A DNA stretch of 59,805 nt from Collimonas silvisoli (lineage in GTDB: Bacteria > Pseudomonadota > Gammaproteobacteria > Burkholderiales > Burkholderiaceae_D), in assembly GCF_018305005.1 (NCBI RefSeq), contig NZ_JAGQEG010000031.1, forward strand, positions 1 through 59,805. The letters run 5' to 3'. Shown here one piece after another: positions 1-59,805 of this stretch. The translations under genes and the position numbers were made by a program. Numbering within the stretch: the stretch's first letter is position 1; every line of letters starts with the position of its first letter. The notes beneath the pieces are model-generated. The model was not told where the DNA came from and ran no database searches. It saw only the letters and a program-made list of their open reading frames with translations.

Positions 1-430
1 CAAACAGGCCGACAAACGGCGCGGTAGAACCAACCGACGCCAGTACCGCCATGCCGGTCTGCAATTTGCCTGAGACTTCGTCAATTGCCTGGCGCAATGA
101 CAACGTGACCCAGTCGCTGACTGACAATTGATCGTGCAAATGGCCTTTGTGCGCGGCATGGTGGCGCATCGATGAGACGCCAGCCTGGGCTACTTCGGCA
201 AAAGGATTTTCCGTACCTAGCGTGGCGATTCCTTCCGGCAGGCTGGTGGTATCCCAGAACTGGTGGCCGGCAGCGTGGGCGGCACGCTGGAAGCGCAGAA
301 TTTGCAGGGCCTTGGTCAGGATCACATACCAGGACGCAATCGACATCGCCACCAACAGTACGGCGACGCTTTTAATGACGAAATCGCCCTGGTCCCAGAG
401 TGCTTCCAATCCGTACGGACTTACTTCCAT
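1..430 (-). CDS. exbB: ExbB/TolQ-type proton channel subunit (partial, C-terminus outside window)
   Basis: Inner-membrane subunit of the ExbB-ExbD proton channel that energises TonB for uptake of iron compounds across the outer membrane. The visible N-terminal 143 residues begin MEVSPYGLEALW, have a first membrane segment at about residues 16-38 and then a cytoplasmic stretch. The window cuts the gene just after the family signature ASVGSTAPFVGLF, which marks the second membrane segment. It lies 66 bp downstream of tonB on the same strand, so the pair is probably co-transcribed, and exbD probably follows outside the window. A second exbB-like gene lies at 13131-13823. The call is sure at family level; ExbB rather than TolQ is inferred from the tonB neighbour. 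Confidence 0.9.
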   Translation of the reverse strand, partial: MEVSPYGLEALWDQGDFVIKSVAVLLVAMSIASWYVILTKALQILRFQRAAHAAGHQFWDTTSLPEGIATLGTENPFAEVAQAGVSSMRHHAAHKGHLHDQLSVSDWVTLSLRQAIDEVSGKLQTGMAVLASVGSTAPFVGLF

Positions 431-496
431 GATGAACTCCCTTGTATCTGTAAATTGAGTGCGGCTGCTTGGGCGACGCGCCAAGCGCGCCAGTGA

Positions 497-1180
497 TTAA
501 TTGGATAACTGGAAATTGATAGGCACGATGGCAAACACCGGCAGCGGCTTGCCATCTTCCATATAGGGCTTGAACAAAGCCCGCATCACCGCCTGTTTGG
601 CGGCCTCATCCAGACGGCTGGAGCCGGAGGATTTCTGTAGCTCGACACGCTCGGCGTGGCCTTTTTCGTTTATCAGGACCCGGATCACCGACTTGCCTTC
701 TTCGCCCATGCGCTTGGAGACAGCCGGATATTTCACGTCTGGCGGCTGGATGTATTCGACCCCGGAGGTGATGGTGCGAGGCTGGGCAGGTGCGGCAACT
801 GGCGCAGCTGGCGCCGGTGCAACCGCTGCTGCTTCGTGCTGTGGCGATTGCGGGGCGGCTGTCGGCACTGAAATTGCGGTTTCCGACGGCGTGTTGTTGA
901 CGACGGGCGTCGGGCGCGGTGGCGTAATGTTTTTCTTTACCACGGCGACGGTTTTCGGCGTTGCCGGCTGCGGTTTGGGAGGCGTGGGCTCAGGCGCCTT
1001 TTCCGGCGTGATGAAGCTGGCGAAGATTTCTTTCGGCATGGCTTGCGCGGCTTGATGAATCAGGCCGCTTTTCAAGGCCCAGAAAAAAGCCGCGTGAAGC
1101 AACAAGATCGCCCCTAACGGGCCGATACGTTTGATTTTTTTCCACGCAAGCGCAGGGGAGCTGATTGTTGCTGACGACAT
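497..1180 (-). CDS. tonB: TonB family energy transducer
   Basis: TonB passes the energy of the proton gradient to outer-membrane receptors. The 227-residue protein has one N-terminal membrane anchor (about residues 17-38), a long Pro/Ala-rich linker with EPTPPKP-type stretches that spans the periplasm, and a C-terminal TonB domain with the typical sequence YPAVSKRMGEEGKSVIRVL. The ORF is open much further upstream, but that part would overlap bfd completely, so the start MSSATISS is preferred. The ribosome binding site there is weak. Gene order hemP, unknown, bfd, tonB, exbB points to iron or haem uptake. Confidence 0.92.
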   Translation of the reverse strand: MSSATISSPALAWKKIKRIGPLGAILLLHAAFFWALKSGLIHQAAQAMPKEIFASFITPEKAPEPTPPKPQPATPKTVAVVKKNITPPRPTPVVNNTPSETAISVPTAAPQSPQHEAAAVAPAPAAPVAAPAQPRTITSGVEYIQPPDVKYPAVSKRMGEEGKSVIRVLINEKGHAERVELQKSSGSSRLDEAAKQAVMRALFKPYMEDGKPLPVFAIVPINFQLSN

Positions 1181-1214
1181 GGTTGCGCTGATCCCGCTTG
1201 AACTTACATCGCCA

Positions 1215-1445
1215 TTAAGCGGCTTGTATATTTTGTTGGAATACCAATGCTTGAACATGGCGAAGTGCCGCCGGAGCCCGGTTATCCAGGCACTCGCGCA
1301 ATACGCTTTTTGCACAGGAATGACATTTTCCGCAGCAGGTGGCAATGCCCAGGTTCTCGCGCAATTCGGACATGGAAGACATGCCCGAATCGACTGCTTG
1401 TCGAATTTTTCGATCCGAAACGTTATTGCAAACACAAACGATCAT
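1215..1445 (-). CDS. bfd: Bacterioferritin-associated ferredoxin
   Basis: Small [2Fe-2S] protein which, in characterised homologues, delivers electrons to bacterioferritin to release stored iron. At 76 residues it is about the usual length. The four expected cysteines are visible: a C-x-C pair near the N-terminus (MIVCVCNN) and a C-x2-C pair in CCGKCHSC, where extra cysteines make the exact ligand choice uncertain by one residue. The Bfd signature VSDRKIRQAV follows the first pair. It lies just upstream of tonB, consistent with expression under low iron. No bacterioferritin gene is in the window. Confidence 0.93.
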   Translation of the reverse strand: MIVCVCNNVSDRKIRQAVDSGMSSMSELRENLGIATCCGKCHSCAKSVLRECLDNRAPAALRHVQALVFQQNIQAA

Positions 1446-1551
1446 TTTTTTACCCTACTGCCATAGCTAGAAGGCAGATTAAGAAATAAAAGTCGGCCGA
1501 CAAAGATGTTCTTGCGGCCTTTATGGTTTATCGATACTGCTCGATGTTGCT

Positions 1552-1872
1552 TCAGCACACCCGGTTCGCAGCCACGAATCTGCTGAACAGATTGTATTTC
1601 TCCGGCCGCGGCATCGTGCTCTCTACTACCGTGCCCCACTGCTCCGACAATTGCAGGCAGGTTGCGCGTAATACTGGCGCCAGATTCGGCAAATCCGCCA
1701 GCGCCTTCAAATGCCGCTCAATTACCGAGGCCAGCTTGACGCAAGCGCTGGTTTCATGGCTGTTCGCGGTGTAATGCGACATCAGGTGCAGCACTGCCGA
1801 GACCAGCAACTCCGGCTGCGCCGGCGCACCGTTTGGCTCTACGAAAGCCGGATTGATTTTCTCCGATATCAT
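1552..1872 (-). CDS. Conserved-looking hypothetical protein in iron cluster
   Basis: A 106-residue soluble, mostly helical-looking protein that I do not recognise. It starts MISEKINPAFVEPNG behind a good ribosome binding site (AGGAG, 6 nt before ATG), which is why ATG was chosen over the TTG one codon earlier. It has no signal peptide, no membrane segment and no metal-binding Cys cluster. It lies between hemP and bfd on the same strand with gaps of about 80 and 106 bp, so co-regulation with iron genes is likely. The start site and uniform codon use support a real gene; function is unknown. Confidence 0.7.
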   Translation of the reverse strand: MISEKINPAFVEPNGAPAQPELLVSAVLHLMSHYTANSHETSACVKLASVIERHLKALADLPNLAPVLRATCLQLSEQWGTVVESTMPRPEKYNLFSRFVAANRVC

Positions 1873-1953
1873 CAAGCGCTCCTATATCAGTATCTCGCTG
1901 GCTGGCGCTTGCTGCGGGCGGGCTGGTTATGGACCAATTAAAAACTGCCGTGC

Positions 1954-2151
1954 TTAAGCGGTCAGGATCAACTTGTTCAATTGCGTCAACCGCAGCTTGT
2001 AAATCCTGCCGCCGTGATCAATTTCCAGTTCGCGCATTTGCTTGAACAGATCCTGGCTCTTGATTCGCGTGACTGCTGATGCAACTGACTTGGTGATGCT
2101 GGACACAGGGGTTTTCTCAACTTGTGTTTCGCGTCGTATCGTCTGGCTCAT
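1954..2151 (-). CDS. hemP: Hemin uptake protein HemP
   Basis: Small protein of the HemP family, found at the head of haem-uptake loci; in some proteobacteria it acts as an activator of haem receptor genes. The 65-residue product ends in the family signature HGGRIYKLRLTQLNKLIL. The start MSQTIRRE was chosen because it follows an AGGA ribosome binding site; a longer form from 2178 would run into the putative Fur site. No haem receptor gene is adjacent; instead bfd, tonB and exbB follow. Confidence 0.9.
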   Translation of the reverse strand: MSQTIRRETQVEKTPVSSITKSVASAVTRIKSQDLFKQMRELEIDHGGRIYKLRLTQLNKLILTA

Positions 2152-2167
2152 TATAGTCCTTTCTGTA

Positions 2168-2186
2168 AATGCGAACAATTCGTATT
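2168..2186 (-). promoter_or_regulatory. Putative Fur box upstream of hemP
   Basis: The 19-bp sequence AATGCGAACAATTCGTATT is an imperfect palindrome rich in A and T. It lies 17 bp before the hemP start in the region where the promoter should be. Its layout (19 bp, inverted, AAT/ATT at the ends) resembles Fur-binding sites, but the match to the classical consensus is only moderate. The gene context (hemP, bfd, tonB) is what makes Fur control likely. Confidence 0.45.
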
Positions 2187-2320
2187 TGTATTATTCGCTA
2201 CTTGATCAGGGAATGCAAGTGCTTTTAATGTGCGGCGCCGGGGCTATCTGGAAATGATGCAAAACAGGCAATGCTGTTTTCTGGAGAGAGCGGGAGGGGA
2301 GCGGGAAGGGGGGTTAACGC

Positions 2321-2350
2321 AAAACAAGCGCAAATGCGCTTGTTTTATTG
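2321..2350 (-). terminator. Rho-independent terminator after the RNA methyltransferase gene
   Basis: Perfect 12-nt inverted repeat AAAACAAGCGCA / TGCGCTTGTTTT with almost no loop. It ends in TTTT on both strands, so it can act in either direction. It lies about 30 bp after the stop of the methyltransferase gene. Confidence 0.75.
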
Positions 2351-2377
2351 GGGGTGCGGCTAACTACGGCTATGCGG

Positions 2378-3613
2378 TCATTCGGCCTTCGGCTTGGCCG
2401 CTTCGCGCCGGTTGAAGCCGGCCACCATGTCGAAACGGAACAGGCGGCATTCGAGCGCGCCGTTGAAGAAAGGCGTTTTGCGCGCTTCTTTCAGGCGCAG
2501 CAGCTTGGGCAAGCCGAGATCGGCCGAGAACAAAAATACGCTCCAGCCGGCAAAGCGCTGTTTCAGCGTGGTGCCGAATGCGCTGAAGAAGGCGGTCAGC
2601 AAGTCGTCGCTGCTCAGAGTGCTGTCGCCGCGCACGCCGATCCGCTCGCCATACGGCGGGTTGGTCAGCATGATGCCGTGCTCGACTTCGGCAGGCGGTT
2701 TGACTTCCTGTGCTTCGATTTGTTTGATCGGCACTTCAAACAGGATGCCGGCGTTGCGCAGGTTGTTCGCCGCAATCTGCACCATGTCGCCGGAAATATC
2801 GCTGCCGAAAATGGTTGGCGTGGTCGGCAAAGGATTCGGCTTGAAGCTGCCCTTGATCGCCAGCCATTTCGCGCTTTCGAAATCGTTGAATTTTTCAAAG
2901 GCGAAGTGACGGCGGGCGCCGGCCGGGATGCCGGCGACGATCTGGGCTGCTTCGATCAAAATGGTGCCGGAGCCGCACATAGGGTCGAACAATACCGTGC
3001 CTGGCTTCCAGCCGGAGGTGCGCAGCAGGCCGGCGGCGAGATTCTCGCGCAACGGGGCATCGCCGGTTTCAGCGCGCCAGCCGCGCTTGAACAATGCCTC
3101 GCCGGAAGTATCGAGGTACAGAGTGAAATTGTGGGCGTCGAGAAAGCCAACGATACGCATGTCCGGGATGCCGGTATCTACCGAAGGGCGCTCATTGCAC
3201 AGGTCACGGAAACGATCGCAAATGCCATCCTTGATCTTGAGCGTAGTGAATTGCAGGCTGCGCAGCGGCGATTTCACCGCAGTAACGTCGACCCGAATGG
3301 TGTGGCTGACCGGAAACCAGCTTTCCCATTCCTGTTCCAGCGTCATGTCGTAGATATCGTTTTCATTCTTGTATGCGCCATGCGTCAAACGCAGCAGCAC
3401 CCGGCTGGCAATCCGCGAGTGCAGATTGATGCGCCAGGCGTCGCTCAGCACGCCGGAGCAATGGACGCCGCCGGGCACCTGGGTGTGGACCTTGAGCGTG
3501 ACGGCGGGCGCGCTGAATTGTGCTATTTCATTCAGCTCTTCAGCCAGGGCGGCTTCCAGCCCGCGCGGGCAAGGACAAAAATACGAGTGTGAATCTGTTG
3601 CTAAGTGTGACAT
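2378..3613 (-). CDS. THUMP-domain class I RNA methyltransferase (RlmL/YpsC family, COG0116)
   Basis: Predicted S-adenosylmethionine-dependent enzyme that methylates the N2 of a guanine in 23S rRNA. The 411-residue protein has an N-terminal ferredoxin-like plus THUMP RNA-binding region (about residues 5-160) and a Rossmann methyltransferase domain. That domain contains the SAM-binding motif DPMCGSGTILIEA and the catalytic NPPYGER motif of N2-guanine methyltransferases. It corresponds to the N-terminal half of E. coli RlmL, without the RlmK half. It is monocistronic and followed by a strong terminator. The exact target base is inferred from family only. Confidence 0.88.
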   Translation of the reverse strand: MSHLATDSHSYFCPCPRGLEAALAEELNEIAQFSAPAVTLKVHTQVPGGVHCSGVLSDAWRINLHSRIASRVLLRLTHGAYKNENDIYDMTLEQEWESWFPVSHTIRVDVTAVKSPLRSLQFTTLKIKDGICDRFRDLCNERPSVDTGIPDMRIVGFLDAHNFTLYLDTSGEALFKRGWRAETGDAPLRENLAAGLLRTSGWKPGTVLFDPMCGSGTILIEAAQIVAGIPAGARRHFAFEKFNDFESAKWLAIKGSFKPNPLPTTPTIFGSDISGDMVQIAANNLRNAGILFEVPIKQIEAQEVKPPAEVEHGIMLTNPPYGERIGVRGDSTLSSDDLLTAFFSAFGTTLKQRFAGWSVFLFSADLGLPKLLRLKEARKTPFFNGALECRLFRFDMVAGFNRREAAKPKAE

Positions 3614-3703
3614 GGGGGACCTTTTATCCGTTGATACTACAGTTTTGCTTAGCTACCGTAATAGCTAACTTGTTTAAACAATCAATTAACTTATTTGGCC
3701 AAC

Positions 3704-4306
3704 TTATCTGGCGAATGCGCGCTCCACAAAATCCAGCCGATCCTGGCCCCAGAACGCTTCGCCATCAACCACGTACCAGGGAGCGCCAAAGACATTGGCG
3801 GAAATCGCGTCTTCGGTAAAACGTTCGAATTCGCTCTGGACGCTGGCGGTTTCGGCCGATTTCAGCAAGGTCTTGCCGTCATGGCCAAGCTCCGAGGCGA
3901 TTGCGATCAAAGTAGCGCCGTCGGCGATATTGCGTTGTTCGGCCCAGACTGCGCGCATTATAGCGCCGGTCAATATCATGGCGGCTTCCGTGCCATGCGC
4001 CAGCTGGGTGGCGATGATCAGTTTTGCGGCATCATCGCTCTGCACCGGGAAAAAAGCCGGTTGCAGGTTGAGCGGCACTTGCAGGTATTCGCTCCAGCGC
4101 CGCAACTCTTCCAGCCGGTAGGCCTGGCGCTGGGGTGCGCGTTTGGCCAGCGGCAAACCGCCGGAGCTGCTGAAGACCTTGGACAAGTCGCAGGGTTTTA
4201 ATACGATCTTGACATCGTATTGCTTGACCAGGGTCTGCAGGCGCGCGTGGCCCAGGTAGGCGAAGGGCGAATGCGGCGCGAAATAATATTCACAGAGCTT
4301 ACTCAT
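3704..4306 (-). CDS. DsbA-fold 2-hydroxychromene-2-carboxylate isomerase family protein
   Basis: Kappa-class glutathione-transferase-like protein with a thioredoxin/DsbA fold. Characterised relatives isomerise 2-hydroxychromene-2-carboxylate in naphthalene breakdown, using glutathione. The 200-residue product shows the family N-terminus YYFAPHSPFAYLG and the C-terminal signature NVFGAPWYVVDGEAFWGQDRLDFVE. The start MSKLCEYYF was chosen to avoid overlap with hemJ; it lies 19 bp after the hemJ stop. No aromatic catabolism genes are nearby, so the true substrate is unknown. Confidence 0.85.
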   Translation of the reverse strand: MSKLCEYYFAPHSPFAYLGHARLQTLVKQYDVKIVLKPCDLSKVFSSSGGLPLAKRAPQRQAYRLEELRRWSEYLQVPLNLQPAFFPVQSDDAAKLIIATQLAHGTEAAMILTGAIMRAVWAEQRNIADGATLIAIASELGHDGKTLLKSAETASVQSEFERFTEDAISANVFGAPWYVVDGEAFWGQDRLDFVERAFAR

Positions 4307-4325
4307 GGCTAGTCCTCGGACGGCG

Positions 4326-4748
4326 TTAGAACGGTTTGACAACCACCAGGATGACAATCGCCAGCAGCAGCAGCACCGGTACTTCATTGAAATAGCGGAA
4401 CCAGGTATGGCTGCGGGTGTTCACCCCGTTTTCAAATTTCTTCAGCAAGCTGCCGCAGGCATGGTGGTAACCGATCACAAGAATCACCAGGAATAATTTC
4501 GCGTGCAGCCAGCCATTGCCGGGACCTTTGCCTATGCCGTAACCCAGCCACAGCCAGGCGCCGAATACAATCGCCGGCAGCGACAATATCGACATGAAAC
4601 GATACAGCTTGCGCGCCATCGTCAGCAATCTTTGGGTGGCTGCGGTATCGGTTTCCTGCGCCAGGTTGACCAGAATCCGTGGCAAATAAAACAAGCCGGC
4701 AAACCATGAAGCGATGAAGACGATATGCAGCGATTTGATCCAAAGCAT
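4326..4748 (-). CDS. hemJ: Protoporphyrinogen IX oxidase HemJ (CopD/UPF0093 family)
   Basis: Membrane enzyme of haem synthesis that oxidises protoporphyrinogen IX to protoporphyrin IX. The 140-residue length and four predicted membrane segments fit HemJ. Family landmarks are visible: His8 in SLHIVFIASWFAGLFYLPR, the segment GWLHAKL with a conserved Lys, and the ending FNEVPVLLL ... LVVVKPF. Ferrochelatase, the next enzyme of the pathway, is encoded at 20848-21954. The gene probably forms an operon with the DsbA-fold gene downstream. Confidence 0.9.
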   Translation of the reverse strand: MLWIKSLHIVFIASWFAGLFYLPRILVNLAQETDTAATQRLLTMARKLYRFMSILSLPAIVFGAWLWLGYGIGKGPGNGWLHAKLFLVILVIGYHHACGSLLKKFENGVNTRSHTWFRYFNEVPVLLLLAIVILVVVKPF

Positions 4749-4852
4749 GGTGTTTCCTTTTTTTGATTATTGTGGGAAGGGTAAGTTCGGTTACCTATAA
4801 CGCCGGAACGCCAGAAAATCGGTTCTACCGGTGTCGGACAATAGCTTAAACG

Positions 4853-4877
4853 GGACCAGAGTTTTTCGCTCCGGTCC
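4853..4877 (-). terminator. Possible terminator after proA
   Basis: On the minus strand GGACCGGAG and CTCTGGTCC form a 9-bp stem with one G-U pair and a 7-nt loop, followed by CGTTTAAG. It lies about 50 bp after the proA stop. The U-rich tail is short, so the call is tentative. Confidence 0.45.
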
Positions 4878-4929
4878 GCAGGCAAGGAACGCGTGAGCGC
4901 AGCGGTATCGACATGCCGCGAATGGCACC

Positions 4930-6195
4930 TTACTCGCGTACTTCTCCGTGTCCGAACACCACATATTTCAGGGAAGTCAAACCTTCCAGGCCGACCGGTC
5001 CGCGCGCATGCAGTTTATCGTTGGAGATGCCGATTTCAGCGCCCAGGCCAAATTCGAAACCATCGGCAAAGCGGGTCGAGGCATTGATCATGACCGATGC
5101 CGAATCGACTTCGCGCAAGAAACGCATGGCCCGTGAATGGTTCTCGGTGACGATGCTGTCGGTGTGCTGCGAAGAATAGGTGTTGATGTGGGCGATGGCT
5201 TCATCCACATCGGCGACGATCTTGACTGCCAGGATTGCCGCCAGGTATTCGGTGCGCCAGTCTTCTTCGGTAGCGGCGGCCAGGTACGGATATGCGGCCA
5301 GAATGCCGCGCGCCTCATCGTCGGCGCGCAATTCCACTTCTTTACCTTGATACAACCTGGCCAGTTGCGGCAATACCTGCGGCGCAATCGCGCGCGCCAC
5401 CAGCAAGGTCTCCATCGTGTTGCAGGTGCCGTAACGATGGCATTTGGCATTGAAGGCAATTTTCAGGGCTTTGTCGAGATCGGCCTGGTCGTCTATGTAC
5501 ACGTGGCAGATGCCGTCGAGATGCTTGATCATCGGTACCGTGGCTTCCTTGATCAGGCGCTCGATCAGGCCCTTGCCGCCACGCGGGACGATAACGTCGA
5601 CGTATTGCGGCATCGTGATCAGGGCGCCCACCGCGGCGCGATCGGTGGTGTCGACCACTTGTACCGCATCCGGCGGCAGGCCGGCGCCGGCCAGCCCCTC
5701 TTGCACCAGCTTGGCCAGCGCCTGATTGCAATGATGGGCCTCGGAGCCGCCGCGCAAGATGGTGGCGTTGCCGCTCTTGATGCACAGGCCGGCGGCATCC
5801 ACCGTGACGTTGGGCCGGGCTTCGTAAATGATGCCGATGACGCCCAGCGGCACCCGCATCTGGCCCACCTGGATGCCGCTTGGGCGGTACTTCATGTTCG
5901 AGATTTCACCGATCGGATCGGGCAGGGCGACAATCTGTTCGAGCCCGGCGATCATGGTGGCGATGGCCTGCTCCGACAGCGTCAGGCGGTCCAGCATTGC
6001 CGGCGCCAGGCCGTTGGCGCGGGCGGTATCCAGATCGATCTGGTTGGCTGCGCGCAACAGGTCGGCGTCGCGCCGGATGGCTGCGGCAATCAGGCTCAAT
6101 GCGCGATTCTTGACGGCGCTGTCGGCGCGCGCCATGGCGCGCGACGCAGCGCGCGCACGTTGTCCGACTTCGGTCATGTAGTGTTGGATGTTCAT
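4930..6195 (-). CDS. proA: Gamma-glutamyl phosphate reductase
   Basis: Second enzyme of proline synthesis: reduces gamma-glutamyl phosphate to glutamate semialdehyde with NADPH. The 421-residue protein covers the full family length. It has the aldehyde-dehydrogenase-type catalytic Cys region ([15 protein letters not shown]) and family motifs such as [17 protein letters not shown] and [13 protein letters not shown]. The frame is open for about 290 bp upstream but that part overlaps holA, so the start [11 protein letters not shown] is used; it lies 8 bp after the holA stop. The downstream end [26 protein letters not shown] is typical. No proB in the window. Confidence 0.96.
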
Positions 6196-6203
6196 AAGTT
6201 CTA

Positions 6204-7220
6204 TCAAATATGTGCGACTTTTAAACCCAGTTGCAGCAAAGCGTCCCAGGCATCGCCGGCGAAGGTTCTGGTGCGCAAGCCTTTGACCATTTTGTCGACC
6301 TGCGCTGCATCTTTCAAGGCCGCTTCCAGTGTCGCCAGACTCAAGCGCCGCAGCGCCGGCTCCATCAGTCTTTCGCGTGGCCCCCAGATGCGATATTCCT
6401 TCAGGAGCGCGGGTATCGGTCGGCCCTGGATGGCTGCCGATTTCAATTTTAACAAGGTGCGGATTTCTTCGGAAAGCGCCCACAGCACCAACGGCAGCGC
6501 TTCACCTTCACCCTTCAGGCCGTCCATCATGCGTACCAGGCGCGCCGTATCGCCGACCAGCATCGCTTCATTCAGCTTGAAGACATCATAGCGCGCGACG
6601 TTGAGCACTGCATCGTGGCATTGTTCGAAACTGAGTTTGCCCGGCGGATGCAGCAAAGCCAGCTTCTGGATTTCCTGATGCGCCGCCAGCAGATTGCCTT
6701 CGACCCGATCGGCGATGAAATCCAGCGATTGGCGGTCTGCGCTTTGTTGCTGAGCCGCCAGCCGGACGCCGATCCAGTTCGGCAAGTGGGCCCGCTCCAC
6801 CAGCGGAATATCGATATACACAGCGCTCTGTTGCAGGGTAGCGACCCAGGCGGCTTTTTGCGTGGCCCAGTCAAGCTTGGGCAGGCTGATAATCGTGACG
6901 TTGTCCGGATTGAGCGTAGCGGTATAGTTTTGCAAGGCTTGGCCGCCGTCCTTGCCCGGCTTGCCGGTCGGGATGCGCAACTCGATCAGTTTTTTATCAC
7001 CGAACAGCGATTGCGACTGATTGGCGGCCAGCAACTCTCCCCATTTGAAACTACGGTCGACCACCAGCACATCGCGCTCGCTGCATCCGTTGCTGCGCGC
7101 ACTTTTGCGTATCTTGTCGGATGCCTCCAGCGCCAGCAGGTGCTCGTCGCTGGTGATCACATACAAGGGCGCCAGGGTTTTCGCCAGATGGCCGTCGAGC
7201 ACGTCGAACCGCAATTGCAT
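6204..7220 (-). CDS. holA: DNA polymerase III subunit delta
   Basis: Clamp-loader subunit that opens the beta sliding clamp. The 338-residue protein matches the HolA family across its length: N-terminal [21 protein letters not shown], the middle [17 protein letters not shown], and the C-terminal collar domain with [14 protein letters not shown]. It sits between lptE and proA on the same strand (26 bp and 8 bp gaps), the usual order in related betaproteobacteria, so these genes are probably transcribed together from leuS. Confidence 0.95.
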
Positions 7221-7246
7221 GATTTAACCTTTAACCTTTGACCCTG

Positions 7247-7840
7247 TTATTTGGCAGGAGCGGTGCTGGCCGGAGTTGCAGCCGGCGCCGGCTGCTCAGA
7301 CTGGGTCGGCTGGGCCGTCTTGAGCGCAGCCAACCGGCGCAGAACCTGTTGCACCATGTCGCTTCGCATGTCACGGTACAGCAGCACTTCTTCCGCACCC
7401 TTGGACAATTCTTGCGAGGAGTTATAGCTGATGTCGCGCTTCAAGGTGATCAGCGTCGCCGGCAACAACTCCTTCTTTTCCGCATCGGTCACGCGGAAAG
7501 TCAGTCGGTAATACAGCATGTATTCGCTGGCGCGGCCTGAGCTGTTGGTAGTCAGGATGACTTTCTCTTGAGTTTCGCCGAGCACTTCCAGTACCGCTTC
7601 GGCGCCTTCGGCACTCGGCAGCAGCTGTGTATTGCCGCTGGCCAGAATGTTGCGTTTTAACTCAATCCCCAGCGGCGAGCTGGGGGCAAAATTCATATAG
7701 AGCGACTTGAATGGCAGGTTGGCCGAACCGCGCAGATGAAAACCGCAGGCGCACAGCATCGCAGTCATCATCAGTATCAATGGCCAGCGCAGCCATGTGC
7801 GGGAATCTGCAGACATTCTGAGGGGCGTTCTATTCAACAT
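7247..7840 (-). CDS. lptE: LPS-assembly lipoprotein LptE
   Basis: Outer-membrane lipoprotein that plugs the LptD barrel and helps place lipopolysaccharide in the outer leaflet. The 197-residue product has a lipoprotein signal peptide ending in the lipobox LCAC, followed by GFHLRG, the typical mature N-terminus of LptE. The start MLNRTPLR was preferred to an ATG 51 nt upstream because it follows AAGGAA at good spacing and gives a normal signal peptide. It has a Pro/Ala-rich tail. It lies between leuS and holA, as in E. coli and many betaproteobacteria. Confidence 0.93.
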   Translation of the reverse strand: MLNRTPLRMSADSRTWLRWPLILMMTAMLCACGFHLRGSANLPFKSLYMNFAPSSPLGIELKRNILASGNTQLLPSAEGAEAVLEVLGETQEKVILTTNSSGRASEYMLYYRLTFRVTDAEKKELLPATLITLKRDISYNSSQELSKGAEEVLLYRDMRSDMVQQVLRRLAALKTAQPTQSEQPAPAATPASTAPAK

Positions 7841-7899
7841 TCGGAGATTCCTTGTTTCAAGATTCAAGGCCGGACGCATGGGGCCGGCCATACGATAAG

Positions 7900-10653
<2,754 letters not shown>

Positions 10654-10702
10654 TTACGAATCGGAATGGGAACTTGCCGGGCCAATAAATACTATAACGG
10701 CC

Positions 10703-10728
10703 CCGAACCGGTGATTATACTGGTTCGG
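10703..10728 (-). promoter_or_regulatory. Candidate leuS promoter -10 inside an inverted repeat
   Basis: On the minus strand there is a perfect TATAAT hexamer (10714-10719), about 170 bp before leuS. It lies inside the loop of an inverted repeat, CCGAACC...GGTTCGG, that could also form a stem-loop at the end of the upstream PAP2-like gene. No good -35 hexamer is visible, so the promoter call is tentative. The rest of the 253-bp gap shows nothing clear. Confidence 0.35.
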
Positions 10729-10798
10729 ATGCCGCTTTAGCGCACACGACTCGTGGCGGCAGGCGATACTTGATGGCTGGCCGGAAAACCGCGTCGTT

Positions 10799-12331
10799 TC
10801 AGGCGTCGTTGAATTTGCTGGAAAAGCCTGTCAGCGCCGCTTGGATCGCCCGTTCTGTCAGCTCAATGCGCTTGCGCGCTTCCGAGCGTTTGTGAGACGG
10901 GATTTCTTGCAGGTTGGGAGCGGTAATGGCGTCGCAGGAGAGCTGGTATTCGCCGTCGGGACGCCGGATGGCCCCTGATTCTTGCCAAAAATCATCATAA
11001 TCGGCGAATACCTGGCCGATGCGGACCTGATGGAACAAGACCCGATTCTGATTTCCCACCAGGATCAGCTTCTTGCAGCCATAAGCATGGCCGATTTCTC
11101 TCACCAGGCGCAGCATCAGGCTTTTCGGCCGCAGGCCAAACATGTCGCGGGTGGCGTGGCGCACCCGTTCCTGGGCGTCGCTGCCGCGCGGACCCTGCAG
11201 GCAACCGATGCCGATGCACGGAATTAACTCGCTGCCGTAAAAAGTGAAGGCAACCGAGAACAGGCGTTGTTGGTCGCTATACAGGTCGAGCGCCAGCTCG
11301 CCCTCCCGGTCCAGGGTGGCAATCGCCGATAGCCGGATCTCATAGACGGCTCCGGATTTGCCGCTGAAGCTGCCTAGCAATAGCGGTGCTTTTGTTGCGC
11401 ACAAAACCAGAGGGCTCAGGCCTTGCCGGAAAATGAAGTCGTAGTGACTGACCAGGATATTCAGCCGGTCCTGGCTGCGCAGGCGCAGCGACTGGTATGG
11501 ACGATAGATTTTTTGCAGCAGCCGAGGCGTGGCGTGCGCCAGTTTGGCATGCATGGGCGTTGCATTCCAATAGGCCAGCCAGCGCTGCGTCTGTTGATAA
11601 TGCACCACCGTGCGGATGCTTAGCTTGAGCTGCTTGGCAAAGTATGACAGGCCGCGTGGCGAGTGCATCAGGCAGGTGTACAGAGTAATGCGCGGCCCGC
11701 CGTTGCTGGCTGGGGCCGGGGCTGGCCGCAGGTAAAAGAGATGCGATATTTCCGATAGCAATGTCAGATTTTGCAGATGGCTATTGACGAATCTGATCAC
11801 CTCACGGCTGACCGCCTTGCCATACCTGGTGTTCATGGCCAGCATCATTGCCAGAGAAACCAGGCCGGCGCCGAAAATATCCAGCGGATAATGCATGCCA
11901 AGAAATATCTTGGCCCAGCTGACGGCAAGCGACAGCATCACCAGCAACACACCCAGCCATTTGATCTTGATGGTCTTTGCCGTCCACAGCGTCAGGCCGG
12001 TGGCCAGGATGATGGCGATAGTGACGCTGGGCGAAATACAATGTGCGTTTTTGGCCTGGTATAGATAATCATTCCAAGCGGCTGGCGCCAAGGCACCCCA
12101 CAGCAACGTAATGATTTTGCTGGACAATACCGCGGCGGTTGTCGTGACTATGGCTTTGAGAGAGAGCAGGCGGGTAGTTTTATTACCACTAATCCATAAG
12201 GCGGCAAGACTGGTCGGCACCAGATAGATCCCCCATTCGGCGATCGCCAGAGCCAGCATGAATGGAAGCCCGATAAACCCGGGAGTAGCATTAAATGTCG
12301 ACCACAACAGATTGTAAGAGGACGAGGTCAT
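10799..12331 (-). CDS. Fusion of a degenerate PAP2-like membrane domain and a VirK/YbjX (DUF535) domain
   Basis: A 510-residue two-part protein. Residues 1-190 form about five to six membrane segments and resemble the PAP2 lipid phosphatase fold: a segment with HCISPSVT stands where PSGH is expected, and AKIFLGMHYPLD stands where SRxxxGxHxxxD is expected. The PSGH histidine, the usual Arg and the KxxxxxxRP motif are not recognisable, so this part is probably not an active phosphatase. Residues about 230-510 match DUF535: LDREGELAL, GCLQGPRG, HATRDMFGLRPKSLM, FADYDDFW. YbjX/VirK proteins are linked to envelope and virulence traits in enterobacteria. The gene has its own AT-rich upstream region and interrupts a conserved block between leuS and exbD, suggesting later insertion. 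Function unknown. Confidence 0.75.
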   Translation of the reverse strand: MTSSSYNLLWSTFNATPGFIGLPFMLALAIAEWGIYLVPTSLAALWISGNKTTRLLSLKAIVTTTAAVLSSKIITLLWGALAPAAWNDYLYQAKNAHCISPSVTIAIILATGLTLWTAKTIKIKWLGVLLVMLSLAVSWAKIFLGMHYPLDIFGAGLVSLAMMLAMNTRYGKAVSREVIRFVNSHLQNLTLLSEISHLFYLRPAPAPASNGGPRITLYTCLMHSPRGLSYFAKQLKLSIRTVVHYQQTQRWLAYWNATPMHAKLAHATPRLLQKIYRPYQSLRLRSQDRLNILVSHYDFIFRQGLSPLVLCATKAPLLLGSFSGKSGAVYEIRLSAIATLDREGELALDLYSDQQRLFSVAFTFYGSELIPCIGIGCLQGPRGSDAQERVRHATRDMFGLRPKSLMLRLVREIGHAYGCKKLILVGNQNRVLFHQVRIGQVFADYDDFWQESGAIRRPDGEYQLSCDAITAPNLQEIPSHKRSEARKRIELTERAIQAALTGFSSKFNDA

Positions 12332-12606
12332 ATGCTTGAGCGATTAGAAGAGGGGGGGAAGGAAGTGCCGGAATAGTGATCAAAATGCAAATAAATTAGG
12401 TTGGTATTCAATTTATTGTTTTTTTGAAATATAAAGATACAAATGAATATAGAATGTTACATGTAAATTTGCAAACTAGCGCCATTTGATAAAATTATTA
12501 AATTGCCAAGCGGAAATTATTGGTATCGGGGCGATGCGCTGGACTGCAGGAGGGAAACTGCGGAAACGCGGGTAGCGTCAGGGAAATAGTCAGGGAAAAA
12601 GAAAGA
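12332..12606. other. AT-rich intergenic region
   Basis: No coding signal. The stretch at about 12380-12515 is clearly richer in A and T than its surroundings and lies just upstream of the PAP2/DUF535 fusion gene, so it probably holds that gene's promoter. No specific operator could be identified. Confidence 0.4.
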
Positions 12607-12634
12607 ACCCGGTAAGGCCAGGTGAGCGCCGGGT
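12602..12634 (-). terminator. Terminator after exbD
   Basis: On the minus strand ACCCGG and CCGGGT form a 6-bp stem with a long inner loop that can pair further, followed by TTCTTTCTTTTT. It lies 12 bp after the exbD stop. Confidence 0.5.
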
Positions 12635-12645
12635 GTGGAACACGA

Positions 12646-13077
12646 TTACTTTGTTGCGCCGTTTTTTCCAGGAACAGTGACGAAGCCGATTTTATTCAAG
12701 CCATTGTTTTGCGCCAGCGACATCACCTGCGCCAGGATCTCATAGCGGGTATCTTTGTCTGCGCGCAATTGCAGTTCCGGCTGCGGCTGGCGCTGGGCCG
12801 CAGCGATCAGGCGGTTGGTCAGTTCGCTTTCCGCAACCGGGGCGTCATTCCAGAACATCTTGCCGCTACGGTCTATCGACAGCGAAACGGTTTCAGGTTT
12901 TTCCGGCGCCGGCGCCGATTGTGCGCTAGGCAAATCGACCTTGATGGCGTGCGTGAAAAGCGGCGCAGTGATGATAAAAATTACCAGCAGCACCAGCATG
13001 ACGTCGACCATGGGCGTGATATTGATATCCGCCATCGGCGCTTGATTCTGATTATCGTTAAAGCCGCCAAAAGCCAT
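12646..13077 (-). CDS. exbD: ExbD/TolR family biopolymer transport protein
   Basis: Single-span inner-membrane protein that forms a proton channel with ExbB. The 143-residue protein has the signature MADINITPMVDVMLVLLVIFI, in which the membrane Asp is the proton-carrying residue, and a periplasmic C-terminal domain. It starts behind AAGGAG and follows the ExbB-like gene by 53 bp. Whether the pair powers TonB, Tol or another protein cannot be told; no tolA or pal is nearby. Confidence 0.92.
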   Translation of the reverse strand: MAFGGFNDNQNQAPMADINITPMVDVMLVLLVIFIITAPLFTHAIKVDLPSAQSAPAPEKPETVSLSIDRSGKMFWNDAPVAESELTNRLIAAAQRQPQPELQLRADKDTRYEILAQVMSLAQNNGLNKIGFVTVPGKNGATK

Positions 13078-13130
13078 GTTTGCTCCTTAGTTGCTAGTCT
13101 TTTAGTCGCTGAATACAGCTGCGTGAATAA

Positions 13131-13823
13131 TTATTTTCCGACCCGGCTGCCGGTAGTCAGGTAGGCGTGCAGGTCATGCGCAAAAGCGTCGAGTTCGGCC
13201 AGTGTAATCCGATTCACCCGGGTGAAAGCGTTGTACGCCAGCACTGCAGGAATCGCCACTACCAGGCCGAGGGCCGTCATGATCAGCGCTTCGCCCACCG
13301 GGCCCGCCACTTTGTCGATTTGTATGGTGCCGGCGTTGGAAACCGCCTCCAGCGCATGATAAATGCCCCAGACCGTACCGAACAGGCCGACGAACGGCGC
13401 GGTCGAACCGACCGAAGCCAGCAAGGTCAAGCCGCTTTCCAGGCGCGACGAAACGCGGTTGATTTCGCGGCGCAAGGTGCGCGTGATCAGTTCGCCCGGA
13501 TCGGACGCCGCGTTCAGCGATGCTGCCGGCGTGCCGGCCGCCGGCGGTTTGATTGCCGCCGCATCGGCCGCTTGGCTGGCCAATGGCGAGTAGACGTTTT
13601 CGCTATCGAAGGGCTTGATGCCGGCAATCGCTACTTCCAGCGTCGGCGCTTGCCAGAAATCTTCCAGCGCCGCCGCACTTCTGCGGATGCGCCACGAACT
13701 CCAGGCTTTCGACAAGATGTAAAACCAGCTGACCACCGACATCAGCACCAACACGTAGGCCACCGTATGAGAAATGGCGTCAGTTTGCGCCCAATAACGT
13801 GCTAGTCCGAGAGATTGATCCAT
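13131..13823 (-). CDS. exbB: MotA/TolQ/ExbB proton channel family protein
   Basis: Three-span inner-membrane partner of the ExbD-like protein. The 230-residue protein has a first membrane segment near residues 18-38, a cytoplasmic loop, and the family core ASVGSTAPFVGLFGTVWGIYHAL followed by EALIMTALGLVVAIPAVLAYN. This is the second ExbB-type protein in the window; unlike the copy at the left edge it lies next to dapB and bamE, not beside tonB. Assignment to ExbB rather than TolQ is by similarity only. Confidence 0.9.
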   Translation of the reverse strand: MDQSLGLARYWAQTDAISHTVAYVLVLMSVVSWFYILSKAWSSWRIRRSAAALEDFWQAPTLEVAIAGIKPFDSENVYSPLASQAADAAAIKPPAAGTPAASLNAASDPGELITRTLRREINRVSSRLESGLTLLASVGSTAPFVGLFGTVWGIYHALEAVSNAGTIQIDKVAGPVGEALIMTALGLVVAIPAVLAYNAFTRVNRITLAELDAFAHDLHAYLTTGSRVGK

Positions 13824-13902
13824 ATCGCCGATCCGAGAAAGTAGGTTGTTGTGCGGCCGGCGTCACACTGCTGCAAGCAGCTTGCCGGCGGCTGCCGACG
13901 CT

Positions 13903-14709
13903 TTAGCGCAGACCCAGCACATCCTGCATGTCGTACAGGCCGCTGCTCTTGTCGCGCAAAAAGCGCGCTGCGCGCAAGCTGCCCTGCGCGTAAGTAACGC
14001 GGCTGGAGGATTTATGCGTGATCTCTACACGTTCGCCGATGCCGGCAAACAGCACCGTATGGTCGCCGACGATATCGCCGCCGCGGATGGTGGCAAAACC
14101 TATCGATGACGGATCACGCTCCCCGGTCACGCCTTCGCGGGCGTAGACGGCGACATCGTCCAGTTTGCGCCCGAGCGCGTCGGCAATGACTTCGCCCATC
14201 ATCAGCGCGGTGCCGGAGGGGGCGTCTACCTTGTAACGGTGATGCGCTTCGATCACCTCGATGTCATAGCCGTGGGAAAAACTCTTGGCCGCCATTTCCA
14301 GTAATTTCAGCGTGACATTGACGCCCACGCTCATATTGGCAGCAAACACGATGGCGGTCTTTTTTGCCGCCGCCGCGATGGCCGCCTTGCCGGCTTCATC
14401 GAAACCGGTGGTGCCGATAATCATCTTGATGCCGTTGGCGGCGCAATAATCCAGATGTTTCAGCGTGCCCTCGGGGCGGGTGAAATCTATCAGGTAAGCC
14501 GCTTGCGCCAAACCCTTGGCCAGATCGGCTTCAATCAGGACGTTGGCAGGCTTGCCCAGGAAAGCAGCGGCGTCGGTTCCTAGTTCCGGTGCATCCGGCA
14601 CGCCCAGCGCGCCGGCCAGTTGTGCGTCATCAGCGTTTTGAATCGCCTCAACCAGCATGCGCCCCATGCGTCCCGAAGCGCCTGCAACGGCTATTTTCAT
14701 CTGAGTCAT
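13903..14709 (-). CDS. dapB: 4-hydroxy-tetrahydrodipicolinate reductase
   Basis: NAD(P)H-dependent enzyme of the lysine and peptidoglycan diaminopimelate pathway. The 268-residue protein has the N-terminal nucleotide-binding motif [10 protein letters not shown] and the catalytic region [17 protein letters not shown] with the conserved His and Lys. The start MTQMKIAV was chosen because the longer open frame runs into bamE. It lies 31 bp after bamE, the usual order in this family. Confidence 0.96.
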
Positions 14710-14740
14710 TGTTATTTCGACGATCTGAACAATTTGTAAA

Positions 14741-15325
14741 TTAGTTTTTGGCCGGTCCAGGCGCGGTAGGCACCGACGGCGCGATTTCCACGTTCTTGAC
14801 GCTTTTCTTGGCTTCCGCAGCGCCGCCTGAGATTCTATCCAGGTAGTCGTTCTCGGTCGGCAGGTTGCCGCCATCCACGCGCGCCAGCAGGTTGCCGTTA
14901 AAGAAAACGCTGACCCGGCTGGTGGTGACTTCGCCGTTGCCCTTTTGCAGGCGGAAGACGTAATCCCAGCGATCATCGTGGAATACATCTGTGATCAAGG
15001 GCGTGCCCAGCGCAAAACGCACTTGTTCACGTGTCATGCCTTCTTTGACCTGAGCTAACATTTCTTTTGAAACGAAGTTCCCCTGCTGGATGTCTATCCG
15101 GTATGGGGAAAAAACGCCCAGAAAGCGGCGATGCTTGATGGTCTGAACCCCGCTGGCGTCAGCGGAGTCCGTGCCTGCGGCAGTGCCGGCGGACTGAGCA
15201 GTGGGCTGCGCATTATTGGGCTGATCTATCAGCGGATTTTTTGAAGCGCAGCCGGCCAAGGCGGCCATGAAGACAACTGCAACGGTCAAAGCGGAGGTAC
15301 GGGCAGGGGAGAGCAACATTCGCAT
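14741..15325 (-). CDS. bamE: Outer membrane assembly lipoprotein BamE (SmpA/OmlA)
   Basis: Lipoprotein subunit of the BAM complex that inserts beta-barrel proteins. The 194-residue product has a lipoprotein signal with lipobox LAGC and the BamE core: [23 protein letters not shown] style helix entry, then [21 protein letters not shown] low-complexity Ala/Thr stretch follows the lipid anchor and there is a Pro/Ala-rich tail, making it longer than E. coli BamE. It is divergent from fur, a conserved arrangement in proteobacteria. Confidence 0.94.
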
Positions 15326-15340
15326 AAGGATCTCAATTGA

Positions 15341-15370
15341 TTGAGCAACTGTGCTAAAACGCTATATGAT
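15341..15370 (+). promoter_or_regulatory. Predicted sigma-70 promoter of fur
   Basis: TTGAGC (15341-15346) and TATGAT (15365-15370) are separated by 18 bp and lie 30 bp before the fur start. Both hexamers are close to the consensus. Confidence 0.5.
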
Positions 15371-15399
15371 AAAGCAGATCATCCATTTGTGACCAAAAC

Positions 15400-15825
15400 A
15401 TGCCGAACAATCCATCCGAACTGAAAGCCAGCGGCCTTAAAGCCACCTTGCCACGTCTGAAAATCCTGGAGATTTTCCAGAATAGCGAGGTGCGCCATCT
15501 GAGCGCTGAAGACGTCTATAAAATTCTGCTGAACGACAATCTCGATGTCGGTCTGGCAACCGTGTATCGTGTGCTGACCCAATTCGAGCAGGCCGGGCTG
15601 TTGCAGCGCAACCATTTTGAAACCGGCAAAGCCGTATTTGAACTCAACGAAGGCTCGCATCACGACCACCTGGTCTGCCTGGATTGCGGTCTGGTCGAAG
15701 AGTTTTACGACGAAGAAATTGAAAAACGCCAGAAAATCGTTGCCAAGGATCACGGCTTTGAAATCGCCGACCATGCGCTGGCCCTGTATGGGCACTGCCG
15801 GGATTGCCGTAAAAAGAAGGGCTGA
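15400..15825 (+). CDS. fur: Ferric uptake regulator
   Basis: Iron-responsive transcription repressor, likely to control the iron cluster at the left end of the window. The 141-residue protein has the winged-helix DNA-binding region with the recognition helix in [18 protein letters not shown]. Metal sites follow in [11 protein letters not shown] and the second Cys pair HCRDC near the C-terminus. It is transcribed away from bamE and ends 14 bp before the convergent TfoX-like gene. Confidence 0.97.
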
Positions 15826-15839
15826 TGTAGCGCGATCGT

Positions 15840-16202
15840 TCAGCGTTTGCGTGCCTTGGGCGCAGGCTTTGCATTAGCCTTGCGCAATGCGGCGGCATAG
15901 GCAAGCCGCGCCCATGGCGTCATTGCCGCAGCCGAATCCATGGCCTCCTCTGGCGCAGACCAGTAGCTCATCTGAATCGTTCTTCCTTTGTTCTCGACGA
16001 CGAAAGGCCGGCAATCGGCGGCCGCAAATTGCTGCCGGGTTTCCTCATCGGTCTTGAGAAACAGAGCGCCGTCGGCAACCAGGCCGATCATCACACCATC
16101 GTGGTAAATGCCATAACCGCCGAACATCCTGCGCGCGCTGATCGCGCCAAGCGGCGCCAGCAGCTCGCGGATATAGTCGATGATCGGGTCGTTTGGGGGC
16201 AT
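15840..16202 (-). CDS. TfoX/Sxy N-terminal domain protein
   Basis: A 120-residue protein containing only the TfoX N-terminal domain, marked by RRMFGGYGIYHDGVMIGLV near the N-terminus and FVVENKGRTIQMSYWSAPEEA. Full-length TfoX/Sxy regulates natural competence, but single-domain versions are of unknown role. It ends with a basic Lys/Arg/Pro tail. The ATG start was chosen over a GTG five codons upstream. It follows hrcA closely on the same strand. Confidence 0.85.
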   Translation of the reverse strand: MPPNDPIIDYIRELLAPLGAISARRMFGGYGIYHDGVMIGLVADGALFLKTDEETRQQFAAADCRPFVVENKGRTIQMSYWSAPEEAMDSAAAMTPWARLAYAAALRKANAKPAPKARKR

Positions 16203-16219
16203 GCTGTTGCCAACCACGG

Positions 16220-17242
16220 TCAGCTGTGGCTCAGGGCATTCGACAGCAGTTTGGCAGTGATATTCACAATCGGAATCACGCGCTCATACGCCATCCGCGT
16301 AGGGCCGATCACGCCCAGCGTGCCGACGATCTTGCCATTGACTTCATAAGGCGCGGTCACCACGCTCATTTCATCCATCGGCACCAGTTGCGATTCGCCG
16401 CCGATGAAAATCTGGACGCCGGTCGCTTTGCCGGAGATGTCGAGCAGTTGCATCAAGCTGGTTTTGTGTTCGAACATGTCGAACAGCTTGCGCAAGGAAT
16501 CCATGTTGGACGACAAGTCGGTGACGCTGAGCAGATTGCGCTCGCCTGAAATCACCACTTCGTCGCTATTGTCGGTCATGGCGTCGCTGCCGGCTTCAAC
16601 CGCCGCCTGCATCAGCCAGGTCATGTCGTCGCGCAGCTTGCGCAGTTCGCCTTGCAGGCGCAGGCGGACGTCGTCCAGGCTGAGGCCGCCGTAATGCAGG
16701 TTGATGTAGTTGGCGGCCTGCACTAGCTTGGCCGGGCTGTAATCGACATCGGTCAGCAGCAGCCGGTTCTGAACGTCGCCATTGGGGCTGACGATCACCA
16801 GCAGAATGCGTTTTTCCGAAAGCCGCAGGAATTCGATCTGCTGGAAGATCGATTCGCGCCGCGGTGACAGCACCACGCCCGCAAAATGCGATAAAGATGA
16901 CAACACCTGGGCCGCGTTGGTGATGATTTTTTGTTGCGAATTCGGCTGCAGGCGCGCCTGCATCTTGGATTCCAATGCCGTTTCGTCAATCGGCTCGACC
17001 GTCAGCAGGGTATCGACGAACATGCGGTAGCCGCGCGGCGTCGGCACCCGGCCGGCGGAAGTGTGGGGGCTGGCAACAAAACCCATTTCTTCCAGGTCGG
17101 CCATGATGTTGCGTATCGTCGCCGGCGACAGTTCCAGGCCGGAGATCTTGGACAAGGCACGCGAGCCAACCGGCTGGCCGTCGGCGATATACCGTTCGAC
17201 CAGGGCTTTGAGCAGGGTTTGAGCGCGATTATCTAATTGCAT
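16220..17242 (-). CDS. hrcA: Heat-inducible transcription repressor HrcA
   Basis: Repressor that normally binds CIRCE elements upstream of groE-type operons and is folded by GroEL. The 340-residue protein has the N-terminal winged helix ([37 protein letters not shown]) and the C-terminal family signature [16 protein letters not shown]. It lies near the grpE-dnaK-dnaJ group, but no CIRCE inverted repeat was found in the window, so its targets are probably elsewhere. Confidence 0.96.
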
Positions 17243-17311
17243 ATAGGTCTATTTTAACTAGCGCCGGGCTTGCGTGCCAGCGGCTTATGAAGCACTTATA
17301 CACTGTTTTTG

Positions 17312-18073
17312 TTAGCCAATCGCAGTTTGTTCCAGCCACGCCTCCAGCTCATGCAAACTGGTGCAACTGGCTTGCGCGCTGACGCCCGCCGGCAGTGCTC
17401 GTTCAAAACGATTGATCCAGACCGCCTGCAAGCCGGCTTGTTGAGCGCCGACCACATCCAGCAAGGGATCGTCGCCGACATAGACGGTTTGTTCCGGGGC
17501 CACATCCAGGGCGGTGCAAGCGGCGTGGAAAATGCTCGGGTCGGGTTTGCCGCAGCCAAAGCTATACGCTGCTATCGATACCTGGAAATGCTGGGCCAGG
17601 CCGATTTTGTCAAGATCGGCAAAACCATTCGAGACCGTGCCCAGCGGCAGGCGCCGGCTTAGTCTGGCCAGGGCCGGCTCGACGTCGTCGAACGGCGTCA
17701 CCGCGTGGCGCGCTTCGGAAAACACCGCCATCGCCGCATCCACTTTACCGGCGTCTTCGCCGACGCTGTTGAAAGCGCTGGTCAACGCCGCATGGCGCAG
17801 CTGCCAGAGGTCAAACTTGAAGACCGGATTGCTTGCCACCAGATCCAGACGTTGCTGGCGCAGGCTTTCAATCGTGAATTGGCGGGTGACGGCGGGGGCG
17901 TGGTCGCGCAACCAGTCAAACAGCAATTGTTCGGCGCGCGCGATTACCGGCTCAATCGGCCATAGCGTATCGTCGAGGTCGAACAGCACTGCTTTGATGG
18001 CAGCCGGCTTGCCAGACCGGGACGGCGGGATGATAGTTGAATTATTCGTCAGAGCCATGTGCGTATCCTTCAT
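17312..18073 (-). CDS. HAD superfamily hydrolase (YjjG/GS1-like)
   Basis: Predicted phosphatase of the haloacid dehalogenase superfamily. The 253-residue protein shows motif [10 protein letters not shown] (residues 31-39, nucleophile Asp32 with Asp34), a helical cap, motif II TVSNG, the Lys of motif III in CGKPDPSIF and motif [18 protein letters not shown]. The substrate is not predictable; some relatives act on nucleoside monophosphates. It is divergent from nadK (31 bp apart) and upstream of hrcA. Confidence 0.88.
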
Positions 18074-18104
18074 TGCAAGCCTAAATTATGGTCTAATCGC
18101 CAGC

Positions 18105-19034
18105 ATGTCGCCTATAAAATTACCTTCTCAGCCCGGTTCGTCAACATCCTTGCCGAAAACGATTGCTATCGTCGGCAAGTATTTTGCCGTCGGTATTTCG
18201 GAGTCGCTGACTGAAATCGTCGATTTTCTGCAAGGTCGCGGCCATAACGTCGTGTTCGAAGCCGAGACCGCGCAGAATGTCGCGATGGCCGGCATTGCCG
18301 CCATGACGCCGGCTGAGATCGGCGAACAGGCGGACGCCGCGATTATTGTCGGCGGCGACGGCACCATGCTCGGCATTGCCCGCCAGCTGGCGCCTTATGA
18401 CGTGCCCTTGATCGGCATCAACCAGGGCCGGCTCGGATTCATTACCGATATTTCGCTGGAGCGGATGCTGCCGGTGCTGGGCGAAATGCTGGATGGAAAT
18501 GTCGAATCGGAGCGGCGCAGCTTGCTGCAAGGATCCGTCATGCGTGACGGTCAGCAGATTTTCAGCGCGCTGGCGTTCAACGATGTGGTGGTGTCGCGCG
18601 GCGCCGCTTCCGGCATGGCGGAACTGATGGTCGAGGTCGATGGCCGCTTCATGTACAACCAGCGTTCCGACGGCTTGATCGTGGCGACGCCGACCGGCTC
18701 CACCGCGTATGCCTTGTCCGCCGGCGGCCCCTTGCTGCATCCTTCCTTGGGCGGCATCGTGCTGGTGCCGATTGCGCCGCACGCGCTGTCGAACCGGCCC
18801 ATCGTGATTCCAGACAGCAGTGAAATCGTGATTGAAATCGTGAATGGCCGCGATATCAGCGCCAATTTCGACATGCAGTCGCTGGCCAGCCTGCAGCATG
18901 GCGACCGCATCCTGATCCGGCGTTCCGAGCACACCATCACCTTTTTACACCCGGCCGGCTGGAGTTATTACGATACCCTGCGACAAAAGTTGCACTGGAA
19001 CGAATATCCGTCGGTGGAAGGACACTTGAAGTAA
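18105..19034 (+). CDS. nadK: NAD kinase
   Basis: Makes NADP from NAD and ATP. The 309-residue protein has the ATP-binding motif [11 protein letters not shown] and the second signature [15 protein letters not shown]. The open frame extends far upstream inside the HAD gene; the start [11 protein letters not shown] is used because it lies outside that gene and gives a normal length. It is followed by recN, a conserved pair. Confidence 0.96.
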
Positions 19035-19154
19035 GCTGCTTAGGTATTTTTTTACAGTAATTTTCTTGCGACTTTGCTACTGCTTGAGCGGAGCCCGGTC
19101 CGCGCTGAATTTACCCTTATTTCTACATCTATTTTTGAGCCACCCCAGACTCCC

Positions 19155-20825
19155 ATGCTGCGCACACTTTCCATTCGCGATTTTGTCATTGTCGATGCCA
19201 TCGAGCTTGAGTTCGCCGCTGGCTTCACCGTATTCACCGGCGAAACCGGCGCCGGCAAATCTATCCTGATCGACGCCCTGGCCCTGGCGCTGGGCGGCCG
19301 CGGCGACGCCAGCGTAGTGCGCGAAGGCGCCGCCAAGGCCGATGTGACGGCGGAATTTGCGTTGACTGGCGATGCTGACGGCGAGGCCAATGCCTGGCTG
19401 GATCGGAACGAGTTCGCCAGCGAAGAGGGGGTGATCCTGATGCGGCGCGTGATCGACAATGCCGGCCGCTCCAAGGCGTTTATCAACGGCGTCGCGGCAA
19501 CTGCCGGGCAACTGCGCGAGCTGGGTGAAATGCTGGTCGATATTCACGGCCAGCACGCCCACCAGTCTTTGCTGAAGAGCGACGCCCAACGGCTGTTGCT
19601 GGATGGGCAAGCCGGCTTGCAGGATGACTTGCTGGCGGTCGCCGGTGCCTTTAAAAGCTGGCGTTCGCTGGCGCGCCAACGCGAAGAATTTGAAACCAAC
19701 GCCAAGAATGTGTTGCTGGAGCGCGAACGGCTGGAGTGGCAGGTGGGCGAGCTGGAAAAGCTGGCGGTCAAGCCCGGCGAATGGGATGAGATCACCAATG
19801 AGCACAGCCGCCTGTCGCATGCCGCCAGCCTGATCGAGGGCGCGCAAGAAGCGCTCAATGTGATTTCCGAAAACGACGCAAACGACAGCCCGCCGATGTT
19901 GTCGCAGTTGTCGGCGCTGAATCAGAAAATCGGCAAGCTGGTCGACGTCGACAGCAGCCTCAAGCCGGTGCTGGAAGCTCTGGAGCCGGCTCGCATCCAG
20001 TTGCAGGAAGCGGTCTACGCGCTGAATGATTATCTGAGCCGGGTCGAGCTTGATCCGGCGCGTCTGCATCAGGTTGAAGACCGGATGGAAGCGATCCATT
20101 CGGCGGGCCGCAAATTCCGCCTGGCGCCGGACGAACTGCCGCAGGAACTGGAGAGTTTGTCGCTGCAGCTGCGGCAACTGGCGGACGCCAGCGATCTCGA
20201 CGCCATGCGGGCGCAGGAAGAGAAGCTGAAAGCCGCCTATCTGACGCTGGCGCAAAAATTGTCGAAAGCGCGGGCCAAGGCCGCGCAGGCGCTGGGTACG
20301 GCAGTGACCGCGGCGATGCAGGATTTGAGCATGAGCGGCGGCCGCTTTGCGGTTGCGCTGAATCCTTGCGAAGCGGCCGGTTATGGCGTCGAGCAAGTGG
20401 AGTTCCTGGTTGCCGGCCATGCCGGCGTCGCGCCGCGGCCCTTGGCCAAGGTCGCCTCCGGTGGCGAGCTGGCGCGGATAGCGCTGGCGATTTCGGTGAT
20501 CACCTCCAGTTCAACCGCGACCCCGACCCTGATTTTCGATGAAGTCGATAGCGGTATCGGCGGCGGCGTGGCGGAAGTGGTTGGGCGCCTGTTGAAGCGC
20601 CTGGGCCAGGATCGCCAGGTGCTGTGCGTAACCCATTTGCCCCAGGTTGCCAGCCAGGCCAATCAGCATTTCCAAGTCAGCAAGCAAAGCCAGGGCAACA
20701 AAACGGTATCGGCGATCGACGGTCTCGACGCCAAGAACCGGATTGAGGAAATCGCCCGCATGCTGGGTGGTCTGGAAATCACTGCAACTACGCGCAAGCA
20801 TGCGCGTGAATTACTGGCGCTTTAA
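19155..20825 (+). CDS. recN: DNA repair protein RecN
   Basis: SMC-like ATPase used in double-strand break repair. The 556-residue protein begins MLRTLSIRDFVIVDAIELEF with the Walker A motif GETGAGKS, has central coiled-coil stretches, and ends with the ABC signature SGGELARIALA and Walker B LIFDEVDSGIGG. The start at 19155 was preferred over an upstream extension because it begins right at the conserved N-terminus. It follows nadK by 120 bp, and hemH starts 22 bp after it. Confidence 0.96.
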   Translation: MLRTLSIRDFVIVDAIELEFAAGFTVFTGETGAGKSILIDALALALGGRGDASVVREGAAKADVTAEFALTGDADGEANAWLDRNEFASEEGVILMRRVIDNAGRSKAFINGVAATAGQLRELGEMLVDIHGQHAHQSLLKSDAQRLLLDGQAGLQDDLLAVAGAFKSWRSLARQREEFETNAKNVLLERERLEWQVGELEKLAVKPGEWDEITNEHSRLSHAASLIEGAQEALNVISENDANDSPPMLSQLSALNQKIGKLVDVDSSLKPVLEALEPARIQLQEAVYALNDYLSRVELDPARLHQVEDRMEAIHSAGRKFRLAPDELPQELESLSLQLRQLADASDLDAMRAQEEKLKAAYLTLAQKLSKARAKAAQALGTAVTAAMQDLSMSGGRFAVALNPCEAAGYGVEQVEFLVAGHAGVAPRPLAKVASGGELARIALAISVITSSSTATPTLIFDEVDSGIGGGVAEVVGRLLKRLGQDRQVLCVTHLPQVASQANQHFQVSKQSQGNKTVSAIDGLDAKNRIEEIARMLGGLEITATTRKHARELLAL

Positions 20826-20847
20826 GCCGCCATTTTGGATATCCTGC

Positions 20848-21954
20848 ATGGCATTTCGTAAAGAACCCCCGTTCACGCATGGCAAGACTGGCAAGACTGC
20901 GGTGCTGCTGGTCAATCTGGGCACCCCGGATGCGCCGACCACCAAGGCGGTGCGCAGCTACCTGAAGCAATTCCTGTCCGATCCGCGCGTGGTGGAAATC
21001 CCGCGGGCGATCTGGTGGTGGATTTTGCATTGTGTGATTCTGCCGTTCCGTTCCAGCAAGTCGGCGCATAAATATGCGTCCATCTGGAGCAACGAAGGTT
21101 CACCGCTCAAGGTCCATACCAGCAAGCAGGCGATTTTGCTGCGCGGTTATCTGGGGCAGCGCGGGCATCAGCTCCAAGTGGCTTATGCAATGCGCTACGG
21201 CACGCCGGCGATAGCGGAAGTGCTGGAGCAGCTGAAAGCGGAGGGTTGCGAGCGGATCCTGATCTTGCCCGCCTATCCGCAATATTCGGCAACCACCACA
21301 GCGTCGATCTATGACGCGGTATTTGCCCATTATGCGCAAGTGCGCAATGTTCCCGAACTACGTTTCATCAAGCATTATCACGATCACGAAGCGTATATCC
21401 AGGCGTTGAAAGAGTCGGTGCTGGCCTACTGGGCAATGCATGGCACGCCAGACAAACTGATCATGAGTTTTCATGGGGTGCCGAAGCGTACTTTGGCGCT
21501 GGGCGATCCCTATCATTGCGAATGTCAAAAAACCGCGCGCTTGCTGGCGCAGCAGCTGGGACTGGGGCCTGAGCAATATCAGCTGACTTTCCAGTCGCGC
21601 TTCGGCAAGGCTGAATGGCTGCAGCCCTATACCGCGCCGACTTTGCAAAAACTGGCAAAGCAGGGTGTCGGCCGCGTCGACGTGATGTGCCCAGGCTTCA
21701 CCAGCGATTGCCTGGAGACATTGGAGGAAATTGCGATAGAGGCGAAACAGGATTTCCTGGCGGCGGGCGGCAAGGAGTTCCATTTCATCGCGTGCCTGAA
21801 CCAGGCGCCGGGCTGGATATCCGCCATGGCTAACTTGGTGGAGGAACATCTGATCGGCTGGCCGACTCACCTGACCGAGAGCGAACGGCAAGAAGCGAAA
21901 CAGCGGGCCGAAGCCTCACGGCAACAAGCTGTGCGTCTGGGCGCAAGCCAATAA
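20848..21954 (+). CDS. hemH: Ferrochelatase
   Basis: Inserts ferrous iron into protoporphyrin IX, the last step of haem synthesis. The 368-residue protein has the family N-terminus VLLVNLGTPDAPT, the active-site His region in SFHGVPKR, and CPGFTSDCLETLEEIAIE near the C-terminus. An N-terminal extension open in the frame overlaps recN and was rejected. It is 22 bp after recN and likely co-transcribed. HemJ, the previous enzyme, is encoded at 4326-4748. Confidence 0.96.
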   Translation: MAFRKEPPFTHGKTGKTAVLLVNLGTPDAPTTKAVRSYLKQFLSDPRVVEIPRAIWWWILHCVILPFRSSKSAHKYASIWSNEGSPLKVHTSKQAILLRGYLGQRGHQLQVAYAMRYGTPAIAEVLEQLKAEGCERILILPAYPQYSATTTASIYDAVFAHYAQVRNVPELRFIKHYHDHEAYIQALKESVLAYWAMHGTPDKLIMSFHGVPKRTLALGDPYHCECQKTARLLAQQLGLGPEQYQLTFQSRFGKAEWLQPYTAPTLQKLAKQGVGRVDVMCPGFTSDCLETLEEIAIEAKQDFLAAGGKEFHFIACLNQAPGWISAMANLVEEHLIGWPTHLTESERQEAKQRAEASRQQAVRLGASQ

Positions 21955-22096
21955 AACAGCCGGTCCGATACAGAAATTTTGGGTGTTTGTGCGCCGTTCA
22001 GGCAAGGCACAACTATAATGAGCGCCCAGTGTTGAGGGCGTATGGAAGATTGTTGCTTGTTTTGCAAGTGGTAGATATCGAGGCAAGCAGTCACTC

Positions 22097-22189
22097 TTAA
22101 TACAGGGCGACCAGTTGCGAATAGCTGATCCAGCTTGCCGCAAGCAAAATATAAACGACCAGAAATGCGGAAATTAACGATAGTTTCAC
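22097..22189 (-). CDS. Possible 30-residue single-span membrane protein
   Basis: A GTG-started ORF of 30 residues beginning MKLSLISAFLVVYILLA. Almost the whole product is one hydrophobic membrane helix ending SQLVALY. An AAGGGG ribosome binding site lies about 7 nt upstream, and the start overlaps the stop of the preceding small ORF as GTGA, a classic sign of translational coupling. I recognise no family. Short length makes this uncertain. Confidence 0.45.
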   Translation of the reverse strand: MKLSLISAFLVVYILLAASWISYSQLVALY

Positions 22190-22374
22190 GGTATTCCCCT
22201 TTTTGTTTGTTGCGGGAAAAGTAATTCTCCAAAAGCGCTGTTCCTTGCTTGAACCCACACCTTCAGCATAGTTCCGATGTCGCGTTGCAGCAAACCCATG
22301 GTTGGTAAATATTGTTTCAATTTGTTGCCAGGCTTTGATGCGGTTGCGGTCCGTTGTTGCCCTTTACCTGCCAT
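22186..22374 (-). CDS. Possible 62-residue basic protein
   Basis: ATG-started ORF of 62 residues beginning MAGKGQQRTATASKPGNK, rich in Lys, Arg and Gln, with no membrane segment. AGG lies about 10 nt before the ATG. It fills most of the gap between hemH and grpE on the opposite strand and is divergent from the grpE heat-shock promoter. Its TGA stop overlaps the GTG start of the tiny membrane ORF. No family recognised; it could be a chance ORF. Confidence 0.35.
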   Translation of the reverse strand: MAGKGQQRTATASKPGNKLKQYLPTMGLLQRDIGTMLKVWVQARNSAFGELLFPQQTKRGIP

Positions 22375-22420
22375 TGGATCAAGCCTATCAAGGCCGAATC
22401 AAGGCGCAAATTTTTTAACC

Positions 22421-22449
22421 CTTGAAAAAGTAAGGGCATAGCCTCATTT
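22421..22449 (+). promoter_or_regulatory. Sigma-32 heat-shock promoter of grpE
   Basis: CTTGAAA (22421-22427, within CCCTTGAAA) and CCTCATTT (22442-22449) are 14 bp apart. They match the sigma-32 consensus CTTGAAA/CCCCATNT at all but one position. The site is 44 bp before the grpE start. Confidence 0.8.
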
Positions 22450-22493
22450 GGCTCTTTATACTTACTAAGTTATTGATTGTTGGAGGTTTTTGA

Positions 22494-23033
22494 ATGGAAC
22501 ACATGGAAAATCAGAACGAACAGACGCAAGCGGAAAAGAACTCCGTTGCCGAGGATGCAACGGTAATCCCTGAGTCGACGCTGGAAGTGCAGTTGTCGGA
22601 AGCGCAAGCCAAGATCGCCGAGATGCAAGATGCTTTCCTGCGCGCCAAGGCCGAAGCCGAAAACGTGCGCCGCCGTGCCCAGGAAGATATTGCGCGCGCT
22701 CATAAATTTGCGATTGAAGGTTTTGCCGAGGCGCTGGTGCCGGTCAAGGACAATCTTGAAATGGCGTTGAAAATCGAAACGCCATCGGTGGAGTCGCTCA
22801 AGGAAGGCGTGGAAATGACCTTGAAGCAGATGTCCTCAGCCTTCGAAAGAAATCGTTTGCTGGAAATTTCGCCGCAAGTCGGCGACAAGCTTGATCCGAT
22901 GAAACACCAGGCAATTTCAACCGTGCCGGCAGAGCAAGAATCCAATACCGTGGTGACTGTGCTGCAAAAGGGATACACCATTGCCGACCGCCTGTTGCGG
23001 CCTGCACTGGTCGTGGTGGCGCAAGGAAAATAG
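22494..23033 (+). CDS. grpE: Nucleotide exchange factor GrpE
   Basis: Co-chaperone that releases ADP from DnaK. The 179-residue protein has an acidic N-terminus, a long coiled coil with [19 protein letters not shown] and a C-terminal beta domain with [20 protein letters not shown]. It starts behind a strong GGAGG site. It is the first gene of the grpE-dnaK-dnaJ group and follows a clear sigma-32 promoter. Confidence 0.97.
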
Positions 23034-23057
23034 AAAAAAAGCCAAAAGTGAACAGGT

Positions 23058-23090
23058 CAGCGCTTGAAAGCGCTGCTTTTCTCCCTATAT
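23058..23090 (+). promoter_or_regulatory. Sigma-32 promoter of dnaK overlapping a terminator-like hairpin
   Basis: CTTGAAA (23063-23069) and CCCTATAT (23083-23090), 13 bp apart, match the sigma-32 consensus at all but one position and lie 47 bp before dnaK. The -35 element sits inside a perfect inverted repeat CAGCGCTT/AAGCGCTG (23058-23075) followed by CTTTTCTCCC, which looks like a terminator for transcripts coming from grpE. Confidence 0.65.
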
Positions 23091-23137
23091 TCAGACCATC
23101 AAAACATTAACCATATATTCAGTAAAGGGCATACACC

Positions 23138-25072
23138 ATGGGTAAAATCATCGGCATTGACTTGGGTACTACCAATTCTTGCGTTTCAGTTATCGAAGGC
23201 GGTCAACCTAAAGTGATCGAAAACTCGGAAGGCGCGCGTACTACGCCTTCTATCATCGCTTATCAAGAAGACGGCGAAATCCTGGTTGGCGCCCCTGCCA
23301 AACGCCAGGCCGTGACTAATCCGAAAAACACGCTGTACGCAACCAAGCGTCTGATCGGCCGCAAATTCGACGAAAAAGAAGTGCAAAAAGACATCGCCCT
23401 GATGCCTTACCAAATCCTCAAAGCCGACAACGGCGATGCATGGGTTGGCGTGCGCGACCAAAAACTGGCGCCACCGCAAATTTCCGCGGAAGTGCTGCGC
23501 AAGATGAAGAAGACTGCCGAAGATTACCTTGGCGAAGAAGTCACCGAAGCCGTGATCACGGTGCCGGCTTACTTTAACGATGCGCAGCGCCAGGCTACCA
23601 AGGATGCCGGCCGTATCGCCGGTCTGGACGTCAAGCGCATCATCAACGAGCCGACTGCGGCTGCGCTGGCATTCGGCCTGGACAAGGCGGAAAAAGGCGA
23701 TCGCAAGATTGCCGTGTATGACCTGGGCGGCGGTACTTTCGACGTTTCCATCATTGAAATCGCCGATGTCGATGGCGAAAAGCAATTTGAAGTGCTGTCC
23801 ACCAATGGCGACACTTTCCTCGGCGGCGAAGACTTCGACCAACGCATCATCGATTACATCCTGGACGAGTTCAAGAAGATCAACGGCATCGACCTGGGCA
23901 AGGATGCGATTGCGCTGCAACGTATCAAGGCGTCGGCCGAGCGCGCCAAGATCGAACTGTCGTCCTCGCAACAGACAGAAATCAACGAACCGTACATCGC
24001 CATGGCGAACGGCGCGCCTATCCACTTGAACCTGAAGATGACCCGCGCCAAGCTGGAATCGCTGGTGGAAGAGCTGATTGCCAAGACCATCGAGCCTTGC
24101 CGCATCGCGATCAAGGACGCCGGCGTCAAAGTGTCCGACATCGACGACATCATCCTGGTCGGCGGCATGACCCGTATGCCTAAGGTGCAGGAAAAGGTGA
24201 AGGAATTCTTCGGCAAGGATCCGCGCAAGGACGTCAACCCTGACGAAGCAGTGGCTGTCGGCGCCGCGATCCAGGGCTCGGTATTGTCGGGCGACCGCAA
24301 GGACTTGCTGCTGCTGGACGTGACGCCGTTGTCGCTGGGTATCGAAACCATGGGCGGCGTGATGACCAAGATGATCCAGAAGAACACCACCATCCCGACC
24401 AAATTCAGTCAGGTGTTCTCGACTGCCGACGACAACCAGCCGGCCGTGACCATCAAGGTTTTCCAAGGTGAGCGCGAGATGGCAGCCGGCAACAAGGGCC
24501 TGGGCGAATTCAATCTGGAAGGCATCCCGCCGGCAGCACGCGGCACGCCGCAGATCGAAGTGACCTTCGACATCGACGCCAACGGTATTCTCCACGTCGG
24601 CGCCAAGGACAAGGCCACCGGCAAGGAAAACAAGATCACCATCAAGGCTAACTCCGGTCTGACCGAAGAAGAGATCCAGAAGATGGTGCGCGACGCCGAG
24701 GCGAATGCCGAAGAAGACAAGCGCCTGAAAGAACTGGCAGAAGCGCATAATCAAGGCGATGCACTGGTCCATTCGACCCGCAAATCCCTGACTGAATACG
24801 GCGACAAGCTGGAAGCCGGCGAGAAGGCCAGCATCGAAGCAGCGATCAAGGAACTGGAAGAAGTATTGAAGGGCAGCGACAAGGCCGCCATCGATAACAA
24901 GACAGCAGCCCTGACTACTGCAGCGCAAAAGCTCGGCGAAAAGATGTACGCTGACATGCAGGCCCAGCAAGCTGCCGCAGGCGGTGCTGAAGCCGGTGCA
25001 GCGGGTGCTGAAGCCAAGCCGAAAGAAGACGACGTGGTTGATGCTGACTTCAAGGAAGTGAAGGATAAGTAA
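23138..25072 (+). CDS. dnaK: Chaperone DnaK (Hsp70)
   Basis: ATP-dependent protein-folding chaperone. The 644-residue protein has the Hsp70 ATPase start [15 protein letters not shown], the signatures [16 protein letters not shown] and [19 protein letters not shown], the interdomain linker [15 protein letters not shown], a substrate-binding domain and the acidic C-terminal tail ending [16 protein letters not shown]-like. It lies between grpE and dnaJ and has its own heat-shock promoter match. Confidence 0.99.
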
Positions 25073-25091
25073 GGTCTTGTCAGTGCTGGTC

Positions 25092-25109
25092 TGCCAATTT
25101 AAATTGGCA
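25092..25109. repeat. Perfect 18-bp palindrome between dnaK and dnaJ
   Basis: TGCCAATTTAAATTGGCA is a perfect palindrome located 20 bp after the dnaK stop. With no loop and no T-run it is a poor terminator and could instead bind a dimeric regulator or form an RNA hairpin. Confidence 0.6.
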
Positions 25110-25188
25110 AGCTAGTGCGAAGACGCGCCGGGCAGATGCTATTGCAGCTCTGTTCGGCGTTTTCGCTTAAACAACAGGGTGCAAAAAG

Positions 25189-26310
25189 ATGGCGAAGCGT
25201 GATTTTTACGAAATATTGGGTGTGGCGAAAAACGCTTCTGATGAAGAAATCAAGAAGGCGTATCGCAAGCTCGCAATGAAGCATCATCCGGACCGCAATC
25301 CGGATAGCAAAGGTGCGGAAGAAAAATTCAAAGAGGCGAAAGAAGCCTACGAAATGCTGGCTGATCCGCAAAAGCGCGAAGCCTACGATCGCTACGGCCA
25401 TGCCGGCGTCGACCCGAATATGGGCGGCGGCGGTGGCGGCGGCGGTTTTGCCGACGCGATTGGCGATATCTTCGGCGATATCTTCGGCGGCGGCGGCGGT
25501 CGCGGCGGCCGCGGCGGGCCGCAAGTGTATCGCGGCGCCGATTTGCGCTACAACCTCGAAATCACGCTGGAGCAAGCCGCACACGGTTTCGATACCACCA
25601 TCCGCGTGCCGTCCTGGGATGAATGCGAGCCTTGCCACGGCAGCGGCGCCAAGGCCGGCACCGAGCCGATCACCTGTCCGACCTGCGGCGGCCACGGCCA
25701 GGTCAGGATGCAGCAAGGCTTTTTCAGCATCCAGCAGACTTGCCCGAAATGCCATGGCAGCGGCAAGATCATTCCCGAACCTTGCCCGTCTTGCAGCGGC
25801 GCCGGCCGTATCAAGCGCAACAAGACACTGGAAGTGAAGATCCCGGCCGGAATCGACGACGGCATGCGGATTCGTTCTTCCGGCAACGGCGAGCCAGGCA
25901 TGAACGGCGGACCGACCGGCGATTTGTATGTGGAAATCCACATCAAGCCGCACGCGGTGTTCCAGCGCGAAGGCGACGATCTCCATTGCGAAATGCCGAT
26001 CTCGTTTGCCAAAGCCGCTTTGGGCGGGGAAATCGAAGTGCCGACCTTGAACGGCAAAGCCTCGTTCACGATTCCCGACGGCACCCAGTCCGGCAAGACT
26101 TTCCGTCTGCGCAGCAAGGGCATCAAGGGCGTGCGCTCGGGTTATGCCGGCGATCTGTTCTGCCACGTGGTGGTGGAAACTCCGGTCAAGCTGAGCGACA
26201 GGCAAAAGGAATTGCTGCAGGAATTCGAGCAACTGACCAGCGAAGGCGGCGCCAAGCACAGCCCGCAGAGCAAGTCCTGGAAAGACAAGGTGAAAGAGTT
26301 TTTCGAGTAA
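25189..26310 (+). CDS. dnaJ: Chaperone DnaJ (Hsp40)
   Basis: J-domain co-chaperone of DnaK. The 373-residue protein has the J domain with the HPD motif ([10 protein letters not shown]), a Gly/Phe-rich region with long Gly runs at about residues 77-110, four CxxCxGxG zinc repeats ([32 protein letters not shown]) and the C-terminal substrate-binding domain. It ends the chaperone group and is followed by a strong terminator. Confidence 0.98.
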
Positions 26311-26333
26311 GAAAGCCTGCTCTGAGCCCTGCA

Positions 26334-26368
26334 AAAGCCGCCAACCATGCAAGGTTGGCGGCTTTTTC
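26334..26368 (+). terminator. Rho-independent terminator after dnaJ
   Basis: Perfect 13-bp stem AAAGCCGCCAACC / GGTTGGCGGCTTT with a 6-nt loop, followed by TT. It lies 23 bp after the dnaJ stop. Confidence 0.9.
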
Positions 26369-26520
26369 CATGTCCGTCGGGCGGACTGTCCAGCCATCTT
26401 TAATAATTTCTTTATTGCATAATTTTGTTCAGCTCTCTATTCTGTATAAGGTAATAATAAAACGATCGTTCTTTTATTTGCGATCAACACAAACTCCATA
26501 TACAAACCATAGGAGGAGAC

Positions 26521-27120
26521 ATGAAAGTAGTTGCTCGTTTGAAGCGTGCAGGGGCTTGCGCCTGCGTATTGTCTGCGCTGTTATTGGCGCAGAGCGCATT
26601 TGCGCTGGATGTGGCTGGCGTCAAGATCGACGAAACGGCAAAAGTCGGCAGTCAGGACTTGAAGCTGAACGGCGCCGGGATTCGCTATAAAGTGATTTTC
26701 AAGGTCTATACCGCGGCCTTATATTTGACCGAGAAGAAAACCACGGTGCCGGATGTGCTGGCTGCTGCCGGGCCGCGGCGTATCGAACTGGTCATGCTGC
26801 GCGATGTCAGCAGCGAAGATTTCAGCCGGGCTTTCATGGCGGGCATCCAAAACAATGTGGATAAGGCTGATAAATCGAAGATCGTTAATCAGCTGCTGAA
26901 ATTCGGCGAACTGTTTGCCTCGATCCCGGAGCTGAAAAAGGGTGACGTGCTGACCACCGACTGGATTCCAGGCGTTGGCACGCAGATCCACTTTAACGGC
27001 AAGCCGGTATCGGAGACCTTGCCCGATCAGGTTTTCTATAACGCTTTGCTGAAAATCTGGCTGGGCGAGAAACCTGCCGACAGCAAATTGAAGCTCTCGC
27101 TGTTAGGTCAGCAGGGATAG
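26521..27120 (+). CDS. Secreted chalcone isomerase-like protein
   Basis: A 199-residue protein with a Sec signal peptide (cleavage likely after AQSAFA) and a chalcone-isomerase-like fold: YKVIFKVYTAALYLTEKK, RRIELVMLRDVSSEDFSRAFMAGIQNN and PDQVFYNALLKIWLGEKPAD are typical of this bacterial family. Bacterial members are not known to make flavonoids; their role, probably in the periplasm, is unknown. It starts behind a very strong AGGAGGAG site. A small palindrome AACGATCGTT lies about 60 bp upstream. Confidence 0.85.
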   Translation: MKVVARLKRAGACACVLSALLLAQSAFALDVAGVKIDETAKVGSQDLKLNGAGIRYKVIFKVYTAALYLTEKKTTVPDVLAAAGPRRIELVMLRDVSSEDFSRAFMAGIQNNVDKADKSKIVNQLLKFGELFASIPELKKGDVLTTDWIPGVGTQIHFNGKPVSETLPDQVFYNALLKIWLGEKPADSKLKLSLLGQQG

Positions 27121-27254
27121 GTAGGGCCGGAAGGAATGGCGGCTATCGGATAAAAGCAGATGGGAATAGCCAAGTTTCTATAAAATAAGGCCCAGGATGT
27201 CGTGCATGTAATGTAAAAATAACATGCAGATGGAACTTTATTTAATGGAAAACA

Positions 27255-27923
27255 ATGACAGCAAACAACAAGCAATCCCTGACCCGAGAAGACCTTTTCC
27301 AGAGAAACCGTGAGTGGGCGGCGGCAATCACCGCCCGCGATCCGGATTTTTTCAAGACCCTGGCGTCGCAACAGGCGCCGGAGTATTTCTGGATTGGGTG
27401 TTCCGACAGCAGGGTGCCGGCAAATGAGTTGCTGGGCTTGCTGCCGGGTGAGTTATTCGTTCACCGCAATATCGCCAACGTGGTTGCGCATAGCGACCTG
27501 AATTGCTTGTCGGTATTGCAGTTCGCGGTAGATGTACTGAAGGTAAAGCATGTTTTCGTGGTCGGCCATTATGGCTGCTCCGGCGTCCATGCTGCGCTGA
27601 CCAAGCGTCGTGTCGGGCTGGCCGACAACTGGCTGCGCTATGTCGAGGATGTGCATCAGAAGCATGAGCGCTATCTGGGCGAAGCCTTGCCGGAAAGCGT
27701 ACGCCACGATCGTCTGTGTGAGCTGAATTCCATGGAACAGGTTGCCAATATTTGCCGCACCACCATCGTCCAGGACGCCTGGGACCGTGGCCAACCGCTG
27801 ACCATTCATAGCTGGGTGTACAGCGTGCGGGACGGCTTGTTGCGGGATCTGGAAGTGACCGTCAGCTGCATGTCCGATCTGGACAAAGGAATGGCGGCCA
27901 GTTTGAAGCGCTATGAAGATTAA
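27255..27923 (+). CDS. can: Beta-class carbonic anhydrase
   Basis: Zinc enzyme that interconverts CO2 and bicarbonate. The 222-residue protein has the beta-class motifs: CSDSRVPA, with the zinc Cys and the Asp/Arg pair, and GHYGCSGVHAAL, with the zinc His and Cys. It aligns with E. coli Can over its whole length. It is monocistronic, followed by a strong bidirectional terminator. Confidence 0.96.
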   Translation: MTANNKQSLTREDLFQRNREWAAAITARDPDFFKTLASQQAPEYFWIGCSDSRVPANELLGLLPGELFVHRNIANVVAHSDLNCLSVLQFAVDVLKVKHVFVVGHYGCSGVHAALTKRRVGLADNWLRYVEDVHQKHERYLGEALPESVRHDRLCELNSMEQVANICRTTIVQDAWDRGQPLTIHSWVYSVRDGLLRDLEVTVSCMSDLDKGMAASLKRYED

Positions 27924-27978
27924 AGCTGCTTGAGATTGTGTTGTAGCGCCGCAGTCATTAAATAAAACACGAAAAAAA

Positions 27979-28006
27979 ACGACCGATAAATCGGTCGTCT
28001 TTTTTT
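27979..28006. terminator. Bidirectional terminator between can and purM
   Basis: Stem ACGACCGA / TCGGTCGT with loop TAAA. It is followed by a T-run on the plus strand and, because of an A-run on the other side, by a T-run on the minus strand. It serves the converging genes can and purM. Confidence 0.9.
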
Positions 28007-28026
28007 GAGGCTTCGTCCCGCAATAA

Positions 28027-29079
28027 TTAGACTACGATCGTTTGCGCTTCACCCTCGGCGCGGGCACGGATTTCGCCAATCCGGCTGACGGTTTCCCCTG
28101 CGGCTTGCAACTGCGCGATTGCGGCGTCGGCGTTTTCCTTGGCGACGATGACAGTCATGCCGATACCGCAGTTGAAGACCCGATGCATTTCTGCGTCGGC
28201 AACCTGGCCGTGCTGTTGCAGCCAGGTAAACAGCGGCGGCATGGTCCAGCTATCGCTGTGCAATACCGCAGTCAGATTGTCTTGCAGCACGCGCGGGATA
28301 TTTTCCACCAGGCCGCCGCCGGTGATATGCACCATGCCTTTGACTTCCATCGACTCCATCAGCGCCAGCAACGGCTTGACGTAAATCCGGGTCGGCTCCA
28401 TCAGCACGTCGGCCAGCTTGCGGCCGTGGAAATCGGCATCGAGATCAGGCTGGGCGACTTCGATGATCTTGCGCACCAGCGAATAACCGTTGGAGTGCGC
28501 GCCCGACGACGCCAGGCCCAGCACCACGTCGCCCGGTACGATCTTGCTGCCGTCGATCAGCTTGGATTTTTCAACCGCGCCGACGGCGAAGCCGGCCAGG
28601 TCGTATTCGCCATCGGGATACATGCTTGGCATTTCAGCGGTTTCGCCGCCGATCAGGGCGCAGCCTGCCAGCTCGCAGCCTTTGGCGATGCCCTTGATAA
28701 CGTCGGTGGCGCTAGGCACATCGAGTTTGCCGCAAGCGAAGTAATCCAGGAAAAACAAGGGTTCGGCGCCTTGCACCAGAATGTCGTTGACGCTCATCGC
28801 GACCAGGTCGATGCCGACCGTATCGTGACGTTTCAGGTGGAAAGCCAGTTTCAGCTTGGTGCCGACGCCGTCGGTGCCGGAGACCAGCACCGGCTCCTTG
28901 AATTTCTTGCTGATTTCGAACAAGGCGCCGAAACCGCCGATGCCGCCCATCACGCCTTCACGCATGGTGCGCTTGGCAAAAGGCTTGATGGCCTCGACCA
29001 GGGCGTCGCCGGCGTCGATGTCGACACCCGCATCGCGATAAGAGAGAGGCACGTTGGAAACGTTTGAAGTGGAAGTCAT
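28027..29079 (-). CDS. purM: Phosphoribosylformylglycinamidine cyclo-ligase
   Basis: AIR synthetase of purine synthesis, which closes the imidazole ring using ATP. The 350-residue protein has the family signature segments [43 protein letters not shown] and [14 protein letters not shown]. It is transcribed alone, divergent from the PerM-type transporter gene across a 262-bp gap that holds no other gene. Confidence 0.97.
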
Positions 29080-29341
29080 GATGTGATTGGCGGCAGAGGC
29101 GGTAAAATAGAGGGAATTCGGCCACGCACCCGATATTCATCGCCGTTTCAGCGTTGTCTATCAGGTCAAATAACCGGCCAAAAACAGCCAAACAAGAGGG
29201 CAGCTAGTGGAAAATACGCGAAATACGTCTTTTCCACGGGCTTTGTCTTTTTTTTTAGCTTATCAATCGCTTGGTTTCGGCCGGGTTATTGCGCGGTAAA
29301 AGCGGTATTTTATCAAACCGATCCACCAAACTTTCGAGTCC

Positions 29342-30424
29342 ATGCCATTTTCTTTTACCGACGAACAAAAACAAACTGCGTTGTGGCTGGGAATTGGGCT
29401 ATTGCTTGTGGCGTTAATGGTCGCCTTGGGGCCGATTCTGACGCCTTTCATCGCTTCCGCCATTCTTGCCTACGCACTTAATCCAGGAGTGGATTGGCTG
29501 TCGCGCCGGCGCATCGGCAAATTTCCTTTCCCGCGCGCGCTGGCGGTGCTGGTCGTGATACTGCTGCTAGTGTTCGCCATCCTGGCGGTGATCTTGATCG
29601 TGATACCGGTGTTGCGCAAAGAATTTCCTTTGTTGCAAGATCAGATCCCGAGTTTCCTGAACAAGCTGGACGGCCTGATCGGCCCGCATTTGCAGGATTT
29701 CGGCATCAATGTGCGGCTGGACGGGACCGGCATCAAGGAAATGCTGACCAAGCAATTGTCTACCAGCGGCGAAGAGATCTGGAGCTCGGTGCTGGCCTCG
29801 GTCAAGGTCGGCGGCACCGCAGTGCTGGGCTGGATTGCCACCATACTGCTGGTGCCGGTCGTGCTGTTTTATCTGTTGCAGGACTGGCATTCGATTGTCG
29901 AGCGGGTCGGCAGGCTGGTGCCGCGCCGCTGGCAAGGCAAGACCGGCAACATGACGCAAGAGGTGGATAGCCTGCTGGCGCAGTATTTGCGCGGTCAATT
30001 GCTGGTAATGTTGGTTCTGGCGATTTATTATTCGACCGGGCTGGCGATTGCCGGCTTCGATGTGGCGTTGCCGGTCGGCATTATTACCGGTTTGCTGGTA
30101 TTCATTCCGTATGTCGGCTTCGGCCTTGGACTGGTGCTGGCGCTGATTGCGGCGATGCTGCAGTTCAGCGGCTGGCATGGCCTGATTGCGGTCGCCATCG
30201 TGTATGGCGTCGGCCAGGTGCTGGAAAGTTTTATCCTGACGCCGCGCCTGGTAGGCGAACGTATCGGTCTGCATCCGCTGGTAGTGATTTTTGCGTTGAT
30301 GGCCTTTGGCCAGCTATTCGGCTTCGTCGGCATACTATTGGCGCTGCCATGTTCGGCGATCATGTCGGTTGTGGTCAAGCATGTGCGCGCACACTACCTC
30401 AACAGTAGTTTTTATCAACACTAA
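29342..30424 (+). CDS. AI-2E/PerM family membrane transporter
   Basis: A 360-residue protein with seven or eight predicted membrane segments, of the AI-2E (PerM/YdiK) family. It has a large loop at about residues 95-160 and the signature segment VYGVGQVLESFILTPRLVGERIGLHPLVVIFAL. A few relatives export the autoinducer AI-2 or sodium, but most have no known substrate. It is upstream of hda, a conserved neighbour pair in betaproteobacteria. Confidence 0.9.
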   Translation: MPFSFTDEQKQTALWLGIGLLLVALMVALGPILTPFIASAILAYALNPGVDWLSRRRIGKFPFPRALAVLVVILLLVFAILAVILIVIPVLRKEFPLLQDQIPSFLNKLDGLIGPHLQDFGINVRLDGTGIKEMLTKQLSTSGEEIWSSVLASVKVGGTAVLGWIATILLVPVVLFYLLQDWHSIVERVGRLVPRRWQGKTGNMTQEVDSLLAQYLRGQLLVMLVLAIYYSTGLAIAGFDVALPVGIITGLLVFIPYVGFGLGLVLALIAAMLQFSGWHGLIAVAIVYGVGQVLESFILTPRLVGERIGLHPLVVIFALMAFGQLFGFVGILLALPCSAIMSVVVKHVRAHYLNSSFYQH

Positions 30425-30434
30425 TTAAATTAAA

Positions 30435-30467
30435 AAGGAGGCTCGATAGACCGTAGCGAGCCTCCTT
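30435..30467. other. Strong hairpin in the hda leader
   Basis: Perfect 11-bp stem AAGGAGGCTCG / CGAGCCTCCTT with an 11-nt loop. The T-run is only on the minus side, so it could terminate antisense transcripts. In the plus-strand RNA the left arm holds a perfect Shine-Dalgarno sequence AAGGAGG paired with CCTCCTT. It ends 13 bp before the hda start, which itself lacks an obvious ribosome binding site. Confidence 0.7.
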
Positions 30468-30480
30468 AGAAGAAACGAGT

Positions 30481-31182
30481 ATGAGGCAGTTAACGCTGGA
30501 CATAACTGCGGAAGAACCGCAGACCCTGGACACTTTTGTGGTCGGGCAGAACCAAGAAGCCTTACAGTTCTTGCAGCGTCTGGTCGCGCCGTCGGCGACA
30601 TCCCTCACCGCGCCGGGCGATCGTTTTGTCTACCTGTGGGGCGACGCCGGCGCCGGCAAAAGCCATGTGCTGCATGCATTGGCCAGCAGCACTGGCGCCC
30701 GCTTGATCCGTGGCAGCCAATATAACGGCGATGTCTTTAATTTCTCGCCGGATGTGACCGGCTACCTGATCGACGACTGCGATAAATTGTCGGCGGGCGA
30801 TCAGATTGAAGCTTTCAACCTGTTCAACCAGATTCGCGAGCACGGCGGCTGGCTGGTCACCAGCGGCGAATTGCCGCCGTCCGAGCTGAGTGTGCGCGAA
30901 GACTTGCGGACCCGCCTCGGCTGGGGCCTTATTTATCAATTGCACGGTTTGAGCGATGAAGAAAAGATCGCCGCGCTGACACATGCCGCGCTGGCGCGCG
31001 GCCTGCATCTGTCGAACGGCGTGTTACCCTATCTGATTACGCATTTCCGGCGCGATATGCGGTCTTTGTCGGCCATGCTGGACGAGCTCGACCGCTATTC
31101 GCTGGAGACCCAGCGCCCTATAACGCTGCCTTTGTTACGCAGTTTGTTGCAACTCGAATCCGAAGATAAACAATCACTATGA
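30481..31182 (+). CDS. hda: DnaA regulatory inactivator Hda
   Basis: AAA+ protein that, bound to the sliding clamp, promotes ATP hydrolysis on DnaA to prevent re-initiation. The 233-residue protein starts with a clamp-binding motif QLTLDI (residues 3-8), then has Walker A GDAGAGKSH, Walker B YLIDDCDKL and sensor/arginine-finger regions typical of the DnaA family. Its stop overlaps the next start as ATGA, so it heads the tightly packed hda-HAD-pcnB-folK run. Confidence 0.95.
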   Translation: MRQLTLDITAEEPQTLDTFVVGQNQEALQFLQRLVAPSATSLTAPGDRFVYLWGDAGAGKSHVLHALASSTGARLIRGSQYNGDVFNFSPDVTGYLIDDCDKLSAGDQIEAFNLFNQIREHGGWLVTSGELPPSELSVREDLRTRLGWGLIYQLHGLSDEEKIAALTHAALARGLHLSNGVLPYLITHFRRDMRSLSAMLDELDRYSLETQRPITLPLLRSLLQLESEDKQSL

Positions 31183-31853
31183 ACCTGGCCTTATTCGACC
31201 TTGACCATACGCTGTTGCCCGTCGACTCAGACTATGAATGGGGGCAGTTCCTGGCGCGCATCGGCGCGGTTGATCCCAACGCGTTTGAAAAGAGCAACGC
31301 CGAGTGGTTTGCGCAATACCAGGCCGGCACGCTCGATCCGGTCAAATACCTGGAATTCGCCTTCGGCACGCTGGCAAAATTTCCGCGCAAGCAGCTCGAC
31401 GCCTGGCATGAGCAGTTCATGGCGCAAGTGATCCTGCCGCAAATTACTCCGGCGGCGCGCGCCTTGCTGCAAAAACATCAGGATGCCGGCGACCTGGTGG
31501 CAATCGTGACGGCCACCAACAGTTTTGTGACAGAGCCGATTGCCAAAGCCCTGGGCGTCGATTTCCTGATCGCCTCGGACCCGGAAACCACCGGCGACGG
31601 CGAGATTACCGGCAAGCTGGCGGATACGCCAACCTACGGCCCCGGCAAAGTCACTCATACCCATGCCTGGCTGGCGACCATGGACATGACGCTGGCCAGT
31701 TTCCCGCGCAGTTATTTCTATAGCGATTCGCACAACGACCTGCCGCTGATGGCGCTGGTCACCGACCCCATCGCCACCAATCCGAACGCTCGCCTGAAAG
31801 AGCATGCAATTACCCACGGCTGGCCCATCCTGAATTTATTCGACGCGCAATGA
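31179..31853 (+). CDS. HAD-IB family phosphatase (SerB-like)
   Basis: Predicted phosphatase of the HAD superfamily, subfamily IB. The 224-residue protein shows motif I ALFDLDHTLLP (Asp7 and Asp9), motif II VTATNSF, the Lys of GPGKVTHT and motif IV YFYSDSHNDLPLMALV. Relatives are called phosphoserine phosphatase-like, but the substrate is not settled. It overlaps hda at its start and pcnB at its end by 4 bp each. Confidence 0.9.
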   Translation: MNLALFDLDHTLLPVDSDYEWGQFLARIGAVDPNAFEKSNAEWFAQYQAGTLDPVKYLEFAFGTLAKFPRKQLDAWHEQFMAQVILPQITPAARALLQKHQDAGDLVAIVTATNSFVTEPIAKALGVDFLIASDPETTGDGEITGKLADTPTYGPGKVTHTHAWLATMDMTLASFPRSYFYSDSHNDLPLMALVTDPIATNPNARLKEHAITHGWPILNLFDAQ

Positions 31854-33229
31854 TCAAGAAGCTGATTCGCTCCATCCTCGGGAAAAAGAAAAAAGATCCC
31901 ACCCAACCGTTGATACTCGGCCCGAAACAGCACGGCATCAATCCGCAACTGGTTTCTCCTAATGCAGTAAGAGTCACCAAGACCCTGCAGGATAACGGCT
32001 ACAAAGCCTTCATCGTCGGCGGTGCAGTGCGCGATCTGCTGCTGGGCGTGAAGCCTAAGGATTTCGACGTCGCCACCAACGCCACGCCGGAACAGGTCAA
32101 GCGTTTGTTCCGGCGCGCTTTCATCATCGGCAAGCGGTTCCAGATCGTGCATGTGATGTTCGGCCAGGAGCTGATCGAAGTCACCACTTTCCGCGGTGCG
32201 TCCTCCGACGGTTCGCCGAAAGACGAGCATGGCCGCGTATTGCGCGACAACACCTTCGGCGAGCAGCACGAAGATGCGGTACGGCGCGATTTCACCATCA
32301 ATGCGATGTACTACGATCCGGCTACCGAGAGCGTGCTCGACTACCACGGCGGCATAGACGATATCCGTGCCAAGACCCTGCGCATTATCGGCGAACCGGA
32401 AGCGCGTTACCGGGAAGACCCGGTGCGCATGCTGCGCATCGTGCGCTTCGCCGCCAAGCTCAAATTTACTATCGATCCGGCCACCCGGGCGCCGATACCG
32501 GTGATGGCGGCGCTGATCGACAATGTACCCGCCGCACGGGTATTCGACGAAATGCTGAAACTGCTGATGAGCGGCCATGCGCTGGCTTGCCTGCAGCAAT
32601 TGCGCCAGGAAGGTTTGCATCATGGCTTGCTGCCGTTGCTGGACGTGGTGCTGGAACAACCGCTAGGCGAAAAATTCGTCACGCTGGCGCTGGCCAACAC
32701 CGATATCCGCGTGCAGCAAGGCAAACCGGTTTCTCCCGGCTTCCTGTTTGCCTCGTTGCTGTGGCACCAGGTATTGGAAAAATGGAGCGCCTACAAGGCT
32801 GCTGGCGAATTCCCGATCCCGGCGCTGCATCTGGCCGCCGACGATGTCCTGGAAGCGCAAACCGACAAACTGGCTCTGCAACGCAAGATCGCCTCCGACA
32901 TGCGCGATATCTGGGCCATGCAGCCGCGTTTTGAGCGCCGTACCGGCAAGACGCCTTACAAGTTGTTGGAGCATTTGCGCTTGCGCGCCGGCTACGATTT
33001 CCTGCTGCTGCGTTGCGCCTCGGGCGAGATCGACAGCGAAATCGGCGAGTGGTGGACGGCTTTCATGGAAGGCGACGGCGCTCAGCGTGAAGTGCTGATA
33101 GCGCAAAAACCGAAAGCCGCTGCCGAAGCTGCTCCGGCAAAAAAACGTCCACGCCGGCGCGGTTCGCGTAGCGGCGCCAAGACGGTCAATCCAGGCAGCC
33201 GCAGCAACGACGATCAAGGTGGTCAATGA
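31850..33229 (+). CDS. pcnB: Poly(A) polymerase I
   Basis: Adds poly(A) tails to RNA, marking it for decay. The 459-residue protein has the class II nucleotidyltransferase motif YKAFIVGGAVRDLLLGVKPKDFDVATNATP with the catalytic Asp pair, the RRDFTINAM-type motif (VRRDFTINAMYYD), and the body REDPVRMLRIVRFAAKL. The C-terminus is basic (KKRPRRRGSRSG), typical of PcnB and not of the CCA enzyme. Overlaps its neighbours by 4 bp on both sides. Confidence 0.95.
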   Translation: MIKKLIRSILGKKKKDPTQPLILGPKQHGINPQLVSPNAVRVTKTLQDNGYKAFIVGGAVRDLLLGVKPKDFDVATNATPEQVKRLFRRAFIIGKRFQIVHVMFGQELIEVTTFRGASSDGSPKDEHGRVLRDNTFGEQHEDAVRRDFTINAMYYDPATESVLDYHGGIDDIRAKTLRIIGEPEARYREDPVRMLRIVRFAAKLKFTIDPATRAPIPVMAALIDNVPAARVFDEMLKLLMSGHALACLQQLRQEGLHHGLLPLLDVVLEQPLGEKFVTLALANTDIRVQQGKPVSPGFLFASLLWHQVLEKWSAYKAAGEFPIPALHLAADDVLEAQTDKLALQRKIASDMRDIWAMQPRFERRTGKTPYKLLEHLRLRAGYDFLLLRCASGEIDSEIGEWWTAFMEGDGAQREVLIAQKPKAAAEAAPAKKRPRRRGSRSGAKTVNPGSRSNDDQGGQ

Positions 33230-33726
33230 CGGCAATCTCTCCTGCTGCCGAAGCGGTCACCGCTTACATCGGCATCGGCGCCAATCTGGGTGACGCCCAA
33301 GCCCAGGTTCAGCGCGCCATTCTGCAACTAGGCAAGTTGCCTGAGAGCAGGCTGGATGCGCAATCGAGCCTGTTTTGCACGGCGCCGCTGGACGCCGGCG
33401 GCGACGATTACATCAACGCCGTGGCGCGCGTCAAAACCCGCTTGAGCGCGCATGCCTTGCTGCAGGGCTTGCAGCAGATCGAACAGGATTTCGGCCGCCA
33501 GCGTCCTTATCCCAATGCACCGCGCACACTGGATCTGGACTTGTTGTTGTATGGCCAGGCGACGTTCCAGGACGCGCTGCTAACCGTACCGCACCCGCGC
33601 ATGACGCAACGCGCTTTCGTTCTGATTCCGCTATTGCAGATCGATCCCTTCATCGTCATTCCCCAGCAAGGCCCAGCACATCAGTTTGCCCCGCAAGTCG
33701 CCGACCAGGCCATCCGCAAAGTATAA
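33226..33726 (+). CDS. folK: 2-amino-4-hydroxy-6-hydroxymethyldihydropteridine pyrophosphokinase
   Basis: Transfers pyrophosphate to 6-hydroxymethyldihydropterin in folate synthesis. The 166-residue protein has the typical start TAYIGIGANLGDAQAQVQRA and the signature APRTLDLDLLLYG with the catalytic Asp pair, then TVPHPRMTQRAFVLIPL. It overlaps pcnB by 4 bp, the standard pcnB-folK pair. An 11-bp tandem repeat (GTATAAGAATC twice, 33721-33742) spans its stop codon. Confidence 0.96.
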   Translation: MTAISPAAEAVTAYIGIGANLGDAQAQVQRAILQLGKLPESRLDAQSSLFCTAPLDAGGDDYINAVARVKTRLSAHALLQGLQQIEQDFGRQRPYPNAPRTLDLDLLLYGQATFQDALLTVPHPRMTQRAFVLIPLLQIDPFIVIPQQGPAHQFAPQVADQAIRKV

Positions 33727-33836
33727 GAATCGTATAAGAATCTGCGCATAAAATCTGTTTAATGACGGCCGTCTGCCGGATGCGTCAGCTTCTGGCACAC
33801 TGTTCCCTTCACGCATACAGCGTTTCACTCTTAAAC

Positions 33837-34484
33837 ATGAATCTAGACAGTTATAAATATATCGTCGTAGAAGGCCCGATCGGGGTCGGCAAGACTACGC
33901 TGGTGAACAAGATCGCCATGCATCTGGGGTGTAAAGTCTTGCTGGAGCAACCGCAAGCCAATCCCTTTCTGGAGAAGTTTTACCGTGACGCTCCGCGCTA
34001 CGCGCTGTCGACACAAATGTTTTTCCTGTTCCAGCGCATCAACCAGTTGCGCGACTCGGCGCAGAACGATTTGTTCGACAGCCCCAATCATCTGGTTGCC
34101 GATTTCATGCTGGCCAAGGATCCGATTTTTGCCAGCCTGACCCTGGCCGACGAGGAACTCAAGTTATACCAGCAAATGTACGATCATCTGCGGCCGCAGG
34201 TAGCGACGCCGGACCTGGTGATCTATCTGCAAGCCGAGCCGGAAACCTTGATCGAACGCATCAAAAAGCGCGGCATCGAAATGGAAGCGGCGATCTCGCC
34301 GGAGTATCTGACGCATCTGTGCGAAAGCTACAGCCGCTTCTTCTATCACTACGACGACGCGCCGCTGCTGATCGTCAATAACGAACATCTGGAGCTGGCC
34401 GGCAACGACGCCGATTTCAACTTGCTCTTGGCGCGCATCGACGGCATGCGCGGCAAGCGTGAATTTTTCAATCGTGGAGAATGA
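33837..34484 (+). CDS. Deoxynucleoside kinase (dGK/dCK family)
   Basis: Predicted kinase that phosphorylates a deoxynucleoside for salvage. The 215-residue protein has the P-loop [11 protein letters not shown], then [15 protein letters not shown], the Arg-rich lid [12 protein letters not shown] and a C-terminal [11 protein letters not shown]. The start [13 protein letters not shown] was taken because the region upstream is not protein-like. It overlaps panB by 4 bp, an arrangement seen in related betaproteobacteria. Which deoxynucleoside it uses cannot be told. Confidence 0.88.
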
Positions 34485-35329
34485 CAATGGCAGGATATAT
34501 ACAGAGCAGTGATCCGGCGGCGCATGCTACCAAGCGCAGCAAACCGGTCACCATCCCGGCCTTGCAGGCCCTGCGCGACAAAGGTGAAAAAATCACCATG
34601 CTGACTTGTTACGACGCCAGCTTCGCCGCCTTGATGGACCGCTGCGGCGTTGAAACCCTGCTGATCGGCGATTCGCTCGGCATGGTGTGCCAAGGCCACA
34701 CATCGACCCTGCCAGTCACCATCCAAGACATCGTGTACCACACCGCCAGCGTAGCGCGCGGCAATCGTAGCGCACTGGTGCTGGCCGACCTGCCGTTCGG
34801 CGCTTACGCTACGCCGCAAAGCGCGTTCGAGAACGCAGTGCCGGTAATCCAGGCCGGCGCGCAAATGGTCAAGATCGAAGGCGGCACCTGGCTGGCGCCC
34901 ACCGTGCGTTTCCTCACCGAGCGCGCGATTCCGGTCTGCGGCCATCTCGGCCTGACGCCGCAATCGGTGCATCAGATGGGCGGATACAAGGTGCAGGGCA
35001 AGTCGACCGCGGCCGCCGAGCAGCTGAAGGCCGACGCCATGGCGCTACAAGAAGCGGGCGCCAGCCTGCTGGTGCTGGAAGCGATTCCAGCGGCGCTGGG
35101 CAAGGAAGTCAGCGAGATGCTGAGCATTCCGACCATCGGCATCGGCGCCGGCCCGGACTGCTCCGGCCAGGTGCTGGTGATGCACGATCTGATGGGTGTT
35201 TTCCCCGGCCACAAAGCGCGTTTCGTGAAAGACTTCATGCAGGGCCAGACCAGTATCGATGCGGCTGTGCTGGCGTATGTCAGCGCGGTGAAGGATAAAT
35301 CGTTTCCTGCGCCGGAGCATTGTTTCTGA
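34481..35329 (+). CDS. panB: 3-methyl-2-oxobutanoate hydroxymethyltransferase
   Basis: First step of pantothenate synthesis: adds a hydroxymethyl group from methylenetetrahydrofolate to ketoisovalerate. The 282-residue protein has the family motifs [33 protein letters not shown] and [22 protein letters not shown]. It starts in an ATGA overlap with the kinase gene. panC is not adjacent. Confidence 0.97.
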
Positions 35330-35359
35330 GATGGTCTGAGGCTGCAAACTAATGCAAAC

Positions 35360-35393
35360 TAAAACGGCGACGCCTTGCTCAAGGAGTCGCCGT
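35360..35393 (-). terminator. Terminator after the Anbu gene
   Basis: On the minus strand ACGGCGAC and GTCGCCGT enclose a further CCTTG/CAAGG pair, giving a 13-bp stem with one mismatch, followed by TTTT. It lies 35 bp after the Anbu stop and faces panB. Confidence 0.85.
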
Positions 35394-35427
35394 GAATGCC
35401 GATACGTCGGTTTTCAGTGCTGCTTTT

Positions 35428-36303
35428 TTAGTGTTGCTTATTGCTGTCAGCGCCTTGCGCCAAGGTTTGCAATGGCGCCGGCTGACTGCCGCCGCGGCTT
35501 ACCAGAGGCGGCGCCAATACCAGCGGTTCGTTGATAGAACCCTTTGCCAGCACCACATTCGAGGCGGTTTCCGGGTTGGCGTTCCAGACCGGATCGGCGA
35601 TGCCGTTAAACACGGCTTTCAGTTGCTTGCCCCAGTTTTCGTGAATCATCTGGAAGTATTGATTTTTCTCGTCGATCGTTACGAAGCGCGTAACGGCCAG
35701 CGTGTCTGCGCCATACAGCAACAGGTCCAGCGGCAAACCGACTGAGATGTTGGAGCGCATGGTGGAATCCATGGAAATCAGCGCGCATTTTGCGGCCTCA
35801 TCCAGGGTCGATGCGGGGGTGATCACGCGGTCGAGGATCGGCTTGCCGTATTTCGCTTCGCCGATCTGGAAATAGGTGTTTTCATTCAGCGATTCGATGA
35901 AATTGCCGGCCGCATACACCTGGAACAGACGGCAGCCTTCGCCCTTGATCTGGCCGCCGAAAATGATGCCGACATTAAAATCGATGCCGAATTTTTCCAG
36001 TTTCTGGGCGTCGCGGTCATACACGATGCGTACCGCTTCGCCGACTATCTGTGCCGCTTCGTACATCGAGCTGACGGTCCAGATGGTCTTGCCGGCAGCA
36101 TTCACGTGTTCGCCGATGACCTGTTTGATGGACTGCGAAATCGACAGATTGCCGGCGGTCATGAACACCATCAGGCGTTCGCCGGGATTTTCGAACACGC
36201 TCATCTTGCGCGCGGTGGCGACATGGTCGACTCCCGCATTGGTGCGTGAGTCGGAAAGAAAGACCAGGCCGGAACCCAGGCGTAGGGCAACGCAGTAAGT
36301 CAT
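35428..36303 (-). CDS. Anbu, proteasome-type peptidase
   Basis: Member of the Anbu family, proteasome beta-subunit relatives that form open helical or ring assemblies; natural substrates are unknown. The 291-residue protein (COG3484) begins MTYCVALRLGSGLVFLSDSR: removal of Met would expose Thr2 as the N-terminal nucleophile. The partner residues Asp18 and Lys33 (mature Asp17 and Lys32) stand where proteasome subunits have them. About 50 Pro/Ala/Gly/Gln-rich residues follow the core domain. It is the last gene of a minus-strand cassette with ATP-grasp, alpha-E and transglutaminase-like genes, the known Anbu context, but is separated from them by 127 bp. Confidence 0.93.
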   Translation of the reverse strand: MTYCVALRLGSGLVFLSDSRTNAGVDHVATARKMSVFENPGERLMVFMTAGNLSISQSIKQVIGEHVNAAGKTIWTVSSMYEAAQIVGEAVRIVYDRDAQKLEKFGIDFNVGIIFGGQIKGEGCRLFQVYAAGNFIESLNENTYFQIGEAKYGKPILDRVITPASTLDEAAKCALISMDSTMRSNISVGLPLDLLLYGADTLAVTRFVTIDEKNQYFQMIHENWGKQLKAVFNGIADPVWNANPETASNVVLAKGSINEPLVLAPPLVSRGGSQPAPLQTLAQGADSNKQH

Positions 36304-36430
36304 GATGTCGAAGAAAAATACAAAATGGCGATTTTACAGGAAGCTAAAGCGGTTTCCCGGTCAGATTGAGGTTTTGTGTTGCAGGTGCGACAAGTTATTG
36401 TGAATTAATGTGAACTGCTTATTGAACCCC

Positions 36431-37243
36431 TTATTGCTCCGATGGCAAAGCAGAAACATTGACCTGCACAGTCAGGGTTTCTTCGCCGCCGCCGCGACGC
36501 ACACCGCGCACCGGCGCGGCCGAATCGTAATCGCGCCCAATTGCCAGCCTGCAATAATTGTCGCTGGCAAAACATGCGTGGGTCACGTCGATGCTAAGCC
36601 AGCCGGCAAAATCGCTGTCCTGCACCCAGACATCGACCCAGGCATGGCTTTCGGCATGGCTGGTATTGCCGGGATCGATATAGCCAGACACATAGCGCGC
36701 CGGGATACCGGCTATGTGACAGCAAGCCAGGAACAAATGCGCATGATCCTGGCACACCCCCTGGCCCAGCGCCAGCGCATCGTCGGCGCTGCTGGTGACG
36801 GCGGTGGAGCCGCCTTGATAGGCGACAGCAACACAGATAGCTTGTGCCAGATCCAGCAGTTGTTTGCTGCCGGCGCCCGCGCACAGATTCCGATGCGCAA
36901 AATCCATCACGGCGGCGGTAGCCTGCGTCAGCTGGGTCGGCACCGTAAATACCAGGGGTGAGAATTCCCCCGCTTGCGGCAGCCGGCCCTGTTGCAGCGG
37001 CGTCACCGCTACCGTGCCTTCGGCGATGATGCGCACCTCAGGGTGGGGTTTGGTGATGGTCAGCATATGGCTGAGATTGCCGAACGCATCGGTGAACGGA
37101 TGACGGCTGCCGGAACTGCTGATCTGCCACGCCAGCGTGCGCTGCTGGGCTTCGGCACGGGGCGTCAGCCGCAGCTGCTGAATCGTGTAAGTCAGCGCTG
37201 CGGTGTAGTGATAAACCGTTTCATGCCGGATGGTCAGTAGCAT
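36431..37243 (-). CDS. Transglutaminase-like cysteine peptidase family protein
   Basis: A 270-residue protein with the bacterial transglutaminase N-terminal region (MLLTIRHETVYHYTAALTYTIQQLRLTP style) and a papain-like transglutaminase core. The catalytic triad is intact: Cys164 in GQGVCQDHAH, His200 in ESHAWVDVW and Asp219 in WLSIDVTH. It may cut or make isopeptide bonds in a peptide product. It lies 6 bp after the alpha-E gene. Two further transglutaminase-like genes of the same kind are encoded at 42581 and 48606. Confidence 0.92.
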   Translation of the reverse strand: MLLTIRHETVYHYTAALTYTIQQLRLTPRAEAQQRTLAWQISSSGSRHPFTDAFGNLSHMLTITKPHPEVRIIAEGTVAVTPLQQGRLPQAGEFSPLVFTVPTQLTQATAAVMDFAHRNLCAGAGSKQLLDLAQAICVAVAYQGGSTAVTSSADDALALGQGVCQDHAHLFLACCHIAGIPARYVSGYIDPGNTSHAESHAWVDVWVQDSDFAGWLSIDVTHACFASDNYCRLAIGRDYDSAAPVRGVRRGGGEETLTVQVNVSALPSEQ

Positions 37244-37249
37244 GTCAGG

Positions 37250-38251
37250 TCAGGTATTGAGGGGCACCAGGAAATCGCGGCTGATCCGGTTGCCGAGCTC
37301 GAAAATGCGCTCGAAGAAACGGGTCAGGTAGTCATGCAGGCCGGCGTCGAGAATTTCATCGAGATTGCTGAATTTCAGGTCGGCGTGCAATTTCCCGGCG
37401 AACCGTTCGGTATCGGAAGACGTGTCGTTGTGCACATGCTTCAGATTGCCGACCACCTGTTCCATGCAAGACAGCAGCGAGCGCGGCATGTCCGGGCGCA
37501 AGATCAGCAGGTCGGCCACGCGGGCCGGGGTGATCACATCGCGGTACACCTTGCGGTAAATTTCAAAACCGGAGACGGAACGCAGAATCGCCGCCCAGTA
37601 GTAGAAATCGATTTGCGGATCGGCGATGGCGTCCTGTTCCTGGCTTTGGCTTTGTTGCTGGCCGTTTTGCAAGCCTTTCTTGTAAGCGCCTTCCTTGGCG
37701 CCATGGAATTTGACATCGATGATGCGCGCGGTGTTGTCAGCGCGTTCCAGGAAGGTGCCCAGGCGGATAAAGTGAAATGCTTCGTCCTTGAGCATGGTGC
37801 CGATGGTGACGCCGCGTGACAGATGCGAGCGATGCTTGACCCACTCGAAAAACTCGCTCGGATTTTGTTCCAGCGCATCGGTCTGCAGATAACTCTGCAT
37901 CTTGATCCAGGTGGCGTTCTGGATTTCCCAGGCTTCGGTAGTCAGCGCGCCACGTACCGCCCGTGCGTTCTCGCGCGCCTGTTTCAGGCAGGAGGCGATC
38001 GAGGACGAATTGCTGGGATCGCGCACCATGAAGTCAATCACGTCTTTTTGCGTGACTACGCTGTATTTCTTGTCGTAGGCCTGGGTCAGTTCGGAAATGC
38101 CGAGGACTGCGCGCCAGCCTTTTTCGACATCTTCGACCGATTGCGGCAGCAAGCCGGTTTGCACGTGCACATCGAGCATGCGCGCGGTATTTTCTGCCCG
38201 CTCGGTGTAGCGGGCCATCCAGAATAAATGATCGGCGGTGCGACTCAGCAT
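37250..38251 (-). CDS. Alpha-E domain protein (DUF403)
   Basis: A 333-residue all-helical protein of the alpha-E family, found beside circularly permuted ATP-grasp enzymes. It begins MLSRTADHLFWMARYTERAENTARML, the family signature, and repeats a similar helix pattern (IRLGTFLERADNTARIID) in the middle. Its biochemical role is unknown; an accessory or substrate-binding role for the ligase has been proposed. Starts one base after the ATP-grasp gene ends, so the two are surely co-transcribed. Confidence 0.92.
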   Translation of the reverse strand: MLSRTADHLFWMARYTERAENTARMLDVHVQTGLLPQSVEDVEKGWRAVLGISELTQAYDKKYSVVTQKDVIDFMVRDPSNSSSIASCLKQARENARAVRGALTTEAWEIQNATWIKMQSYLQTDALEQNPSEFFEWVKHRSHLSRGVTIGTMLKDEAFHFIRLGTFLERADNTARIIDVKFHGAKEGAYKKGLQNGQQQSQSQEQDAIADPQIDFYYWAAILRSVSGFEIYRKVYRDVITPARVADLLILRPDMPRSLLSCMEQVVGNLKHVHNDTSSDTERFAGKLHADLKFSNLDEILDAGLHDYLTRFFERIFELGNRISRDFLVPLNT

Positions 38252-38252
38252 G

Positions 38253-39668
38253 TTATTTCTCCAGAATCCAAGTGTCTTTAGTGCCGCCGCCTTGCGACGA
38301 GTTGACTACCAGCGAGCCTTCCTTGAGGGCGACGCGGGTCAGGCCGCCGCGCACCAGGGAGACATTTTTTCCGGATAGTACAAACGGCCTCAGATCCAGG
38401 TGGCGCGGCGCGATGCCGGACTCGACATAGGTTGGGCAAGCGGATAACGCCAGGGTCGGCTGGGAAATATAACCGTCCGGCTTGGCAATCACGCGCTGGC
38501 GGAAATCTTCGATTTCCTGCTTGGTCGACGCCGGTCCGACCAGCATGCCGTAACCGCCGGCGCCATGCACTTCCTTGACCACCAGGTCCTTGAGATTATC
38601 GAGGGTGTACTGCAAATCCTCTTTCTTGCGGCACTGGAAAGTCGGGACATTGTTGAGGATCGGCTTCTCCGACAGATAGAACTGCACCATGTCCGGCACA
38701 AACGGATATACCGATTTGTCATCGGCAACGCCGGTGCCGATGGCGTTGGCCAGCGTGACATTGCCGGCGCGGTACACCGACAGCAAGCCCGGCACGCCGA
38801 GCGATGAATCGGCGCGGAAGGCGAGCGGATCGAGATAATCGTCGTCGATCCGGCGGTAGATCACGTCGACCCGCTTGGGGCCGCGCGTGGTACGCATGTA
38901 GACCGCGTTATCGCTAACAAAAAGATCCTGGCCTTCGACCAGTTCCACGCCCATTTGCTGAGCCAGGAAAGCGTGTTCGAAGTAGGCCGAGTTATACATC
39001 CCCGGCGTCATCACCACCACGGTCGGATCGGTCACGCCCACCGGCGCCACCGAACGCAGATTATCCAGCAGCATGTCGGGATAGTGATCGACCGGCGCAA
39101 TCTTGTGGCGCAGGAACAGCTCGGGGAACAGCCGCATCATCATCTTGCGATTTTCCAGCATGTAAGACACGCCTGAAGGCACCCGCAGATTATCTTCCAG
39201 CACGTAAAACTCGCCCTGGCCGGCACGCACGATATCAACCCCGGCAATATGCGCATAGATATCCGAAGCGACCGAGATGCCCTGCATTTCGGGGCGGTAC
39301 TGGGCGTTGCGGAAAATCTGTTCAGCCGGTATCACGCCTGCCTTGACGATATTCTGGTCGTGATAGATATCGTGGATGAACATGTTGAGCGCCTTGACGC
39401 GCTGGATCAGGCCGGCTTCGAGTTGCGCCCACTCTTGCGCATGGATGATGCGCGGAATGATGTCGAAGGGGATCAGACGTTCAGTGCCGGCGTCGTTGCC
39501 ATACACGGCGAAGGTAATCCCGACTCGCCGGAAAATCAGGTCGGCTTCAGCGCGTTTGCGGGCGATCGTTTCAGCGGACTGGGCCGCCAGCCAGGAAGCA
39601 AATTCGTCATAGTGCGGACGCACCGACGACTTGCCATCGGAGTACATTTCATCGAAAAAATTTGCCAT
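38253..39668 (-). CDS. Circularly permuted type 2 ATP-grasp protein (DUF404/DUF407)
   Basis: Predicted ATP-dependent carboxylate-amine ligase that could form peptide-like bonds. The 471-residue protein has the family landmarks RLIPFDIIPRII, FYVLEDNLRVPSGVSYMLENR, PGMYNSAYFEHAFLAQQMG, VDVIYRRIDDDYLDP and ANAIGTGVADDKSVYPFVPDM. The C-terminal end RGGLTRVALKEGSLVVNSSQGGGTKDTW is typical. It is the first gene of the Anbu cassette. It is paralogous to the first half of the protein encoded at 46051-48609. Substrate unknown. Confidence 0.93.
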   Translation of the reverse strand: MANFFDEMYSDGKSSVRPHYDEFASWLAAQSAETIARKRAEADLIFRRVGITFAVYGNDAGTERLIPFDIIPRIIHAQEWAQLEAGLIQRVKALNMFIHDIYHDQNIVKAGVIPAEQIFRNAQYRPEMQGISVASDIYAHIAGVDIVRAGQGEFYVLEDNLRVPSGVSYMLENRKMMMRLFPELFLRHKIAPVDHYPDMLLDNLRSVAPVGVTDPTVVVMTPGMYNSAYFEHAFLAQQMGVELVEGQDLFVSDNAVYMRTTRGPKRVDVIYRRIDDDYLDPLAFRADSSLGVPGLLSVYRAGNVTLANAIGTGVADDKSVYPFVPDMVQFYLSEKPILNNVPTFQCRKKEDLQYTLDNLKDLVVKEVHGAGGYGMLVGPASTKQEIEDFRQRVIAKPDGYISQPTLALSACPTYVESGIAPRHLDLRPFVLSGKNVSLVRGGLTRVALKEGSLVVNSSQGGGTKDTWILEK

Positions 39669-39974
39669 AATCTTGCTTTGCTGTGGTTTGATCGGAAACT
39701 ATCAAGTAGCTATCAAGAAGCGTGCCCGTAGCGAGCTGTCAGGAGCTGTTTGTTGCTGTTTGTTGCCGATTTTTTCGCCTGGATTGCTGCTTAAATATTG
39801 CTGATAATATTGCATATTAAGCATCAACTGATTCAAAGACTAACATGCGGTCTTGGTTTTTTTGAATAGGCTTTATTTTCGGCAATGCTACGTCCGCTCT
39901 TAGCAAATTTTGCGTAATCTGGGTGATGGCCTCCGTGATGTTTTGATTGCAAAAAGGTATATATCAAATCTCGC
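39669..39974. other. Intergenic region upstream of the ATP-grasp gene, with a possible gene remnant
   Basis: The half next to the ATP-grasp gene is AT-rich around 39790-39830 and probably holds its promoter. The other half has a minus-strand reading frame (39817-39963, 48 codons) without an ATG or GTG near its start that reads like protein: EAITQITQNLLRADVALP. It could be the tail of a lost gene; no family was recognised. Confidence 0.3.
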
Positions 39975-40418
39975 TCAATCGGCCTGAACCCATGGCGTTG
40001 GCGCCGGCACGGCGCATGGCGCGGGCATATCGATCGAAGTGAATGCCGCCGGGCTAACGATTTCAAGATACTCCATGTCTTTCGAGTAGTCGAATAAAAA
40101 ATGCACGATGCCGGGGCGTTGATGCACGCAGTCGCCGGCTTTAACCAGCGTTTCCTTATCTTCGTACATGAAACGGGCCCAACCCTTGAGCATGTAGACG
40201 ATATGGAAATCGGCTTCATGCCGATGCCAGCCGGTGCCCACTTCCGGCGCCATATTGGCCTTCACCAGATGCGCCACCACCTTGCCGCCGGTGGCGGCGG
40301 CGATGCCGAGATCGCGATACAGGAAGAAATCGCGCAGGCCGCCCGACTGGAATTCAGTGTCGCCTTCACGGACATGGGAGAACAAATTGGTCGAGCTGGT
40401 TTCGGTATTTGTTTCCAT
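39975..40418 (-). CDS. Cupin domain protein
   Basis: A 147-residue single-cupin protein. The metal-binding cupin motif is visible as GWHRHEADFHIVYMLKG, with two His, a Glu nearby and a third His, and the second motif as GDCVHQRPGIVHFLF. It has no signal peptide. Function cannot be predicted beyond a small-molecule-binding or metal-dependent beta barrel. It is followed by an unrelated gap and lies 45 bp after the GST gene on the same strand. Confidence 0.85.
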   Translation of the reverse strand: METNTETSSTNLFSHVREGDTEFQSGGLRDFFLYRDLGIAAATGGKVVAHLVKANMAPEVGTGWHRHEADFHIVYMLKGWARFMYEDKETLVKAGDCVHQRPGIVHFLFDYSKDMEYLEIVSPAAFTSIDMPAPCAVPAPTPWVQAD

Positions 40419-40463
40419 CGCAGCTATCCTTTTACAGTGACAGTGGGCTAAGTGAGCAGCCTC

Positions 40464-41117
40464 TCAAAATTCTACATCCAGTTCATTGATATCGTCCGGC
40501 TCCAGCTTGGCGGCGTTGACCCATTCCTGCATTTCCGGCATCGCCATGATGCGCTTGCAATAGGCGCTGCAGACCGAATCCAGTTTCACATCGTAAGTCA
40601 GGAAACGGCTCGCCACTGGCGCATACATGGCGTCGGCCATTGAGCGTTCGCCAAACAGGTACGGTCCGCCATAGGTTGCCAGGCATTGTTTCCAGATGGT
40701 GGTGATGCGCTTGATGTCGGCCTCGGCACGCGACCATACCTTGAAGTCGGGGAAGTGCGCCTTGATGTTCATCGGCAGCGCCGAGCGCAGGGCGCTGAAG
40801 CCGGAATGCATTTCGCCGCAGATCGAACGGCAGTGGGCGCGCGCGGCGCGATCCGCCGGCAGCAGCCCGGCCTTGGGCCGGATTTCGTGCAGATATTCAC
40901 CGATGGCCAAGGTATCCCACACCACGATATTGCCGTGATACAGGCAGGGCACCAGGATCGACGACGACAGCAGCAGGATTTCGGCGCGCGCATCCGGATC
41001 GTCCGGCGAGATCGGGTTCTCCTGGAATTCCAGACCGGAGAATCTGGTCATGAGCCAGCCGCGCAACGACCATGACGAATAGTTTTTACTGGTAATGCTC
41101 AAAGTGGTCTTAGGCAT
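40464..41117 (-). CDS. Glutathione S-transferase family protein
   Basis: A 217-residue GST-like protein. The thioredoxin-like N-terminal domain starts TLSITSKNYSSWSLRGWLMTR, where a Ser of NYSSWSLR is the likely glutathione-contact residue, and the helical C-terminal domain carries YLFGERSMADAMYAPVASRF. This N-terminal form is typical of a GST group common in betaproteobacteria. The start MPKTTLS was preferred to an upstream alternative that would lengthen the protein beyond the family. Substrate unknown. Confidence 0.9.
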   Translation of the reverse strand: MPKTTLSITSKNYSSWSLRGWLMTRFSGLEFQENPISPDDPDARAEILLLSSSILVPCLYHGNIVVWDTLAIGEYLHEIRPKAGLLPADRAARAHCRSICGEMHSGFSALRSALPMNIKAHFPDFKVWSRAEADIKRITTIWKQCLATYGGPYLFGERSMADAMYAPVASRFLTYDVKLDSVCSAYCKRIMAMPEMQEWVNAAKLEPDDINELDVEF

Positions 41118-41259
41118 GGCAATATTCTTCCGTATTGGATCGAAAGTGTTTTTGATTGGCAAACCGTTTGATGACTACTGAGCAAGGGTCGTGCCAGAGA
41201 TATGGGCATGGATATTGCACCAGCAATGTTTGCCTGCACTCCAATAACAGGGTAGTACC

Positions 41260-42492
41260 ATGACGAAAATTTACCAGGCATATCAGGGCTATGCGGATTT
41301 CAGCGATCCGATGCGCTTACTCGCTGGCACCGCTGCACCATTGTTGAGCTATCGCTGGCCGGGCTGGCCGGACAGTCTGATGCTGCGCAAGCTGGCTGCG
41401 GCCTGCGAAGTGTTTTCATGCACCCAGTTGACGCACCAGCGCCCTGCATTCGGGATAACTAGCGTGGCGGAAAATGGCTGCACGATTTCGGTGCATGAAG
41501 AGGTGGCCGACCAGACGCCGTTCTGTACTTTGTTGCGTTTCCGCAAGGAAACTGAGGTGGCGCAACCACGCGTGTTGTTGATAGCGCCGATGTCGGGACA
41601 TTTTGCCACCTTGTTGCGCGGTACCGTCAGCACGCTCTTGCGCGATCACGATGTCTATATCACCGATTGGCACAATGCCCGCGATGTCGCCCTCAGCGAC
41701 GGCCGTTTCGGCTTTGACGAATATGTCGCCCATCTGATCCGCTTCATCGAAAAGATCGGCCCCGGCACGCATCTGGTGGCGGTCTGCCAGCCGACCGTAG
41801 CGGCGCTGGCGGCGGTGACGCTGATGGCAGCCGAACAGCATCCGGCGCAACCCGCCAGCATGACCCTGATGGCCGGCCCGATCGATACCCGCATCAATCC
41901 GACTGCGGTCAATGAGCTGGCGAAAAGCAAGCCGATAGAATGGTTCGAAAGCAATCTGGTGAGCACCGTTCCCTGTCGTTTCGTCGGCAGCCAGCGTCAG
42001 GTCTATCCCGGCTTTCTGCAACTGAATGCCTTCATGAGCATGAATCTGGAACGGCACCTCAAAGCCTTTCAAAACCTGTACAACTATCTGGTCGACGGCG
42101 ACGATGAAAAAGCCCATGCCATCAAGATCTTTTACGCCGAGTATTTCTCCATGTCGGATCTGGCCGCAGAGTTTTACCTGGAAACCGTACAGAGCGTGTT
42201 CCAGGATCATGCGTTGCCGCTAGGGGAATTGCAGGCGTTAGGGCGTACCATAGAACCGGCGGTGATCCGCCGCACCGCATTGTTTACCGTAGAGGGGGAG
42301 AGGGATGATATCTGCGCGGTAGGCCAGACCGTGGCCGCCCAGGACATGTGCAGCGGCATACGGCCGTATATGAAGACGCATCATGTGCAAATCGGGGTCG
42401 GTCATTACGGTGTGTTCAACGGCCGCCGCTGGGACAATGAAATTTATCCGCGTTTGCGCGATTTCATCCATAGTCACCATCAATATCAATGA
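41260..42492 (+). CDS. phaZ: Intracellular polyhydroxybutyrate depolymerase
   Basis: Breaks down stored poly-3-hydroxybutyrate inside the cell. The 410-residue alpha/beta hydrolase has the family's unusual nucleophile Cys in place of Ser, in LVAVCQPTVAAL, the segment VYITDWHNARDVAL and a C-terminal GVGHYGVFNGRRWDNEIYPRLRDFI with the catalytic His. This shows the organism stores PHB; the synthase genes are not here. It lies between the two ligase cassettes, with no clear functional link. Confidence 0.95.
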   Translation: MTKIYQAYQGYADFSDPMRLLAGTAAPLLSYRWPGWPDSLMLRKLAAACEVFSCTQLTHQRPAFGITSVAENGCTISVHEEVADQTPFCTLLRFRKETEVAQPRVLLIAPMSGHFATLLRGTVSTLLRDHDVYITDWHNARDVALSDGRFGFDEYVAHLIRFIEKIGPGTHLVAVCQPTVAALAAVTLMAAEQHPAQPASMTLMAGPIDTRINPTAVNELAKSKPIEWFESNLVSTVPCRFVGSQRQVYPGFLQLNAFMSMNLERHLKAFQNLYNYLVDGDDEKAHAIKIFYAEYFSMSDLAAEFYLETVQSVFQDHALPLGELQALGRTIEPAVIRRTALFTVEGERDDICAVGQTVAAQDMCSGIRPYMKTHHVQIGVGHYGVFNGRRWDNEIYPRLRDFIHSHHQYQ

Positions 42493-42580
42493 CGATTTTT
42501 TGTTTTTCTGTTGGTTAATAAAAGTGGCAGCAGCGGAAGTTCATAAGCTGAACGATTATTGATTGTCGCAAAGGATATCC

Positions 42581-45500
42581 ATGTCAATTCACGTAGCACT
42601 CAATCATCTCACCACCTATCGTTACGAGCGCCCGATCAGCCTGGGGCCTCAAATCATCCGCCTGCGGCCGGCGCCGCATTGCCGCACCCGCATCCTCAGT
42701 TATTCGTTGCGGATACTGCCGGAGCCGCACTTCATCAACTGGCAGCAAGACCCGCAGGCCAACTACCTGGCGCGGCTGGTGTTTCCGGAAAAGACCAGCG
42801 AGTTCCGGATCGAGGTCGATCTGGTAGCCGAAATGTCGGTGCTCAATCCCTTCGATTTTTTTCTTGAGCCGTATGCCGAGAAGGTACCGTTTTCCTACGC
42901 GCCGGAATTGCAGAACGAGCTGGAGCCGTATCGCAAGAAACTGCCGCTGACGCCCTTGCTGCAAAAATTCCTGGATCAGGTGCCGCGTGAAAGAATCCGC
43001 AGCGAGGATTTCCTGGTCAGCCTGAATCAGCAACTGGCGCAGATGATCAGCTATACCATCCGCATGGAGCCGGGCGTGCAAACGCCGGAGCAGACCTTAA
43101 GCCTGGGCTCCGGCTCATGCCGCGATTCTTCATGGCTGCTGGTGCAGATACTGCGCTATCTGGGGCTGGCGGCGCGGTTTGTGTCGGGTTACCTGATCCA
43201 GCTGACGGCCGATCAGAAATCGCTGGATGGCCCATCCGGGCCGCAAGCAGATTTCACCGATCTGCACGCCTGGTGCGAGGTGTATCTGCCCGGCGCCGGC
43301 TGGATCGGACTCGATCCCACCTCCGGCTTGTTTGCCGGAGAAGGGCATATCCCGTTGTCATGCACGCCGGAGCCATCCTCGGCTGCGCCGGTCAGCGGCA
43401 TGGTCGAACCATGCGAAGTCAGTTTCGAACACGCCATGAGCGTGCGCCGGATCTGGGAATCGCCGCGCGTCACCAAGCCGTATAGCGAGCAGCAATGGGA
43501 AGAAATCGAAGAACTGGGCCATGCCATCGATGACGATCTGGATACGCTCGACGTCCGGTTGACGATGGGCGGAGAGCCGACTTTCGTGGCGCTCGATCAT
43601 CCCGACGGCGAGGAATGGAACACCGCCGCCATGGGCCCCACCAAGAAACCGCTGGCAGCCGAACTCTATCATCGGCTGCGCCAGCAATACGCGGCGCAAG
43701 GCTTGCCGCATTTCGGCCAAGGCAAATGGTATCCGGGCGAACAGCTGCCGCGCTGGTCGCTGAATTGCTACTGGCGCCGTGACGGCGAGCCGATCTGGGC
43801 CACGCCAGAATTGATCGCCGACGAAACCAAGGAGCAAGCCAGCGATGACAATATCGCCGAACGCTTTCTGCAAGGAGTGGCCGCGCGCCTGACGCTGGAT
43901 CGCCAACACGTATTTGCCGCCTATGAAGACATCTACTATTACCTGTGGCGCGAACGCCGCCTGGCGATCAACGTCGATCCATCCGATGCGCGGCTGGACG
44001 ACAAGCAGGAGCGGGCAAGACTGGCCCGGGTGTTTTCGCAAGGTCTGCGCAAAGTTGCCGGCTACGTACTGCCGCTGGCCCGCACCGCGGATGAACGCGG
44101 CTGGCAAAGCAGCAGCTGGTATTTGCGCGGCGAATACTGTTATCTGCTGCCCGGCGATTCGCCTTTAGGCTATCGGCTGCCGCTCGATTCGCAGCCATGG
44201 GTCAAGAAGGCCGATTATCCGTATGTGCATCAGCCGGATCCGAGCCAGCAATTCGAGCCGTTGCCGATTGCCCGGCAAATCCGCCAGCAACTGGCAACCC
44301 CGGCCTCTGTTTCTGCCGCCGTCAAGGCAACCGCGGCGGATGTACCGAAATACAGCACGGCCTTCAGCAGCGAAGCACAGGCCGTACCCGCGCCATTCGA
44401 GTCGGCCGATAAGATTGCCCGCACTGCCTTGTGCGCAGAAGTACGGCAGGGTGTGCTGTACCTGTTCATGCCGCCGCTGGCGCGGCTGGAGGATTACCTG
44501 GAACTGGTAGCGGCGATCGAAGCCACGGCCCAGAGTTTGAAGCAGCCGATGTTGATGGAGGGTTATGAGCCGCCCAACGACCCGCGCCTGGGCAAGTTCA
44601 GCGTCACCCCCGATCCCGGCGTGATTGAAGTAAATATCCAGCCCATGCACAGCTGGAGCGAGCTGGTCGCCAACACCACCTATTTATACGATGTCGCCCG
44701 CGAGACCCGGCTGACCACCGAGAAATTCATGCTCGACGGCCATCATTCCGGCACCGGCGGCGGCAACCATCTGGTGTTGGGCGGCGCTACCACCAGCGAT
44801 TCGCCGTTCCTGCGGCGGCCCGATCTGTTGCGCAGCCTGATCAGTTATTGGCACAACCATCCGGCCTTGTCCTATCTGTTTTCCGGCATGTTCATCGGCC
44901 CCACTTCGCAAGCGCCGCGGGTCGATGAAGCGCGCAACGATGCAGTGGTCGAACTGGAACTGGCGTTTACCGAGATGGACAGGCAACTCGCCGCCGACGG
45001 CTGCGCGCCGTGGCTGGTCGACCGGCTGCTGCGCAATCTGCTGATCGACGTTACCGGCAACACGCATCGCGCCGAGTTCTGCATCGACAAACTGTATTCG
45101 CCCGACAGCAGCACCGGCCGCCTCGGCCTGCTGGAATTGCGCGCCTTCGAAATGCCGCCGCATGCGCGCATGAGCCTGACCCAGCAGTTGTTGCTACGAG
45201 CGCTGGTAGCGCGCTTCTGGAAGACGCCCTACAAGCCGCCGCGCCTGGTGCGCTGGGGCACCGAGCTGCACGACCGTTTCCTGCTGCCGCATTTCATCTG
45301 GCAGGATTTTTGCGATGTGATGGACGATATGCAGCAAGCCGGTTATGGGCTCAAACCGGAATGGTTCGCGCCGCACTTCGAGTTCCGCTTTCCGAAAATC
45401 GGCGACTTCGCCGTCAACGGCATCGCGCTCGAACTACGCACCGCGCTGGAACCCTGGCATGTGCTGGGCGAGGAAAGCCGTTCCGGCGGCAACGCCCGTT

Positions 45501-45928
45501 ACGTCGATTCATCGCTCGAACGTGTACAGGTGAAAGTCAGCGGCATGGCGCCGGACCGCTATGTGCTGACTTGCAACGGCGTGCCGGTGCCGCTGCAGCC
45601 GACCGGCCGCGTCGGCGAGTTTGTCAGCGGCGTGCGCTACCGCGCATGGCAGCCGCCGTCGGCCCTGCATCCGACCATCGGCATCGACTCGCCGCTGACC
45701 TTCGATCTGGTCGATACCTGGAACGGCCGCAGCCTGGGCGGTTGCCAATACCATGTGGTGCATCCGGGCGGGCGCAGTTATGAGACGTTCCCGGTCAATG
45801 CATTCGAAGCGGAAAGCCGGCGTCTGGCGCGCTATTTCCGTCTCAATCACACGCCGGGTGCTATGCAGGTAACTACGCCGATAGCGTCCATCGAGTTCCC
45901 ATTTACGTTAGACTTACGTCACTTCTAA
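42581..45928 (+). CDS. Transglutaminase-like domain fused to DUF2126 putative amidoligase
   Basis: A 1115-residue two-part protein. Residues 1-300 are a bacterial transglutaminase N-terminal region and core with the triad Cys180 (SGSCRDSSW), His229 (DLHAWCEV) and Asp245 (GLDPTSG). Residues from about 324 to the end are DUF2126, a glutamine-synthetase-fold putative amidoligase; visible landmarks are RLTMGGEPTFVALDHPDG, FGQGKWYPGEQLPRWSL and a GGNHLVLGGAT stretch. The start ATG follows AAAGGA; a longer TTG start is less likely. It joins in one chain an enzyme that could form amide bonds and one that could cut or cross-link them. A strong terminator follows, so it may be regulated apart from the next gene. 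Confidence 0.92.
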   Translation: MSIHVALNHLTTYRYERPISLGPQIIRLRPAPHCRTRILSYSLRILPEPHFINWQQDPQANYLARLVFPEKTSEFRIEVDLVAEMSVLNPFDFFLEPYAEKVPFSYAPELQNELEPYRKKLPLTPLLQKFLDQVPRERIRSEDFLVSLNQQLAQMISYTIRMEPGVQTPEQTLSLGSGSCRDSSWLLVQILRYLGLAARFVSGYLIQLTADQKSLDGPSGPQADFTDLHAWCEVYLPGAGWIGLDPTSGLFAGEGHIPLSCTPEPSSAAPVSGMVEPCEVSFEHAMSVRRIWESPRVTKPYSEQQWEEIEELGHAIDDDLDTLDVRLTMGGEPTFVALDHPDGEEWNTAAMGPTKKPLAAELYHRLRQQYAAQGLPHFGQGKWYPGEQLPRWSLNCYWRRDGEPIWATPELIADETKEQASDDNIAERFLQGVAARLTLDRQHVFAAYEDIYYYLWRERRLAINVDPSDARLDDKQERARLARVFSQGLRKVAGYVLPLARTADERGWQSSSWYLRGEYCYLLPGDSPLGYRLPLDSQPWVKKADYPYVHQPDPSQQFEPLPIARQIRQQLATPASVSAAVKATAADVPKYSTAFSSEAQAVPAPFESADKIARTALCAEVRQGVLYLFMPPLARLEDYLELVAAIEATAQSLKQPMLMEGYEPPNDPRLGKFSVTPDPGVIEVNIQPMHSWSELVANTTYLYDVARETRLTTEKFMLDGHHSGTGGGNHLVLGGATTSDSPFLRRPDLLRSLISYWHNHPALSYLFSGMFIGPTSQAPRVDEARNDAVVELELAFTEMDRQLAADGCAPWLVDRLLRNLLIDVTGNTHRAEFCIDKLYSPDSSTGRLGLLELRAFEMPPHARMSLTQQLLLRALVARFWKTPYKPPRLVRWGTELHDRFLLPHFIWQDFCDVMDDMQQAGYGLKPEWFAPHFEFRFPKIGDFAVNGIALELRTALEPWHVLGEESRSGGNARYVDSSLERVQVKVSGMAPDRYVLTCNGVPVPLQPTGRVGEFVSGVRYRAWQPPSALHPTIGIDSPLTFDLVDTWNGRSLGGCQYHVVHPGGRSYETFPVNAFEAESRRLARYFRLNHTPGAMQVTTPIASIEFPFTLDLRHF

Positions 45929-45956
45929 ACAAGCTCGGCTTCATGGCATAGAAGAG

Positions 45957-45994
45957 CCGCAGCGCAACTTTTTTAGTTTGCGCTGCGGTTTTCC
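45957..45994 (+). terminator. Terminator after the DUF2126 gene
   Basis: Perfect 11-bp stem CCGCAGCGCAA / TTGCGCTGCGG with a 10-nt T-rich loop, followed by TTTT. It lies 28 bp after the stop and 57 bp before the next gene of the same cassette. Confidence 0.85.
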
Positions 45995-46050
45995 TCGCCC
46001 TGACGCCAGAGCTTGCATTCAACCATTTCAAGTGACGCAAGCGATCAACT

Positions 46051-48609
46051 ATGTACCAGCGGCTACTCGAAAGTTATCCCGCAGAGGCGGATCGTTACGA
46101 CGAAATGCTGGAACCCGGCGGCCGTCTGCGGCCGCATTGGCGCACTTTGATCGATCAGCTCGAAGGCTTGTCGCCAGAGATTCTGCGGCGCCGTGCGCGC
46201 GAAGTGCGCGAAGCAATTGCCGCAGACGGCGTTACCTACAATGTGTACGCCGATCCGCAAGGCGCCAACCGGCCCTGGGAACTGGATCTGTTGCCGCAGA
46301 TCATCTCCGCCGACGAATGGCAAACCTTGTCCGCCGCGGTAATCCAGCGTGCGCGCCTGCTCAACGCGGTGCTGGCCGATCTGTACGGCCCGCAAACGCT
46401 GCTTTCCGAAGGCTTGCTGCCACCGGCGCTGGTATTCGGCCAGCATGGCTACCTGTGGCCTTGTCGCGGCATTGAACCGCCAGCGGGAATACATCTGCAT
46501 TTGTATGCGATTGACCTGGCGCGTTCGCCGGACGGTCACTGGTGGGTCATGTCGGACCGTACCCAAGGACCGTCAGGCGCCGGTTATGCCTTGCAGAACC
46601 GGCAGATCATGTCGCGTGCGCTGCCGGATATGGTGCGCGACATGCATGTCCAATCGCTGCTGAAATTTTTCCACACCCTGCATGACAGTCTGAGCGCGCT
46701 GGCGCCCGCTGACGGCGAAGCGCCGCTGGTAGTGTTGCTGACGCCGGGGCCGTATAACGAAACCTATTCCGAACACGCTTTCCTGGCGCATACCTTGGGT
46801 TTCCCGCTGGTCGAAGGGGCTGATCTGATGGTGCGCGGCGACATGGTGTATCTGAAAACGCTGAGTGGTTTGCGGCGCGTCCATGCGATCTTGCGGCGGC
46901 TGGACGACGACTATTGCGATCCGCTCGAATTGCGCGCCGATTCCGCCCTCGGCATTCCCGGCCTGGTGCAGGCAGCACGCCTCGGCAACGTGCTGATCGC
47001 CAATTCGCTCGGCAGCGGCGTGCTGGAATCTGGCGCCTTGCACGGTTTCCTGCCGGCCATCTGTCAGCGTTTGCTTGGCCAGCCGCTGGCGCTGCCGGCG
47101 GTGGCCTCGTGGTGGTGCGGCGAAAAACCGGCGCTCGATTACACCCTGGCCAATCTGGAACAGCTGGTGATCATGCCGGCGTTTCCATCGATGCGGATGC
47201 AGCCGGTCTACGGCCACAGCCTGAACGCGCAATCGCGGCAACGCCTGATCGAGAGCCTGCAGGCCCAGCCGCATGCCTACGTGGCGCAGGAATGGGTGCG
47301 CTTGTCGCAGGCGCCGGTATTGTCGCGCAGCGGCGAATATCGTTTGATGAGCCGCGCGGTCAGCTTGCGGGTATTCGTGGTTGCCGCTGCCGACGGCAGT
47401 TATCACGTGATGCCCGGCGGCCTGACGCGGGTTGCACCGCGCCAGCGCAAGGATGTGGTGTCGATGCAGCAGGGCGGCGCCAGCAAGGATGTCTGGGTCT
47501 TGAGCCCGATGCGTCCGGATGTGAGCGACGCGGCTGCGCCGATGGCAGCGCCGCTGGAAGATATCGACGGCCGCCAGAGCGCGTTGGATAGCGCGCTCAA
47601 TATGATCCGCAGCACGGTCGACATTTCCTCGCACGCCGGCGAAAACCTGTTCTGGATGGGCCGTTACGCCGAGCGTTGCGACAATCTGGCGCATCTGCTC
47701 CGGGCCACCCTGCAACGCAGCACCGATCTGCAGGGCGAAGCACGCGAGACTTTCTACCAGCTCTGCGAAATCTGCCGCGGCCTCGGCATTGCTTTGCCGA
47801 GCGCATCGGCGGCAGGACGGCCAACCGTCAGCGCCATGCAACAAGGATTGATTGCCGCCATCGCCGATCCTGTCGCCAGCGTCGGCATTGCCGGCAATCT
47901 GCGGCATTTGCACCATTGCGGTTACCAGGTGCGCGAGCATCTTTCCCTGGACAACTGGCAGGCGCTCAACCGCATGCCCGGCCTGGTGGCAGACGGTAGC
48001 GGCCATGCCGGCGTGACGCCGGCCGCCGCGCTGCATATGCTCAATAACGTGATCCAGGCTTGCGTCGGTTTGGCCGGCCACGCGCTGGACGACATGACGC
48101 GCGACGAAGGCTGGCATTTCCTGATGCTGGGCCGGCATATAGAACGCATGACCCATCTGGCAACCTTGTTCGGCCAGTTCCTGCGGCTGCCGCCGGAGCG
48201 CCAGAACCGGACGCTGCCGTGGCTGTTGGAATCGGCCAACAGCGTGGTCACCTACCGCGTGCGCTATCGGCGTGCGCCGGAATGGCTGCCGGTATTGCAT
48301 CTGCTGGTGTTCGATGTCAGCAATCCGCACGGCATCGCCTTCCAGTTCCATATGCTGGAGCGCTATTTAAGCGATATCGCGGAACAGCTCGGCACGCTCA
48401 GCATGGATACGCCGGCGCATTTGTCAGCCACGTTGCGCGAATTCGAATTGCAAGACCTGAGCCACGATTCCTTGTTTGTGGCCGACGCCCGCGCGCGCCT
48501 GGTGCAACTGATGCGCGACGCTATCGGCGGCGCTTTTTCCTTGTCCGACGAATTGGCGCGCCATTTCTTTACGCCCTTGAACGCGCCGGTCAGCCAGGGA
48601 GTGTCATGA
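46051..48609 (+). CDS. Fusion of circularly permuted ATP-grasp and alpha-E domains
   Basis: An 852-residue protein that joins the two functions encoded separately at 38253-39668 and 37250-38251. Residues about 60-500 are the ATP-grasp part: WELDLLPQIISADEW, WWVMSDRTQGPSGAGYALQNR, PGPYNETYSEHAFLAHTLG, HAILRRLDDDYCDPLEL, and GGLTRVAPRQRKDVVSMQQGGASKDVW-like end. Residues about 528-850 are alpha-E, starting AGENLFWMGRYAERCDN. The fusion shows that these two domains work together. The ribosome binding site is weak. Overlaps the next start by 4 bp (ATGA). Confidence 0.93.
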   Translation: MYQRLLESYPAEADRYDEMLEPGGRLRPHWRTLIDQLEGLSPEILRRRAREVREAIAADGVTYNVYADPQGANRPWELDLLPQIISADEWQTLSAAVIQRARLLNAVLADLYGPQTLLSEGLLPPALVFGQHGYLWPCRGIEPPAGIHLHLYAIDLARSPDGHWWVMSDRTQGPSGAGYALQNRQIMSRALPDMVRDMHVQSLLKFFHTLHDSLSALAPADGEAPLVVLLTPGPYNETYSEHAFLAHTLGFPLVEGADLMVRGDMVYLKTLSGLRRVHAILRRLDDDYCDPLELRADSALGIPGLVQAARLGNVLIANSLGSGVLESGALHGFLPAICQRLLGQPLALPAVASWWCGEKPALDYTLANLEQLVIMPAFPSMRMQPVYGHSLNAQSRQRLIESLQAQPHAYVAQEWVRLSQAPVLSRSGEYRLMSRAVSLRVFVVAAADGSYHVMPGGLTRVAPRQRKDVVSMQQGGASKDVWVLSPMRPDVSDAAAPMAAPLEDIDGRQSALDSALNMIRSTVDISSHAGENLFWMGRYAERCDNLAHLLRATLQRSTDLQGEARETFYQLCEICRGLGIALPSASAAGRPTVSAMQQGLIAAIADPVASVGIAGNLRHLHHCGYQVREHLSLDNWQALNRMPGLVADGSGHAGVTPAAALHMLNNVIQACVGLAGHALDDMTRDEGWHFLMLGRHIERMTHLATLFGQFLRLPPERQNRTLPWLLESANSVVTYRVRYRRAPEWLPVLHLLVFDVSNPHGIAFQFHMLERYLSDIAEQLGTLSMDTPAHLSATLREFELQDLSHDSLFVADARARLVQLMRDAIGGAFSLSDELARHFFTPLNAPVSQGVS

Positions 48610-49541
48610 TGAGCGAGCACACTTACCACATCCGTCACGACACCCATTACGCGTATTCGCAAGCGGTGCGCCTGTCGCATCAGATGCTGCGCCTGACGCC
48701 GCGTTCGCTGCCATGGCAAACCTGCACTTCGCACGGCATCAGCATCACGCCCGAACCGCAGAATCTGCGCATGCTGCTGGATAGTTTCGGCAATCCGATG
48801 CAATCGTTTTCACTGGAAAGCGACCATACCGATCTGCGCGCCCTGGCCGAATCCTGGGTGACGCTGACGCCGCGCCAAATGCCGTCGATTACGCCATCTT
48901 GGGAACAGGCGCGCGCCGCGCTCTCGTACCAAGCCGGCCAATTCCTATTGCCTGACGACTTGGAAGCCACGCGTTATCTATTTGAATCGGCCCATGTGCG
49001 GATCAAACGCGAGCTGCTGGCTTATGCCGCGGAATCGTTTACGCCCGGCTTGCCTTTGCTGGCCGGGATAGAAGCCTTGATGACACGGATCTTCCAAGAG
49101 TTCACCTTCGACCCGCTGGCCACCACCGTCTCCACCCCGGTCACCGAGGTGTTCGCTACCCGCCGCGGCGTCTGCCAGGATTTCGCGCACTTCATGTTGT
49201 CCTGCCTGCGCTCATTGGGTTTAGCGGCGCGCTATGTCAGCGGCTATCTGCTGACCGAACCGCCGCCCGGACAGCCGCGCCTGATCGGCGCCGACGCCTC
49301 GCACGCCTGGGTATCCGTGTATTGCCCCGGCTTCAATGGACAAGCCAGCAGCTGGATCGACGCCGATCCAACCAACGGCATCTTCCCGGACACCAGCCAC
49401 ATCACGCTCGGCTGGGGCCGCGATTTTCTCGACGTCTCGCCCTTGCGCGGCGTACTGATCGGCGGCGGCGAGCAAACCATGGATGTTGCGGTAACGGTAT
49501 TGCCGGCGCATGAGGCGCCGGGGTTTGGGTTTGCGGTTTGA
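48606..49541 (+). CDS. Transglutaminase-like protein
   Basis: A 311-residue protein with the transglutaminase N-terminal region (YHIRHDTHYAYSQAVRLSHQ) and core. Cys190 (RRGVCQDFAHF), His233 (ASHAWVSVY) and Asp254 (DADPTNG) form the expected triad. It ends the plus-strand cassette and starts in an ATGA overlap with the ATP-grasp/alpha-E gene, so it is translationally coupled to it. It is a paralogue of the protein encoded at 36431-37243. Confidence 0.92.
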   Translation: MMSEHTYHIRHDTHYAYSQAVRLSHQMLRLTPRSLPWQTCTSHGISITPEPQNLRMLLDSFGNPMQSFSLESDHTDLRALAESWVTLTPRQMPSITPSWEQARAALSYQAGQFLLPDDLEATRYLFESAHVRIKRELLAYAAESFTPGLPLLAGIEALMTRIFQEFTFDPLATTVSTPVTEVFATRRGVCQDFAHFMLSCLRSLGLAARYVSGYLLTEPPPGQPRLIGADASHAWVSVYCPGFNGQASSWIDADPTNGIFPDTSHITLGWGRDFLDVSPLRGVLIGGGEQTMDVAVTVLPAHEAPGFGFAV

Positions 49542-49627
49542 GGCGGCAGGGGTTTCTTGCCACTATTGAGAGTTTCATAAAACATGAGAAAGCCCGTGCC
49601 CGGTTGCGCCTGACAAACGCAGCTAAC

Positions 49628-49682
49628 TGGGGTCAGAGTGAACTTTCTGCGCGTCTTTTGCAGAAACTTCACTCTGACCCCA
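49628..49682. repeat. REP-like palindrome with GGGGTCAGAGT motif
   Basis: Inverted repeat of 22 bp with one mismatch around an 11-bp loop; the outer part is TGGGGTCAGAGTGAA and its complement. The GGGGTCAGAGT core is widespread in proteobacterial intergenic regions and often linked to REP-associated (IS200-like) transposases. A degenerate copy (CCGACCCCAGA) lies at about 49758-49768. The rest of 49542-50058 holds no convincing gene. Confidence 0.65.
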
Positions 49683-50058
49683 CTTAGCGGGCCACGGAGT
49701 ACCTGCCTTATCGTTAAAAAAGAACAAAGCCGCGTAGTGCGCACTGTCTTTCTCCGACCCCAGATGACTCTGCTGAGCATCAGCTTGCGACTTGTCAATA
49801 GCGAGTCCCTTTTAAATCTGCTGGCGTCTTTCCAGAGGATCACAGCCTTTCACTCTTTGAGAATTTTCTTGCCCTTATTTGGCTTAAATTGCGATACGTT
49901 TGATCAAGCGGACGATGGTGCATCCGCTACGAACCGGGGGTTCGCGACGACTACGATAAGCAAACTTACAACATAAACTGTTTAAGATGTTATAAGGGGA
50001 AATACTGAAATACTCATGCTCCGTGTTATGCCAACTCTACATTGTGAGCTATATAAAA

Positions 50059-50838
50059 ATGACCTTGGTCAAAAAAGTGATTTCAATATGTTTTATAGTT
50101 TTGGGCATGGTCTCGTTCGCGGGGAACGTGGCACTTTATTTTTCCTCAACGTTGAGACTATATATTCCAGGCATGGATAACGCGAACCAATTTTTTGGTT
50201 TGCTCTGCGCGCTAACGTCAGCAATCGGTGGAGTACAGGCGCTAAGAAATAGAATCAGCGCCATTCCAGTATTGTTGGCATCGTGTTTGTTCTATTTTCT
50301 GGGCGCCGCTTATTCAGCATTGAATCAGTACGGAATCCAAGCGTTCTCGATGTTGATGAACGCCTTCTACTACTCGCTGGGAGGCAGAATAATCGGGGCC
50401 GGGATAATCGCGACGCAGTTGATTCGCACGCGCGCAGCGCACTACAGCGAAAAGCCCTCCCACGACCGACCATACCCGAATGAAAAAATAGCGCTTGCTT
50501 GCCTATTGCTATTAATCGGGCTGGTAGAGGCAATTTACACACACCTGCAATTACGCGGATACCCTATACCCGCGTGGCTTCAATTTGGCGCGGCCATCGT
50601 GTTCCTCTTCCTTATTTTTTTCTGGTTTCACAACGACACAAAAACACATGCCTACAAGCGGTCAACATGGCTGGTCGGCGGCATCCTCTGTATGTCGGTT
50701 GTGACCATCCCGTATTATCTGGTGCGTAGCCGAGGGAAAGGGGAAAAGGTAATGGCGCTCATACGATTATGCGGTTTCTTCATGTTGATGCTTATGTCGT
50801 CGCTGATTGGTGACAGCGGAGCGCGCTTCCTTGGCTGA
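50059..50838 (+). CDS. Hypothetical multi-pass membrane protein
   Basis: A 259-residue protein with about seven predicted membrane segments and short loops, from MTLVKKVISICFIVLGMVSF to a C-terminal segment ending GDSGARFLG. A conserved-looking piece TIPYYLVRSRGKG lies near the C-terminus. I recognise no family with known function. The gene is clearly richer in A and T than its flanks and is bordered by a REP-like repeat, so it may have been acquired. The start at 50059 was preferred to a TTG further upstream. Confidence 0.6.
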   Translation: MTLVKKVISICFIVLGMVSFAGNVALYFSSTLRLYIPGMDNANQFFGLLCALTSAIGGVQALRNRISAIPVLLASCLFYFLGAAYSALNQYGIQAFSMLMNAFYYSLGGRIIGAGIIATQLIRTRAAHYSEKPSHDRPYPNEKIALACLLLLIGLVEAIYTHLQLRGYPIPAWLQFGAAIVFLFLIFFWFHNDTKTHAYKRSTWLVGGILCMSVVTIPYYLVRSRGKGEKVMALIRLCGFFMLMLMSSLIGDSGARFLG

Positions 50839-51129
50839 CTTCAGCGTCAGGTTAAATCGAGGCCTGAAACCATGAAATACGGCGGCCGATTACCTTAACC
50901 GTTAGTGGTAATGTTCATTGCGACAGCCGCTAACGGCCAAGAGCGGAAGTTCAAATACGATCGCCGAATGCCTGCTCACCGATCGTGAGCTGCCGTCGGG
51001 ACTAGAAGGCTGGCCAATAACGGGACCGATGATTCTGTATGTCGCTTGTCTGCTTCTCACCAATTTGGCGTCGAAACGAGGAAAATGCCTCCTCAGATTG
51101 GAAGGCAGGACGAAATTCAAGGGGGAAGC
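50839..51129. other. Intergenic region before the KAP-like gene
   Basis: No gene supported. The sequence around 50915-50965 (GCTAACGGCCAAGAGCGGAA) resembles short non-coding repeats scattered in Burkholderiales genomes; this is from memory and uncertain. A strong ribosome binding site AGGGGG lies at the right end. Confidence 0.3.
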
Positions 51130-52869
51130 ATGACACTTAAGGTGACGAAGGAACACTTGGTGCGGTTGCTCGGCGAAGTCGACAACAGCGTTATCGCGTT
51201 ATCAGGAAAGTGGGGCACCGGCAAGACTCATCTCTGGAACGAAGTCAAGAGAGAATCGAGCGATGATAAGCTCAAGAAAGCGCTTTATGTGTCGCTATTT
51301 GGGCAGTCGAGCATTGACCAAGTGAAAAGAAAGCTCATCGAGTCGTCCGTCCCTGTCATTGAATCGCACAGCGGCGCTTTTGACGCGTTGAAGCAGCTTT
51401 TTCGGATCGGCGTAAAGGTCGGCTCTGAGCACTACAAGGCATTAGCGGCAGTCAACGACCTCAATTTGCTGTTGATGGCCCCAGTGGTGCTGCGAAACTC
51501 CGTCATCGTCCTTGACGACATCGAGCGCAAGCATGACAAGCTAGGCATTGACGAGGTGCTTGGCTTCATAGACGAGTATTCGACTCAGTATGGCTCCCGC
51601 TTCGTCCTAGTTCTCAATGACGATCAGCTTGCCAATCAAGAGTTGTGGAAGACCTTTCGTGAGAAGGTTATCGACCAAGAGCTCAAGCTGGCCACGACGC
51701 CGGAGGAGGCGTTCGCCATCGCGATCGAGTTGACGCCTTCGCCATACGCAGATGCGCTCAAACGGGCGTTGATCTCATGCCAGCTGACCAACATTCGCAT
51801 CGTCGGAAAGGTCATCAAGGCCACCAATCGCATCTTGGATAATCGCCAGCTGGACGAGGCAACCATCGCTCGAGTTGTTCCGTCAATCGTCTTGTTTTCG
51901 GCAATATATTACAGGGGCTTGGAGGACGGTCCGGATTTTCAGTTCGCTTTGAACACCGGATCTCCCGACTGGTCGAACATCGCCAGGGACAAGAACAAGG
52001 AGCCCACCGAAGAGGACAAGCGTAAGGACAGTTGGAGACTGCTCATGCAAGATTTGGGCATCCATGGCTGTGATGAATTCGAGGCGGTACTGGTCGAATT
52101 CTTGGAGTCTGGACTGTTCGACGCCGGCAAGATCGCTACGATCATAGACGGCTACATCGCCGAGAAGCAGAACTTGGAAGCCAGGGAGATGGCCAACCAG
52201 TTCCTGTTCAAGGTCTTCTGGGATTACCGCGTCGACGACACTCAGTTGGTTGTCGAGGCCGCCGCGCTTCCGAAGATTGCTGGAATGCTAGATCCGTTCG
52301 TGGCCTCGGAGCTGGATCAGGCGTTGGCAACGCTCCCTGGCGGCGAGACCATCGGCAAAGCAATCGTGGATGGTTGGATCGTTGCACTCAGGGATCGGAA
52401 GCTCGAAGAGGTGAACGACGATAACCCGTTCAACCGTCCGCTGCACCCAGCAATCAAGGCCGAGTTCGCCGCGATCAATGCCAACGCCCAAGCTCGGACT
52501 ACTGTCTTGGATGCGTGCATGCACATCATCGAGAGCGGCGGGTGGGGTACCATGCAGGAAGTGGCCATGAAAAGGGCCACCGCTGCCGATTTCGAGATGG
52601 CTATTCGCGAGATAGATCTTGATAAGTTACGGCGGTTCATGCGCCACATGATCGAAATGAGGCTTCAAAGGCAAACCTACGACCTGCACTTTGGGACAGC
52701 CACCCAACGCTTCGTCGAGGCATGCAGAGCCATCGCTAACGACGCCGCGTCTCCTCGATTGGCAGGGCTGATCAAGCGCCTCTTCGAGCGAACCGCCATT
52801 GCGTCCGAGCTGGCACTGCAAGAGGCGACGGAGACCGGCGCTGTGGCCAAAGTTCAAACTGGCGAATAG
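51130..52869 (+). CDS. KAP-like P-loop NTPase
   Basis: A 579-residue ATPase with Walker A GKWGTGKT (residues 26-33), Walker B VIVLDDIER (125-133) and a sensor-like LVLNDD (160-165), the pattern of the KAP/STAND group. There are no membrane segments. The rest is helical with no known domain; proteins of this kind are often found in defence or mobile islands. The start follows a strong AGGGGG site and sits right before the conserved N-terminus. Codon use is less GC-biased than in neighbouring regions, and the gene stands alone with non-coding DNA on both sides. Function unknown. Confidence 0.75.
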   Translation: MTLKVTKEHLVRLLGEVDNSVIALSGKWGTGKTHLWNEVKRESSDDKLKKALYVSLFGQSSIDQVKRKLIESSVPVIESHSGAFDALKQLFRIGVKVGSEHYKALAAVNDLNLLLMAPVVLRNSVIVLDDIERKHDKLGIDEVLGFIDEYSTQYGSRFVLVLNDDQLANQELWKTFREKVIDQELKLATTPEEAFAIAIELTPSPYADALKRALISCQLTNIRIVGKVIKATNRILDNRQLDEATIARVVPSIVLFSAIYYRGLEDGPDFQFALNTGSPDWSNIARDKNKEPTEEDKRKDSWRLLMQDLGIHGCDEFEAVLVEFLESGLFDAGKIATIIDGYIAEKQNLEAREMANQFLFKVFWDYRVDDTQLVVEAAALPKIAGMLDPFVASELDQALATLPGGETIGKAIVDGWIVALRDRKLEEVNDDNPFNRPLHPAIKAEFAAINANAQARTTVLDACMHIIESGGWGTMQEVAMKRATAADFEMAIREIDLDKLRRFMRHMIEMRLQRQTYDLHFGTATQRFVEACRAIANDAASPRLAGLIKRLFERTAIASELALQEATETGAVAKVQTGE

Positions 52870-53130
52870 CCGCAGGCGCTGCTAAGCGGTCATTTGCTGG
52901 AATCCATCGACGGATCGCAACGGGTCGTTTGCTGTCTGTCGCAACACGTATCAGTTGGCCATGACGTACCGTGTGGTCAACGAGGCCCACCGCAGTCGAT
53001 CCACTAGAACCGGCGCAGGGTCATTTCGCGCCAGCGCCTGCAGTAACCAGCACTTGCCCTCAATTGCGAATATGTGGTCCACGTCGAAATTCGTACATTC
53101 CACCTACACGTGATGTTAGGTCGCTGACTA
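52870..53130. other. Non-coding region after the KAP-like gene
   Basis: No convincing gene. The left part (AGCGGTCATTTGCTGG, 52885-52900; ACGGGTCGTTTGCTGTC, 52919-52935) carries a loosely repeated CGGGTCGTTTGCTG motif. The right part (53071-53110, with GTGGTCCACGTCGAAATTCGTAC) runs into the tandem repeats described separately. Confidence 0.35.
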
Positions 53131-53197
53131 GTGGCTACTTTGCGATGCGAATGGGTGGCTACTTTCACATGCGAAGCTATGGCTGTTTTAATGCGAA
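53131..53197. repeat. Three tandem repeats resembling an IS21-type element end
   Basis: Units GTGGCTACTTTGCGATGCGAA (53131-53151) and GTGGCTACTTTCACATGCGAA (53155-53175) share 18 of 21 bases with a 24-bp period. A third, degenerate unit (ATGGCTGTTTTAATGCGAA) is at 53179-53197. Multiple terminal direct repeats of this kind are typical transposase-binding sites of IS21-family elements. No transposase gene is present, so this would be a remnant. Confidence 0.45.
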
Positions 53198-53210
53198 TAT
53201 GCAGAAACGA

Positions 53211-53612
53211 TTACGACTTCTTAGTCGTCATGGTTTTTCCTGCATGCGGTGGTGCTTTTTCCAGAGTGCGAGCAAATTTCATCAATCGAATTCTCGCTGC
53301 GCCAGTGGCCTGTCTGTAGAGGAGCGTCAGCTCTACCAATTCGTCCAGGTCGTTCGTCTCTTGCGAAGCAAGTTCTTGTTCCCTGACAAATTTCGGTAAA
53401 GCTCCCTTTAGTATCCAGTCAACCCGATAGCCGAGATCTTTCTCTACGTTCTTGGCATATTGGTAGCCCAGATCCTGACCTGGATTTCTCATCAATTGAC
53501 CGATCAAGGCCTTTGTACAACCAGCAATGTTCGCCAGCCTGGTTTGCTTGCCACGTTCCGGGCCGTCTAATTCGATAAGGATCACTTTGATCCGGTCGCC
53601 TATGTTTTCCAT
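53211..53612 (-). CDS. XRE-type transcriptional regulator, phage-repressor-like
   Basis: A 133-residue protein with an N-terminal helix-turn-helix domain (ENIGDRIKVIL, TRLANIAGCTKALIGQLMRNPG) of the Cro/CI type. A C-terminal helical part ends in a basic tail. It lacks the peptidase domain of LexA-like repressors. The start MENIGDR was chosen because it begins at the conserved helix; a start three codons upstream is possible. It is read toward the IS-like repeats and has a palindrome-rich AT stretch just upstream, likely its own operator. Confidence 0.8.
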   Translation of the reverse strand: MENIGDRIKVILIELDGPERGKQTRLANIAGCTKALIGQLMRNPGQDLGYQYAKNVEKDLGYRVDWILKGALPKFVREQELASQETNDLDELVELTLLYRQATGAARIRLMKFARTLEKAPPHAGKTMTTKKS

Positions 53613-53649
53613 GGATAGCAATCTATACGAGCTTATGGATATTTAACTT

Positions 53650-53661
53650 TACATATATGTA
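53650..53661. promoter_or_regulatory. Palindrome upstream of the XRE gene, possible operator
   Basis: TACATATATGTA is a perfect 12-bp palindrome in an AT-rich stretch 38 bp before the XRE start. It is a plausible site for self-regulation, but AT-rich palindromes also occur by chance. Confidence 0.4.
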
Positions 53662-53767
53662 TATCTAAATATACTTAAGATGCAAATATTGAAACATTGC
53701 GGCCACCATCAAAGGTGGCGACAAATCATCCGCATTGATTGCAGCCGCAGATCACAAGGAAAGCACA

Positions 53768-54157
53768 ATGAACCAACTTTCAAATTACTTCCCCCTCAAA
53801 AACAAAGTTGCCCTGATCACCGGCGCAGCACGCGGCATGGCCGGCAAGCGAGAGGATTCAACCGATCATGCGTCGCAAGCGGCGCTGCGCATGACTGGGA
53901 TCAACGCCAAACGTTATGCCTCGCTGAATATCCGGGTGCATTCCGTCCAGCCCAGTGTGATCAGGCCGCCGGCACTGGCGGCGATGCTGAGCAAGCAGGG
54001 CGATCTGAGTCAGGCCTTGGCCGACCGCGCCGAAGTGGAGCTGCGGGTAGGGCGCGGCTCGGCCACCGATGTCGCAGCGGCGATCTTGTATCTGGTGTCG
54101 GATGCGAGCCGCTTTGTCAGTGGCAGCGAATTAGTGATTGACGCCGGATTCCGTTAA
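53768..54157 (+). pseudogene. Short-chain dehydrogenase/reductase with a large internal deletion
   Basis: An open frame of 129 residues where intact members have about 250. The N-terminus FPLKNKVALITGAARGM is the SDR cofactor-binding start, but the sequence then jumps to the second half (ASQAALRMTG, NIRVHSVQPSVIRPP, ATDVAAAILYLVSDASRFVSGSELVIDAGF). The NNAG motif, the catalytic Ser and the YxxxK pair (here DHASQ) are gone, so it cannot be an active dehydrogenase. The junction lies near 53838-53875. The frame was kept, so a recent deletion is likely. It converges with, and overlaps by 4 bp, the symporter gene. Confidence 0.8.
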
Positions 54158-56190
54158 GGCTCCCGAATCTGATGCATCAACGCAACCGCCCGCGAATCCG
54201 GCGGCGGCGTCAGCAGGCTGACCAAGATCAGCGCCAGCAATCCGGCCGGCACGCCGAAGATGCCGGCGGCCATCGGCGCGATATGGAACCATTGGCCGCT
54301 GGCCGAGCCGCCGAGCGCCGGATAGGTGTGCAGCATGTAATAGATGCAGGTGCCGAAACCGACCACAATCGCGGCAATCGCGCCTTGCTGGTTGCCGCGT
54401 TTCCAGAACACGCCCAGCGCCAGCGCCGGAAACAAGGCTGAGGCCGCCAGCGAAAACGCAGCGCCCACCATCGACAGGATATCGCCCGGTTTCAAGGAGG
54501 CGGTATACGCCGCCAGCAAGGCCACCACCAGCAACAGCAATTTGGACACGGTGACGCGCTTGGCGGTGGAGGCGTGCGGATCGATCATCTTGTAATACAC
54601 ATCGTGCGACAGGGCGTTGGAAATCGTCAGCAGCAAACCATCTGCGGTGGATAGCGCTGCCGCCAGTCCGCCCGCCGCCACCAGCCCCGAGATGTAATAC
54701 GGCAGGCCGGCAATCTCCGGCGTCGCCAGCATGATCATGTCGCCATCCAGGTTTATTTCCGACAGTTGCACAATGCCGTCATGGTTGAAATCGGTAATGC
54801 TGACCAGGGGATGGCTCTTGTCGATATTGGCCCAGTACGATACCCATTCCGGCAGATGCGCATAATCGGAGCCGACCAGCGAGGTGTAGATGGTGTATTT
54901 CACCAGCACCGCCAGCGCCGGCACGGTGAGATAAATCAGCAGGATGAAAAACAGCGTCCAGAATACCGATTTGCGGGTTTCCTGCACCGACGGCGTGGTG
55001 TAGTAGCGCATCAGGATATGCGGCAGGGAAGCGGTGCCCAGCATCAGGCAAAACACCAAAGCCAGAAAGTTATTCCGTTTGATATCGGAGGCCTCCGTGG
55101 TGGCGCCGGGGAACGGCGTCGCCTGCGCAACCGGCGGCTCGGCGCGCGCCAGGTTGCTGGCTTTGTCCTGCTGCCATTTGCGCTCGGCCTCTTCCGGCGT
55201 CTTGGGATAGCTGTTCAAGGCTCGATTGGCGGCGCGGATTTCGATCAGAGAGCTGTTGTTGCGCTTCAGGTTTTCCAGATGCAGTTGCGCTTCTATGCGC
55301 CCCTGTTCCCACGATTTCGGTAAATTGCGCAGGCGCGCATCGTAATCATCCGCAGTGGCCTTGAAGATCGCTCGTACCTGGATTTCTTTCGGGGCAGCAT
55401 CGAGTTTCTTTTCGATCTCGCTGATCTGCGATAGCACCGATCCGTAAGTGAATGGCGCTACCGGATTGTGCGTATGTTTTGCCGACAGCAAGATCACCGG
55501 GATCAGGTAGGCGAACAGGATGATGATGTACTGCGCCACCTGGGTCCAGGTAATCGCCCGCATGCCGCCCAGGAAAGAGCAGACCAGGATGCTGGCCAGG
55601 CCGAGAAAAATGCCGACCGAAAAATCGACGCCGGTAAAGCGCGAGGTAATCAAGCCGACACCGTAGATTTGCGCCACCACGTAAATGAAGGAAATCACCA
55701 CCGTGGCCGCCACCGCCAGTATTCTTATCGGATTGCTGTTGGTGTGGCCGCGGTAGCGCGCCGCCAGGAAATCCGGGATCGTGTATTGGCCGAACTTGCG
55801 CAGATACGGTGCGATCAGCAGGGCCACCAGGCAATAGCCGCCGGTCCAGCCGACGATGTAGGCCAGGCCGTCGAACCCTTGCAGGAAGAGGCCGCCGGCC
55901 AGGCTGATGAAGGTGGCTGCCGAAATCCAGTCGGCGGCGGTCGCCATGCCGTTGAACATGCCCGGCACCCGGCGCCCAGCCACATAGTATTCGGAGACAT
56001 CGGAAGTGCGGCTCACGATGCCGATGCCGGCATACAGGACGATGGTGGCAAACATGAACAGATAGCCGATCCAGGTGCGCGGCAAGCCTTCTTTTTCCAA
56101 TATCGCCAGCACAGTCAGCAGCAGGATGAAACCGCCGGTGTACCAGCCGTAGTAGCGGACCAGCCGCCAGAAGAAAGATTTGTCGTTCAT
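54154..56190 (-). CDS. Sodium:solute symporter, large subunit (VC_2705 subfamily)
   Basis: A 678-residue protein with about 13 membrane segments of the SSS family, longer than usual because of a soluble loop at about residues 250-365. Family parts are visible: EYYVAGRRVPGMFNGMATAADWISAATFISLAGG, GMRAITWTQVAQYIII and LSTADGLLLTISNALSHD. Residues 467-478 read DFNHDGIVQLSE, a perfect match to an EF-hand calcium-binding loop, in a loop between two membrane segments. It is encoded with a DUF4212 small subunit (4-bp overlap) next to a two-component system, which suggests uptake of a carboxylic acid; the substrate is not certain. Confidence 0.92.
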   Translation of the reverse strand: MNDKSFFWRLVRYYGWYTGGFILLLTVLAILEKEGLPRTWIGYLFMFATIVLYAGIGIVSRTSDVSEYYVAGRRVPGMFNGMATAADWISAATFISLAGGLFLQGFDGLAYIVGWTGGYCLVALLIAPYLRKFGQYTIPDFLAARYRGHTNSNPIRILAVAATVVISFIYVVAQIYGVGLITSRFTGVDFSVGIFLGLASILVCSFLGGMRAITWTQVAQYIIILFAYLIPVILLSAKHTHNPVAPFTYGSVLSQISEIEKKLDAAPKEIQVRAIFKATADDYDARLRNLPKSWEQGRIEAQLHLENLKRNNSSLIEIRAANRALNSYPKTPEEAERKWQQDKASNLARAEPPVAQATPFPGATTEASDIKRNNFLALVFCLMLGTASLPHILMRYYTTPSVQETRKSVFWTLFFILLIYLTVPALAVLVKYTIYTSLVGSDYAHLPEWVSYWANIDKSHPLVSITDFNHDGIVQLSEINLDGDMIMLATPEIAGLPYYISGLVAAGGLAAALSTADGLLLTISNALSHDVYYKMIDPHASTAKRVTVSKLLLLVVALLAAYTASLKPGDILSMVGAAFSLAASALFPALALGVFWKRGNQQGAIAAIVVGFGTCIYYMLHTYPALGGSASGQWFHIAPMAAGIFGVPAGLLALILVSLLTPPPDSRAVALMHQIREP

Positions 56191-56459
56191 TGCTGCTCGC
56201 GGTCTGACTGGCGTTGATCTATTTTTTTCATTTGCCAGGTATATACCGCGACGATCAGCAGATACAGCAGCGCCAATCCCTGCGCCACCAGATAAAACGA
56301 TAGCGGCCAGCCGAACCAGCTCAGGCCGGCCAGCTCACGCGCAAAGAAGATGACGCCAAAGGTCGGCACAAACCAGATCAGCAACAGGCCCAGCGTCAGT
56401 CGTCTGGTGCTTTGCCAGTGGCTGGCGGGATGGCGTGGGCGGGTTTTGAACATAGGCAT
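56187..56459 (-). CDS. DUF4212 symporter small subunit
   Basis: A 90-residue protein with two membrane segments (about residues 23-43 and 51-72) that belongs to the small-subunit family paired with VC_2705-type sodium:solute symporters; RRLTLGLLLIWFVPTFGVIFFARE is characteristic. It overlaps the large-subunit gene by 4 bp, so the two are translationally coupled. Confidence 0.92.
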   Translation of the reverse strand: MPMFKTRPRHPASHWQSTRRLTLGLLLIWFVPTFGVIFFARELAGLSWFGWPLSFYLVAQGLALLYLLIVAVYTWQMKKIDQRQSDREQQ

Positions 56460-56522
56460 GCTGGTCCGGTTGCTGGCTGTGGTTGTTGATGGTGAAAGTC
56501 TGGTGAATGGCAGTTAAGGCAG

Positions 56523-58118
56523 TTAACGGAAATCCGGATTGAAATCTGGCGCCGGCTTTTTTTGCAAATGGAAAGCGACCCGTAACAGGCTGCCCGGCAG
56601 TTCCGGATCGTTGCTGCGCGGGTTGTAGGAAATCGTCACTTCGGCGCCATGCTGCTGCGCGATTTCGCGCACGATCGCCAGCCCCAGGCCGCTGCCGCCG
56701 CGGCCGCTGTCGAGGATGCGGTAAAAGCGCTGGAACACATGGTCGCGCTCGGCCGGCGGAATGCCTGGCCCGGTATCTTCGACTTCCAGTATTGCCAATT
56801 CTGTCGCCATGCCAGTCATCGGTTCACCGCGCACGCGCACCGTGACGCTGCCCTCGACCGGGGTGTAGTGCAAGGCATTGTCGATCAGGTTGCCCAGCAA
56901 CTCGCGCAGCATGAGCGGATTGCACAGCACCGGCAGCGCCTGCTCGGCCTGTTCGAAACCGAAATCGATGCGCTGGCTGAATGAAGCCTGGACCCAGTCC
57001 TGCACCACGGCGCGGGCAAATTCGGATAAATCGACCTCTACATACGGCGCGCTTTCCTGAGACTGGTTTTCAGCCCGCGCCAGCGACAGCAATTGATTGA
57101 CCAGCCGCGTCGCCGATTCCGAGCTCTTGGCCAGCTGTTCCAGCGAACGGTGAATATCCTGCTGGCTGGTTTGCCGCAACGCCAGTTCGGATTGCATGCG
57201 CATCCCGGCCAGCGGCGTTTTCATCTGGTGGGCGGCGTCGGCGATGAAACGTTTCTGGGTTTGGATCGACAGTGAAAGGCGCGACAACATATCGTTCAGC
57301 GAGCGCACCAGCGGCGAGATTTCTTCCGGCACCTGGCCCGAATCGATCGGGCTCAGGTCGTCCGGGCGGCGAGCCCGGATTCGTTGCTGCAATTCGGATA
57401 GCGGCGAGAGGCCGCGCGATAGCGCAAACCAGATCAGCGCCAGCGCGATCGGCAGGATCAGGAACTGCGGCAGGATCACGCCCTTGATGATTTCATTGGC
57501 GAGACGGGCGCGCTTCTCCAGCGTTTCGCCGACTTGCACCAGCGCCAGCCTTGCCGGCGGCCGCTGCTGCTTGGCGCCGGCGAGATTGGCGTCTACCGCG
57601 TTACGCAGATCGACATAGGTGTAGGCGATCCGTACATCGCTGCCGTGCACGGAACTGTCCCAACACATGACCTTGCCGGGATGCGAGGTTTCATCTTCCA
57701 CCGGCGGCAGATGCATGTCGCGGTCGCCGTCGATATATTCGCCGTGCGGGCCGGTGATCAGGTAATAGACATTGTCGACATCGTCGGCGCGCAGGAAATC
57801 GCGAGACGGGTCGGTCAGGCGCGTGACCACCTTGCCATTGACTTCGCTGACCTGTTGCGACAATACCGTGACGCTATCGTCCAGCGCCTGGTCGAAAGGC
57901 TGGTTGGCGATCGATTTCGCCACCACATAGGTAATCGCGATACTGATCGGCCACAGCAGTAACAGCGGCACCAGCATCCAGTCCAGGATCTCGCCGAACA
58001 GCGACCGCTGCACCCGTTCTTCGGTTTGTGCGGCCGGGAGAGCGGTGCGGGGAGCAGCAGGATGAGCACTTGGGGTGGGAGGGCTTGGCTGCGCAGCCAG
58101 GGAGTGAGCGTCGCGCAT
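56523..58118 (-). CDS. Sensor histidine kinase (TctE/QseC-like)
   Basis: A 531-residue inner-membrane kinase. It has an N-terminal Pro/Ala-rich tail, a first membrane segment at about residues 47-70, a periplasmic sensor domain of the two-component sensor kinase N-terminal type (SRDFLRADDVDNVYYLITGP), a second segment near 208-225, a HAMP-like linker, the H-box with His297 (ADAAHQMKTPLAGM) and the N and G boxes (LIDNALHYTP, VEDTGPGIP, GSGLGLAIV). It lies 12 bp after the response regulator gene. The symporter operon next to it is a plausible target, as TctDE-like systems control carboxylate transporters. Confidence 0.94.
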   Translation of the reverse strand: MRDAHSLAAQPSPPTPSAHPAAPRTALPAAQTEERVQRSLFGEILDWMLVPLLLLWPISIAITYVVAKSIANQPFDQALDDSVTVLSQQVSEVNGKVVTRLTDPSRDFLRADDVDNVYYLITGPHGEYIDGDRDMHLPPVEDETSHPGKVMCWDSSVHGSDVRIAYTYVDLRNAVDANLAGAKQQRPPARLALVQVGETLEKRARLANEIIKGVILPQFLILPIALALIWFALSRGLSPLSELQQRIRARRPDDLSPIDSGQVPEEISPLVRSLNDMLSRLSLSIQTQKRFIADAAHQMKTPLAGMRMQSELALRQTSQQDIHRSLEQLAKSSESATRLVNQLLSLARAENQSQESAPYVEVDLSEFARAVVQDWVQASFSQRIDFGFEQAEQALPVLCNPLMLRELLGNLIDNALHYTPVEGSVTVRVRGEPMTGMATELAILEVEDTGPGIPPAERDHVFQRFYRILDSGRGGSGLGLAIVREIAQQHGAEVTISYNPRSNDPELPGSLLRVAFHLQKKPAPDFNPDFR

Positions 58119-58130
58119 GAGGGTTAGGCG

Positions 58131-58877
58131 CTAATGGCGATTGGAGGAATCGGAGGATGTATCGACAGGGGAGAGCGGCGCAGAGGTGATTGCGGAAGCG
58201 GCTTGCGGTTCGTTGATTTTTTCCAGGCAATAGCCGAGACCGCGCACAGTGGCAATCCGTACGCCGCCGACTTCGATCTTCTTGCGCAAGCGATGTACAT
58301 ACACTTCGATGGCGTTGTTGCTGACTTCTTCGCCCCATTCGCACAGGTGATCGACCAGTTGTTCCTTGGAAACCAGGCGGCCGGTGCGTTGCAGCAATAC
58401 TTCCAGCAAGCCCAGTTCGCGTGCCGACAGATCGAGCATTTGTTCATTGATATAGGCGATCCGTCCAACCTGGTCGTAACTCAGCGGGCCGTGCTTGACG
58501 ACGGTCGGGCCGCCGCCGGCGCCGCGCCGGGTCAGCGCCCGTACCCGCGCTTCCAGTTCTGACAGCTCGAACGGCTTGGCCATGTAATCGTCAGCGCCCA
58601 GATCGAGTCCTTTTACCCGTTGTTCGAGTGAATCGGCGGCGGTCAGGATCAGCACCGGCAGCCGCGAATTCCGGGCGCGCAGGCGGCGCAGCACTTCCAG
58701 GCCGGTCATTTTAGGCAGGCCCAGATCGAGGATCAGCAAATCGAAATCCTGGGTCGACAAGGCTGAATCCGCTTCCATCCCGTTCATCACGCAGTCGGTG
58801 GCATAACCCGACTGGCGCAGCGAACGCGTCAGTCCGTCGGCTAAAACACTGTCGTCTTCGGCAAGCAGAATGCGCAT
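58131..58877 (-). CDS. OmpR-family response regulator
   Basis: Partner of the adjacent kinase. The 248-residue protein has a receiver domain with the phosphorylation site Asp51 (LLILDLGLPKM), the acidic pair Asp8-Asp9, Thr79-type and Lys positions (LTAADS, DDYMAKPF), and a C-terminal winged helix (LSARELGLLEVLLQRTGRLVSKEQLVDHL, VYVHRLRKKIE). It is TctD/QseB-like. About 25 Ser/Ala/Pro-rich residues are added at the C-terminus. Confidence 0.95.
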   Translation of the reverse strand: MRILLAEDDSVLADGLTRSLRQSGYATDCVMNGMEADSALSTQDFDLLILDLGLPKMTGLEVLRRLRARNSRLPVLILTAADSLEQRVKGLDLGADDYMAKPFELSELEARVRALTRRGAGGGPTVVKHGPLSYDQVGRIAYINEQMLDLSARELGLLEVLLQRTGRLVSKEQLVDHLCEWGEEVSNNAIEVYVHRLRKKIEVGGVRIATVRGLGYCLEKINEPQAASAITSAPLSPVDTSSDSSNRH

Positions 58878-59028
58878 GATGGTGGTGTTTCCGTGTACGG
58901 TGGATGAGAGGTACTTCTTCTAGTCTATGGCGTTTCATTCCTCGCAGCAAGGTCGGCTGTAAAATTGCCTCTTCTGTTTGGTATAATCACTGCCACCTAT
59001 TCCGGCCTGGACCTGCTTTCCCACTTTG

Positions 59029-59391
59029 ATGCAACGCTTACTGATTCTTTTGCTGATGTTTTTGCTGCCCATGCAAGTCTTTGCAGGCATCGCCGAATCT
59101 CAAACAAATCTTCAAACAAATCTTCAAGCACATGACGTGGCGACGCTGGCATACGCTGCTCAGCAGGAGGTTCAGCAAACTGAGCCGGTCTGCAAGGCTG
59201 ACGCCGATTGCACTTCACAGGATGCCGCGGTTGACGATGTCGAGATGCATGTCGATCTCGGCGACGAGACCGCGCCTGCTTTTCCCTTCGTATTTGCCGC
59301 TGCGGCAATCGCCTCCACACCTGCGCTGAGCAACGACAAAGCGCGCCAACCGCCGTTTTTACCGCCGGCCGGGCCTCCGCCCCGAGCCTGA
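59029..59391 (+). CDS. Small secreted protein of unknown function
   Basis: A 120-residue protein with a Sec signal peptide (MQRLLILLLMFLLPMQVFAG, likely cleaved after VFA) and a mature part with one Cys pair (CKADADC), acidic stretches and the Pro-rich end PPFLPPAGPPPRA. It is mildly like the small periplasmic proteins that sit at the head of metal-efflux operons, but the similarity is not strong enough to name. It is transcribed away from the two-component genes. Confidence 0.6.
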   Translation: MQRLLILLLMFLLPMQVFAGIAESQTNLQTNLQAHDVATLAYAAQQEVQQTEPVCKADADCTSQDAAVDDVEMHVDLGDETAPAFPFVFAAAAIASTPALSNDKARQPPFLPPAGPPPRA

Positions 59392-59626
59392 GCGCCTCTA
59401 TGCCGCCCTTGCTATTGCAGCCGGCGGCGGGCGCCTCCCTATCTGCCGGGCAAGCGCCCGGCGATTCCAACCATCCATGATGTTGACCGGCAGGCTGATG
59501 CGCGTCTAGCGTCCGGCCTTAATTCCGGGCCGGTTCAGCGTCATGGCATGGCTGCGAAGTTATAAAAATCAGTTTCAAAATTAGCGGTACCTATGGCCGT
59601 GATGGCATCAAATCTCAGGAGAAAGT

Positions 59627-59805
59627 ATGAAGAAATTATTCGTGGCGCTGATCGTCGTTGCAATGACGTTGTCAGCCGGCATGTCGACCGTTGAAGCCAA
59701 GCGCATGGGCGGCGGCGGTTCCTTCGGCAAGAAATCGCAAAGCATGAACCGCCAGGCGGCGCCGGCGCAGAATCAAGCCAGCAATGCCGCCAAACCAGCC
59801 GCAGC
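59627..59805 (+). CDS. Tim44-like domain protein (partial, C-terminus outside window)
   Basis: The first 59 residues of a protein with a signal peptide (MKKLFVALIVVAMTLSAG) followed by EAKRMGGGGSFGKKSQSM and a low-complexity Gln/Ala/Pro stretch. This start is typical of bacterial Tim44/MBA1-like domain proteins, whose C-terminal domain would lie beyond the window. Their function in bacteria is unclear. It starts behind AGGAGAAAG. Confidence 0.75.
   Translation, partial: MKKLFVALIVVAMTLSAGMSTVEAKRMGGGGSFGKKSQSMNRQAAPAQNQASNAAKPAA

Follow-up and report, generated by a model that had tools for sequence, protein, structure and literature searches.

Two gene sets at one locus

The question raised by this locus is whether two neighboring gene sets that encode the same kinds of domain in different arrangements are local copies of each other, separate pathways, or parts of one system. 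The window (the whole stretch of DNA analyzed, 59,805 nt on the forward strand of Collimonas silvisoli contig NZ_JAGQEG010000031.1, assembly GCF_018305005.1) carries a four-gene Anbu operon, here called the first cassette, and 2.9 kb away on the plus strand a second cassette at positions 42581-49541. The first-pass annotation had described the latter as another build of the same functions, with a transglutaminase-DUF2126 protein, an ATP-grasp/alpha-E fusion and a further transglutaminase, and the gene map bears this out.

35428..36303, minus: Anbu, proteasome-like Ntn hydrolase (Pfam Proteasome just below cut-off, alignment, profile search)
36431..37243, minus: transglutaminase-like protein of the first cassette (Pfam)
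37250..38251, minus: stand-alone alpha-E of the first cassette (Pfam, 329 bits)
38253..39668, minus: stand-alone circularly permuted ATP-grasp of the first cassette (Pfam; presumed catalytic residues intact)
39975..40418, minus: cupin-domain protein, flanked by the GST gene and the first cassette (Pfam; candidate member only)
40464..41162, minus: glutathione S-transferase (GST)-like protein upstream of the first cassette (Pfam; candidate member only)
41260..42492, plus: phaZ, an intracellular PHB depolymerase, immediately preceding the second cassette (candidate member only)
42581..45928, plus: N-terminal transglutaminase-like domain fused to DUF2126, a putative GS-fold amidoligase
46051..48609, plus: circularly permuted ATP-grasp/alpha-E fusion (Pfam), the ATP-grasp predicted from sequence to be catalytically dead
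48606..49541, plus: stand-alone transglutaminase-like protein of the second cassette (Pfam, sequence, catalytic triad)

The first cassette is ordered ATP-grasp, alpha-E, transglutaminase and Anbu (by Pfam, Anbu falling just below the cut-off). In the second, the start of the transglutaminase gene (48606) overlaps the stop of the fusion gene (48609) in an ATGA. The gene order of the window is common to two Herbaspirillum loci, in which the first-cassette transglutaminase was not found at the corresponding place.

A system of this kind, potentially for peptide tagging, was reportedly described already by Iyer, Abhiman, Burroughs and Aravind in 2009, its parts said to be a circularly permuted ATP-grasp, a GS-like ligase, an Ntn-hydrolase (Anbu), alpha-E and a transglutaminase. 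Both window cassettes contain the circularly permuted ATP-grasp and alpha-E (Pfam), and the GS-like ligase (DUF2126) and the Ntn-hydrolase are both present in the window. What the present analysis measured is the pairing of the two cassettes, which here lie side by side, and the residues missing from the fused copy. The Anbu operons of Yersinia bercovieri (PMC6376114) and Pseudomonas putida (PP_2685-2688) correspond in all four genes and in their order to the first cassette only and lack the DUF2126/fusion cassette of the window. In Burkholderia cenocepacia H111, genes I35_5080-5083 encode DUF404/407, DUF403, a transglutaminase and then a large transglutaminase protein, and no Anbu is named with them in the available part of the source (PMC5491218). 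Going by how the genes are arranged in Burkholderia locus L221, the large protein would be a DUF2126 fusion.

Descent and co-occurrence of the two cassettes

The presence of the same domain kinds within 14 kb, with the two ATP-grasp domains of the window 36% identical, could suggest that the Anbu operon was recently duplicated in place. The trees from the phylum sample refute this reading, which is scarcely credible. One branch (length 1.54, SH-aLRT 100) divides 86 stand-alone from 43 fused ATP-grasp rows, two partial rows (348 and 230 residues) having been excluded, and one branch with support of 100 likewise divides 86 from 44 alpha-E rows. In both trees the window copies cluster with sequences of the same type that come from other families. 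The transglutaminases give a less tidy tree: type B forms one clade (support 93), type N shows two changes and type A four, and branches are long, so that it would favor an old split only weakly. Judged from the phylogeny, the two cassettes are anciently diverged paralogous modules and not a local duplication, because one fully supported branch splits both domain types across the phylum. Across 43 genomes, distances within one type rise with those within the other, as co-inheritance would produce (Spearman 0.68, with 0/500 permutations as high; the first stand-alone copy was taken in genomes with two). Thus the ATP-grasp and alpha-E domains form distinct, co-occurring old clades, the outcome that the first-pass annotation had associated with cooperating steps.

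Among 150 sampled genomes of the phylum, Anbu was found in 54, alpha-E in 84 and DUF2126 in 46. Stand-alone alpha-E was present in 46/46 genomes with DUF2126 versus 38/104 without it, and a stand-alone ATP-grasp gene also in 46/46. Genomes carrying the second cassette (DUF2126 plus the fusion) had both stand-alone alpha-E and stand-alone ATP-grasp in every case (41/41 each). By alpha-E alone, the stand-alone type accompanied DUF2126 plus the fusion in 31/31 genomes of a second set and the fused type in 17/17 genomes of an order sample (n=100). No sampled genome thus carries the second cassette without a stand-alone alpha-E gene. The result that the first-pass annotation had named as refuting its proposal, a second cassette usually occurring alone, did not appear. 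Three phylum genomes (G024, G114 and G124) have a fused copy without DUF2126, and five have DUF2126 with no fused alpha-E detected. In 46 loci the flanking sequence showed no stand-alone ATP-grasp gene, and whole-genome searches covered 30 of these. P-values from these sets are overstated because many of the sampled genomes are related.

Since the second set always occurs with an intact first-type ligase pair in the sampled genomes, the two sets are probably one system. An alternative is that they are two separate pathways that travel together, the second cassette being an enzyme set in its own right, whose ATP-grasp has changed its chemistry and which has no more than regulation in common with the Anbu operon. 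The position of DUF2126 more than 10 kb from stand-alone alpha-E, or on a different contig, in 17/41 phylum genomes speaks for this alternative, but the presence of stand-alone alpha-E in every sampled second-cassette genome speaks against it.

A probable pseudo-ligase and an optional hydrolase

Residues E158, N160 and D425 (stand-alone numbering) are presumably Mg ligands, a role assigned from general ATP-grasp chemistry, motif likeness to GspS and a weak hhalign match between profiles (E 0.26). All three are kept in 118/119 stand-alone rows, including the window copy, whereas none of the three is kept in any of 118 fused rows (two partial rows, of 171 and 149 residues, were excluded from this count). 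The exceptional stand-alone row, L189, directly follows a DUF2126 gene and stops two bases short of the end of its contig; because of that position it is probably a cut fused gene. The motif [LIVM]E.N...P[ST]G occurs in 118/119 stand-alone and 0/118 fused rows, in 8/8 sequences of GspS, a distinct ATP-grasp family represented here by the genus of the window alone, and in 0/8968 other mechanical open frames. The stand-alone ATP-grasp matches the solved homologue 3n6x, a putative glutathionylspermidine synthase of Methylobacillus flagellatus, with E 2.9e-234; 3n6x is of the stand-alone type and, unlike the fused copy, keeps the EDN motif. It is also the best Foldseek match of the fused protein, whose AlphaFold model has a pLDDT of 87.5.

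Because 118/118 fused rows lack the E, N and D presumed to bind Mg, the fused ATP-grasp is unlikely to be a second ligase and is predicted from sequence to be an inactive pseudo-ligase instead. The first-pass annotation had counted two ATP-grasp ligases here, and this part of its proposal finds no support. The fused copy is nevertheless under constraint: 48 columns are kept in at least 95% of 43 rows, and two of these (a W, then a G two columns on) occur in none of the stand-alone rows. Of the fused copies, 62/118 retain the presumed ATP lysine K365 (6/43 plus 56/75), so that nucleotide binding is possible. The conserved columns and the retained lysine speak for two separate pathways. With all three presumed metal ligands gone, that alternative is unlikely.

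The window Anbu retains Thr1, Asp17 and Lys32 in the alignment and matches the Anbu profile with E 1.9e-95, a profile of which the window sequence is itself part. Anbu accompanies DUF2126 plus the fusion in 25/41 phylum genomes and 14/31 genomes of the second set, and is missing from the other 16/41 and 17/31. Among genomes with stand-alone alpha-E it is about equally common without DUF2126 (25/38) and with it (28/46). These distributions run against the suggestion that both cassettes need one peptidase, and Anbu is, on genomic grounds, an optional hydrolase for the system. In 11/28 genomes having both, Anbu lies at most 1.1 kb from DUF2126, a physical mixing of the cassettes that favors a single system. 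Against a single system, published pull-downs (PMC6376114) gave no specific interaction of Anbu with the other Y. bercovieri operon proteins; in the same paper Anbu had no peptidase activity on the substrates tried.

Peptidase_Mx (PF15887) was considered as a substitute for Anbu and rejected, as it occurs in 4/18 DUF2126 genomes without Anbu versus 12/28 with it; it has no match in the genome of the window. Separately, 22/23 genomes carrying Peptidase_Mx also have alpha-E.

The earlier proposal combined two linked steps, two active ATP-grasp ligases and one shared peptidase. The co-occurrence and old split would suit it, but it is quite improbable given that the fused ATP-grasp lacks the presumed catalytic residues and that 16/41 and 17/31 genomes lack Anbu. 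Two linked steps of one pathway, carried out by the stand-alone ATP-grasp and the GS-fold ligase, are possible. The transglutaminase domains retain their triad almost without exception (Cys in 145/146, His in 146/146 and Asp in 145/146). For the DUF2126 model, Foldseek rows with a probability of 0.05 or less were dismissed as noise. A literature search on the DUF2126 name found no papers in a collection that excludes most subscription papers, and the literature searched held no known substrate for Anbu, alpha-E or DUF2126.

Nitrogen response and a single-system reading

Upstream regions were scored against sigma54 and NtrC consensus patterns. Two sites lie between the GST and phaZ genes of the window (41163-41259).

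41181..41196, minus: sigma54-like site, 12/12 scored positions, upstream of GST
41204..41219, plus: weaker sigma54-like site facing phaZ, 10/12 by hand count

Minus-strand 12/12 sites are also present in Herbaspirillum loci L165 and L195, together with plus-strand sites (12/12 in L165, 11/12 in L195). In the window no sigma54-like site of at least 10/12 lies within 500 bp of the first gene of either cassette. In other genomes, in agreement with the published NtrC/sigma54 cluster of B. cenocepacia, such sites are overrepresented in front of both cassettes, at 45/122 stand-alone ATP-grasp and 44/126 DUF2126 genes compared with 1/57 Anbu, 7/119 fusion and 23/538 other predicted genes; family groups without a site at either cassette start numbered 21/43 and 24/36. 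The whole window has 37 NtrC-like palindromes versus 26 expected, and a search of positions 35000-50500 for sigma-70-like promoters found 0 versus 7.4 expected in shuffles. A group of NtrC-like palindromes at 41334-41495 was picked out post hoc.

In B. cenocepacia, I35_5080-5083 are among the common sigma54 and NtrC targets, and all are lowered in an ntrC mutant (PMC5491218). P. putida PP_2685 and PP_2688 are up by log2 4.4 and 4.0 on nitrate versus ammonium (PMC8050072). According to Table 2 of PMC7801951, a P. putida strain mutated in rpoN continues to raise PP_2686, PP_2687 and PP_2688 by 14- to 20-fold when nitrogen is limiting, which disfavors strict sigma54 dependence in P. putida, and PP_2685 (Anbu) changes only 1.12-fold with nitrogen limitation in the wild type. 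The known NtrC targets urtABCD likewise stay induced in the rpoN mutant, and the nitrogen-limitation data in the part of PMC7801951 available name no DUF2126 gene. Nitrogen control may extend to the organism of the window.

The best explanation, held at a probability of about 0.55, is that both cassettes form one nitrogen-responsive peptide-ligation system with one active ATP-grasp, one pseudo-ligase, a GS-fold ligase, transglutaminases and an optional hydrolase. The stand-alone ATP-grasp/alpha-E pair would be the sole catalytically competent ATP-grasp unit, and the second cassette would supply the GS-fold amidoligase-transglutaminase, one further transglutaminase and the pseudo-ATP-grasp/alpha-E. 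The fused protein would most likely be a non-catalytic partner of the active pair, serving in substrate binding, as a scaffold or as a regulator, which would explain why it is never found without that pair; the partnership may be physical. The ATP-grasp and GS-fold ligases would each form an amide bond on a small peptide or protein tag, the putative substrate being a peptide. The transglutaminases would attach, cross-link or release the peptide or tag, with Anbu as the optional hydrolase. A more specific version can be offered only tentatively: the pseudo-ligase would sit in an obligate hetero-complex with the active pair and hand the product to the GS-fold ligase/transglutaminase, as a nitrogen-starvation assembly line in which Anbu is interchangeable.

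Compatible with the single-system reading is a role in protein turnover, whereby ligases and transglutaminases would tag proteins and Anbu would degrade or untag them under nitrogen starvation. The published nitrogen response of P. putida and B. cenocepacia suits this idea, and hypotheses of the kind were put forward in PMC6376114. It is rather doubtful, given the lack of Anbu peptidase activity reported there on the tested substrates and the optional nature of Anbu.

One competent ATP-grasp, a presumably dead twin never found without the competent copy and a nitrogen signal would turn a genomic puzzle into a few directly testable questions, namely which protein is active, what binds to what, and which compounds accumulate under nitrogen starvation.

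Distribution of the two cassettes

The first cassette, the Anbu operon, carries stand-alone ATP-grasp and alpha-E genes; the second (42581-49541, plus strand) carries a transglutaminase-DUF2126 gene, where DUF2126 is a putative amidoligase, a fused ATP-grasp/alpha-E gene (the fused copy) and a stand-alone transglutaminase. DUF2126, alpha-E and Anbu were counted in one identical sample of the phylum (n=150 genomes, the window's own included), where they occur in 46, 84 and 54 genomes, respectively.

Component sets in the phylum sample (number of genomes)
DUF2126, fused and stand-alone alpha-E, Anbu: 25
DUF2126, fused and stand-alone alpha-E, no Anbu: 16
DUF2126, stand-alone alpha-E, Anbu, no fused copy: 3
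DUF2126, stand-alone alpha-E, no fused copy, no Anbu: 2
Fused and stand-alone alpha-E, no DUF2126, no Anbu: 3
Stand-alone alpha-E, Anbu, neither DUF2126 nor fused copy: 25
Stand-alone alpha-E only: 10
Anbu only: 1

Stand-alone alpha-E is present in every genome of this sample with DUF2126 (46/46) or a fused copy (44/44), as is the stand-alone ATP-grasp gene. DUF2126 and fused alpha-E lie 1.5 to 3.5 kb apart in all 41 genomes possessing both, and stand-alone alpha-E lies within 10 kb of DUF2126 in 24 of these 41. The association of DUF2126 with stand-alone alpha-E gives a Fisher p of about 1e-15 and that of Anbu with DUF2126 among stand-alone alpha-E genomes a p of 0.66, both too optimistic owing to genome relatedness.

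A second set, for which entire genomes were searched, comprised 31 of 80 DUF2126 loci from named contigs, namely 30 of the 46 lacking a stand-alone ATP-grasp gene in the examined flank, plus L241. Both alpha-E types were found in all 31 genomes and Anbu in 14; in one (L209) the fusion gene is located outside the DUF2126 locus. Five locus records (L209, L227, L241, L242 and L243) are labelled Verrucomicrobia or members. In a sample of the order (n=100 genomes, 2 shared with the phylum sample) alpha-E occurs in 50, and a stand-alone-type copy accompanies the fused-type copy in 17/17 genomes, the types being assigned by open-frame length and score (the stand-alone copy of G279, in a long frame, was classed by score). 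The first-pass annotation linked the two cassettes in function; the refuting case, a second cassette that usually occurs alone, was not found, stand-alone alpha-E being present in all of the 46 DUF2126, 31 second-set and 17 order-sample genomes.

The two types of ATP-grasp and alpha-E

A single branch (SH-aLRT 100) separates 86 stand-alone from 43 fused rows in the ATP-grasp tree, and another (SH-aLRT 100) separates 86 stand-alone from 44 fused rows in the alpha-E tree, bearing out two distinct old clades; the trees are unrooted and built by a quick method, and the placement of individual long rows is unsure. The window's two ATP-grasp domains are 36% identical, and each clusters with copies of the same type in other families. 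Across 43 genomes, stand-alone and fused distances are correlated (Spearman 0.68; 0 of 500 permutations as high), the fused ones being larger by a median of 1.8 times.

Many of the 110 columns conserved in at least 97% of the 86 stand-alone ATP-grasp rows are lost in the 43 fused rows. E158, N160 and D425 (presumed Mg ligands), R73, D317 and N456 are each found in 0/43, and the GGYG loop is retained in just 2 to 5 of 43 per column. In a larger alignment (237 rows, 119 stand-alone and 118 fused), E158, N160 and D425 occur together in 118/119 stand-alone rows. The sole exception, from L189, a locus cut by the contig end directly behind the DUF2126 gene, is probably a fused copy. Of the two ATP-grasp domains counted in the first-pass annotation, only one seems to supply a ligase: judged by residues, the stand-alone enzyme is intact and the fused one looks catalytically dead, with none of the three presumed Mg ligands in any of 118 rows. 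The presumed ATP lysine, K365, is present in 6/43 and 56/75 fused rows, so that ATP binding by the fused copy may persist. The two ER motifs of alpha-E are retained in nearly all rows, stand-alone and fused alike.

An E-x-N motif is common to the stand-alone ATP-grasp and GspS (8/8, all GspS from the window's genus) and occurs in 0 of 8968 other mechanical open frames, a distribution that supports, without proving, a role of its E and N as Mg binders. Highly divergent fused copies occur in genomes without DUF2126 at L139 (G124), L133 (G114) and L068 (G024).

Sigma54-like sites and the nitrogen response

Where 250 bp or more of upstream sequence is available, sigma54-like sites (at least 10 of 12 positions) precede 45/122 stand-alone ATP-grasp and 44/126 DUF2126 genes, compared with an average of 2.2 for block-shuffled copies. 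On the opposite strand the counts are 7/122 and 19/126, and the cassettes are often divergent. Such sites precede 1/57 Anbu genes, 7/119 fusion genes and 23/538 other predicted genes. At least one is found in 22/43 and 12/36 family groups. In the window, no site of at least 10 of 12 positions was found within 500 bp of the first gene of either cassette. Divergent sigma54-like sites at 41181-41219 are flanked by a GST gene and phaZ, and include the following:

41181-41196, minus strand, perfect sigma54-like site in the GST-phaZ intergenic region

Two Herbaspirillum loci have a similar arrangement with a plus-strand site facing phaZ. The divergent sites may place the GST and the PHB depolymerase under nitrogen control as well. 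Four NtrC-like palindromes (1-3 mismatches) lie within about 160 bp in the 5' part of phaZ (41334-41495).

In a Burkholderia cenocepacia ntrC mutant, I35_5080-5083 are down (log2 -6.0 to -9.4) and are listed among common sigma54 and NtrC targets (PMC5491218). In Pseudomonas putida, PP_2685 (Anbu) and PP_2688 are up on nitrate versus ammonium (log2 4.4 and 4.0; PMC8050072). Nitrogen limitation induces PP_2686-2688, the other three genes of the Anbu operon, 11- to 15-fold in the wild type and, in an rpoN mutant, still 14- to 20-fold; PP_2685 rises only 1.12-fold in the wild type (PMC7801951). The rpoN result argues against a strict need for sigma54 in P. putida, though urtABCD, credited to NtrC in that paper, respond alike. 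For Anbu the data sets conflict, Table 2 of PMC7801951 having it hardly induced in the wild type and PMC8050072 induced.

Anbu, transglutaminases and a probable single system

Anbu shifts between genomic contexts. It terminates the first cassette in many genomes, is missing from others, and is no more than 1.1 kb away from DUF2126 in 11 of the 28 genomes with both: L010, L014, L015 (= G076, G036, G064), G002, G010, G018, G026, G030, G053, G057 and G061. A zinc-ribbon protein with Peptidase_Mx (PF15887) often adjoins these cassettes (L212:9559-10707 and ten other genomes); alpha-E is present in 22/23 sampled genomes encoding it, and no Peptidase_Mx match was found in the window's genome. Adjoining the second cassette, a lower-GC stretch (0.51; 50023-52869) could be an insertion; it encodes a P-loop protein of the KAP family and another protein that matches 7TM weakly, below cut-off.

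The transglutaminase catalytic triad is present in at least 145/146 domains. In two Herbaspirillum loci (L165 3263-6842, L195 3393-7037) no transglutaminase was found in the Anbu operon between alpha-E and Anbu, where the window has one, as if that of the second cassette could stand in for it. Additional highly divergent transglutaminase-like genes adjoin stand-alone cassettes (L121:9393, L106:7946).

A system of the same kind was reportedly proposed already in 2009. In the literature searched, with incomplete coverage, no publication was found that names DUF2126 or deals with an inactive ATP-grasp from this family; structural studies of the Anbu operon include PMC5666114 and PMC6376114. The dead-looking fused ATP-grasp was never met without the intact stand-alone one in the sampled genomes. 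With one intact and one dead-looking ATP-grasp, a mobile Anbu and the Herbaspirillum transglutaminase gap, the reading of both cassettes as one system is therefore favoured.
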